Part shown: in pieces, positions 1 through 36,720 of the stretch
Numbering within the stretch: the first letter of the stretch is position 1
Layout of the letters: each line of letters starts with the position of its first letter
Source of the DNA: a virus
DNA: 36,720 bases
Reading direction: 5' to 3' (one strand)
IMG/VR virus record: IMGVR_UViG_3300049734_000427
Location: 1-36,720 of that record
Program-made: the position numbers and the translations under genes
Notes under the pieces: model-generated
Seen by the model: the letters and a program-made list of their open reading frames with translations, nothing else
Database searches by the model: none
What the model was told of the DNA's origin: nothing

Positions 1-51
1 ACGCATCGTCCTTGCGCGTCACCCGCAAGCGGCCCCCGGAGGAAGGACCCG

Positions 52-189
52 TTAGGCCATTGCCGGCGCCAGGCGCCCCGTAGGCGCGTCCTGAGCGCCA
101 GGTAGGGTCGCGGCCGCGGACAAACCCAATCGATCGTAGGGCATCGTGGCGCGCGGCCGCGCATAAATCGCCCGAATCCAGGGGCTCAT
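52..189 (-). CDS. Possible 45-residue protein of unknown function
   Basis: This short reading frame is supported mainly by its start: its ATG overlaps the TGA of the preceding Cys-rich gene in an ATGA arrangement, the same coupling used throughout this genome. The product is basic and Ala/Pro-rich, with no recognisable motif, signal or membrane segment. The gene ends 51 bases from the window edge, and nothing can be assigned in those last bases, which may precede or begin the next gene. It could be a chance frame. Confidence 0.35.
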   Translation of the reverse strand: MSPWIRAIYARPRATMPYDRLGLSAAATLPGAQDAPTGRLAPAMA

Positions 190-398
190 TCGGGCGATTG
201 GACCGGCCATTTGCCTTCGGGACAGGGGCGAAACGTGAGCCAGGGATGGCGCCGGCCGCGCCATTGGAGACAACCAAGCTTCGGATGACAGCAACGTGCC
301 GGATCCCCCGGCTTCCACCATTCACAAGCCCGGCAGATCGCCTCCTTATCGAGCGGCCGGCGATCCGCGGCCGGCAGATCATCGGCGCCTCCAATCAT
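186..398 (-). CDS. Small Cys-rich, probably zinc-binding protein
   Basis: A 70-residue protein. Its N-terminal third is acidic. From about residue 21 it carries a dense cysteine/histidine pattern (CRAC, then CCHP and C, with tryptophans WW and QW around it, then a late CPEGKW). This spacing suggests one or two bound zinc ions; the metal is inferred. It starts inside the end of the HTH gene (20-base overlap) and its stop overlaps the next ATG, so it is translationally coupled in the short left-end operon. Its position beside a possible small terminase gene would fit a packaging or late-gene accessory role, but no function is known to me. Confidence 0.65.
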   Translation of the reverse strand: MIGGADDLPAADRRPLDKEAICRACEWWKPGDPARCCHPKLGCLQWRGRRHPWLTFRPCPEGKWPVQSPE

Positions 399-684
399 GA
401 GCGGAAAAACGGTTTCGAATCCCGAACCGATCCCGCACCTGGGCGGTAAAGACCGTGAGCGTGGAAGCGCGCATGCCCATGCGCCGCGCCAGGGCGCGCG
501 CGCTCAAGCCCCCCACCGCGTCCGGATTGACCACCCAGAGAAGCGCCACCGCGCGATTGCGAAACGTGCGGATCGGATGGCGCCGATCATTCGCCAGGGG
601 CTCACCCACCCACCGGAGCATTTCCCGGAGCGCACCAGCGGCGTCCTGGTAGCGATCGGCGTCGTAAGGGGGAGGAATCGTCAT
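379..684 (-). CDS. Helix-turn-helix protein, possible small terminase subunit
   Basis: A 101-residue basic protein. Residues about 58 to 92 read as a DNA-binding HTH (segment GGLSARALARRMGMRASTLT, with the typical Ala-Gly-turn spacing), followed by a short Arg-rich tail. The ATG overlaps the stop of the gpZ-like gene (ATGA). In lambda-like genomes the small terminase subunit is a small HTH protein encoded just before the large terminase, which precedes gpW and portal. Here gpW and portal sit at the opposite end of the window, so on a circular map this gene would be in that place. A transcription regulator is the alternative. The HTH is clear; the terminase role is inference. Confidence 0.6.
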   Translation of the reverse strand: MTIPPPYDADRYQDAAGALREMLRWVGEPLANDRRHPIRTFRNRAVALLWVVNPDAVGGLSARALARRMGMRASTLTVFTAQVRDRFGIRNRFSAHDWRRR

Positions 685-1307
685 TTCGCGGTGGCGAGAG
701 CCTTCCGCAGAGCCTTTCGGAATTCGCCAGGGAGAAGGTTTCGAGCCAAAAGCGATTCGATCATTCCGAAATGCAGGATGGGGTCGATATTGGCCTCATT
801 TTCAAAGGCGTACCAGAAGCGCAAGGGATAGCGCGCCTTCCCGACCCGGCTGAAAATGGCGCGCCCCCGTTTGACCTTGGCGACAAAAAAGCGTTTGCGA
901 CGAAGGAGCTTTGCAGGCTTGGAGCGGGAAGGAATGACCGCGCCGGCCTGCGGCCGCGCCGTCCCCATTTGAGGGATTGCCAGAGATCGGCCCCCGGCCG
1001 TTTTCGTTCCGCCTTCCTCCTGGAGATAAAGCCAATTGGCGCGCGATCCCAGGACGGCAAAGGGCTCCGGTTGGGATCGGCTCGCAAAGCGAATATTGAA
1101 GCCAAAGCGCGTACCAGGCTTCCACCAGGGCGCACCACGAGAGCGGAGCGTGAAAGCGTCCGGCAAAACTTTCCCGATCGTATTTTTTTGGAGGAGGAGC
1201 GCGGTCTCATTGACCGCGGTCGCGGCCGCGAAACGGATCTGGCGCGGCGCATTTTTGACGGTGGCTAAGGCACGATCGAGCCCCGTGACTTGGACGGAGA
1301 CGGCCAT
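681..1307 (-). CDS. Minor tail protein, lambda gpZ-like
   Basis: A 208-residue, very basic protein. The N-terminus has the helix typical of gpZ/HK97-gp10-like tail proteins (a GLDRAL motif, then an AAATAVNETA helix), and the C-terminus ends in a basic helix (EFRKALRKALATAK). The middle is beta-rich with basic loops. Lambda gpZ is 192 residues, so the length fits. In lambda, Z lies between FII and U; here the gene is far from FII and U and begins a separate transcription unit just left of a terminator. Assignment rests on overall pattern rather than a catalytic motif. An HK97 gp10-like tail-completion protein is the main alternative. Confidence 0.5.
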   Translation of the reverse strand: MAVSVQVTGLDRALATVKNAPRQIRFAAATAVNETALLLQKNTIGKVLPDAFTLRSRGAPWWKPGTRFGFNIRFASRSQPEPFAVLGSRANWLYLQEEGGTKTAGGRSLAIPQMGTARPQAGAVIPSRSKPAKLLRRKRFFVAKVKRGRAIFSRVGKARYPLRFWYAFENEANIDPILHFGMIESLLARNLLPGEFRKALRKALATAK

Positions 1308-1328
1308 CTAGCCCGGATGGCATAACAG

Positions 1329-1360
1329 AAAGGGCGCAAGCTTTCCAGCTTGCGCCTTTT
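1329..1360 (-). terminator. Bidirectional intrinsic terminator
   Basis: A perfect 10-bp inverted repeat (arms GGCGCAAGCT and AGCTTGCGCC, loop TTCC) is extended by A/T pairs. It is followed by TTTT on the plus strand and by CCCTTTCTGTT on the minus strand. It lies between the small early genes to the right and the gpZ-like gene to the left, so on the minus strand it should end early-region transcripts before the next operon. Confidence 0.8.
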
Positions 1361-1380
1361 GCAATGGGGAGGACCAGGGA

Positions 1381-1551
1381 TTAGATGAGAGCGGCCGGCA
1401 TTCTTTGGCCGCAATGAGGACAGCGGGGACTTCGCGGCCGGCCGCGCGGTTTTTGACCAGGCCGCACCTGGCCGTTCAAACGAGAGGAGCGCGCCTTGGC
1501 TTTGCTGCGGGACTGGCCCATTTCACGAGCCTTTTTCGATGTAAGAGTCAT
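1381..1551 (-). CDS. 56-residue basic protein with zinc-knuckle-like motif
   Basis: This small gene encodes a highly basic protein. It has a Lys/Arg/Ser-rich N-terminal half (KKAREMGQSRSKAKARSSRL), an AT-hook-like PRGRPR segment and a single CPHCG knuckle close to the C-terminus. Small phage and mobile-element proteins with a similar KAR.mG.SRS.AK..aaR.NG pattern are common and are thought to bind nucleic acid. It starts nine bases after the preceding gene and ends just before the terminator at 1329, so it would be the last gene of the early transcript. Function unknown; nucleic-acid binding is inferred from composition. Confidence 0.65.
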   Translation of the reverse strand: MTLTSKKAREMGQSRSKAKARSSRLNGQVRPGQKPRGRPRSPRCPHCGQRMPAALI

Positions 1552-1559
1552 GGAAGGAA

Positions 1560-1751
1560 TCAGGCCGGCGTTTCATTCATCATCCGGAGCGCCCATTTTT
1601 CGACGTCCTCTAAACAGGTTTCTTCTTCATCGGGGATCCGGAACCAGGCGCGGTAGAGATCATCCACCTCGCAGGAATTGAGCGTCCCACCATCCTGCTC
1701 CAGGTGAATTCTCAACCGGGAGAGGATCTCAGCGATTCTTAGGGTTTTCAT
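1560..1751 (-). CDS. Small acidic protein of unknown function
   Basis: A 63-residue acidic protein with a helical N-terminus (KTLRIAEILSRLRIHLEQDG) and a conserved-looking DDLYRAWFRIPDEEE segment. No domain is recognised. The ATG at 1751 was chosen; a TTG two codons upstream is possible. There is no clear Shine-Dalgarno sequence, and the stretch before it is AT-rich (AATAAAAATTG). It is followed closely by the zinc-knuckle gene. The strong acidic bias would be compatible with a DNA-mimic or regulator, but that is a guess. Confidence 0.6.
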   Translation of the reverse strand: MKTLRIAEILSRLRIHLEQDGGTLNSCEVDDLYRAWFRIPDEEETCLEDVEKWALRMMNETPA

Positions 1752-1818
1752 GGTCAATTTTTATTGGAGAAAAGAGGGCGGCCCCCCAGGGAAAGGGAGG
1801 CGCCCCCCGAATTGGATT

Positions 1819-2037
1819 TCAGAGCGACACCTGGCGATCCGGCCGGCCGGTCACCGAGAGCCAACCGGATTCTTTCCGGTAATTGGCGCAGAATTTCGAA
1901 TGGCCGAAGGTGGCCGCGCCGTGGCTTTCCACGCTGAACGCGTAGGCCTGGAATTCATCCTCCCAGGAGCCCGCGGAGACCTGGAAGCCAGCGGCGCGAA
2001 CGATTTCTTTTAGGGATTCGAGGATTGCGTTCTTCAT
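1819..2037 (-). CDS. Small protein of unknown function behind a palindromic element
   Basis: A 72-residue protein starting MKNAILESLKEIV, with an amphipathic N-terminal helix, several aromatics and no clear motif. Its leader is the interesting part: a 31-bp palindromic element (2059 to 2089) plus a shared downstream block recurs almost unchanged in front of the gene at 2151 to 2468. A conserved GTG directly before this ATG (2038 to 2040) may be the true start, because the same GTG is kept in the other copy. Function unknown. A terminator (2103 to 2129) lies upstream, so this gene probably has its own promoter within the repeat. Confidence 0.6.
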   Translation of the reverse strand: MKNAILESLKEIVRAAGFQVSAGSWEDEFQAYAFSVESHGAATFGHSKFCANYRKESGWLSVTGRPDRQVSL

Positions 2038-2058
2038 CACGGGAAAAAGATGCCCCAC

Positions 2059-2089
2059 CCGTTAGCTTTTGGCAAATTAAATCTAACGG
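2059..2089. promoter_or_regulatory. 31-bp palindromic control element, copy 1
   Basis: Inverted arms CCGTTAG and CTAACGG flank a 17-bp AT-rich centre containing TTTTGGCAAATTAAAT. Copy 2 at 2487 to 2517 matches at 30 of 31 positions. Similarity continues into the leader (TCACGGGA..AAGATGC) up to the start codon. The position immediately upstream of a gene suggests an operator overlapping a promoter. Confidence 0.65.
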
Positions 2090-2102
2090 ATATTTTGGGC
2101 AC

Positions 2103-2129
2103 AAAAAAACCCAGGCTTTGAAGCCTGGG
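2103..2129 (-). terminator. Intrinsic terminator after the gene at 2151
   Basis: A GC-rich hairpin (CCCAGGC, loop TTTGAA, GCCTGGG) is followed on the minus strand by seven T residues. On the plus strand it is followed by CTTTTT, so it could work both ways. It separates the two small genes that carry the duplicated palindromic leaders. Confidence 0.85.
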
Positions 2130-2150
2130 CTTTTTGGAAGGGATCGGCCG

Positions 2151-2468
2151 CTAGACCGACGCCAGGGAGATTGAGCGGTACCCGCACTCCCGGAGGAGGC
2201 GAACCGTCCGCGCGATGGCCGCGCCATCGCGGACCAGCCGGGCAGGCTCGGCGCCGCGGTCGTGACCATCGCCCGTCACCACCACGCGCGCCGGCCGGCA
2301 GAAGCCTTCGGCCGCATGGTAGCGCTGCCCATCCGCGCCGGATCCTTCGGCGATCTCCACCAGGAGACCGCGCTCGGGATCGTGGGCGATCACGCGCGCC
2401 ACCGTGTTGAAGTTGAGGACGAAGGAGCCGACAGGAAAGGAGCTCATAGAGGGTTGTTTGCCGTTCAC
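2151..2468 (-). CDS. Small protein of unknown function behind second palindromic element
   Basis: A protein of about 105 residues from the GTG at 2468, or 98 from the ATG at 2447 (MSSFPVGSF). The N-terminal half is beta-rich (FVLNFNTVARVIAHDPERG, then LLVEIAEGSG) and could be a small SH3- or OB-like barrel. The C-terminal half is helical with arginines. No family is recognised. It lies between the origin-like region and a terminator, and its leader is the second copy of the palindromic element. The GTG was preferred because the same GTG is preserved in the paralogous leader at 2038. A role in replication control or regulation would fit its place but is not shown. Confidence 0.6.
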   Translation of the reverse strand: MNGKQPSMSSFPVGSFVLNFNTVARVIAHDPERGLLVEIAEGSGADGQRYHAAEGFCRPARVVVTGDGHDRGAEPARLVRDGAAIARTVRLLRECGYRSISLASV

Positions 2469-2486
2469 GGGATCAAGATGCATGCG

Positions 2487-2517
2487 CCGTTAGCTTTTTG
2501 CAAATTAAATCTAACGG
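2487..2517. promoter_or_regulatory. 31-bp palindromic control element, copy 2
   Basis: It has the same CCGTTAG/CTAACGG arms as copy 1 and a single base difference in the centre (TTTGC in place of TTGGC). It sits 19 bases before the conserved GTG of the downstream gene. The repeat is too long and too well conserved for chance and implies one DNA-binding protein controlling both small genes. Confidence 0.65.
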
Positions 2518-2545
2518 AATTTTATCAGATTGGAGGAGCGGCCAG

Positions 2546-2576
2546 GGTGGCAAAATAGACCCCCTATTTTGCCACC
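2546..2576. repeat. Perfect 13-bp inverted repeat (hairpin or operator)
   Basis: Arms GGTGGCAAAATAG and CTATTTTGCCACC are exact complements with a 5-base loop ACCCC. There is no T-run on either side, so it is not a typical intrinsic terminator. It lies between the origin-like repeats and the palindromic element of the next gene. An operator, a replication hairpin or an RNA stabilising stem are all possible. Confidence 0.7.
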
Positions 2577-2580
2577 TAGC

Positions 2581-2810
2581 CCGGACAGACCGGACGCTTC
2601 TTTTTCAACTTATCCCCACAAACCCGGCCCCCAATTCCATCTAGAAAGGGATTGCCGGACGTTTTTCCATTAACTTTTAGAAGAAGCGTCCGGAGCGTCC
2701 GGGATTAAAAAAGAGGATCGAAAGGCCAATGATCCTCGGGAGATTTCCGGACGGGATACCCGTCCGGGATCCACTATAGAGCGTCCGGACCCGGGGACGG
2801 CCCGGACGGG
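2581..2810. other. Origin-like intergenic region with iterated CGTCCGG boxes
   Basis: No gene lies between 2469 and 2818. This part holds eight exact copies of a 7-mer. CGTCCGG occurs at 2687, 2696, 2761 and 2782; its complement CCGGACG occurs at 2590, 2655, 2747 and 2802. Two copies form a perfect 9-bp tandem (AGCGTCCGG twice, 2685 to 2702). Two form a perfect inverted repeat with a 3-base loop (2747 to 2767). TTATCCCCA at 2610 is one base from the E. coli DnaA box, and an AT-rich stretch lies at 2662 to 2685. It directly follows the SF3-type helicase gene. Iterons next to a replication gene are the usual layout of phage and plasmid origins; origin function is inferred. Confidence 0.6.
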
Positions 2811-2818
2811 GGAGGGGG

Positions 2819-4285
2819 CTAGCGAGAAAAGGCGCGGGCGCCGTCGTCATTGAGGCGGAGGCCATGCCATCCGCGGAGATTCTTATGGCCGTCGCGCTTT
2901 AAATCATTGGACCGCGCCTTGCCATGGTGCTGCAGGATGAGCTCGGGCGTGCGAATTTGAATGATCCGCTCCGATGGAGGCGTCCAGCCCATTGCAAGGC
3001 ACCATTCCAGGAAGGCCTCTAGGAATTCCTGGGACGTAAGGTCCTGGCCCGGTTCGGATTCGATCCGGGATTGGACGAATTTTTCCAGGGCTTCGGAGCG
3101 CATCACGAGCGCCTCAACGCGCGCGTATTGAGAGGGCGAGAGGACCAGGTCACCTTCGGATTGCAATTCCTTCCAGGCGCGCTTGTAGCCGGCGATCCAC
3201 CGATTGAGGATCCCGGCGCCTTCCCGGTCCAGGAGCTGCGGAACAAAATCGATAATCTTTCGGCGCCCCGCCTTGGGCGCCTTCCATTCATAAATGATGA
3301 GGCGCCGGCGCCAGGCATCCGCGTCGCCTTGGGAGCGGTAAACCAATTTGCAATTGGTTCCGATGAGGACGTTAAACGGCCCGCGCATGGGCTTGCGCTC
3401 ATTGGAATTTTTCGATTCCGGGGAAAAGAGATCATCGGAGACGAGCCCCTTAAGGGTATGGGCGCCTTCGGTGGAGAGAAAATCCCCCCCGACGTCGGAG
3501 GCCGTGAGGAGCGTTTTGCCGCGGAAAGCGGAGAGCTCAAAAGGCTTGTCCAGGTGGTTTGTCCGCAATTCCACCACGCGCGAGACGCCGACCATTTCCG
3601 TAACCAATTTCAGGAAGGAGGATTTGCCGGCGCCGGAGACCCCTTCCAGGAGCCCCAATCGGTGAGAAGGATTGATGCCGGCCAGGACCAGGCCCACTTG
3701 CCGGTGGAGAAGATCCACGTCCTCCGGTTCCAGGACGGAGGCCAGGAATTCCTCGTCATATCGGGGACAATCGGCGTGGCGATCATACCGGACCTGGACC
3801 CGGTCGCGGATCCGGAAACGGGGCGAAAAATTTTCGAACCAGACTTTCCCGGAGGCAAAAATAAGGACGCCATTTTGCACGGCCAGAATCCCCTTGGAAT
3901 TTTCGAAGGGATCCCGGACCTCGGCGATTCCTTCCAGAAAAAGGGCGATAGAGGAGAGGACGGCGACCTTCCCTTGGCGCGCCAGGCCGGGGATTGAATG
4001 GTCGCGGGCGATCCGCAGAAGGAGTGCGGCCAGGTGCTCCCGGAGGCGCTCGGCGGAAAGGCGCATATAGACCCCTTCCAGGGCGTCGAATTCGAAGAAG
4101 GCCTCCTGGGGGCAATGGATGACATGATTTTCCGCATGGTAGAGGCCGGCCCACCACCGTGGGTTGATGGAGACCACCACGCCGCGGTCGTCAACCGACC
4201 AGGGCCGGTCATAGAGGCGCTCCAGGCGTTCCAGGATTTCCGGGGAGGCGATTTCCGCGCCAGAAGATCCCTGGGCAATTTTCAT
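2819..4285 (-). CDS. SF3/D5-type replicative helicase (phage/plasmid primase-helicase family)
   Basis: A 488-residue protein. The C-terminal half carries an ATPase core of the P4/D5 superfamily 3 type. Walker A is EGVSGAGKSSF at about residue 205, followed by an FELSAFRGKTLLTASDVGG segment (Walker B/B' region) and LVSDDLFSPESKNSNERKPM with a sensor-like FNVLIGTNCKL. These features are typical of DUF5906/D5-N helicases that unwind phage origins. The N-terminal part (WWAGLYHAENHVIHCPQEAF) is a D5-like region without a visible primase centre, so primase activity is likely supplied by the next gene upstream. The ATG at 4285 overlaps the stop of the primase gene (ATGA). The origin-like repeats directly follow the gene. 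Confidence 0.85.
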   Translation of the reverse strand: MKIAQGSSGAEIASPEILERLERLYDRPWSVDDRGVVVSINPRWWAGLYHAENHVIHCPQEAFFEFDALEGVYMRLSAERLREHLAALLLRIARDHSIPGLARQGKVAVLSSIALFLEGIAEVRDPFENSKGILAVQNGVLIFASGKVWFENFSPRFRIRDRVQVRYDRHADCPRYDEEFLASVLEPEDVDLLHRQVGLVLAGINPSHRLGLLEGVSGAGKSSFLKLVTEMVGVSRVVELRTNHLDKPFELSAFRGKTLLTASDVGGDFLSTEGAHTLKGLVSDDLFSPESKNSNERKPMRGPFNVLIGTNCKLVYRSQGDADAWRRRLIIYEWKAPKAGRRKIIDFVPQLLDREGAGILNRWIAGYKRAWKELQSEGDLVLSPSQYARVEALVMRSEALEKFVQSRIESEPGQDLTSQEFLEAFLEWCLAMGWTPPSERIIQIRTPELILQHHGKARSNDLKRDGHKNLRGWHGLRLNDDGARAFSR

Positions 4286-5169
4286 GGGGACAGATAGAGG
4301 AGGCGCGGAATGGTCCCCAGATCCGGTCGGCGCCAGCCCGGGAGGCGCACGGGCTGGACCGCAGAGAATAAGGCCGGATCGCATCCCAGGGCCGGCAGAA
4401 GGAGACGCAAGTCGACCAGGTCCGTGGCGCACGGGAAATCGAACCACCCATGGAGCGAGCGGCCCCCGGAATGGACGATGGCGCGGAGCTTCAGGCCGGC
4501 TTTTGAAAGCCAGCGGAGAATTGCCCCCTGACTCGGGAGATCCAGGCCGTCCGATTCCACCACCAGGAAGCGCCGGGCGCGGACATACGATTGCGTGCGC
4601 CGGTATTCCCCGGGCTTGAAGGAGGACGTGCAAATCCGCGGACCCGGGGGGAGGCGATCCGCGGCGAGCCATTCCTCCGCGGTTCGGAAATGATCTCGGT
4701 GCCAGGGCCGGCCGGAATCGCATAAATGGCCGATCCAGACCGTATCCCGCGGGCGAAAGAGGCGCAGAAGGCCGGCCGATTGATCCGCGAGCGCCTTGGG
4801 GATGGGCGCCGGCGAATCGGCCGGCATATCCGCGGGATCCCAGGGATGGGCTAAGATCTGGGGGCAGAGCAATTCCACGTCCTCGATGAGCGAGACGCGC
4901 CGGCGCCGGCTGGCCGGCCGCTGCTCGACCCGGACCACGCCGGGTGCCCGATAATCGCCCACCGCGCGCTCGCCAGCGATGGCCCAGACAAGGCTACGGT
5001 GATGGCGGTCTCCCGGATGAGCGACGCAAGCAAAGGCGCCGGATGGAAAAACGCGAAGGTGCACGCCGCGCCCATCCCCCCCGGCTTGGTGACAGACCGG
5101 GCATTGAGCGGTAAAGCCCCCATCCGCGAGCGGTCGAACATGCGCCAGGCGATCCCGGGACAGGGGCAT
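4282..5169 (-). CDS. Zinc-finger primase-like protein
   Basis: A 295-residue protein. Residues about 17 to 55 form a CHC2-like zinc-binding motif (CPVCHQAGGDGRGVHL, then FACVAHPGDRHH). The C-terminal half has the segment FLVVESDGLDLPSQGAILRWL followed by AIVHSGGRSLHGWFDFP. That segment resembles the catalytic core of archaeo-eukaryotic-type (PrimPol) phage and plasmid primases, where an acidic ESD and a later SGG.SLH.W motif are conserved. It would make RNA or DNA primers for the partner helicase encoded directly downstream (ATGA overlap). It starts 16 bases after the Pif1-like gene. The match is by motif only, and the exact primase family is uncertain. Confidence 0.7.
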   Translation of the reverse strand: MPLSRDRLAHVRPLADGGFTAQCPVCHQAGGDGRGVHLRVFPSGAFACVAHPGDRHHRSLVWAIAGERAVGDYRAPGVVRVEQRPASRRRRVSLIEDVELLCPQILAHPWDPADMPADSPAPIPKALADQSAGLLRLFRPRDTVWIGHLCDSGRPWHRDHFRTAEEWLAADRLPPGPRICTSSFKPGEYRRTQSYVRARRFLVVESDGLDLPSQGAILRWLSKAGLKLRAIVHSGGRSLHGWFDFPCATDLVDLRLLLPALGCDPALFSAVQPVRLPGWRRPDLGTIPRLLYLSP

Positions 5170-5185
5170 TGATGGGCGCCAGGAA

Positions 5186-6637
5186 TTACAAAAGGGTGGG
5201 CTGCGGTTCGGCCTCAATTGCCCCAGGAGCGGCCGCTGGCGCCGGCATGCAAGATTGACCGGGGGGCGCTTTCAAAATGGCGCTACGGGGCGCCGGGCGC
5301 GCCGGATCGGACATTGGCCGGCAGGGCGAGAGGCGTTGGTAGAATTCAATGGCCTGGGGCGAAACAAAGGCGCCGGAAGGCCATTCTTTAAGCGAGAGGC
5401 CTTCCAAGGTCCGGACCCGCGAGAGCGCCACATACGTTTGACCCGGCTCCCGGGCGGAGCGGATATCGATATGGGCGCGATCGATCGTCATTCCCTGCGC
5501 CTTGTGGATCGTGAGAGCCCAGGCCAGGCGGAGCGGGAGTTGACGGAATTCCGGCCCCCCATGATCCGGCCGGAGATGGCTCCAGGAATAGGAATGGGGG
5601 CTGACCCGGACCAGGTGCCCCCCTTCAGACAATTGGAGGAGGACCGCGCCCGGATCGCCGTCCCCGGGGGCTGTAATTTCCACCACGGTCGCCAGAGCGC
5701 CATTGACCACGTAGAGCTCCAGGCCGTCCTCCAGGAGATACGTTTTATTGACCAGGTGCATCACGAGAGCGCCCACCTTCAGGACCAGGGTGGCCGGCGC
5801 CAAAATATTTTTGGCGAGCGTGGCGACGGCCTCCGGGGATCCGCGGGTTTCGGCCTCGAAAGTAACCGGAGGCGCCTCGATATCGGAAAGCATGAGTTGA
5901 CACCACTTATTGACAGCCAGGTTGTGCGTCAGGAGGCGCGGCGTATCGCGGGAAGGATTCTCCAGGACCCGGGCGCGCAAGACCAGGACCTGGGGCGCGG
6001 AGAGGAGGCCGACCCGGACGGCCGCAAGGGCTTTGATAAAGGCCTGGTCGGATTGCCGGCGGATCGTTTCCAGGAGGATCGTTTTGTCGATGCATTGCCA
6101 GGCCTCGGTTTTGAAAGCCCAATCGTAAGGCCGGCGAGGATCCTTCCGGACGGGGGAAAGCTGCAGGAAATCGCCGACGAAAATTATCTGACAGCCCCCG
6201 AAGGGGCGCTGGTCGGAGCGGAGGAGCCGGAACCAATGATCGAGAAAGGAGAGGATCCGGCCGGGGAGCATGGAAACCTCATCGATGAGGACGCATTGAG
6301 CATTGCGGACCCGAGACTCGGCGCGGCGCGCGGCCGCATAGGGGCGCGCCAGGAGCCGGGCGGAGCAATCTTCAAAATCCTCCCCATCATGAGGACCCAG
6401 GTCGATGCCGGCCCATGAATGAATCGTGGAGCCCCCCACCAGGATTGCGGCGACGCCCGTGGAGGCCGTGACCGCCAGGCGGAGACCGCGCTCCTTGCGT
6501 TCGCGAATGAAGATCCGGGTGAGATAGGATTTCCCGACCCCCCCGGCGCCCGTCAGGAATACGTTGGATCCACCATGAGCCCAGATCAGGAAGCGCTCCT
6601 CATCGGTCACGGTCATTTCTGGCAAGGGATCATTCAT
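5186..6637 (-). CDS. Pif1/RecD-like SF1 DNA helicase
   Basis: A 483-residue protein with clear superfamily 1B motifs. Walker A is GAGGVGKS near residue 31, motif Ia is TASTGVAAI with the Pif1-typical HSWAGI following, and Walker B is VLIDEVSML. A GDFLQLSPV motif III comes next. The C-terminal motif is LAWALTIHKAQGMTIDRAHID, then YVALSRVRTLEGLSL. These are the signature motifs of Pif1 and phage Dda-type 5'-3' helicases. The last ~50 residues are Pro/Ala-rich and low complexity. The gene overlaps the small zinc-binding gene by eight bases and is followed by the primase. It probably helps replication restart or removes bound proteins; its precise role here is unknown. Confidence 0.92.
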   Translation of the reverse strand: MNDPLPEMTVTDEERFLIWAHGGSNVFLTGAGGVGKSYLTRIFIRERKERGLRLAVTASTGVAAILVGGSTIHSWAGIDLGPHDGEDFEDCSARLLARPYAAARRAESRVRNAQCVLIDEVSMLPGRILSFLDHWFRLLRSDQRPFGGCQIIFVGDFLQLSPVRKDPRRPYDWAFKTEAWQCIDKTILLETIRRQSDQAFIKALAAVRVGLLSAPQVLVLRARVLENPSRDTPRLLTHNLAVNKWCQLMLSDIEAPPVTFEAETRGSPEAVATLAKNILAPATLVLKVGALVMHLVNKTYLLEDGLELYVVNGALATVVEITAPGDGDPGAVLLQLSEGGHLVRVSPHSYSWSHLRPDHGGPEFRQLPLRLAWALTIHKAQGMTIDRAHIDIRSAREPGQTYVALSRVRTLEGLSLKEWPSGAFVSPQAIEFYQRLSPCRPMSDPARPAPRSAILKAPPGQSCMPAPAAAPGAIEAEPQPTLL

Positions 6638-6860
6638 GGGGCGCGCTACCAGGCATCAGGTGCCCGAATACATTCCGAACGCGTGCCCAATTAGCCTCGG
6701 CGCGCAACAATCTGGCCTTGGCAATTTCGAGCGCCTTCCGGGCGCAAGCTTCGCAACAATATTCCCGGCGCCCATTGAGCGGCCCATGCCAGTAGGCATC
6801 CAAGCTGCCGCACTCACAAGGGATCGCGCGCGGCCGCGAATAATAGACTCCACGTCTCAT
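6630..6860 (-). CDS. Small zinc-ribbon-like protein
   Basis: A 76-residue basic protein. An N-terminal CECGSLDAYWHG and a CCEACARKAL segment about 20 residues later form a four-cysteine zinc-ribbon-like pattern, followed by a long basic helix (ALEIAKARLLRAEANWARVR). The ATG at 6860 overlaps the stop of the preceding Cys-rich gene (ATGA), which decides the start over an upstream in-frame ATG. It lies in the replication operon. Binding of nucleic acid is plausible from charge and fold, but no function is known. Confidence 0.65.
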   Translation of the reverse strand: MRRGVYYSRPRAIPCECGSLDAYWHGPLNGRREYCCEACARKALEIAKARLLRAEANWARVRNVFGHLMPGSAPHE

Positions 6861-7060
6861 CGGTCGTCCGGAGGATGGCACTGCTCATCGTCCTCTTCTT
6901 CGCAATCCGGACAGCCCGGACACTCAGCCTCTCCGTGCCAATGGCAGACGCAGAAATCCCCGCCACAATAACAGAGGATCGTCCGGTAGCCTTCGCATCG
7001 CCTGGGGAGCGGCGCGTAGTAGGGATTTTCCACGCCGCACCAGCAACGGTTGACTCTCAC
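6857..7060 (-). CDS. Extremely Cys-rich small protein
   Basis: A 67-residue protein with about a dozen cysteines in CWC, CYC, CVC and CPGCPDC clusters and a few histidines, then an acidic tail EEEDDEQ. The pattern predicts binding of two or more zinc ions. The start is a GTG overlapping the stop of the gene before it (GTGA). Similar Cys-rich small proteins (CYCGGD.C.C...GE..C.GC.DC) occur in early regions of other phages, as far as I recall, without a known role. It is one of two adjacent zinc-binding small genes. Confidence 0.65.
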   Translation of the reverse strand: MRVNRCWCGVENPYYAPLPRRCEGYRTILCYCGGDFCVCHWHGEAECPGCPDCEEEDDEQCHPPDDR

Positions 7061-7266
7061 GTTTCCTTGGTCGCCGGCGTTCGCCCGGAATAGAAACGGT
7101 CCTGCTCCTCTTCGGTTCGTTTGATGAAAGCCATGAGCTCCGTGACCACCGCTGGCTCCAGGTGAATCGTGTTCGATGGAGCAAGCCCATTTTCCGTGGT
7201 CAGGGTAATCATGAAGCCATTGAATGAGGCGTAAACGCTGTCACCGAGATATTCTTTTTTAGGCAT
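7057..7266 (-). CDS. Conserved small phage protein of unknown function
   Basis: A 69-residue protein. The core MPKKEYLGDSVYASFNGFMI, then TLTTENGLAPSNTIHLEP, matches a small protein pattern (YLGDSVYA.f.g..i.LTTeNG....n.I.Lep.v...L..fi) that I recognise from early regions of many unrelated phages. It is beta-rich with a helical C-terminus. No biochemical function is known. It sits between the SSB-like gene and the Cys-rich gene in the replication operon; the GTGA overlap couples it to the latter. Confidence 0.75.
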   Translation of the reverse strand: MPKKEYLGDSVYASFNGFMITLTTENGLAPSNTIHLEPAVVTELMAFIKRTEEEQDRFYSGRTPATKET

Positions 7267-7281
7267 AGGTTTTTCCTTTTC

Positions 7282-8052
7282 TTAGTACGGAACATCATCC
7301 TCCTCATCCTCCCCGGCGCCGGCCTCATCCTCCTTGGCAAATTTCTTTTTGTATTGGCGGAGCGCACTAGAGAGCCGGCGATCGTCGGCCGAAGGTTTTT
7401 CGAGCTTTTCAAAATCCCGTTCCAGCCATCCGCCAATGAGCTTCTCGATATCTTCGCGAGAGAGATCCGCGAGCTCCTGGCCTTTATATTTCCCGACATG
7501 GACTTTGATTTTGCCAGGATGCGTCACGCCATCGGGCGATTGAGTAGGCTTCGGCCGATCCCCTTTTGATCCCCCGGACGTGCGCCGGAATTCCGATTGG
7601 CGCTCGTGCGGTTCCTCCTCATCGCGATCCTTCACGCGGACATAATCGCCGGACGGCAAGATTTCATCCTCAATCCGTTTGACGTAACAGATCCGCGCGA
7701 ACACGCCGCGGTCGTTTTCATCATGCTCCACCTCCATTTTCACCGAGACTCCCATGAGCTCTTCGGTTTCAAAACCGGCCGAGAGCTCATCCTTGGTGAA
7801 TTTGCGCCCCAGGAGCTTTTCGGCGAAGGGGCGAAAATTCGATTTTTCATGGGTAGAAGCCGTAAAATTCCGGCTCCGGATCATGTAGCGCTTCCCGTCG
7901 TCCATTTCGGTTTCGAGCTCGAACACGATTTGAAAAACCTCGCGCGGCCCCCAATCGCCTTGGACCGTTTTTAACGGCGTCACGTCCACCACCACGCCGC
8001 GGTGATCGCCGACCGGCGCTGGTTTGAATTCCGTCTTGGGAGTAATGACCAT
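7282..8052 (-). CDS. SSB-like DNA-binding protein with ExoX-C-like domain and acidic tail
   Basis: A 256-residue protein in three parts. Residues 1 to about 125 are beta-rich with an OB-like look (GVVVDVTPLKTVQGDWGPRE, then ELMGVSVKMEVEHDENDRGV, resembling phage DUF669/SSB-type proteins). Residues about 170 to 235 contain GKIKVHVGKYKGQELADLS, like the C-terminal domain of exonuclease X/DUF3820 (f.GKykG..l.dl...yl.WL). The end is very acidic and finishes DDVPY, which resembles the DDIPF tail by which bacterial SSB recruits partners. It probably coats single-stranded DNA during replication and recruits the nearby nuclease and helicases. The tail and the GKYKG motif are seen directly; the roles are inferred. 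Confidence 0.7.
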   Translation of the reverse strand: MVITPKTEFKPAPVGDHRGVVVDVTPLKTVQGDWGPREVFQIVFELETEMDDGKRYMIRSRNFTASTHEKSNFRPFAEKLLGRKFTKDELSAGFETEELMGVSVKMEVEHDENDRGVFARICYVKRIEDEILPSGDYVRVKDRDEEEPHERQSEFRRTSGGSKGDRPKPTQSPDGVTHPGKIKVHVGKYKGQELADLSREDIEKLIGGWLERDFEKLEKPSADDRRLSSALRQYKKKFAKEDEAGAGEDEEDDVPY

Positions 8053-8061
8053 TGAGAGAAA

Positions 8062-8093
8062 GTAGGGTAGGGGTTTAGGGGTTAGGGGTTAGG
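8062..8093 (+). repeat. G-rich telomere-like repeat (possible G-quadruplex)
   Basis: The plus strand reads GGG, TAGGGG, TTTAGGGG, TTAGGGG, TTAGG in succession, giving four runs of three or four G within about 26 bases. It overlaps the last codons of the VRR-NUC gene (LTPNP on the minus strand) and the gap before the SSB-like gene. A G-quadruplex on the plus strand is plausible from sequence alone. Confidence 0.6.
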
Positions 8094-8467
8094 ACAGAGA
8101 GAAATTCCTCAAAGGAGCGGATGACATGCACCTCGTGACCCAGGGTTTGCAGGATCATGAGCCAGGCCTCCTGCTCCAGGCGGAGCCGGCCGTGGAGGGT
8201 TTTAACCTCCAGCCAAAGCGTCCGCGCGCCCGGCAAAGCAATGATGAAATCCGGCGTCCCCAGGGAAACGGTCGTGGCCCGATCCATCCGCGAATGCACC
8301 ACCCGGAGACCGCGCCGGCGACATTCGGCCAGGATGGCGTCGTGGATGGCGCGCTCCTTGGGGACCTGGCGCCGGGAGCCCGGCCGCCCCCCAGCGGGCG
8401 CCACCGGCCGAAGCGCCGGCCGGCGCGCGAGCAAAGCCTCGTATTCCACCAGGGAGAGGCGTGGCAT
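8075..8467 (-). CDS. VRR-NUC domain nuclease
   Basis: A 130-residue single-domain protein of the PD-(D/E)XK VRR-NUC family. The conserved helix is ERAIHDAILAECRRRGLRV. The catalytic core has GTPDFIIALPG (the Asp of the PD motif) followed by LWLEVKT (the E-x-K motif), then a helix with Q and the terminal LGHEVHVIRS strand. Stand-alone VRR-NUC proteins in phages are thought to cut branched DNA such as Holliday junctions. It is encoded just before the SSB-like gene, consistent with recombination or replication-intermediate processing. Length is typical for the stand-alone family. Confidence 0.9.
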   Translation of the reverse strand: MPRLSLVEYEALLARRPALRPVAPAGGRPGSRRQVPKERAIHDAILAECRRRGLRVVHSRMDRATTVSLGTPDFIIALPGARTLWLEVKTLHGRLRLEQEAWLMILQTLGHEVHVIRSFEEFLSVLTPNP

Positions 8468-8476
8468 GGGGGGGGG

Positions 8477-8743
8477 CTATTCGGGCTTCGAATCGCCATT
8501 GCCAGGAGGCACGTCCGCGGCCGGCGCCTCCATCCGGAAGGCCGTCGATGCAATTTCCATAGCGATCTCAGCCGTGACGGGATCGGCCGTGGCGACCAGG
8601 CGCAGGATCCGCTCGGCGAGCCGGCCGGCTTTGCGCTGGCGATCCAGGTGCTCAAAGCGCAGAAGGAGCTCCGCTTGCCTTGGCCCGCGGATTTTAATAG
8701 GGGGGGCGGAGGGAGGGGGAGTGGATGTCTGGGATCGAGGCAT
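8477..8743 (-). CDS. Unknown protein of the early region
   Basis: An 88-residue protein with a Pro/Ser-rich N-terminus and a helical centre (LLLRFEHLDRQRKAGRLAER, then ILRLVATADPVTAEIAMEIA). No domain is recognised. The ATG at 8743 lies inside the end of the preceding gene (about 50-base overlap) and the gene ends nine bases before the VRR-NUC gene. Long helices and position suggest a small accessory protein of the replication or recombination set, without further evidence. Confidence 0.55.
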   Translation of the reverse strand: MPRSQTSTPPPSAPPIKIRGPRQAELLLRFEHLDRQRKAGRLAERILRLVATADPVTAEIAMEIASTAFRMEAPAADVPPGNGDSKPE

Positions 8744-8936
8744 GAGGCGTTGTGGGGTTAGGTTTTGGGGGCAGAGATTCAAGGATGAGCCGGCATCGAT
8801 CCGGGTTGATCGCATCACGGCAAGCCAGGAGGCCGAACCGAACGGCGGCGTCCAGATCCAGGAGATATTCGGCCGCGCGCCGGGCGCGCTCCCATTCCTC
8901 CGGCGTTTCCGGCAGGGGAGGATTGAAGGGATTCAC
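8694..8936 (-). CDS. Unknown small protein
   Basis: An 80-residue protein. Residues 10 to 55 are helical (PEEWERARRAAEYLLDLDAA, then a CRDAINPDRCRLILESL segment with two cysteines); the tail is Pro/Ser-rich. It begins with GTG overlapping the stop of the membrane-protein gene (GTGA), which supports the start. No known family. Confidence 0.55.
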   Translation of the reverse strand: MNPFNPPLPETPEEWERARRAAEYLLDLDAAVRFGLLACRDAINPDRCRLILESLPPKPNPTTPHASIPDIHSPSLRPPY

Positions 8937-9163
8937 CAGGTGATAAAGGGTCGGCCGACCACAATAAGGATGGCGTTGATGAGGACCAGGACGGCCAGAA
9001 TAGCCAGAATCACCTTCCCCACCCGATTAAACGGTTCCGGGACCTTGCAGTAATCCAAGAGCCAATTGAGAAGCCACCAGATAATCCCGGCGACCACCAC
9101 CCAGACAACGGCCGTGACGATGGATCGGCCGCTAATCGCGGCCAGGATGAGCGTGGTGTTCAT
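8933..9163 (-). CDS. Small two-helix membrane protein, Thivi_2564-like
   Basis: A 76-residue protein with two predicted membrane helices. The first is at about residues 15 to 37 (IVTAVVWVVVAGIIWWLLNW) and the second at about 50 to 68 (VILAILAVLVLINAILIVVG), joined by the polar LLDYCKVPEPFNRVGK. The WWLLNWL.DYC..PEPFN.V.K...AI pattern matches the Thivi_2564 family of small membrane proteins found in bacteria and phages; its function is unknown. In a phage, a small two-helix protein raises the question of a holin, but its place among early genes argues against that. Start and stop overlap neighbours (ATGA, GTGA). Confidence 0.8.
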   Translation of the reverse strand: MNTTLILAAISGRSIVTAVVWVVVAGIIWWLLNWLLDYCKVPEPFNRVGKVILAILAVLVLINAILIVVGRPFITW

Positions 9164-9414
9164 GGGATCGGATTAGAAGGAGAGCAGCCGGCGTCCTCAT
9201 TTCCAGGCGCACCTATAACGCCAGGGGGATCTCCGCAGTTGTCCGCGTGACCGCGGGGAGGATCGCCGGCCGCAGAGCGCAAGGGATTCCACGGTTTACC
9301 ATCCGCGCCATAGCCCCCGGGATGGGGGATCACGGAGCGGCGATCGCGCCAGGGCGCGCTGCGGAATGGATAGCGCCGGCGCCGAGCGCGTTGGGGTTTG
9401 GGATCGGGATTCAT
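9160..9414 (-). CDS. Unknown Pro/Gly/Arg-rich small protein
   Basis: An 84-residue low-complexity protein, basic at the N-terminus (PKPQRARRRRYPF) and Gly/Pro/Asp-rich after that. Its stop overlaps the ATG of the membrane protein (ATGA), which is the main support for translation. No motif is seen. A chance frame cannot be excluded because proline- and glycine-rich frames are common in GC-rich DNA. Confidence 0.4.
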   Translation of the reverse strand: MNPDPKPQRARRRRYPFRSAPWRDRRSVIPHPGGYGADGKPWNPLRSAAGDPPRGHADNCGDPPGVIGAPGNEDAGCSPSNPIP

Positions 9415-9475
9415 AGGGAAAAAGCAAATCATCCAATTGCCTAGAGACCGCTCCGGGGAGAGGATTCCCTACTCT

Positions 9476-9742
9476 TTAGCCGGCAATCCCGGCGCGATTC
9501 CTAAGCCATTTTTCTACGGAAGGACGGTGATAATAGCAGACCCCACCGCCACCGGCCGCGCGTTCATTGACCTTGAAGGTTCGGATCTTCGCGGCGCGAA
9601 ACCACCGCCTCACGGCCCAATGAGTAGGGACGGGGTTAAAATATTTCGGCAGGATTTCCTCGATGATGACCTTAAGGGTGACCATCCGAGCCGAATCCGA
9701 TTCTGCCCCGCAAACGGCGGAGCCAGGGGGCGGCGCAGTCAT
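9476..9742 (-). CDS. Excisionase-like winged-helix DNA-binding protein
   Basis: An 88-residue protein; the DNA-binding part is residues about 20 to 88 (MVTLKVIIEEILPKYFNPVP, then THWAVRRWFRAAKIRTFKV, then VCYYHRPSVEKWLRN). The order helix, HWAVRRWFR recognition helix, beta wing with Lys/Arg and a final VEKWLR helix is that of Xis/MerR-like winged-helix proteins of phages. It would bend DNA at attP and steer the integrase towards excision, or regulate the switch. Its ATG overlaps the stop of the RHH/hydrophobic gene (ATGA); an internal ATG at 9685 is an alternative start. The integrase gene lies about 550 bases to the right. Confidence 0.65.
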   Translation of the reverse strand: MTAPPPGSAVCGAESDSARMVTLKVIIEEILPKYFNPVPTHWAVRRWFRAAKIRTFKVNERAAGGGGVCYYHRPSVEKWLRNRAGIAG

Positions 9743-9987
9743 ACCGGGATGAAGGCAGGATTGAACGCCACCCAAAGAAGGAGCGCCGCGATCCTGAGAG
9801 TGACCACGAGCGCGCCGGGCGCCAATCTTTTGTCCAGGTTCGTGGGGAGGCCGGCGATGACCACGTCCAAGAATTCACCGATCGGCATTCCGCAATTATT
9901 AGCGCTCCGGTAGAGGGAGCGCTTGGATTCGGGGACCAGCGTCGTATGAAGGCCGGCCTTTTTGACGGACAATTTGCGTCGAGCCAT
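9739..9987 (-). CDS. Ribbon-helix-helix-like protein with hydrophobic C-terminus
   Basis: An 82-residue protein. Residues 1 to about 50 resemble an RHH/CopG fold (LHTTLVPESKRSLYRSANNC, then GMPIGEFLDVVIAGL). Residues about 58 to 80 form one strongly hydrophobic stretch (ALVVTLRIAALLLWVAFNPA) long enough to cross the membrane. It is the first gene of the leftward early operon, downstream of the divergent control region at 10.0 to 10.16 kb, and it overlaps the Xis-like gene. A membrane-tethered repressor is one reading. Alternatively the hydrophobic part is a buried dimer helix. Confidence 0.6.
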   Translation of the reverse strand: MARRKLSVKKAGLHTTLVPESKRSLYRSANNCGMPIGEFLDVVIAGLPTNLDKRLAPGALVVTLRIAALLLWVAFNPAFIPV

Positions 9988-10059
9988 GGCTTAGGGGAGG
10001 GGAGAACGAAACCCAGGGAGGAGAGATTTTATGGGGCGGATCGTTGAGGCTCTTATATC

Positions 10060-10131
10060 TGGGCATATTATGTCCATGGCAAGCGGGGATTGCCTCGTGG
10101 GCATATTGTGAACATAAAATGGCAAGCAAAC
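10060..10131. promoter_or_regulatory. Divergent promoter region with two similar operator-like blocks
   Basis: The block TGGGCATATTATG (10060 to 10072) followed by ATGGCAAGC (10076 to 10084) recurs as TGGGCATATTGTG (10098 to 10110) and ATGGCAAGC (10119 to 10127). A possible plus-strand promoter has TTGCCT at 10090 and CATAAA 17 bases later, which would serve the RHH gene at 10166. AT-rich hexamers on the minus strand could serve the leftward early operon. The arrangement resembles the control region of a small lysis-lysogeny switch, read from one or both flanking RHH genes. Confidence 0.5.
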
Positions 10132-10165
10132 GCCTCCGAACGAATTCGGGTGCCAACATCCCGCA

Positions 10166-10468
10166 ATGCCCAGACCCAAGCGGCGCTTCCCCGCGCCTAT
10201 CCATCTTAATCTCAACTGGGATTTCCGCGCTTGCTTGGACGAAATCGCCGAGCGCACCAATAAGCCTTACACCGAGCTCATTGAGGAGCTCATCCGCGCG
10301 CGGTACGGGCGCGTTCTAGGAAAGATTCGCGCGAAAGGACGACCACCCGACCCGCCTTCGCCTCCGCCATCTTTGCCCGCGCCAGGAGGCGCTCATGGCG
10401 ATCAGGGTGGAGCGCCCAAAAGACGGCCGTCTCCTCGGAGGACACGCGCCCCTGGTAATGCTTTTTAA
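10166..10468 (+). CDS. Ribbon-helix-helix regulator on the plus strand
   Basis: A 100-residue protein, one of only two plus-strand genes. The N-terminal half is an RHH domain: a basic strand (KRRFPAPIHLNLNWDF) then two helices (RACLDEIAERTNKPYTELIE and ELIRARYGRV). The C-terminal half is Pro/Arg-rich and disordered. It runs antisense into the last 180 bases of the integrase gene, so the tail codes on the strand opposite to int. It is divergent from the early operon and shares the control region at 10060 to 10131. A repressor of the early operon or of int is likely but unproven. Confidence 0.65.
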   Translation: MPRPKRRFPAPIHLNLNWDFRACLDEIAERTNKPYTELIEELIRARYGRVLGKIRAKGRPPDPPSPPPSLPAPGGAHGDQGGAPKRRPSPRRTRAPGNAF

Positions 10469-11567
10469 TGATCGCCTCCGAATTGCCGGCCCATTCGGCG
10501 ACCCGACCGTAGGAGCCTTCCAGCCGGAAGGCGTGCGAAATGGCCGTATGGCGCAGGACGTCGTGCGGCCATTTTTCCAGACAGCGCGCCTTCTTTCGGA
10601 GCTCATCCCAAAGGAGCCGGGATTTTTGAGGATCGCGCGTGGCCCCCGGGCAGAGCCGGAGCCAGGCGACGGCCGTGGGATGGAGAAACACCGTCCGCGG
10701 ATCGCCCGTTTTGGTTTGGGCGCCTTCCAGGCGGAGCTCGCCGTCGTCCAGATTGACCTGGCCGGCGCGAACCCGGATGGCCTCAGCCGGCCGGAGTCCA
10801 CCGAAAAGCCCCAGGACTACGAAGCGCAAAAATTTGCCCCCGCGAAAGCGCCGCGCGGCCACCAGGAGGCGCCGGACTTGAGCAAGGGAGAAGATCTCGG
10901 GCTCACCCGATTCTCCTTCCTCAATCGGGATGAGCGCCGTCGTCGCGGGATTGGAGGAGAGCCACCGGCGAGAGCGCTCCATGCACCAGGTGCAAAAGCG
11001 GGAGATGACACGCCGGACGTTGTTCCGCGTGACCGCGCCCGGCCACCGCTTCACCAGGGTGGCCTCGATCGATTCGGGCGTGAGCTGGTCCACCCGGACG
11101 TTGGCCGATTCGGCGACAAAGGAAGCCATGAAAGATTTGATGGTGGGCTTGGTTTTGGCCCGAAGGGGACAGGTGGCGAGATCGAGCCAGGCGTCGTAGG
11201 CTTTCCAGGCATCATCCAGGGTGGGGACATTGGATTTATGGAGCGCCACCTTGCGCGCATGGGAGAGCCAATGGTCGACGGCTTTCGTGAGCTCGGCCGG
11301 ATCTTCCAGCCGGGCAAAAGCCGATTCGGCCAGGCGGAGCTCCGGGATGGAGAGATGCGTGGGGCGCAGGGTGGCAAGCTGCTGAAGCCCTAGCCATTGA
11401 CTTTCGAGCTCCGTGGCCCGCGCCTGAGCGACCAGGGGGTCGCGGAAATTTTCCCGGACTCTGGTTCCGTCGCGTTGGATGCCGGAGACGCGCCACACCT
11501 TGCCCCCGGAAGGATTTTCAAACTCGGTGATTCGGAATCGGGCGCGGGGGGAGAGATCTTGTTTCAT
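10290..11567 (-). CDS. int: Tyrosine recombinase (phage integrase)
   Basis: A 425-residue site-specific recombinase. The catalytic domain shows Arg in LFGGLRPAEA, Lys in AQTKTGDPRTVFL, HxxR in WPHDVLRHTAIS, the Trp/His position in VAEWAGNS and the nucleophile Tyr in KKHYQGRVSSEE. An N-terminal arm-binding region and a SAM-like core-binding domain (about residues 130 to 215) precede it. The start at 11567 was chosen because the upstream extension to 11663 would run through the attP arm repeats. Int would insert the phage at the 3' end of a tRNA-Arg gene using attP immediately upstream. The HYQG.V...E...FWA ending resembles integrases from Verrucomicrobiota-type genomes, from memory. Confidence 0.95.
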   Translation of the reverse strand: MKQDLSPRARFRITEFENPSGGKVWRVSGIQRDGTRVRENFRDPLVAQARATELESQWLGLQQLATLRPTHLSIPELRLAESAFARLEDPAELTKAVDHWLSHARKVALHKSNVPTLDDAWKAYDAWLDLATCPLRAKTKPTIKSFMASFVAESANVRVDQLTPESIEATLVKRWPGAVTRNNVRRVISRFCTWCMERSRRWLSSNPATTALIPIEEGESGEPEIFSLAQVRRLLVAARRFRGGKFLRFVVLGLFGGLRPAEAIRVRAGQVNLDDGELRLEGAQTKTGDPRTVFLHPTAVAWLRLCPGATRDPQKSRLLWDELRKKARCLEKWPHDVLRHTAISHAFRLEGSYGRVAEWAGNSEAIIKKHYQGRVSSEETAVFWALHPDRHERLLARAKMAEAKAGRVVVLSRESFLERARTARG

Positions 11568-11580
11568 CGGGGGCAGAATT

Positions 11581-11866
11581 GCCAAAGGCGCCAAAGGATA
11601 CGGTAGGCATTTTACTTTGGCAAACGATTGGCAAATCTCCAAATGACCCGTTTTCATTGGCAATCCGGCGAGGGAAAATGTGCTCCGGAGCCGAAGGTTG
11701 TGGGTTCAAGCCCCGCCCCGCGTACCAGCAAAAAGCCCAGAAAAAGCGAGATTTGCAGGGGTTTTCCACCAAACTGAACGAAAGAGCATGTCAAGACCTT
11801 TTGCAACAATTGATGCCTTTGGCAAAGGTTTGGCAAATCCGGGCAAATTCTGGCAAATCCGGCAAA
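11581..11866. repeat. Phased GGCAAA boxes flanking attP (integrase/Xis arm sites)
   Basis: On the right of the tRNA-like core, GGCAAA starts at 11821, 11832, 11842, 11852 and 11861, that is every 9 to 11 bases on one face of the helix. On the left it occurs at 11619 and 11630, with a GGCAAT at 11659, and in inverted form (GCCAAA) at 11581 and 11590. Such arrays on both sides of a core are what lambda-type arm sites for Int or Xis look like. Apart from the core, 11568 to 11960 carries no gene. Confidence 0.75.
11683..11727 (+). other. attP core: 3' half of tRNA-Arg(CCG)
   Basis: The sequence folds as the 3' half of a tRNA. It has anticodon loop CTCCGGA (anticodon CCG), the 3' anticodon strand GCCGA and variable loop AGGTT. 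The T-arm is GTGGG/CCCGC with loop TTCAAGC, followed by acceptor strand CCCGCGT, discriminator A and CCA at 11725 to 11727. The 5' half is absent: bases before 11683 do not pair with it. Phages that integrate into tRNA genes carry exactly this 3' part so that the gene is restored. Its place just upstream of int supports attP. Confidence 0.85.
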
Positions 11867-11960
11867 GGGGGTTTTGTAGGGTGATTTCCCGACAAGCCCC
11901 CCCGGTGATTGCCCGAATTCCCACCGGAGACCGGCCGGCCGATCATTCCCAAAAGAGACC

Positions 11961-12320
11961 ATGAGCCAGCCCACCACGAGAGAACCGAACGTCCTCGGCG
12001 TTTCCATCTTCGCCGCGATCATCCTGGGCGCGAGCGTCTGGGGGATTCATTCCATGATCCGAGACGCCGGCGAGCGATCGATTGCCCATCCCCCGGAGAC
12101 GGCCGGCGATGAGACAAAGAGCGCCCCGTACCAGGAAGGCCTGGAGGCCGGTTTCCAGGTCGGCCTGGGGGAGAGGACCGCGGGAAACCAGAAGCGCCTG
12201 ACCTGGGCGCGCGAGGAAGGCCACCGGCGCGGCGAGCCCGTTTTCGCCCGGGGATTCGCGGCCGGATATCTCCTGGGCTGGGACCGGGCTGACCGCGAAA
12301 TCCCCCGGCCGATCCGTTAG
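11961..12320 (+). CDS. Small membrane-anchored protein on the plus strand
   Basis: A 119-residue protein with one N-terminal hydrophobic segment (VLGVSIFAAIILGASVWGI, residues about 11 to 30) followed by a polar, Gly-rich soluble part with two similar motifs (EGLEAGFQVGLGE and RGFAAGYLLGWDR). It is convergent with the J-like gene and the two stops overlap. AAGAGA nine bases upstream of the ATG could serve as ribosome binding site. Because it stands alone on the opposite strand between attP and the late operon, it may be expressed in the lysogen (a moron, for example for superinfection exclusion). A lysis role is another possibility. No family recognised. Confidence 0.6.
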   Translation: MSQPTTREPNVLGVSIFAAIILGASVWGIHSMIRDAGERSIAHPPETAGDETKSAPYQEGLEAGFQVGLGERTAGNQKRLTWAREEGHRRGEPVFARGFAAGYLLGWDRADREIPRPIR

Positions 12321-14815
12321 AGCTTCCCGGGCTTCCGCAGGATGTAGGAGGCGAACACCGGCGTATCGGAGACCACGCCGGCGTGAGCGCCCACCGCCCA
12401 AACGTATTTATTGCCCCCGGCGATCGGGATTGAGACCGCGGCGCCATTGACGAGCGACCAGGAGCCCGGATCGGCCGGAGGATTCGGCTGAGGCTTGGTG
12501 ACCTTATAGCGGATCGAATCGTACCCAGCCGCTACCAGGACCATTGAATTCATGCTCGGCCAATAATACCCGGACGGAGGATCAAAGGTGACCGTGGCGC
12601 CCCCACCGCCAGCGGCCGGGATCCGGACAATTTGCCAAAGCGAAATCGTCTCGTGCTCGGCCGAATCTTGAGCCGAGACCTGGAGCGTATAAACGCCTTC
12701 CGCGGAGAAGGTGAGGGTTTGATTGAAGCGGCGCGAATCGGTTTGCGGGAAGGTTTCGTCCAAATGGGTCACCACCGGATCACTGCCGCGGCGCGAGACC
12801 ACCGAGAGCCGGACCAGATCGCCCCCGACGTCGGTCACCATTAGGTCAATGGCGATCTGCCCGGAGGCGTTCGTATCGGCCGGGTTGGACACGGGCGCTG
12901 TCCAAGCGATTTTCGGGTAGACGCTATAAGCCAGGGGGAGGAAGAAGCCCCGCTCCGGGATCGGCGTGGAATCGTCTTCGGCATAGCGCGTAAAGGCGAC
13001 CATCCGAATCCGGCCCTCGTCGGTATTGCGGGCGAGATTCGAAATGACCGGATGAGTCCAGGGCGCCACATTGACAAGGGGGACAATCCACCCGCGCGTG
13101 CCCACCGGCCAATCGCGGAGATCGGAGCCTTTGCGGGACCGGAGGACCGAATAAAACCAGGTGTCGGCCGGCGCCGGAGGCTCAGGCGCGGCGACGGCGC
13201 GAGCGATGACCGAAAGGAATTCGATCACCGGCAGGTTATTTTCGATCACCACCCGGCCACTGCCGTCAAGCTGCGCCAGGATCGCCAGGAGGACGTCCCT
13301 ATTGGCTTCCCCGATATCATCCGGCGTCCGGCCGGCCAGGTAGGCGTCGGGACCATCCGGCCCTTTGACGAGCCGAAGGGTGGCCTCCGTGCTCAAGGGA
13401 TTCATGGCCTCCATGAGCTCGACCTCGACGGCGAAGCCCGTTTGATCCCCCAGGCGCGTGAAGGAATTAGGATCGGAGGCCGGCGCCACATAGAGCCGAA
13501 AGCCCACCGCGTCGGCTTGCGGGCGCGCGGCCAGGACCGCCACCGCTGAATCCAATTCCCAACCTTCGGTCGACAAGGGGACCACCAGGGCGTCGAGGAT
13601 CGGAGCCGAGACGAGCCCCGTTTCCGCGGCCGGGATCCATGCGGGAATATAGGGTATAGCTTCGGCCAGGGTATCAGCCCGGAGCGTGAGGGAGACCGAT
13701 CCTTCCCGCGGTTCGCGGCGCTCAATCACGATGGAGGATTGAGCGAGCGCGGAGCCCCCGGGCTCCGGCTCCACGTCGACCAGGACCTTGCTCCCAATTT
13801 GCATTTGATCGGCCGAAGCGGAGCGCACCTGAACATTGATCGTGGAGACCGGCCGGCCGGCGCGGACCAGGTAACGGGCGGCGATGGCCGCGGCCTGGCC
13901 TTCGCGCGTGATCCATGGGAGATCGAGCTCCTGCCGATTCGGTTCGCCGCGGAGATGGCGCGCCAGGATGTTGTCGATTTTTTGGCCGGCTTCTTTCCAT
14001 CGGCGATCCCGGTCGATGAAGCGCGTGAAAACTCCGGTCGGAACATCAGACCACCCCCCGGAGCGGAGGACCGTGGAGCGCGTGCAGAAGCGCGCGTCGA
14101 TCACGGGAAGGCCGGCCGGGACCTCACCCAGATCGAGGATCCGGACGGCGAGGAATCCGTTTTCATCCCAATAAAGCGCCAATTCCGTGAGCTCCAGGAC
14201 GGCGCCAATCCTGCCGCGGATATCCCCCGTGTCGGCCAGGAGGCAGGAGAGCGCCATCCGGGCGCGGCGATCCGGGTCGTTCCAGACCCAGGCCGCGGCG
14301 TCGATCCAGGATTGAGCATCGAAGATCTCCTCGGGCTGCTCCAAGCCCATAAGGCCGACGATCCACTCGGCCATGACGGCGACCGGATTAATCTGGCCGT
14401 CATCGATCCCGGCCGGCAGGAGGAATGAGGGAGGCCTGGGCTTGCGCCAAACCACCACCTCAACGTTGGGCGCCGCGGATCGTTCCCGGCCAAACAGGAA
14501 GCGGTGAAAAACAACGTAGCAGAATCCCCGGTAAGGAGGATGATTCGGCCCTAGCTCCGGATTGGCTGGTTGATTTTGCGTGCCCCAATAGATCCGAAGG
14601 TACCCGTTCTTATCATGAAGCCATTTAGGGTCGACGGGTTGGAGATCCGTGGAATCACCGGAGGCGGCGAGGCCTCCAGCGGGGGCGGCGAAGATCTCCT
14701 TCCCGTCGACCAGAACTGCGTGGATCCCATCCACCGGCCCCCAGGCGACTAGGCCGGCGATGGTTCCGAAGTAATCGTAGGTTTTGGCGCTGCCGGATTC
14801 TTTTCCCCCGCCCAT
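12317..14815 (-). CDS. Tail tip / host specificity protein, lambda J-like
   Basis: An 832-residue late protein. It starts MGGGKESGSAKTYDYFGTIA followed by a VDGIHAVLVDGKEIF segment, the usual beginning of J-like tail-tip proteins. The middle (AARYLVRAGRPVSTINVQVR) resembles the gp27-like hub region, and later parts are Fn3-like. The last ~90 residues (TFDPPSGYYWPSMNSMVLVA, then VWAVGAHAGVVSD) look like a chitobiase/beta-hexosaminidase C-terminal domain that may bind surface glycans. It has a strong ribosome binding site (TAGGAGGCCTTTATG). It is the last gene of the tail operon, and receptor binding is expected here and in the fibre. At 832 residues it is shorter than lambda J (about 1130). 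Confidence 0.85.
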   Translation of the reverse strand: MGGGKESGSAKTYDYFGTIAGLVAWGPVDGIHAVLVDGKEIFAAPAGGLAASGDSTDLQPVDPKWLHDKNGYLRIYWGTQNQPANPELGPNHPPYRGFCYVVFHRFLFGRERSAAPNVEVVVWRKPRPPSFLLPAGIDDGQINPVAVMAEWIVGLMGLEQPEEIFDAQSWIDAAAWVWNDPDRRARMALSCLLADTGDIRGRIGAVLELTELALYWDENGFLAVRILDLGEVPAGLPVIDARFCTRSTVLRSGGWSDVPTGVFTRFIDRDRRWKEAGQKIDNILARHLRGEPNRQELDLPWITREGQAAAIAARYLVRAGRPVSTINVQVRSASADQMQIGSKVLVDVEPEPGGSALAQSSIVIERREPREGSVSLTLRADTLAEAIPYIPAWIPAAETGLVSAPILDALVVPLSTEGWELDSAVAVLAARPQADAVGFRLYVAPASDPNSFTRLGDQTGFAVEVELMEAMNPLSTEATLRLVKGPDGPDAYLAGRTPDDIGEANRDVLLAILAQLDGSGRVVIENNLPVIEFLSVIARAVAAPEPPAPADTWFYSVLRSRKGSDLRDWPVGTRGWIVPLVNVAPWTHPVISNLARNTDEGRIRMVAFTRYAEDDSTPIPERGFFLPLAYSVYPKIAWTAPVSNPADTNASGQIAIDLMVTDVGGDLVRLSVVSRRGSDPVVTHLDETFPQTDSRRFNQTLTFSAEGVYTLQVSAQDSAEHETISLWQIVRIPAAGGGGATVTFDPPSGYYWPSMNSMVLVAAGYDSIRYKVTKPQPNPPADPGSWSLVNGAAVSIPIAGGNKYVWAVGAHAGVVSDTPVFASYILRKPGKL

Positions 14816-14824
14816 AAAGGCCTC

Positions 14825-15019
14825 CTACTTTTTGCCAGGACGCTCGTCCTTGGCTTGGACAGAGAACACCGAAACGGGGGGGCTAATCCACCGGAGCGCG
14901 ATAGCGCGCGTCCCAGCCAGGAAGGGGACCGGGACGGCCTCCTGCATGGTGGCGACCGATTCAGGCTCAAGGGGCATATCGTCCGTTTCACCCAGGTCCT
15001 GGGATCCTTTGGAGCTCAT
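14825..15019 (-). CDS. Small tail-tip protein upstream of J
   Basis: A 64-residue protein starting MSSKGSQDLGETDDMPL. Its core VPVPFLAGTRAIALRWISPP resembles the short P.P.l.GtRr.a..Wi.p segment that opens J-like tail-tip proteins in related phages. Here this segment is a separate gene: it has its own stop, and the J-like gene restarts nine bases later behind a strong ribosome binding site. The ATG overlaps the stop of the NlpC/P60 gene (ATGA). It may be a distal tail assembly factor or a split-off N-terminus of J. Confidence 0.65.
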   Translation of the reverse strand: MSSKGSQDLGETDDMPLEPESVATMQEAVPVPFLAGTRAIALRWISPPVSVFSVQAKDERPGKK

Positions 15020-15507
15020 GAGGGATTGCCGGCTATGAAGATTTCCACGTCCCGACCGATGAGGCGCGGGCGCCAGGCGCCGGCCATGCGTTTCATCCAG
15101 ACCGGCTGCAGACAGGGAGAGATCCGCGCCCCCAGGTTTTCGACGGAGGAAACCACCCGCCCCCCGGAAAGGAGGACCGCAAGGTGGTGGATGCAATGGC
15201 CCAGGCGAAAGCCCAGGAGATCCCCCGGCTCGATGGCGTCGAGCGCCGCGACCCGTTCAAACCAATTCCGACCTTCGCCCCGATCGAGCCACTCCTCCAT
15301 GACGCTATGATTTTGAGCCCGGGACCAGCCCACCGGCGCCATGGGGATATCCATGTCCGGGAGCCAGCCGGCGTCCCGATAGACGACAAAGGCGAGCATG
15401 TGGCAGGAGACACCGGCGCCTTTGACCGCGGAGCGCTCGCAAAACGGCGTGCCTTCCCATTCTTTCGCCGCGGCCTCCAAGCGACTAATTGCAACCGGGG
15501 ACTTCAT
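15016..15507 (-). CDS. NlpC/P60-family tail peptidase
   Basis: A 163-residue protein. The catalytic Cys is in GAGVSCHMLAFVVYRDAG (about residue 35), and the His lies in the DLLGFRLGHCIHHLAVLLSG block (about 100 to 118). These are the two blocks that define NlpC/P60 cysteine peptidases. In siphoviruses such proteins (lambda gpK-like) are part of the tail tip and cut peptidoglycan locally during DNA entry. The position between the DUF2163-like tail protein and the J-like protein is the normal one. It overlaps both neighbours by four bases. Confidence 0.85.
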   Translation of the reverse strand: MKSPVAISRLEAAAKEWEGTPFCERSAVKGAGVSCHMLAFVVYRDAGWLPDMDIPMAPVGWSRAQNHSVMEEWLDRGEGRNWFERVAALDAIEPGDLLGFRLGHCIHHLAVLLSGGRVVSSVENLGARISPCLQPVWMKRMAGAWRPRLIGRDVEIFIAGNPS

Positions 15508-15734
15508 CGGCGTTCCAGAAGATGCCGGTCCAATTTCCGCGCCACGATGGCCGCGAGATCCGGCCGCACCATGGCCTCAAGATCCATGGTGCTTTGCACC
15601 ACGAGCTGGCGCGAATAAGCGGTGGCCGACCCATAGCGCTTGGCGACCGGAGCGGCGCCGGCTTTCCGGAGGAAGGGAAGGGCGGCGCCAGCCTTCAGGA
15701 GCCAGGAGAAAAGACCGCGGCGTGAAGTTTTCAT
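15504..15734 (-). CDS. 76-residue protein: twin-arginine-like N-terminus plus capsid-derived segment
   Basis: The N-terminus (MKTSRRGLFSWLLKAGAALP) looks like a twin-arginine export signal: SRRGLF followed by a hydrophobic stretch. From about residue 31 the protein reads KRYGSATAYSRQLVVQS, then an EAMVRPDLAAIVAR stretch. This is nearly the same as KRYGAATAYSRQLVVQS and EAFVRMDLAAVVAR in the major capsid protein of this phage. At DNA level 27 consecutive bases are identical (15591 to 15617 and 33094 to 33120), with more similarity around them. The segment corresponds to the start of the capsid spine helix and could not form a capsid domain alone. It begins five bases after the preceding tail gene, whose last codons contain seven A residues, and overlaps the NlpC/P60 gene. 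Function unknown. Confidence 0.7.
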   Translation of the reverse strand: MKTSRRGLFSWLLKAGAALPFLRKAGAAPVAKRYGSATAYSRQLVVQSTMDLEAMVRPDLAAIVARKLDRHLLERR

Positions 15735-15739
15735 GAATC

Positions 15740-17788
15740 CTATTTTTTTCCGCCACCGGACGGTTTGCCGATTGGCTGCACGATCGGGTTGGTGGCCGGA
15801 ATTTCAGGGAAACCACCGAACCGGGTAAAGTTATTGAATTTGCCGGCCGGATTCCCGGTGGAATTCCAGAGCTTACAGGTGGCCGCGCGCCCATCGCATC
15901 CGGGGATGAGCGTGACCGTTTGCCCCACCAGGACCTGGGGGGAGAGGACCCGGTCGAGATCGAGCGTGATCGAGCCGGAGTCGATGGCCGTGCTCCTGGA
16001 AATGAAGGAGGCCGATTGACGATCCCCCCGCGCGATGACCCCCAGGGCGAACCAATCGGCAAAGCCGAAGCCTTGAGGGATCGAGCCCCCGGCCGGTGGC
16101 TCGATCGAATTGACCGTGACCTTCGCGCCAGAGACCGCGGAGACATTTGCAGAGAAGCGCCAGGCTTCCCGATCCAGGCCGCATCCGACCCCATACACGT
16201 CCCAATTACAGACCGTTTCCATGAGGATCGTGGGAATAGCGCGATCAAAGAGACTAGAGGCGCCGGCCGCCGTCGCTTGGAGGAATGGCCCGTCGAATTC
16301 CACGCTTCGCACCTGGCCCGAAAAGACCCGGCGCGGATTGATCCCTTGCGTCCCCTGCGGTTCGCAAACTTCGACCACGAGCCTCACGGCCGTATCGAGC
16401 CGGCCGGGGAGGAAAGCGGCCAATGGACAGGCTTCCCACCAGCGGAGGCTCAAAGAGATTTCGTCCCGATCGAGCCGGATCGTTTGCCGGATTTCGGAAT
16501 GATCGCATGGGCGAGAAACGAAAGCTTGGCTTTGCACCACCAGGTCCCGTTCAAAGGACGTGAAGCGATCCACCGAGACCACCCCACCGCGGTCGGTTTC
16601 CATGGTATAAAGCCAGGCGCGATCCAGGAGCCGGCCGATGGTGGCGCCGCGGACCTCCTCCGATGGCAAGACGTCCTCACCGGCGACTTCGCGCCAGGCG
16701 ATCCGCGCCTCGGCGATCGCCTGCGTATGGAAAAGGAGCTCCGCGGTCGCGCGCGCATGGCGCGCGAGCATGAGCGGGAAAAGGACGGCCTCGTCCTTTT
16801 CCCAGGCGCGAGCCAGGGGCGCGGCCATGGTGACCACGTTCCCGGCCACCCCAGAGATCCGGCCCACCTCGGAGATCCCAAAGGAATTCTGGATCCGGAG
16901 AGAGAGCTCCGGCGCCAGGCCGGCGCCGGAGACCACGGGAAGGGTGGTGGCGCCAGCGGCGACGTCGGCGGAAAGGCGCGTAGGCGCGGCCAGGGATGGC
17001 GTCCAATGGCCTCCGGCATTGCCCCCCTGCAGGACCCACCAGGCGAAGAAATCAGCGGCCTGAGAGGCCGTAGAGAGCGTTACCAGGCCTTCCACGGGGC
17101 GCTCGGCTTCTTGCGGATAGATGGCCGGCGCCGTTTCCCGGCCCGGACCCAGGTCCCGGCGTTCGGCGTCAATATCCGCGGTGGCCGATCGGGTGGCGTC
17201 CGTCCAATTGACCGGCCAGGGAAAAACAGGCGGCGTCGATCCATCGGGGAGAGCCGGCCCGGGCGCGAACGTGGTCGAGGGAGGCACGAGCGCATAAACG
17301 GCCGGCCCATCTTCCCGGACGGAGAAGGCGACCCGGAACAATTCCGGCGTAAGGGCGCTCGATTCCGGGAGCCGGAGGAAGGAGCCCCAGAGCGCCGGCG
17401 CGATCCAATCCCAGAGCAAGGGATCCCCGATCGCGGAGCCAATGGCCCACTCGGAGGCATCGTTGCGCCAGGCGACAAAGAGCCCCCCCACAAGGGGCGT
17501 GGCCGTAAATTCCGTGCAGACCGCCATAGGCCAAACGGGGGCGATGATGGGCGCCCCCAGATATTGCTGCAGACCCGCCAGGAGAGACTGCGCTTGATCG
17601 GCCCGGAGGACCGATTGCCAATCCATTTCCGCGCGGAGCGTGGCGCCTTCGGCGCGCCGGCTTTCCCGGCCAGTAAGCCCGCGCTCGATCGAGACCGGGA
17701 CCGTGAGGCGGAGCGTGGGTTGAGCGACCCAGTCGGCCGGATGATCCACGAGCCAGGCCGGGAGGCCGTCGACCGTCACGCTACGCAT
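15740..17788 (-). CDS. Minor tail protein, DUF2163/BR0599-type
   Basis: A 682-residue late protein. The C-terminal ~250 residues carry the features of phage DUF2163/BR0599 proteins. These are SGQVRSVEFDGPFLQATAAG, a cysteine-containing VCNWDVYGVGCGLDREAW, and the end LIPGCDGRAATCKLWNS followed by NNFTRFGGFPEIP. The N-terminal part is beta-rich and Trp-rich and probably a distal-tail domain. The ATG at 17788 lies within the last codons of the tape measure gene (CTCATGCGTAG overlap), which fixes the start. Such proteins form the tail distal end together with the NlpC/P60 and J-like proteins encoded downstream. It ends GGGKK in seven A residues, a possible slippery site. Confidence 0.85.
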   Translation of the reverse strand: MRSVTVDGLPAWLVDHPADWVAQPTLRLTVPVSIERGLTGRESRRAEGATLRAEMDWQSVLRADQAQSLLAGLQQYLGAPIIAPVWPMAVCTEFTATPLVGGLFVAWRNDASEWAIGSAIGDPLLWDWIAPALWGSFLRLPESSALTPELFRVAFSVREDGPAVYALVPPSTTFAPGPALPDGSTPPVFPWPVNWTDATRSATADIDAERRDLGPGRETAPAIYPQEAERPVEGLVTLSTASQAADFFAWWVLQGGNAGGHWTPSLAAPTRLSADVAAGATTLPVVSGAGLAPELSLRIQNSFGISEVGRISGVAGNVVTMAAPLARAWEKDEAVLFPLMLARHARATAELLFHTQAIAEARIAWREVAGEDVLPSEEVRGATIGRLLDRAWLYTMETDRGGVVSVDRFTSFERDLVVQSQAFVSRPCDHSEIRQTIRLDRDEISLSLRWWEACPLAAFLPGRLDTAVRLVVEVCEPQGTQGINPRRVFSGQVRSVEFDGPFLQATAAGASSLFDRAIPTILMETVCNWDVYGVGCGLDREAWRFSANVSAVSGAKVTVNSIEPPAGGSIPQGFGFADWFALGVIARGDRQSASFISRSTAIDSGSITLDLDRVLSPQVLVGQTVTLIPGCDGRAATCKLWNSTGNPAGKFNNFTRFGGFPEIPATNPIVQPIGKPSGGGKK

Positions 17789-20237
17789 GAGGCGTCCTCC
17801 AGCCGGCCCGGGACATGGCGTCAATGGCGATGGCCTCGATATCGTCCCGGCTTGCGGCGATCCAGGCGCGGCGATCCAAAAAGACGTTCAGCTTTTGATT
17901 GAGCGTGCGCCCCCCGGTCGAGGGATCCGACCCCTGCGAGGAAGGCGCCATGCCAGCGGCCGCGGCCTCAAACCAATCGAGCCCCAGGCGCGAGACCGAT
18001 GAGGCCGGCACCACGTACTCGCCTCGATGCACCACGCCAGCGGGCGCCTTGCGCGGCCCGGCGCCCGTAAAGCCCCCGGATTCGAAGGAGCCAAGAGCGG
18101 CCATTGCCGCCAGGAGGCCGGCGATTCCGACCGCGGCCGCGACCCCCCATGAGGAGATTGAGTCCATGAGCGCCACCGGCGCCTTGGCGGCGAGCTCCCC
18201 GGCCGCGGCCGTCTTTTCGACGGAGCTCACCAGGAGCCGGCCGACGATCCACTCGGCGAACATTCGGGCGATGGCGTCCACAACGGAATTGAGGATCCCG
18301 CTGGCGATGGAGCGGAGCGCTTGCCCCCAGGTCATCGTCATGGAAAGGAGACCGCGGATTCCACCGGCGATCGAATCCACCGCGCCCCCGATAAAGGTGG
18401 ACATGGCGCGGCCGACGATCTGCGCCGACGTCCCTAACTGCATCATCGCCTCCTGGATCCCGGCGACGATCCCCAACCGGCCCCCGCCCATTTGCGCTTC
18501 AAGCGCCGCGCGCGCGCGGAATTCATCGAATTGAGCCTGGGTACCACCCGGGTAGGTGGATTCGAATTGGCGCCGGCGTTCTTTCGCCTGATCTTCGTAA
18601 ATCTTTTGGATTTCCTTTTCGATTTCACGCCTCTGAGTCCGCGCCGTCAGTAGAGCTTTTTCGGCTTTCAAAGCGTCTTGATCCGCCACGCCTTTTGCTT
18701 CGGCCAAATTAAATTCTTCGCGCCGAACCTCCTCCAATTCCATCGCGATCGAAAGCTGACGTTGGAGGACGAAATTGCGGCGCTCGTCAGTCTCGGCAAA
18801 ACGCAATTCAGCCTCGGCCCATTCCCGCTCCATTTCCAACCGCTCCGCACGAGTAACGGATTCAGGCGTCGAGAGGCCTCCTCCTCCAGACACCTCCTCA
18901 AAGAGATTGTCCTCCGGCCGATCCTTGGCCTCCTCCTGGAAATCCGCCAGGGCTTGCCGGGCGGTATTGATTTGATCCGAGAGCTCCCGGCCCCATTCGC
19001 CACCGAGCCAGCCGGGCGGAACAAACCAGGTTAAAAACTCCAGCCATTCAAGCTTCAGATAAAGGACCGCGCGCGTGAGATGCGTTTCGATCGTTTCGCC
19101 GGCGACCGTCACCTGGTTTAAAAATTTGCCGATCTCCCACCCGGCGATTGCCGCGCCCAATCCCAGGAAGGCCGTCGAGAGCGCGCCCACGATCGTGATG
19201 AGGCGCGTCCCCGGCCCCATAAAGACCCGGATGGCGGCCGTCCCATCCGTGACCACCGCTTTCCAGAAGATCCGCCCCTGCGTAATCGCATTGGCAAAAT
19301 TGGTCCCCGTCACCAGGACAAAGAGCGCGCGCAAGGGATCGATAATGAAACGGATCCCGCGGGCGATGGCCGGCCCGAGCATGGCGGCGCCGATGGCGCT
19401 CAAGCCCACCGCGACCTTGCCAAGATTATTCCCCACCGCTTCCCCCACCGCGCCCCCCAGATCATTAAAGAAGCGAATCACGTTAGGATGCTTCGCGGAA
19501 AATTCATCGATGGCCGCGCTCGCCCGGTCGATGCCATCAGCGAGGCGCTGCCAGAAGCGCTCCGTGCCCCCGGTGAGGAGCCGGCCGAAGGATTCCTCCA
19601 ATTCCCCCAGGGAGACCACGAGGCGAGCCAGCCCACCTTTGGCGCCGAATTCGGCCGCGGCCTGACCACCGAAAGCGGCCTGCATTTTTTGCATGAGCTC
19701 GGTGGTGTTGCGCGCCCGGATATTGATTCGATCGAGTTTGATCTCCTCACCATCGAGCGCGCGCGCAACCTGCTTGGCCGCGGTGGTGGCGTCGGTCCCC
19801 ATGGCCGCGGCGAGATCGAGCACGAGCGGCGTCAAGCGCTTCACCACGTCGGCCTGGGCGCCGAAGGAAAGGAGGATCCGCTGCACGGCCAGGACCGATT
19901 CGTCAGAGACCCCCGTGAGGCGCTGCAGGGCTTGAGCCTGCTCGATGAATTCGGCGGTGGTGGCGTTGGCCGATTGGCCGGTGGAAATCAGGGAGCGCCC
20001 CAATTGCGTCACGGCGACACTCGACTCTTGCGCCGCCTTGAAGAAGCGAGAGAGCGCCGCGCCACTGAAAACCGCGGCGCCAATTTGCGCCCAATGGGAG
20101 AGCGCGGAGGATCCGGATTGAAGCTGCTTATTAAAGCGCTCCATGGCCTCGGAGCTTCGGCGGAAATGGGAGACGAGCGCCTGCGCGCCCGTGACGGCTA
20201 CCTTAATGGAAACCGCATTTTCGCTAACGTTCGCCAT
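17781..20237 (-). CDS. Tape measure protein
   Basis: An 818-residue protein, the longest purely helical product in the tail operon. The N-terminal region has VSIKVAVTGAQALVSHFRRS and a TAEFIEQAQALQRLTGVSDE segment typical of tape measure proteins. Several hydrophobic stretches occur (FVLVTG, LSTAFLGLGAAIAGWEIG, AVGIAGLLAAMAALGSF). A long Glu/Arg coiled coil spans about 450 to 570. The C-terminus has FESGGFTGAGPRKAPAGVVH, then RGEYVVPASSV, the GEyV.pa. signature common to these proteins. It sets tail length and enters the cell with the DNA. Strong ribosome binding site AAGGAGGATCCCATG. At about 1.5 A per residue a tail near 120 nm would be expected. Confidence 0.93.
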   Translation of the reverse strand: MANVSENAVSIKVAVTGAQALVSHFRRSSEAMERFNKQLQSGSSALSHWAQIGAAVFSGAALSRFFKAAQESSVAVTQLGRSLISTGQSANATTAEFIEQAQALQRLTGVSDESVLAVQRILLSFGAQADVVKRLTPLVLDLAAAMGTDATTAAKQVARALDGEEIKLDRINIRARNTTELMQKMQAAFGGQAAAEFGAKGGLARLVVSLGELEESFGRLLTGGTERFWQRLADGIDRASAAIDEFSAKHPNVIRFFNDLGGAVGEAVGNNLGKVAVGLSAIGAAMLGPAIARGIRFIIDPLRALFVLVTGTNFANAITQGRIFWKAVVTDGTAAIRVFMGPGTRLITIVGALSTAFLGLGAAIAGWEIGKFLNQVTVAGETIETHLTRAVLYLKLEWLEFLTWFVPPGWLGGEWGRELSDQINTARQALADFQEEAKDRPEDNLFEEVSGGGGLSTPESVTRAERLEMEREWAEAELRFAETDERRNFVLQRQLSIAMELEEVRREEFNLAEAKGVADQDALKAEKALLTARTQRREIEKEIQKIYEDQAKERRRQFESTYPGGTQAQFDEFRARAALEAQMGGGRLGIVAGIQEAMMQLGTSAQIVGRAMSTFIGGAVDSIAGGIRGLLSMTMTWGQALRSIASGILNSVVDAIARMFAEWIVGRLLVSSVEKTAAAGELAAKAPVALMDSISSWGVAAAVGIAGLLAAMAALGSFESGGFTGAGPRKAPAGVVHRGEYVVPASSVSRLGLDWFEAAAAGMAPSSQGSDPSTGGRTLNQKLNVFLDRRAWIAASRDDIEAIAIDAMSRAGWRTPHA

Positions 20238-20610
20238 GGGATCCTCCTTGCGCGCTGCCGGCGAATGATTCCAGGCGGCGCGCCAATTTTTGCCAAAGCC
20301 GATTGCCTTCTTTGGTTTGAACGCCAGCGGCCGCGGCGTACCAGACCTGGCCTTCCAGGAGCGCCTGGGCGGAGCGGCGTTTTTCGAAAGCGTCCATAAG
20401 GAGCGTGAGCCAGGCCGGCGACTCGGCCAGGACCTGGAGGCGCGTCATTCCCGTGACCGCACAGGCGGTGGCGCAGAAATCCGCGATGGAGACGGCGCCG
20501 GCGCGGGCGGCGCCGGAGGAGCCTCCGGTTCCTCCAGAGCGCGGTTGATGAATTTCTCCATTGCCCCCGGAAGGATCCGGTCCTGGCGCGCCGCCAGGCG
20601 CCGGTACCAA
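20224..20610 (-). CDS. Tail assembly chaperone, frameshift (T-type) extension
   Basis: The convincing part runs from about 20490 to 20224 (SIADFCATACAVTGMTRLQV, then ESPAWLTLLMDAFEKRRSAQ and a basic helical end). It lies in the -1 frame relative to the chaperone gene at 20445 to 20882 and overlaps it. There is no good start: only a TTG at 20610 or an internal ATG at about 20448. In lambda and most siphoviruses the chaperone before the tape measure gene is made in two forms, G and a G-T product of -1 frameshifting, and this layout matches. A run of five G residues (20564 to 20568 on the complement) read as CCG GGG GCA could be the slip site, though it is not a perfect heptamer. The end overlaps the tape measure start by 14 bases. 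Confidence 0.6.
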   Translation of the reverse strand: MVPAPGGAPGPDPSGGNGEIHQPRSGGTGGSSGAARAGAVSIADFCATACAVTGMTRLQVLAESPAWLTLLMDAFEKRRSAQALLEGQVWYAAAAGVQTKEGNRLWQKLARRLESFAGSAQGGSHGER

Positions 20611-20882
20611 CGTGCGAAAAAATCCGCATTGATCCGGTCACCTTCCACCACCACGCGCTCCTGGGAGTCGGGATCGAGCGAATCAAACCAGGCGCGATCC
20701 CGGCCGGAATAGAAGCAAGCCAGGGTCGGCTCATTCCCCTGCGCCAGGAGAAGCTGCTCACATTGACCGATAGAGACCTGGCGCAAATGGATTGACTCAA
20801 GGGATCCATCCAGGTGCGTCACCTGGATCTCGGCGCCCCCCTTCAAGGTTTCCAGGGGAGAAGGTCCATTGGATTCATTCAT
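20445..20882 (-). CDS. Tail assembly chaperone (G-type)
   Basis: A 145-residue protein starting MNESNGPSPLETLKGGAEIQ. It contains VTHLDGSLESIHLRQVSIGQ, a helical RDRAWFDSLDPDSQERVVVE segment and ends in a low-complexity Glu/Pro/Ala tail. The same overall make-up (small acidic protein directly before the tape measure gene, overlapping a second reading frame) identifies tail assembly chaperones that hold the tape measure protein during tube polymerisation. Its ATG overlaps the stop of the lipoprotein gene (ATGA). The sequence is not close to lambda G, so the call rests on position and gene structure. Confidence 0.65.
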   Translation of the reverse strand: MNESNGPSPLETLKGGAEIQVTHLDGSLESIHLRQVSIGQCEQLLLAQGNEPTLACFYSGRDRAWFDSLDPDSQERVVVEGDRINADFFARWYRRLAARQDRILPGAMEKFINRALEEPEAPPAPPAPAPSPSRISAPPPVRSRE

Positions 20883-21046
20883 GGCAGGGGGGGGGAGATT
20901 TCCACAATTCGGTTGGTTCCATGGATGGAGCGATCCTCCGTGACCACCGAATCCCGCGCGATAATAAGTTTGCAGGAAACGAGCACGAGCGCGGCGACAC
21001 AAGTAGCCAGGAAAAGGACCGCGGAAATAATTCGGCCGCGCATCAT
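20879..21046 (-). CDS. 55-residue predicted lipoprotein inside the tail operon
   Basis: A short gene with ATGA overlaps at both ends, so it is almost certainly translated. The N-terminus MMRGRIISAVLFLATCVAAL is a classic signal: a positive start and a hydrophobic core, ending in the lipobox LVSC with Cys at residue 25. The mature part is only ~30 residues (KLIIARDSVVTEDRSIHGTN and a Pro-rich end). Known small phage lipoproteins act in superinfection exclusion (T5 Llp, TP-J34 Ltp) or as Rz1-type spanins. Neither is shown here, and no Rz-like partner was found next to it. A structural tail role would be unexpected for a lipoprotein. Confidence 0.7.
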   Translation of the reverse strand: MMRGRIISAVLFLATCVAALVLVSCKLIIARDSVVTEDRSIHGTNRIVEISPPLP

Positions 21047-21399
21047 CCGGGATATTCCCCCTCGATCATTTCAAGACGCATGAGCTCCTGCAGGGCGCCC
21101 GGATCCCCCTTGCCCCAATCGATGCCGGCGACCGGGAGCTTCGCCACCGTCACGGGCTCATCTTGCTGCATGAGCTGGTCGTTGATCCGCTTCTCAAGGG
21201 CGGCGATTTCCTCGGGCTTCGATTCGCCATTCCGTTCTTCGGCGAGAGTTTTATTGTAGGCATCCCGGACCCCATCGATCACGCGCGTGAGCTCCGCGAT
21301 ATTTCGGTGGCACCGATAAGCGGCCAGGCCGGAGCAAGCTTTATCCCGCGCCAGGATGGAGAGGACGTTGTGGAGGGAATAGATATTCTGAGTTTTCAT
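21043..21399 (-). CDS. Small helical late protein of unknown function
   Basis: A 118-residue protein starting MKTQNIYSLHNVLSILARDK. Residues about 30 to 80 form long helices (AELTRVIDGVRDAYNKTLAE, then EEIAALEKRINDQLMQQDEP), and the C-terminal part ends GALQELMRLEMIEGEYPG. The pattern (short N-terminal helix, long charged helix, late acidic loop and a final L..L..l.. helix) recalls small DUF1617-like phage proteins of unknown role. It lies in the late operon between small structural genes and the lipoprotein, with an ATGA overlap to the latter. Confidence 0.6.
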   Translation of the reverse strand: MKTQNIYSLHNVLSILARDKACSGLAAYRCHRNIAELTRVIDGVRDAYNKTLAEERNGESKPEEIAALEKRINDQLMQQDEPVTVAKLPVAGIDWGKGDPGALQELMRLEMIEGEYPG

Positions 21400-21411
21400 A
21401 ATGGAGGACCG

Positions 21412-21876
21412 TCAAGGGATGATAGGCAAAGGTTCCGGCGTCGGGATTTCTTCGGGAGGCGCCAGGCTTTCGGAGGCCTTCAGGATGAGCGCGTCCTGGA
21501 AAGCGGGGAGGAATTCGGCCGCGCCCGGGAGCGCATCCACCTCGGCCCGGGTGAGGACGAAATAACCGACCGGCGTCACACTAGGCAGAATATCTTTGTT
21601 GGCGCCGGGGGGAATGATGGGAGGCCCGCTGCCCCCTTCGCCCGGTTGAGAGACCGTCAAATATTCAACCGAGCCTTCCCCCTTGAAGCCAAAGGCCTGG
21701 TTCGTAATTTCGATAAGGAGACTCATCCGGGAGACTTGCCAGAGCGTGACCGAAGCCCCCTGGCCTTCCGAAGCCAGGTCCCGGTCGTCGGCCGATTCGA
21801 GTTGAGCCAGGAGACCTAAAAGACCTTTTGATTGGAGGAAGGCCTTTAGTTGTTCGATAGGATCGCAAGGATTCAT
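21412..21876 (-). CDS. Late protein of unknown function
   Basis: A 154-residue acidic protein (MNPCDPIEQLKAFLQSKGLL). The middle is beta-rich (GASVTLWQVSRMSLLIEITN, then GSVEYLTVSQPG), and the C-terminus is Pro-rich. It is the second of three small genes between the giant fibre and the tail chaperones. The composition suggests a structural or fibre-associated protein, but no family is recognised. Confidence 0.55.
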   Translation of the reverse strand: MNPCDPIEQLKAFLQSKGLLGLLAQLESADDRDLASEGQGASVTLWQVSRMSLLIEITNQAFGFKGEGSVEYLTVSQPGEGGSGPPIIPPGANKDILPSVTPVGYFVLTRAEVDALPGAAEFLPAFQDALILKASESLAPPEEIPTPEPLPIIP

Positions 21877-21878
21877 GG

Positions 21879-22331
21879 TTAGGAATAGTAAACGTCGATA
21901 TGGATTTTTTGAAGATTCGCCGGCTGATTAGGGACCACGTCCATGTAGAGAACGATTGCATTCGCCAGAGTGAGCCTACTTCGGAGCGTGACCGATTGGA
22001 CCGTACTGGCGCCAACGTTTCGCCATTGAATCGTGATCCCCGTGTAGGGAGGGACGATGAGAGCCACCGAAGCAAACCAGGAGGCCGGCCCACCCGATGT
22101 ATCTTTTTTGAATGCGGTGAAATTAAAGGCACTGCTCAGGAGCGCGTCGGCCGTTCCGCCTTTGAATTCGACGTCCGCATAAGCGTGAAGCGTTCCGGAC
22201 GGAGGAGCCTTCGGATCCCCGTCAATTTTAACCGGATCGCCGGCGATGATCGTCACCCAGGATTTTTCAGAAGCGACGTTGGCGCCCACCACCGTGACCG
22301 CGCCGCCTTGCAAATCAGATAGGGTAGGCAT
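21879..22331 (-). CDS. Beta-rich late protein, possibly fibre-associated
   Basis: A 150-residue protein, mostly beta strands with regular hydrophobic alternation (DLQGGAVTVVGANVASEK, then AYADVEFKGGTADALLSSAF, then YTGITIQWRNVGASTVQSV). Its ATG overlaps the stop of the giant fibre gene (TAATG), so it is translated straight after it. Such a small beta-sandwich protein after a fibre could be a fibre-tip, chaperone or decoration protein; the sequence does not decide. Confidence 0.55.
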   Translation of the reverse strand: MPTLSDLQGGAVTVVGANVASEKSWVTIIAGDPVKIDGDPKAPPSGTLHAYADVEFKGGTADALLSSAFNFTAFKKDTSGGPASWFASVALIVPPYTGITIQWRNVGASTVQSVTLRSRLTLANAIVLYMDVVPNQPANLQKIHIDVYYS

Positions 22332-25300
22332 TAGGGGGAAAGTACGATTTGCCCAGAGCCAGTAAGCTGCGCCCAGACAAACTCATTGCCACCGGCGCCG
22401 ACCAGGACCCAGGCCTTATTAGGGTCGGTATCGTGAGGGAACTTCGGAAAGACCACCCCCAGCCCCCCCGTCGTCCGGTAAATGAGCTCCGTGGAAATAT
22501 CGATCCGCGGCGTCACCACGTAGCCCCCGGCCGTAATATTATTAGAGGCGGAAAGATTGCCCACCGTCTCCAGGCTCCCGGAAACGGTCACCAGGCTTTG
22601 CTCCTGATTTTCGACCATCATTGAATTTTCCAATTCCTTCCCGCCTTTCCATCGGGCGATATAATTTTGGGTACCGCTGCCGGTGAGATCCCCGGTCCCA
22701 CCACCCGCGGGCGGTACGCGCCAAACGCGATCCCCATAAAGGACCGTCGTGCCATCCGCGGTTCCGCTTCCCAGGGCTGACGTCGGGATATCCGCGGCGA
22801 CCAGATACCGGAACGTCGGGACATTCGCCGGAGCCGCGGATGGCCCGGCAAAGAAGGAATTGGGCGCGACGCCAGTGTTCCATGAGAAGGTGAGCGTCAC
22901 GTCCCCGGACGTGCCGGCCGTGGGAGCGACCAGGAGCGGGAAAGCGGTGGAGGAGCCTTTAATGGTCCGGACATACGTGGTCGGAGCCAACCAGGATTGG
23001 AGCGTCGCCTGGCTGAACGCCACCAGGGTCGTGTCCGCGGAGAGCCGGCCGTAAACCTGGAAGGGATTGGACTGCGCGCTCGGCGCCGGCGTGAAAGTGA
23101 GGCCGGCCAGATTCGTCACGCCGGCGACAGAGAGCCCACCCGTGAGGCTCAGAGCGCGGCCGGAGAAATCCCCATTATTCGTGAGCGCCAGGCTCCCGGC
23201 GACGGAGAGCGCTGACCCGGATTCGGTCACGATGGAATCGGTGATCTGGGAGGAGCTCGCCCACTTGGTCAATTTGCCCGTGGTGATGGGCGCCAGGCCG
23301 GCGATCCCGGCCGACGTGAGGACGCCGGTCACGGTATCGAGGGAGAGCGGCGCCGTGACCGTGATTTCCTGGCCGGCGCCATTCGAATTCGCATAGCGCC
23401 CCAGGAGGCGCTGCGCCGTCATATCGAGATCGCCCGGGACATGCCGGTGGACGAAAGGTGCGTAGGTATTGGGCGCGATCGAGAGCGTGTAGGTTTTATT
23501 CGGCAAATCCCGCACGGCCCCCAGGGGCGCCGAAAGGATCGCCTTAAACCAGCCGGCCGTGTCGCCGAAATACGGTTCGGCCGTGGGAGGATTGGTGAGC
23601 CCCCCGCCAGGATTGAGCCAATTAAAGAGCTCCGTGCGGTCAATCGATTTGAACCGGACCCGGCCGTTCCCATCGGCCGCTTCCATTCCAAAGATCCGCA
23701 CCACGCTGGTGGAGATCATCGAAGGGGGCGTGGTTTCCAGGCGGAGGATCCGCTTGGATTTATCCGGATCGGTCGCCAATTCCAGCGACCAGGGCGAATC
23801 CGTGAGAGAGGAGACAGAAGCCGGCGCTTCCACCGTGCCGGTCCAGATTGGAAGGTAACCGGAGGCGCCCGTGCCGGAGACATTGCCGGAGCCGAGATCC
23901 GAAGTCATCGCGACCGTTCCGCTTTTATCAGGGAAAGACCAGGTGCGCTGCCCCGTGACGGCCGTCAGATCAAACCGGCCATGAATGATGCTAGGGCTGA
24001 AAGCCTTGTAGTAGGTGAGATGACCCCCAGGGGTGAATCGATATTGCGGCCCGGCGACGCTTTCGCCGGCGCCATCAGCCTGCGCCTGCGTGAGCCCAGA
24101 ATGCAAAAAGAGAGAGACCCAATTTAGGGTATTGGTAGAGCCCACGACATTCACCGATAAACCACCCATGGCGTAGGTGCCGGCGTTATTATTTCGCAAC
24201 CGAATATCGCGGATCCATGATCCAGAAGAATTGATGGTGCCCGTCACCCCAAATGCAGGATTGCTGGCGCTATTCATTCCAAGGCGAACACCGTCCGCTT
24301 CGATCCCGCCGACCTTGGATTGAAAACCGGAGCCCGTATCCACGAGAAAGATGGGTGTCAATTCAATGTCACTTTCCACGCCATCCGTAGGCATGGATTT
24401 AATATTATTAGCGTAGTAAGCATCATCCACCACCGTGACCGTCGTGGCCGTGGAATCCCAGACCGTGCCGGATCCGGAATAACCGATGAATGCGTCGACA
24501 ATCACGTTAGGATAATTCCAATTGCCCGTGGAAGATTTGATGGCAAAGCACCAGCGATTATCCGTCTTATCAAAACCGATCTTAACCTTGCTCACGACCG
24601 TAGACCCACCATTCACTAGCGCCTTTCCATTGATCCAATATTTGCGCGTATCCGAGAGCCAATAAATGTAACCACTGACCTCGACCAAGGTGTCCATGGC
24701 GTCCAGCCTATAATCCATGAGGCGCACGGTCCAGCGGCCCATGGTAAATGTGCCGGAGGAAGTAGCGCTCCCCGTCGTCGCCGGCATTTTCACCAGGATA
24801 TTTCCCGTTTGATTGGAGACGCCGACGTACCCGCCCCCGTGCCCAATAAAATATTTCGCGCTATTGGTGACCACATAGGGACGGATTCGCACGTTCGCGG
24901 CGCCGACCCGGTAAGATGCATCCAGGCTTCCCGTGACAGACATTGAGACAGCCGAAGTCACCAGGGATCCGGAATCGGTCAGGTTCGAATTCCCGAGCAC
25001 GCTTCCGCTCGTCCATTTCGGAATGACGTTGGCCGATCCGGTTCCCGGACCCGTGACCCATCCCGGATTGAGCCAGGCCTGGAAGGAGGCCTTGGTCATC
25101 GATTCCACGCGCGCGGAGACAGACTGCGGCGATTGAGCGGTGAGAACAAACGTGTTAGCGTCACCGGAGGCCGCGGGCGCCTTCGCGGAAATTTCATCGG
25201 AAAGGAATAAGCTGCCCCCGGCCGTCAGATAGGCTTTGACCACGTCCGCGGTCGAGGCCTCGATGGCATGCCAGGAGGCCGAAGGATTGTCCCACCTTTT

Positions 25301-28300
25301 TGATCCGGAGATTTCCTGGTCCGTGGCGAGCGTGACAAAGCCAGAGAGATCCGGCGCCGGAACATTGATGGTCCACGATCGATCGGCGGAGAGATCTTGC
25401 GTGTTGGGAGCGGAGACGGTGGCGATTCCGGAGCCCAGGAAGGTGAGCGCGCGCGTGATCGGAACCACATTTTTTGTGAGCGCCACCGTCCCCGTATCAT
25501 CCGGCATCGTCCAGACCCGGCCGACCGTGACCCCACCCATTGCGAACCACCCGTAAACGGATGAGGAAGGATAAAAGGCGTAACCACCCGCGGGCGTGAA
25601 TCGGTACTGCGGAAATTGATTGTACCCGCTGAGATCCACATTCGCCTTGGTCGTATTGGAGACCTGGTAGAGCGCCGTGTACGTGATCGCGCCCGTGCCC
25701 GAATTGCCATAAACGGCCAAGCCACTCATCCCCCAGATCGATCCACCGTCGTTGCTTCGAATTTTGAAATCCCGCGCGTAGCCACCGGCCCCAACGATGG
25801 TGCCGAAGATGCCATAGGTGGGAGAATTAATCCCGATTGTGACGCCATCGATCGTCAATCCACCTACCTTCGTTTGAGCGGTGGAGGACGTATTGAGGAA
25901 ATCCGCGAAAGGCTTGGAGCGCAATTGAACGGCGCCCGATTGAGGATTGGCGTCCCATACGCCGACGTAGGCCGTACTAGAGCTCGCCGGCGCGATCACC
26001 GAGAAATTGCCACCCACCGTGAGATTGCCGGTGAGATCGAGCGAAGCGCCATAGAGCGCGCCAGAGCGCAAGACCTTGAAGGCCGTAGGATTCTCCTTCG
26101 ATGCCATCCAAAACATCGGGAAGGTTCCAACGTTCCCGGAAAGGTCGATTTCGATTGCCGTGAATCCGGCCGGGATATCCGCAGGCTCCGTAAAGGCAGA
26201 GAGCGTCCAGCCATTCAAATGATAATTTTCGTGCATCCAAACCGAAGGCGTGACCACCACCGTGGCGCTATCCAAAATTTCAATATCCACCGCACCACCG
26301 GCGTAAGTAGAGGCCGTCAGCAAACGGATTTTCCGAATGAATTGAGAGGAGGAATACTTGTGGTTTTCCAGAAGCTGCAAGGTCGGATGACCCCCGAATG
26401 ACATGCCGGCAAAAAAGACCAGGTGCTGGTGATTGCCGGAGGCCGGATCCGAAACAATAAACCTGGCCGCGGCCCGGGATCCCCCGGAGCCCGCGGAATT
26501 ATCCAAGGGATTTTGATAGGCGATCCGGTACCATTTGAAGGAAGGCGCCGGATTGACCGCGAGCGAGCGCGAGGCAAAAGCGATCGGAGCGACCTGCTGC
26601 GTATTGGCCTGGAGGACGGCGCCACTAAATTGCAAACCATACCCGAGCGAGATGAGCTCCGCGGCGCCCGTGCCCGCGGTGGTGCGCCCCAGGAGACGCG
26701 CCGTCGTGACATTATTGATTTCGCCAAAGGCGTGCGTATGGCCGGGCAGGCTGAGAGACGTCCACGATTGCCAGGCGGTCCCATCATATTTCCGCACCTT
26801 AAGGTCGATGGGCGCCGTGCCGGCCGCGCACCAGACCTGAAAGGATCCGGCGCCAGCGGCCGCGCGTTCAAATTGGATGCCCCCGCCAAACTCGCCCGGA
26901 TAATTCGTGGAGGCCGTCGAATTGATGATGGCTAGGAGCCGATTCGTCGCCGGAGCCACATTCGCATCCAGCCAATTGCGCGCTTCAATCTGCGGCGCGG
27001 AAAGGACCGTATGCGTCCAGGCGAGATTTGAAGAAAGCGCCTGCGCGCCAGCCGGCGAGATCGAGAGATGAAGCGAATTCCCGGAGGCATGGCTGATCGT
27101 TCGGGTGACCGGGACATAATCGGCCGCGAGTCCAAGCCAGGCTTTGAGGCCGGCGAGATCCGCAGATTTAACGTCCTGCGCCGCGGAGGCCGCACTCGTG
27201 TCGACCACGAGCACGAGGGAACCAGCGGCCAGGGTCGCCGCGGAGGCCTTCAGAGCGAGCGCGGCAGGACCGGCATTAAAAATATGCTTCCCGGTCCAGG
27301 TGGGCGCGATCGCCTGCGAGAGCGCCGGCGCGGAGTCGGAACGCATGAAGGTGGTGGCCGACCCATTGACGGCCGCGAGGCCGACCACGGCCGTAGGATT
27401 GGCCGCGGACGGGACCGCCAGGTCAGATTTTAGGTTCGCCTTGGACCGCGAAAAAAGGACCACCCGGCTCAATCCGTCCGTGGGATCCTGTTTCCAGACC
27501 GGCGCATGCGTCCATGAGGACGTGGCGTCGTAGCCATTACAGGCGATGGCCTCCGCAGAGAGCGTCGCCGTGGTCGCGAAGGATTGGACAAAGAGAACGC
27601 CAGGCGCGGAGCGCTGCAAATAAATATCCGGAGCGCTTGCCCCGTCGCTAAAATAGAGAGAGCCCCCGGCCTGGAAAGCGACATGCGGCCAGGTTTGGCC
27701 GGCCACCGTTTTGACCCCCAGGACCGTCGCGGACGTATCGGAATTGACGAAGGTATGGGAGCCCGTCCAAAGCGGCACAATCGCCTGCGAGAGCGCCGGC
27801 GCGGCGTCCGATCGCATGAAGGTGGAGGCCGAACCATTGACGGCCGTGAGGCCGACCGCGGCCGTGGGATTGGCCGCGATCGGGACCGCCAGGTTGGTCT
27901 TTAGATTCGCGACAGACTGCGTTTTGAAGATCCCCCCGTCAGAGACCCAGACCGGCAGAGCGGCCGCGGACGTCGCCGTGGTACTCGATGCCATCGAACC
28001 AAACACCTTGAAGAAGATCCCAGGGTCGGGATCCGCGCCGACGCCGACGCTCGTCCCATTATCCCGGATCACCGAAGATCCCAGATTGGAAGCGCTCGTC
28101 CAAAGAGCCAGGCGCCCCTGCGTGCCTGATCCCGTAATGTCACCCCCGCCACCACCACCCGCCCCGCCAAAGGGCGGCGAGAAAGCGAGGATAGTGAAAC
28201 CAGAAGCGACGAAAGAAGAATGAATAGTGGTCGAGCCCGTCGACGTCCGCGCCCATATTTCCCAGGCGATCGGGACGTCCAGGCCGGGCGTTAATTCCGT

Positions 28301-29809
28301 CACCACCACGAGCGAGTCGCTAATATCCCGAAGATCCCCGGTGGCCGTATGAGCAACGTTCCCATTGATCCAAATTTCCAGCGTGAGAATAGCGTTTAGC
28401 GTATCGATCTGCTGCAGAGCGAGGAAAAGGTAATATTGGGTATTCGGATGATAGGCCGGCGTCGAAATGGTAAAGAGGCGCTGCGGCGTCGTATTGACCA
28501 CCGTATCCGTCACGATTCGATCCACAAAAGCGCGACCATTAATGAGGAGATTAGGCGCCTCGATGACCATGTCGGTAGAGACCTTATCCGGCCCTACGCA
28601 AAAATAAGAATGCGTCCCGTCATTGGATCCATCATCCAGGCGGAAACAAATTTGATCCGCGGCCGGCGCATAGAAGCCCGTCAGGAGGCGCGGCGAGTAA
28701 CTGGTAAAGACAAAGCCCGGGAGCGATTCATCCCCGGCCTGCGCCCCCAGGCGCGGAGCGAAGAAGCGCTTGGTGGATGAGACCTCCGACGCAAGATCCG
28801 CGATGGGAGAATTGACGAGCGTGAAGGCGCCCGTGGCTTTCGGAAGATACGTGGCCGTGAGCGGATTAGGGTCGGCGCCGACCGCGCGCGAGACCTGCAC
28901 GTAATCGATCTGGCGCCAGGTTTTGTCCCATCCCCAGAATTGAGGCGAGACGCCGGCCGAAATAGGAGGCTCGAAAGCCGTCACCATCGCGATCGTCCAG
29001 GTGCGGTCGACCGACAAGTCGGAGCCGGCCGGATTCGACGCCACGCTGATATGAGCGCCAGCGGCCAGGGAGATCTTCCGGCCGATCGGGACGTACCCGG
29101 AGACGATCGACGTTCGGAGATTCGCCAGGCTTACACCGGCGACCTTGCTGTCGCCAGGATTGCGGTAGAGGACCTCGGCCGTTTCCGCGGGCGTCGCCAA
29201 AGGGACAACCGACAAGCGGAGCTGGTCGGCAATTTCGAAATAAGCCGGCGCGGCGCTAGCCCAGGACCAGACCGGGCGCGTGGTCGTATCCGGATTGACC
29301 AGGACGAAGGAAGTCGAGCTCCCGGGCGTCAGGCGAACCGTGGTGCCCCCTTGGGCGAAATCCACCGGCCGATTGATCCTCACGCGCGCGGGCGCGGAGG
29401 AGGAGAGATCCTCCAGGGCGGAGTCAGCGAGCTTGGATCCATTCCAGAAGGGGAGCTTGGGCGCCGTGAGCTCCGGCAGACCCGGCACCATGTTGGCGCC
29501 AAAGTCGGCCATGGACATTGCTTTAAAGGCCTGGGGAGCGCCGGCCGGGGAGACCGAAAAGACGGCGACAAAATCAGCGATGGAAACGGGATCGGCTTTG
29601 GAGGCGAGCCATCCAGCAATTGCGATCCCACCCGACTCCTGGGTGGCGATGGAATTAAGGAGGCGCGTCCCGTCCCAATAGGGAATATGCGGAGCGGAGA
29701 GACCTTCTACGGGGGGCGCCGGATCAAACGAGCAAGGATCGATGATATCCGGCAGCGCATTGGTCCCGCCCCATATTCCTGGGATCGGAATTGCCGGAGC
29801 GTCGGTCAT
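22331..29809 (-). CDS. Giant tail fibre / adhesin protein (2492 residues)
   Basis: It starts MTDAPAIPIPGIWGGTNALP. The body is long, Gly/Ser/Thr/Ala-rich and beta-rich, built from units seen in many phage fibres. These include GLxAVNGSAxTFMRSDxAPALSQA (two copies), FPDKSGTVAMTSD and MPDDTGTVALTKN, QYRFTPGGHLTYY and QYRFTPAGGYAFY, and several GSGT...W......S......G blocks (for example GSGTQGRLALWTSASNLGSS and GSGTQNYIARWKGGKELENS). Repeated RTISHASG/RKISLAAGAHISV units also occur. It probably forms a very long trimeric side or central fibre that binds the host. No tail-spike enzyme motif or cleaved chaperone domain is evident at the C-terminus. The ATG overlaps the stop of the preceding gene (ATGA). 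Its place between tube and tape measure genes is unusual. Confidence 0.9.
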   Translation of the reverse strand: MTDAPAIPIPGIWGGTNALPDIIDPCSFDPAPPVEGLSAPHIPYWDGTRLLNSIATQESGGIAIAGWLASKADPVSIADFVAVFSVSPAGAPQAFKAMSMADFGANMVPGLPELTAPKLPFWNGSKLADSALEDLSSSAPARVRINRPVDFAQGGTTVRLTPGSSTSFVLVNPDTTTRPVWSWASAAPAYFEIADQLRLSVVPLATPAETAEVLYRNPGDSKVAGVSLANLRTSIVSGYVPIGRKISLAAGAHISVASNPAGSDLSVDRTWTIAMVTAFEPPISAGVSPQFWGWDKTWRQIDYVQVSRAVGADPNPLTATYLPKATGAFTLVNSPIADLASEVSSTKRFFAPRLGAQAGDESLPGFVFTSYSPRLLTGFYAPAADQICFRLDDGSNDGTHSYFCVGPDKVSTDMVIEAPNLLINGRAFVDRIVTDTVVNTTPQRLFTISTPAYHPNTQYYLFLALQQIDTLNAILTLEIWINGNVAHTATGDLRDISDSLVVVTELTPGLDVPIAWEIWARTSTGSTTIHSSFVASGFTILAFSPPFGGAGGGGGGDITGSGTQGRLALWTSASNLGSSVIRDNGTSVGVGADPDPGIFFKVFGSMASSTTATSAAALPVWVSDGGIFKTQSVANLKTNLAVPIAANPTAAVGLTAVNGSASTFMRSDAAPALSQAIVPLWTGSHTFVNSDTSATVLGVKTVAGQTWPHVAFQAGGSLYFSDGASAPDIYLQRSAPGVLFVQSFATTATLSAEAIACNGYDATSSWTHAPVWKQDPTDGLSRVVLFSRSKANLKSDLAVPSAANPTAVVGLAAVNGSATTFMRSDSAPALSQAIAPTWTGKHIFNAGPAALALKASAATLAAGSLVLVVDTSAASAAQDVKSADLAGLKAWLGLAADYVPVTRTISHASGNSLHLSISPAGAQALSSNLAWTHTVLSAPQIEARNWLDANVAPATNRLLAIINSTASTNYPGEFGGGIQFERAAAGAGSFQVWCAAGTAPIDLKVRKYDGTAWQSWTSLSLPGHTHAFGEINNVTTARLLGRTTAGTGAAELISLGYGLQFSGAVLQANTQQVAPIAFASRSLAVNPAPSFKWYRIAYQNPLDNSAGSGGSRAAARFIVSDPASGNHQHLVFFAGMSFGGHPTLQLLENHKYSSSQFIRKIRLLTASTYAGGAVDIEILDSATVVVTPSVWMHENYHLNGWTLSAFTEPADIPAGFTAIEIDLSGNVGTFPMFWMASKENPTAFKVLRSGALYGASLDLTGNLTVGGNFSVIAPASSSTAYVGVWDANPQSGAVQLRSKPFADFLNTSSTAQTKVGGLTIDGVTIGINSPTYGIFGTIVGAGGYARDFKIRSNDGGSIWGMSGLAVYGNSGTGAITYTALYQVSNTTKANVDLSGYNQFPQYRFTPAGGYAFYPSSSVYGWFAMGGVTVGRVWTMPDDTGTVALTKNVVPITRALTFLGSGIATVSAPNTQDLSADRSWTINVPAPDLSGFVTLATDQEISGSKRWDNPSASWHAIEASTADVVKAYLTAGGSLFLSDEISAKAPAASGDANTFVLTAQSPQSVSARVESMTKASFQAWLNPGWVTGPGTGSANVIPKWTSGSVLGNSNLTDSGSLVTSAVSMSVTGSLDASYRVGAANVRIRPYVVTNSAKYFIGHGGGYVGVSNQTGNILVKMPATTGSATSSGTFTMGRWTVRLMDYRLDAMDTLVEVSGYIYWLSDTRKYWINGKALVNGGSTVVSKVKIGFDKTDNRWCFAIKSSTGNWNYPNVIVDAFIGYSGSGTVWDSTATTVTVVDDAYYANNIKSMPTDGVESDIELTPIFLVDTGSGFQSKVGGIEADGVRLGMNSASNPAFGVTGTINSSGSWIRDIRLRNNNAGTYAMGGLSVNVVGSTNTLNWVSLFLHSGLTQAQADGAGESVAGPQYRFTPGGHLTYYKAFSPSIIHGRFDLTAVTGQRTWSFPDKSGTVAMTSDLGSGNVSGTGASGYLPIWTGTVEAPASVSSLTDSPWSLELATDPDKSKRILRLETTPPSMISTSVVRIFGMEAADGNGRVRFKSIDRTELFNWLNPGGGLTNPPTAEPYFGDTAGWFKAILSAPLGAVRDLPNKTYTLSIAPNTYAPFVHRHVPGDLDMTAQRLLGRYANSNGAGQEITVTAPLSLDTVTGVLTSAGIAGLAPITTGKLTKWASSSQITDSIVTESGSALSVAGSLALTNNGDFSGRALSLTGGLSVAGVTNLAGLTFTPAPSAQSNPFQVYGRLSADTTLVAFSQATLQSWLAPTTYVRTIKGSSTAFPLLVAPTAGTSGDVTLTFSWNTGVAPNSFFAGPSAAPANVPTFRYLVAADIPTSALGSGTADGTTVLYGDRVWRVPPAGGGTGDLTGSGTQNYIARWKGGKELENSMMVENQEQSLVTVSGSLETVGNLSASNNITAGGYVVTPRIDISTELIYRTTGGLGVVFPKFPHDTDPNKAWVLVGAGGNEFVWAQLTGSGQIVLSP
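27309..27439. repeat. 131-bp internal repeat of the fibre gene, copy 1
   Basis: It matches copy 2 at 27780 to 27910 without gaps at a constant offset of 471 bases, with scattered substitutions. It encodes one GLxAVNGSA..FMRSD.APALSQA fibre unit on the minus strand. It reflects tandem growth of the fibre and is a likely place for recombination. Confidence 0.7.
27780..27910. repeat. 131-bp internal repeat of the fibre gene, copy 2
   Basis: This is the partner of the repeat at 27309 to 27439 and encodes the same fibre unit. The unit between the two copies is therefore about 157 residues long and can be regarded as one fibre module. Confidence 0.7.
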
Positions 29810-30510
29810 GCGGCCGGGACGGCGCAGGGATCGAGAGTTCCGGGCGGAGAATTGGTAAAGGACGGAGGCGTCACCGGAGGCGTCACCGCGGATGAGCTTC
29901 CCGTGGAGCGCTTGGTCCACGGCAAAGCGGTGGTTCCCAAGGTAGGATTGGCCGTGCCCGTATATTCCCAGGTGCCGGCATTGGCCGTGCCCGAAAGGAC
30001 CCGGACCAGGATCCCCGGGACGAATTCACCGGAGACGTCGAGCGTTGGGTCGCGGATCGGCGAGACAATCTTGAGAGAGCCCGTCGCCGCGGTGGAGGCC
30101 GGCCCATGAAGCGTGATATTTCCAGAAGCGCCCGGCAGAAGCATTCCACTTTCCGTAATCGTGGTTTGCCCCACCGCATCCGTTCCATTGCCTTTGACCC
30201 AATAATATTTCATCCCGGTATTGAGCCCGGTAATGTCCAGGATCCCGGACCCATTGAAAGAACCAGCGATGAGCTGGGTACCATTCGGCTGAATCGAGTA
30301 GAGACCATTCTGCGCCGGCGCCGTTTGGCCGGTGAGAAGGAATTCGTCATTGAGGACAAGCGTTTGACCGTCGACCCCCAAAGGATCGGTGGCCGTCGCC
30401 AAATTGACATTGACCGTCGCGGCCGCGCGCGCGGTGGCCTTGAAGGTGAACGCCAGGCCCGGCCGCGCGATCACGCCGGGGGGCGTGTTGGTCATATTGA
30501 CGCAGCCCAT
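29806..30510 (-). CDS. Fibre/adhesin-type structural protein
   Basis: A 234-residue protein. The N-terminal half contains NVNLATATDPLGVDGQTLVL, then NDEFLLTGQTAPAQNGLYSI, a pattern (v.G.tL..ndr.Ll.gQt...eNGiY) that repeats in phage tail fibre and baseplate-attachment proteins. The C-terminal half has GTWEYTGTANPTLGTTALPW and a Pro/Ser-rich tail (SSSAVTPPVTPPSFTNSPPG) before the giant fibre gene, whose ATG it overlaps. It may be the attachment domain of the giant fibre encoded as a separate protein. The ATG at 30510 was used; ATG at 30495 is an alternative. Confidence 0.65.
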   Translation of the reverse strand: MGCVNMTNTPPGVIARPGLAFTFKATARAAATVNVNLATATDPLGVDGQTLVLNDEFLLTGQTAPAQNGLYSIQPNGTQLIAGSFNGSGILDITGLNTGMKYYWVKGNGTDAVGQTTITESGMLLPGASGNITLHGPASTAATGSLKIVSPIRDPTLDVSGEFVPGILVRVLSGTANAGTWEYTGTANPTLGTTALPWTKRSTGSSSAVTPPVTPPSFTNSPPGTLDPCAVPAA

Positions 30511-30514
30511 AAGA

Positions 30515-31066
30515 TTAGAGGCTACCCGTATTGAGGCTCGAAGTAAGGAGGCGCGCTTCGAAGGAGACCTCGGTGAGCGCGGACGGATCGGCCGTAAGAT
30601 CCTCCGAAATGGAGACCGAACAATACAGATCCGCCACCGTTACCAGGACGTCGTTTTGATTATACTGCTGGTGCTTGATCCAGCCATTGACCCGGCCCGG
30701 ACCTTCGGTGGGATTCCATTGGGTACTCGTTTTATCGAGAGGCGCCGTGCCGAAAAGTAGCTGGATGCAAACAGGACTAAGCTGCTGCAGGGTGTAAGTG
30801 ATAATGATATCACTCTTGGACGGGATCACGTCGTAGAGACGATTCCGACCCGGCGCCGGCGCCCAAACGTCGATCGATTCCCCGCGCGCGGATTGGATCC
30901 GGGTAGGTCCAATGATCCCCAGGTATCGGTCAGGCCACCCGACGTCGGCCGCATCCGCATGAGCGGTTCGGCTCGTGGTCCCGGAGCTCGGGCTGGTGAA
31001 GGATTGCCCATCCTGCCAAAAGTAGGCATGCGTTCCCAGGAGGAGAGAGGCAGTAACTAGGGGCAT
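30515..31066 (-). CDS. Probable major tail tube protein
   Basis: A 183-residue protein. The C-terminal two thirds carry strands such as DVIPSKSDIIITYTLQQLSP, then VCIQLLFGT and a YCSVSISEDL..LTEVSFEARLL end, which fit a tail tube barrel. It follows the gpU-like terminator gene, where lambda V is located, and precedes the chaperone/tape measure set, although the fibre block is inserted between. Assignment by position and fold impression; no diagnostic motif exists. Confidence 0.6.
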   Translation of the reverse strand: MPLVTASLLLGTHAYFWQDGQSFTSPSSGTTSRTAHADAADVGWPDRYLGIIGPTRIQSARGESIDVWAPAPGRNRLYDVIPSKSDIIITYTLQQLSPVCIQLLFGTAPLDKTSTQWNPTEGPGRVNGWIKHQQYNQNDVLVTVADLYCSVSISEDLTADPSALTEVSFEARLLTSSLNTGSL

Positions 31067-31072
31067 AAGAAA

Positions 31073-31495
31073 CTAGAGATTGACGTTGTAGGGATCAAAG
31101 GACGGCGTACGGAACCCAATAATAAACTCCATCCGCGCACCACCCAGGAGCTTCTCCTCCTGGGTAGCCATCATCGAATCGTTCAGGGGCTCGGTATTGA
31201 TCGCCAGGCCGCCCCATTTCCGGTCGAGCCCGATCGATTGGTAAGCAAGCTGCATCAGATCCCGGGCGGCGACCGGACCCGACGCGTAAAAATCGGCCTG
31301 CATTTTCAAGTTGTGATAATGCACCTGCGTTCCGGAAATTCGCGATTCGCAGGAGACGTCCCGGAGGATGCAACACGGGATCCCATCCGGCTCCACCGGG
31401 CTGACGCGCCAGGGAAAAACCTTTGACGCTAGGGCAGGGATCGAGGCGAACCGCGCGGCGACGGCGTCCAAAAGCAATTGGCGAACGGTAGGCAT
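31073..31495 (-). CDS. Tail terminator protein, gpU-like
   Basis: A 140-residue protein starting MPTVRQLLLDAVAARFASIP. The N-terminal helix, a beta strand with DGIPCCILRDVSCES, the YHNLKMQADFYASG strand and helix RDLMQLAYQSIG, and a final strand (ARMEFIIGFRTPSFDPYNVN) match the plan of lambda gpU and related minor tail proteins. These cap the finished tail tube and join it to the head. The FII-like connector before it and the tube protein after it reproduce the lambda order FII, U, V. The start codon overlaps the preceding stop (TAATG). Confidence 0.65.
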   Translation of the reverse strand: MPTVRQLLLDAVAARFASIPALASKVFPWRVSPVEPDGIPCCILRDVSCESRISGTQVHYHNLKMQADFYASGPVAARDLMQLAYQSIGLDRKWGGLAINTEPLNDSMMATQEEKLLGGARMEFIIGFRTPSFDPYNVNL

Positions 31496-31872
31496 TAACC
31501 GGGGGGATCTCGGCTCAAGATGAGGACCGTCACGCCGGCGCGCGGGTTGGGGCGAACTTCGATGACATACCAGTCTAGCTGACCATCGGTCCACGTATCG
31601 CCGTGCCGGGGCGAGGGATCTTGGAGCGCGGCCGTGCGATAGATGAGCGCCGGCAGGTCGGCCTCGATACCGGGAATCCCCAGGCCGTCCAGGCGCTCGT
31701 TGGAATAGGGAGCCTTCCAGATCCCGGTGAGCGGCAAAGGATCGCCCCCGGCCAGGCGCGTGTACATTCCAGCGGTCCCCAGAAAATTGATGATATCGGG
31801 GACGGCCCGACTCCGGAAATGCTCCAGCGGATGACCCGGAGGATTGGGTGGCTGGTAATTGGGAGGATTCAT
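31495..31872 (-). CDS. Head-tail connector, lambda FII-like
   Basis: A 125-residue protein with a Pro-rich N-terminus (MNPPNYQPPNPPGHPLEHF). The core is a beta barrel with IEADLPALIYRTAALQDPSP, a GDTW turn and LDWYVIEVRPNPRAGVTVLI. This order (strand with an aromatic, GD.. turn, WxV..v.pd..G....L) is that of lambda gpFII and HK97-type stopper proteins, which attach the tail to the head. It lies between the small head proteins and the gpU-like gene. The ATG at 31872 was chosen, as longer starts would overlap the upstream gene. Confidence 0.65.
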   Translation of the reverse strand: MNPPNYQPPNPPGHPLEHFRSRAVPDIINFLGTAGMYTRLAGGDPLPLTGIWKAPYSNERLDGLGIPGIEADLPALIYRTAALQDPSPRHGDTWTDGQLDWYVIEVRPNPRAGVTVLILSRDPPG

Positions 31873-31897
31873 CCATGCGGCCGGCAGGGATTTTTTT

Positions 31898-32275
31898 TTA
31901 GGGGCGCTGTTTGAATCCGACCAGGAAACCAGAAGCGACCAGGTTAGGCGTGCCCCCGACCGCCGTGTAAGAGACCCGAACAAATTCCTTCATCACGGCC
32001 GTATCGATCCCCAGGGTGGCGCCCGTATTGGCCGTGGAAATGGCAGGGAAAGCGCCCCCCGGAACGTCGGTCCAATTGGAGGCGCCATCATCAGAGTGCT
32101 CCAGCTTGGCCGTGAAAACCGTACTGGCAGAGAGCGCCCCTACCCGGACGATCGCGCGCGCGCGCCCATCGATGGGAGTCGTCTTGGGAATATCCGCGCC
32201 GGTCCCGCTCGCCGTGATGACTTGCGGCCGGAGGATATTTTGCAGATCGATGAAATAGTCAGCGTCCGGGATCAT
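31898..32275 (-). CDS. Beta-sandwich head-region protein of unknown role
   Basis: A 125-residue protein beginning MIPDADYFIDLQNILRPQVI. It has alternating strands (RAIVRVGALSASTVFTAKLE, then SDDGASNWTDVPGGAFPAIS, then EFVRVSYTAVGG). The motif of a strand, SDDG..W..V and a final vr..yt..GG is found in small proteins encoded near capsid genes of other phages; some serve as decoration or connector proteins. A decoration (gpD-like) or FI-like function fits its place but is not established. The ATG overlaps the preceding stop (ATGA). Confidence 0.55.
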   Translation of the reverse strand: MIPDADYFIDLQNILRPQVITASGTGADIPKTTPIDGRARAIVRVGALSASTVFTAKLEHSDDGASNWTDVPGGAFPAISTANTGATLGIDTAVMKEFVRVSYTAVGGTPNLVASGFLVGFKQRP

Positions 32276-32484
32276 TTCTTTTTTAATTTCGGATCGCGCG
32301 TGGCCGGCTCCGGATCGCGTTCCTCAATTTCCTCCGGCGGAGCATTTTCGAAATTCAATTTTCGCTTCTCCGGCTCATACCGGCCTTCCAGGCGCCAGAG
32401 ATCGTCGTCCGGAACATCGCCCACTTCGCCGGCTTTGACCGGCGTGCCCCGAATCGCCATGTCCTGGAGGAATCGAACGCGCAT
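32272..32484 (-). CDS. Small head-region protein
   Basis: A 70-residue protein. MRVRFLQDMAIRGTPVKAGE followed by VGDVPDDDLWRLEGR matches a very common small phage protein type (VRFL.d....g..ykaGev.dv...da..L...G.) encoded directly after the major capsid gene. The C-terminus is charged and ends KLKKK. Known only as conserved; a scaffolding or connector helper role has not been shown to my knowledge. It starts four bases after the capsid gene. Confidence 0.7.
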   Translation of the reverse strand: MRVRFLQDMAIRGTPVKAGEVGDVPDDDLWRLEGRYEPEKRKLNFENAPPEEIEERDPEPATRDPKLKKK

Positions 32485-32487
32485 AAT

Positions 32488-34419
32488 TTAGGCGGCGCCC
32501 GTATCGGTGGAGGCGCAGAAGGAAGCGGCGTGGCGAACGGCGACGTCACCGAGAGCATTGACCACCACGCGCACCTGGTGATTGAGCGCGAGCGAGTAGG
32601 GATCCACCACCACCTCAAGGGGGATCCACATTCCCAGGATGGCGTCGGACCAATTGCCGTAGATGACCCGGTTGGTGGGGACGATCGTGGAGGCGATGGC
32701 GCGGTACCCATTGACGAGCCCGATGGGAGGCGAATCCGCGGTGGCCAGGGCGCCCACCGGGGGCTGCGCCGGGACCAGGGCGCCGTCCATCCAAAGGTAA
32801 CCATTGGTTCCAGCGGCCTCCTTGGGGATCCCTTTCCATTTGCCGCGAGTCGCCGGCGTCGAGAGATAAGCGAGATTGCCAAAGTCGGCGTTTGCCGTGG
32901 CGACGGTCGTTTCAAATTCCAGGACCTTCGCCCAGGACGCCGCACCACCGAAGGTGACCGTGCCGATTCCACTCGTGGAAAGGATCCCCGTGGGCTGACC
33001 CCCGGCGCCAGAACCGGCGATCACGGCCAGGTCGAATCCGCGAGCGACCACCGCGGCCAGATCCATCCGGACAAAGGCCTCAACGTCGATCGAGCTTTGC
33101 ACCACGAGCTGGCGCGAATAGGCCGTCGCCGCGCCATAGCGCTTCGGCGAGAGCGGGACCTGCGCGAAGGTTTGGGCGCTCGGCGTGATGGGCGCGGCCT
33201 CCGCGAGCCAGGCGCCGGTGGCGCCGGCCGTTTGCGCCGGGATGGAGACATTGCCTTGGAGGCCGAACATCGTCCGAACACCGAGCATCGCGGTGATGAG
33301 CCGGGCGCGAAGGAGCTCGATGAATTCGGAGGCGAGCAAATCCGTTTGGATCGTGGATCCACCCAGAGAGGCCGTGCCCGCGGCCAGGTCCGCGCGCACG
33401 CCGGTCATGTAGGAGCGCTGGACTTCGAAGGGGACAAAGAAGGCGCGGTCGCTTGCGCGAATATTGAATCGTTGCCCGAATGCGTCGGAGGCCTCGCGTT
33501 CCAGGCCGGACAAGCCCCCCTCAAAAGCGATCGAGGAAATAGCGCGCGTGATGGAGAAGCGCCGGACTTCGGCCGTCGTCATTCCGATATTGGGGTCGCC
33601 ATTCCGCGGGGACGGCGCCGGCGCCGTTGATCGAACCGGCTGCAAGCCATCCATGAATTGAACGAAGGTTTGACCGGCCGCGATCGCGCGCATAGCGGCG
33701 TCCTGGTGGGGAGGATTGACCTGAGCATAACGGGCGATCCGTGCGGTATCCTGACCATCCCCCACCGCCACCACATGCATGGGGGGAGGCGGCGCCGCGG
33801 GCGCGGGCGCGGGCGGCGCGGGCGCCGGTTCGGATCGAGTTTGCGAGACCGGCGTCGCCGGAGGATTGCTGGGCTGAGACATAGAATCTTGAGGGTTTCC
33901 AAGTTGACGACCGACGCCGACCGAATCGTCGGCCGGGACGCTGACCACCGAGACTTCCAAAGGCTCCCAGGACGTCACCCGATAGGTTTCGTCATTGCCT
34001 TCTGACTTTTCGAGCACGGCCGAATTGACGCGATAACCGACCGAAATTTTCCCGCGGATCCCATCCACGATGTCTTTAAAGACCACCTCACCTTCGGGGG
34101 ATCGGGAGAAGCGCACCTCGGCTTTGAGCCGGCGATCTTCAAGCCAGGCCTTTTCCACCACGCCAATCTGCCGGTCGGTATCATGCCCCAGGAGAAGCGG
34201 CGCGCGGTTCCGCATCCGATCCATGGAGACCGACCCGCGGCCATGATCGAGGATCTCAAAGCCGAACCACCGGCCGACCGGCTCCTCGGAGCTCACGGCA
34301 ATTTGCACCGTGCGCGTTTCTTGATTGATCGCCTGGCGATCGAGCTCAACGCATCGATGGAGGCGCCCCCGGAGACCGTGCTCCGCGGAAACGATGAGAT
34401 CCTGAACTTCAACCGGCAT
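32488..34419 (-). CDS. Fused prohead protease and HK97-fold major capsid protein
   Basis: A 643-residue protein. Residues ~1 to 160 form an HK97-type prohead protease (Peptidase U35-like). Its APLLLGHDTDRQIG segment supplies the His, KISVGYRVN the Ser nucleophile region, and WEPLEVSVVSVPADDSV the closing strand. A Pro/Ala-rich linker follows (~190 to 225), then a delta-like region and the HK97-fold capsid domain. Capsid features include VPLSPKRYGAATAYSRQLVV (spine helix start), DLAVIAGSGAGGQPTGIL and AYLSTPATRGKWKGIP. The protease would cut itself off and remove the linker during maturation. Ribosome binding site GAGGGGGT lies before the ATG at 34419, one base after the portal stop. Confidence 0.9.
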   Translation of the reverse strand: MPVEVQDLIVSAEHGLRGRLHRCVELDRQAINQETRTVQIAVSSEEPVGRWFGFEILDHGRGSVSMDRMRNRAPLLLGHDTDRQIGVVEKAWLEDRRLKAEVRFSRSPEGEVVFKDIVDGIRGKISVGYRVNSAVLEKSEGNDETYRVTSWEPLEVSVVSVPADDSVGVGRQLGNPQDSMSQPSNPPATPVSQTRSEPAPAPPAPAPAAPPPPMHVVAVGDGQDTARIARYAQVNPPHQDAAMRAIAAGQTFVQFMDGLQPVRSTAPAPSPRNGDPNIGMTTAEVRRFSITRAISSIAFEGGLSGLEREASDAFGQRFNIRASDRAFFVPFEVQRSYMTGVRADLAAGTASLGGSTIQTDLLASEFIELLRARLITAMLGVRTMFGLQGNVSIPAQTAGATGAWLAEAAPITPSAQTFAQVPLSPKRYGAATAYSRQLVVQSSIDVEAFVRMDLAAVVARGFDLAVIAGSGAGGQPTGILSTSGIGTVTFGGAASWAKVLEFETTVATANADFGNLAYLSTPATRGKWKGIPKEAAGTNGYLWMDGALVPAQPPVGALATADSPPIGLVNGYRAIASTIVPTNRVIYGNWSDAILGMWIPLEVVVDPYSLALNHQVRVVVNALGDVAVRHAASFCASTDTGAA

Positions 34420-34420
34420 T

Positions 34421-36034
34421 CTACCCCCTCGGAAAAACGTAACGGTTTGGGGCGCCATTGCGCGCCGGCGATCCACCCGCGGGCGCCTCATCATCATCCC
34501 CCTCCTCATCATCGCCAGCGGGCGCGGAGGACGGGGGCGCTTCGGGCGCCGGCAGAAGCCCCAGGGCTTCAAGGGCAATTTGCTCGGCGCCCAATTCCTT
34601 AAAGGTTTGGGCGATTTCGCCCCCTTGTTCGGCGACGATCTGCGTCCGGCTCCGGATCCCGAGCGCCACCGCGTCCTTCATTCCGCCAATTTCCTTTTGA
34701 GGATCCACCCAAGCCCACCGGCGCGGGCGCCAAAGGATCTCATCGAAAGCGGCCGATTCTTCCACCGTCAAGGGGATGGTGCCATTGATCGATTGCGCCA
34801 CGAGCCAGGCGCGGAAAATGGGAAGGCAAAAGCCGTGGATGAATTCGTCCTGGAGGACGGCGTACCCATCGCGCTCATCCAGGAGGCCAATCCGGGCGCT
34901 CGAATAATTAACGCTTTCCAGATCCCCCGTGAGCGTGTGGTAAGAGACGTCCCCACCAGCGGCGACGCCGCGGAGCATGCATTTATGGAAGGCCGGAAAA
35001 TTGGCGTTCGGATGTTGAGGATCAAAGGATTTCAGATCCGACCCGGCCGGCAGGGATTCGAAGGTACCCGGCTGCGCTTCGACAATCGTGTTGCCTTCGG
35101 CGTCCTCCCCATCCCCCGCATATTCCTGGCCTTGCGGTGGGATGATGAATCCCATTTTGGAGGCGGCGACCCGCGCCGCCACGAGCTCGGCCTCCTCATA
35201 GCCCCCGAGCATATTGACGCGCGCAATCGCGCTATAAAGCCAGGGGACGCCGCGCGTTTGACCGATGAAATCCGGAAGGTACCAATGAACCATTTCGCCG
35301 GCCGGGATCCGTTCCCGATCGCCGCGGCCGATCCGCTGGCTCCCGATGAGGAAGTCATCCGGGTTCCGGCGATAAGCGTGGTAGGCGGAGCGCCGGCCCA
35401 TAGGGTCGAATTCGACCGCGAGCCGGATCTCCCCCCCGCCATTCAAAGAGGAATTAAGCTGCTCATCCAATTGCTCCGGGACCAGCCAATCCAGGGAGAG
35501 AAGCCAGGGGTTGCGGGGATCGATCACGAGCCGGCAGAAGATCTCCCCGTCCATGCATCCATTCCGGAGCGCCAGGCGCTGCACTTGAGGCCAGGTCAAC
35601 CGGCGATCGGAGCTCACCCAGGTCGAGGCGCACCAACGGTTCCATTGGCGTTGGATTTGATCGGCCTCGGCCCGGGAGAGCCGGAGATCCGATCGCGCGT
35701 AATCCCCGGCATCATCCTCCCGACCCAGAAGCGACAATTGCACGCCGGCAGATCCGGCAATGTTCTTTTCAATGAGGCGCGAATACCGGCGCGCATAGGG
35801 CTCATTCTTCACGAGCGCGCGCGCGCGGGCGCGCATCACGCGAAGCTGCCGGACAAGGTCGGAATCCGCGGAGACGCTTGTGCCGGGGAAATCGAGCGTG
35901 AGCCGGGATTGAGCGCCGGCGTCATAATTGCGGCGCTGCCGTTGGAATACCCGCAGAGCGCTCGTGACCGAAGCCCGGGCGAATTGGACCGGGACATATC
36001 CGAAGCGCCCCAAAATTTTCTGCATCCAATTCAT
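34421..36034 (-). CDS. Portal protein, lambda (gpB) family
   Basis: A 537-residue protein. Family features are MRARARALVKNEPYARRYSR near the N-terminus and RLALRNGCMDGEIFCRLVID. A FIGQTRGVPWLYSAIARVNM block and the highly typical RGVAAGGDVSYHTLTGDLES, then VNYSSARIGLLDERD, follow. A W.PRRWAWVDPQKEI motif lies before the C-terminal helices, and the tail is acidic and low complexity (GDDEEGDDDEAPAGG). It forms the dodecameric DNA channel of the prohead. The ATG overlaps the stop of the gpW-like gene, and the stop lies one base before the capsid ATG, as in lambda (W, B, C, E). Confidence 0.95.
   Translation of the reverse strand: MNWMQKILGRFGYVPVQFARASVTSALRVFQRQRRNYDAGAQSRLTLDFPGTSVSADSDLVRQLRVMRARARALVKNEPYARRYSRLIEKNIAGSAGVQLSLLGREDDAGDYARSDLRLSRAEADQIQRQWNRWCASTWVSSDRRLTWPQVQRLALRNGCMDGEIFCRLVIDPRNPWLLSLDWLVPEQLDEQLNSSLNGGGEIRLAVEFDPMGRRSAYHAYRRNPDDFLIGSQRIGRGDRERIPAGEMVHWYLPDFIGQTRGVPWLYSAIARVNMLGGYEEAELVAARVAASKMGFIIPPQGQEYAGDGEDAEGNTIVEAQPGTFESLPAGSDLKSFDPQHPNANFPAFHKCMLRGVAAGGDVSYHTLTGDLESVNYSSARIGLLDERDGYAVLQDEFIHGFCLPIFRAWLVAQSINGTIPLTVEESAAFDEILWRPRRWAWVDPQKEIGGMKDAVALGIRSRTQIVAEQGGEIAQTFKELGAEQIALEALGLLPAPEAPPSSAPAGDDEEGDDDEAPAGGSPARNGAPNRYVFPRG
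34436..34448. repeat. 13-bp repeat before the capsid gene
   Basis: AACGTAACGGTTT occurs here and at 36637 to 36649. Both copies end 15 to 16 bases before a start codon on the minus strand (capsid ATG at 34419, gpW-like ATG at 36621). This copy lies within the last codons of the portal gene. A shared regulatory meaning is possible but weakly supported. Confidence 0.3.
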
Positions 36035-36621
36035 ACGAGGCCAGAGAAACGCACTTTGATGAGCCGACGATTACCGCGCTTGCCATTGGCCGTTTGGCAA
36101 GGATCCAGGCGCGCCTGCTCCGCGGCCACCAGGTCCCGGAAATAACCGATCGCGCGAAGCCAGGCGTCGGTGGTTTGATATTGGTAGGCGATCCCATCCA
36201 CCGTCATTGAGGCGTACCCGCTCGCCATGATGGTAGGACCGATGGCCTCCAGGGCGGCGAGCATGCGCTCGGCCCAAGTCCGCGGATCGTACCCATCCCC
36301 CGTGACCAGGGGACAAACCAGAGACCGGCCGGCCATGAAGGTCGGCCCGATCGTAAGCCCCTGATTGGCTTTGATCTGCCAGGCCACCGGACCCGGCGCC
36401 CATCCCATCGTGGTGAGCCCGTCGACCGTGAAACGATATTCAATGTCGGAGACGGCCTCCCCATCGATGGAGAGCCCCTCGGCGCCGGTTGGCCCGAAAA
36501 GAGCCTTTAAGGTCCAGCCGGCCGATGAGGGATAATCCGGCGCCACCGTCGTCCAGGAGACGGGATCCCCCTGAACCCATGAGTCAGGAGGACCCCCGGA
36601 GGACGAGCAACCACAAGCCAT
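36031..36621 (-). CDS. gpW-like neck/head completion protein with N-terminal beta domain
   Basis: A 196-residue protein in two parts. Residues ~1 to 110 look like a beta-sandwich (VSWTTVAPDYPSSAGWTLKA, then EYRFTVDGLTTMGWAPGPVA), a domain found fused to gpW in several phages. Residues ~115 to 190 have the gpW pattern: helix RMLAALEAIGPTIMASGYAS, beta hairpin MTVDGIAYQYQTTDAW, a helix with LRAIGYFRDLVAAEQARL, and a basic end. gpW seals the portal channel and receives the tail connector. It precedes the portal gene as in lambda. The N-terminus has an unusual MACGCSSSG start. Ribosome binding site GAAGGTGAC lies before the ATG. Confidence 0.75.
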   Translation of the reverse strand: MACGCSSSGGPPDSWVQGDPVSWTTVAPDYPSSAGWTLKALFGPTGAEGLSIDGEAVSDIEYRFTVDGLTTMGWAPGPVAWQIKANQGLTIGPTFMAGRSLVCPLVTGDGYDPRTWAERMLAALEAIGPTIMASGYASMTVDGIAYQYQTTDAWLRAIGYFRDLVAAEQARLDPCQTANGKRGNRRLIKVRFSGLV

Positions 36622-36636
36622 GTCACCTTCGGGGCG

Positions 36637-36649
36637 AACGTAACGGTTT
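36637..36649. repeat. 13-bp repeat before the gpW-like gene
   Basis: It is identical to 34436 to 34448 (AACGTAACGGTTT). Here it is in the true intergenic gap between a terminator and the gpW-like gene, which is where a late promoter or leader element would be expected. Confidence 0.35.
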
Positions 36650-36666
36650 CAAAGGACCCCAAAAGA

Positions 36667-36700
36667 AAAGCCCCCAGGGGATCCTGGGGGCGCTTTGAAG
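36667..36700 (-). terminator. Intrinsic terminator upstream of the gpW-like gene
   Basis: A hairpin with arms CCCCCAGG/CCTGGGGG and a 4-base loop is followed on the minus strand by CTTTTCTTTT. It would end transcription arriving from beyond the right window edge (where terminase is expected), so the gpW-portal-capsid operon probably has its own promoter in 36622 to 36665. The final 14 bases of the window (GGGGGGATCCCCCC) are themselves a perfect palindrome. Confidence 0.75.
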
Positions 36701-36720
36701 GCCAGGGGGGGGATCCCCCC

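Follow-up and report, generated by a model that had tools for sequence, protein, structure and literature searches.

A small, old capsid-derived gene in the tail operon of one phage lineage

Proteins that alter or block virion assembly are known from phage satellites and prophages. Ccm, a capsid homologue encoded by SaPIbov5, redirects the assembly of phi12 capsids (PMC8569155), CpmB and Rcm, SaPI redirectors of capsid size, are described as resembling the scaffold protein and competing with it (PMC12409344), and Tab, the carrier of which protects itself, is a blocker of tail assembly from a Pseudomonas prophage (PMC10884400). Here we describe ORF76, a 76-codon gene in the tail operon of a phage genome of which we analysed a 36,720-nt stretch (hereafter, the window). 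Like Ccm, ORF76 is a capsid homologue carried by a mobile element and encoded apart from the capsid gene, outside the head genes; however, Ccm is a satellite-encoded capsid subunit found in pentameric capsomers, whereas ORF76 keeps about 43–65 capsid residues, belongs to the phage’s own tail operon and has a capsid domain too incomplete to enter capsomers (76 aa; 43 of 280 profile positions). Residues 31–73 match the HK97-type capsid family (PF05065, phrog_617) with its conserved positions kept, but most of the fold and the protease are missing, and the protein cannot form a capsomer alone. CpmB and Rcm, which change capsid assembly, are small helical proteins as ORF76 is predicted to be, but they are scaffold-like, are not described as capsid-derived and are set apart from ORF76 by that description. 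Tab is likewise phage-encoded and blocks the virion assembly of another phage, but it acts on tails, targets the tape measure protein and is not known as capsid-derived. Literature and database searches turned up no described gene of the ORF76 design, in agreement with the initial annotation of this DNA, which was made from the sequence alone and knew of no such phage gene.

ORF76 (translation MKTSRRGLFSWLLKAGAALPFLRKAGAAPVAKRYGSATAYSRQLVVQSTMDLEAMVRPDLAAIVARKLDRHLLERR), its parts, its neighbours and the matching capsid gene are arranged as follows.

15016–15507, minus strand: downstream neighbour, a phage NlpC/P60-type tail peptidase (TIGR02219, 1e-9, below the curated cut-off; PF00877, 1.7e-4; phrog_329)
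15504–15734, minus strand, stop codon included: ORF76, capsid-derived small gene of 76 aa (translation, capsid homology, codon usage)
15513–15641, minus strand: clearly capsid-derived part of ORF76, residues 32–74 (about 43), homologous to the presumed start of the long helix of HK97-type capsids
15591–15617, minus strand: 27 nt identical to 33094–33120 of the capsid gene (codons Y40 to S48)
15642–15734, minus strand: N-terminal part of ORF76, residues 1–31 (SRRGLF motif, broken hydrophobic stretch, 30-nt internal repeat)
15740–17824, minus strand: upstream neighbour, baseplate hub / BR0599-type (gp84-like) tail assembly protein (Pfam PF09356, 1e-10, and PF09931, 3e-8; phrog_778)
32488–34578, minus strand: resident protease and major capsid fusion gene, 696 aa (Pfam Phage_capsid, 1e-32, and Peptidase_S78, 2.5e-7)
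33030–33144, minus strand: capsid segment matching the capsid-like half of ORF76 (repeat search)

The frame of ORF76 is complete: its ATG, which lies 5 nt behind the stop of the hub gene, is preceded 4 nt upstream by a ribosome-binding-like AGGA, and its stop shares an ATGA overlap with the ATG of the peptidase gene. Codon usage favours this frame (LLR of +13.0 vs −8.7 to −23.0 in the five other frames), and in the N- and C-terminal parts, each taken separately, it scores top of the strand’s three. The earlier description of an intact, closely spaced tail-operon gene is borne out. The encoded protein would be very basic (pI of 11.5, net charge of +10), and some of its peptides, such as QLVVQSTMDLEAMVRPDLAAIVAR, are distinguishable from the capsid. 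No promoter-like sites were found near ORF76 in the region searched, and defence-system models gave no match to the protein.

Other parts of the window show the setting of this operon. Close to the tail-gene end lies an integrase gene (10290–11663, minus strand; phrog_1, 6.5e-27), because of which we regard the phage as probably temperate, and genes for a P4-type primase, a Dda/RecD-like helicase and an NGO0469-like replication initiation protein occupy 2819–8052 (minus strand). Two 59-nt direct repeats (2037–2095 and 2465–2523, 83% identical), each with the inverted repeat CCGTTAG...CTAACGG and with hairpins nearby (2104–2135 and 2539–2703), possibly mark a regulatory or replication site. Between the head/connector and tail genes, a 2,529-aa gene (22331–29920, minus strand) has no PHROG match, a sub-threshold match to the Pfam repeat DUF5907 (E of 0.035) and a 160-nt internal repeat (27291–27450 and 27762–27921, 83% identical).

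Within its own genome, ORF76 matches only itself and the capsid (E of 6e-17, well past chance), and an unprompted repeat search pairs 15527–15641 with 33030–33144 (115 nt, 77% identical). It also matches PF05065 (Phage_capsid) over residues 31–73 with an E value of 1.7e-4 (21.5 bits, somewhat under the gathering score of 24.2), covering profile positions 73–115 and not the complete capsid domain, and the major head protein family phrog_617 with 8.7e-5; among 50,697 phage records, major capsid proteins were the sole matches. The resident fusion gene, which itself belongs to PHROG 617 (1e-123) and has a solved homologue in 8gta chain A (E of 3.7e-36), is on sequence comparison a member of the family from which ORF76 came. 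From the established HK97 fold and the alignment to 8gta, we take the homologous capsid segment to be where the long (‘spine’) helix begins. The capsid copy reported in the initial annotation is therefore confirmed, and the similarity, given there as about 33 residues, is real and longer, with about 43 residues clear and residues 10–31 perhaps to be added. The 27 identical bases are exact as claimed; such a run is ordinary for that codon stretch, the resident and L005 capsids having a 29-nt run in common. Among the best 80 of 433 viral-contig relatives and the other fetched loci, no complete short ORF76-like frame was found outside its own population; the shortest other matches in those loci were frames cut at a contig or locus end, followed by frames of at least 300 codons.

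Comparison of the insertion site indicates that ORF76 is an addition to the tail module. In the closest relative, IMGVR_UViG_3300012232_000025 (G001; protein identity of 66% for the hub, 76% for the peptidase and 63% for the tail tip), the hub stop overlaps the peptidase start with no gene in between, and in three distant relatives (L132–L134) the hub and peptidase genes are adjacent with nothing between them; relative to these one close and three distant genomes, ORF76 is, by sequence comparison, an insertion. A second capsid-like fragment in G001 (6767–6940) scored 13.7 bits, contains a stop codon and was judged to be chance. Searches with the hub, peptidase and tail-tip proteins for further ORF76-bearing lineages returned only its own population and G001 as close relatives, and ORF76 was found in one lineage only. 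A metagenomic contig and a gene seen in a single population could raise the suspicion that the fragment was joined to the tail operon by mis-assembly, as the initial annotation had allowed. However, another contig from this population (IMGVR_UViG_3300045967_000250) carries the insert and both joins, at 99.98% identity over 11,907 bases (2 mismatches; the compared stretch excludes the capsid gene), and mis-joining of the resident gene cannot yield ORF76, because 23% of bases differ. A chimera is thereby largely refuted, as far as sequence can tell, and we give it next to no credence.

The same divergence bears on age. Over 39 codons, ORF76 is 76.9% identical in DNA to the resident capsid, 73.5% to that of G001 (L004) and 70.9% to L005, vs 79.5% between the resident and G001 capsids. 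Judged by these identities, ORF76 has diverged from the capsids roughly as far as the capsids of separate phage species have from one another, and at this distance the recent internal copy postulated earlier has to be rejected. Six residues of ORF76 (R33, Y34, A37, A39, V45 and V46) each occur in just 6–9% of 66 capsids but in every member of the resident clade, and they place its source within the resident capsid’s own clade. Placement by a codon model agrees in preferring a position beside the resident capsid or on its stem, with L006 and L007 strongly disfavoured. ORF76 is a real and old capsid-derived small gene of one phage lineage.

The origin of the N-terminal part is less clear-cut. 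Residues 9–31 align end to end, with one gap, with the capsid segment preceding KRYG; this alignment is beaten or equalled by 1 of 8,596 control windows from proteins of the same genome and was reached by 0–39 of 2,000 shuffles. At the DNA level, this stretch scores scarcely better than codon shuffles, L006 being the exception, identity to the capsid falls sharply at KRYG, and no DNA source for residues 1–31 was found in the window and the loci searched. Residues 10–31 may be worn capsid sequence, to judge from the protein alignment far more than from the DNA, or they may be a new start. The new N-terminus claimed earlier is thus called into question by the protein comparison and hardly so by the DNA. 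This part also contains an imperfect 30-nt internal repeat (LLKAGAA / LRKAGAA), an AxA-like AGA at residues 25–27 and the motif SRRGLF, which fits RR.[FGAVML][LITMVF] (that is, the TatP motif as quoted in PMC6085387) and not the full SRRxFLK consensus. TATFIND seeks an uncharged region past the arginines (PMC6085387); in ORF76, K14 and R23–K24 interrupt the hydrophobic stretch, and the uncharged runs left are only 7 and 8 residues long, so the uncharged region is lacking. NCBIfam signal models gave no match to ORF76, and the motif pattern alone is known to yield 15% false positives among cytoplasmic proteins with RR (PMC1182353). An ORF from a MAG (L047, MKFSRRAIISGGIKAGAALPF), considered as a possible homologue, is longer and unrelated, and alike only in its Tat-like N-terminus. 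On this sequence evidence a Tat signal is doubtful: of the fusion to such a signal that had been proposed, the arginine motif stands and the hydrophobic stretch does not.

In the capsid-derived part, ORF76 retains all 14 of the positions within residues 41–69 at which 66 capsids show conservation of 90% or more, and the chance that the nine ORF-specific changes over 39 positions would miss every conserved one is 0.0096. The comparison of dN/dS between the two copies that the initial annotation had suggested gave a mixed and rough result: in our own codon model, omega is 0.15 on the ORF76 branch vs 0.02 in the capsid background (about sevenfold raised), and in the two best placements it differs both from 1 (LRT of 4.1–10.1) and from the background (LRT of 6.4–9.7). 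These figures are approximate, as synonymous change has reached saturation over the 43 codons and part of the branch may date from service as a functional capsid in some phage outside the sample. Because such a period would likewise leave kept positions and a low omega, they do not prove selection on the fragment as such. The net charge of residues 10–74 is +5 in ORF76 vs 0 or −1 in capsids. An AlphaFold2 model of ORF76 hints at a helix over residues 37–75 with weak confidence (mean pLDDT of 58.7); for the resident capsid domain, the model (pLDDT of 31) was too poor to show the spine helix and was discarded.

The likeliest single reading, which we hold only tentatively and well short of even confidence, is that ORF76 is a partial capsid mimic that modulates or competes in head assembly; we place it first because ORF76 held on to the positions common to capsids, whereas its remaining positions changed and turned basic. 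The gene, a piece of capsid sequence from the phage’s own capsid clade that sits between the tail hub and tail peptidase genes, would be translated late, at the same time as the tail proteins, and yield a small and very basic product. The C-terminal 40 residues would adopt the capsid-like long helix, which could bind capsid subunits, or a partner that recognizes that helix, and binding would then modulate or compete with head assembly of the phage itself or of a co-infecting relative. Homology to capsids only, the 14 kept positions, an omega below 1 and coding-type codons suggest such a role at the sequence level, as do the clade-specific residues, the insertion relative to relatives and the weakly predicted helix, and the capsid homologue of SaPIbov5, Ccm, suggests it by analogy (PMC8569155); for a phage-encoded block on the assembly of another phage, Tab is the precedent (PMC10884400). 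Against it, selection would disfavour a phage gene with a product that poisons the capsid of the same phage, barring a difference in dosage, timing or target, just one lineage carries the gene, and the codon test comprises few codons with saturated synonymous change. That a self-derived capsid-helix fragment in the phage’s own tail operon is a functional assembly modulator or competitor, whether of its own heads or of those of co-infecting relatives, we consider unlikely as it stands.

A functionless relic (that is, capsid DNA of a relative or of the phage itself, pasted in by illegitimate recombination, in frame by luck and harmless) is a serious contender, although still a doubtful one. The restriction to one lineage, with absence from one close and three distant relatives, and the raised omega are what a relic would show; the open frame and the kept capsid positions could come from the donor capsid, and the population’s two contigs, with 2 mismatches in 11.9 kb, offer no within-species test. 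However, three features count against a relic: the genome is compact and yet the frame is complete, with its ATG, AGGA and ATGA overlap; each half shows coding-type codon usage; and the homologous segment has a charge shift that is unseen in the clade’s capsids. Its place between two baseplate/tail-tip genes and its overlap with the next start codon would suit an exapted tail accessory that has lost the capsid role and is co-translated as a small tail-tip or tail-assembly factor between hub and peptidase; yet the same module does without ORF76 in close and distant relatives, and a tail role does not demand the conserved capsid positions that were kept, which makes this reading distinctly unlikely.

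Export is improbable. A membrane-directed or exported protein, with a Tat signal or anchor and a capsid part acting in the envelope (for example, in exclusion), would agree with the RRGLF match to the TatP motif (PMC6085387) and with the resemblance to the N-terminus of the unrelated MAG ORF, but the broken hydrophobic region (longest uncharged run of 8 residues), the signal models without a match and the false-positive rate of the bare motif (PMC1182353) all speak against it. More improbable still is a decoy that binds a capsid-sensing defence protein of the host and prevents its triggering. By analogy, such a target might exist, given that newly synthesized capsid protein sets off CapRel-SJ46 (PMC9712102) and that the major head protein triggers Thoeris in staphylococci (PMC11312562); however, the product of a gene in the late tail operon would not appear before the capsid does, and the form sensed by Thoeris is stated to be hexameric (PMC11312562), which a 76-aa fragment could hardly imitate.

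Capsid homologues that steer assembly are already known from satellites, as Ccm illustrates. If ORF76 does act as a self-derived assembly modulator or competitor, it would be the phage analogue of host restriction genes built from viral capsid sequence, and a free-standing helix fragment retained in a phage’s own tail operon would mean that phages are able to make a separate gene from part of their main structural protein. As a small, testable protein, ORF76 offers a way to ask whether head assembly is regulated or sabotaged by partial mimics of the capsid.
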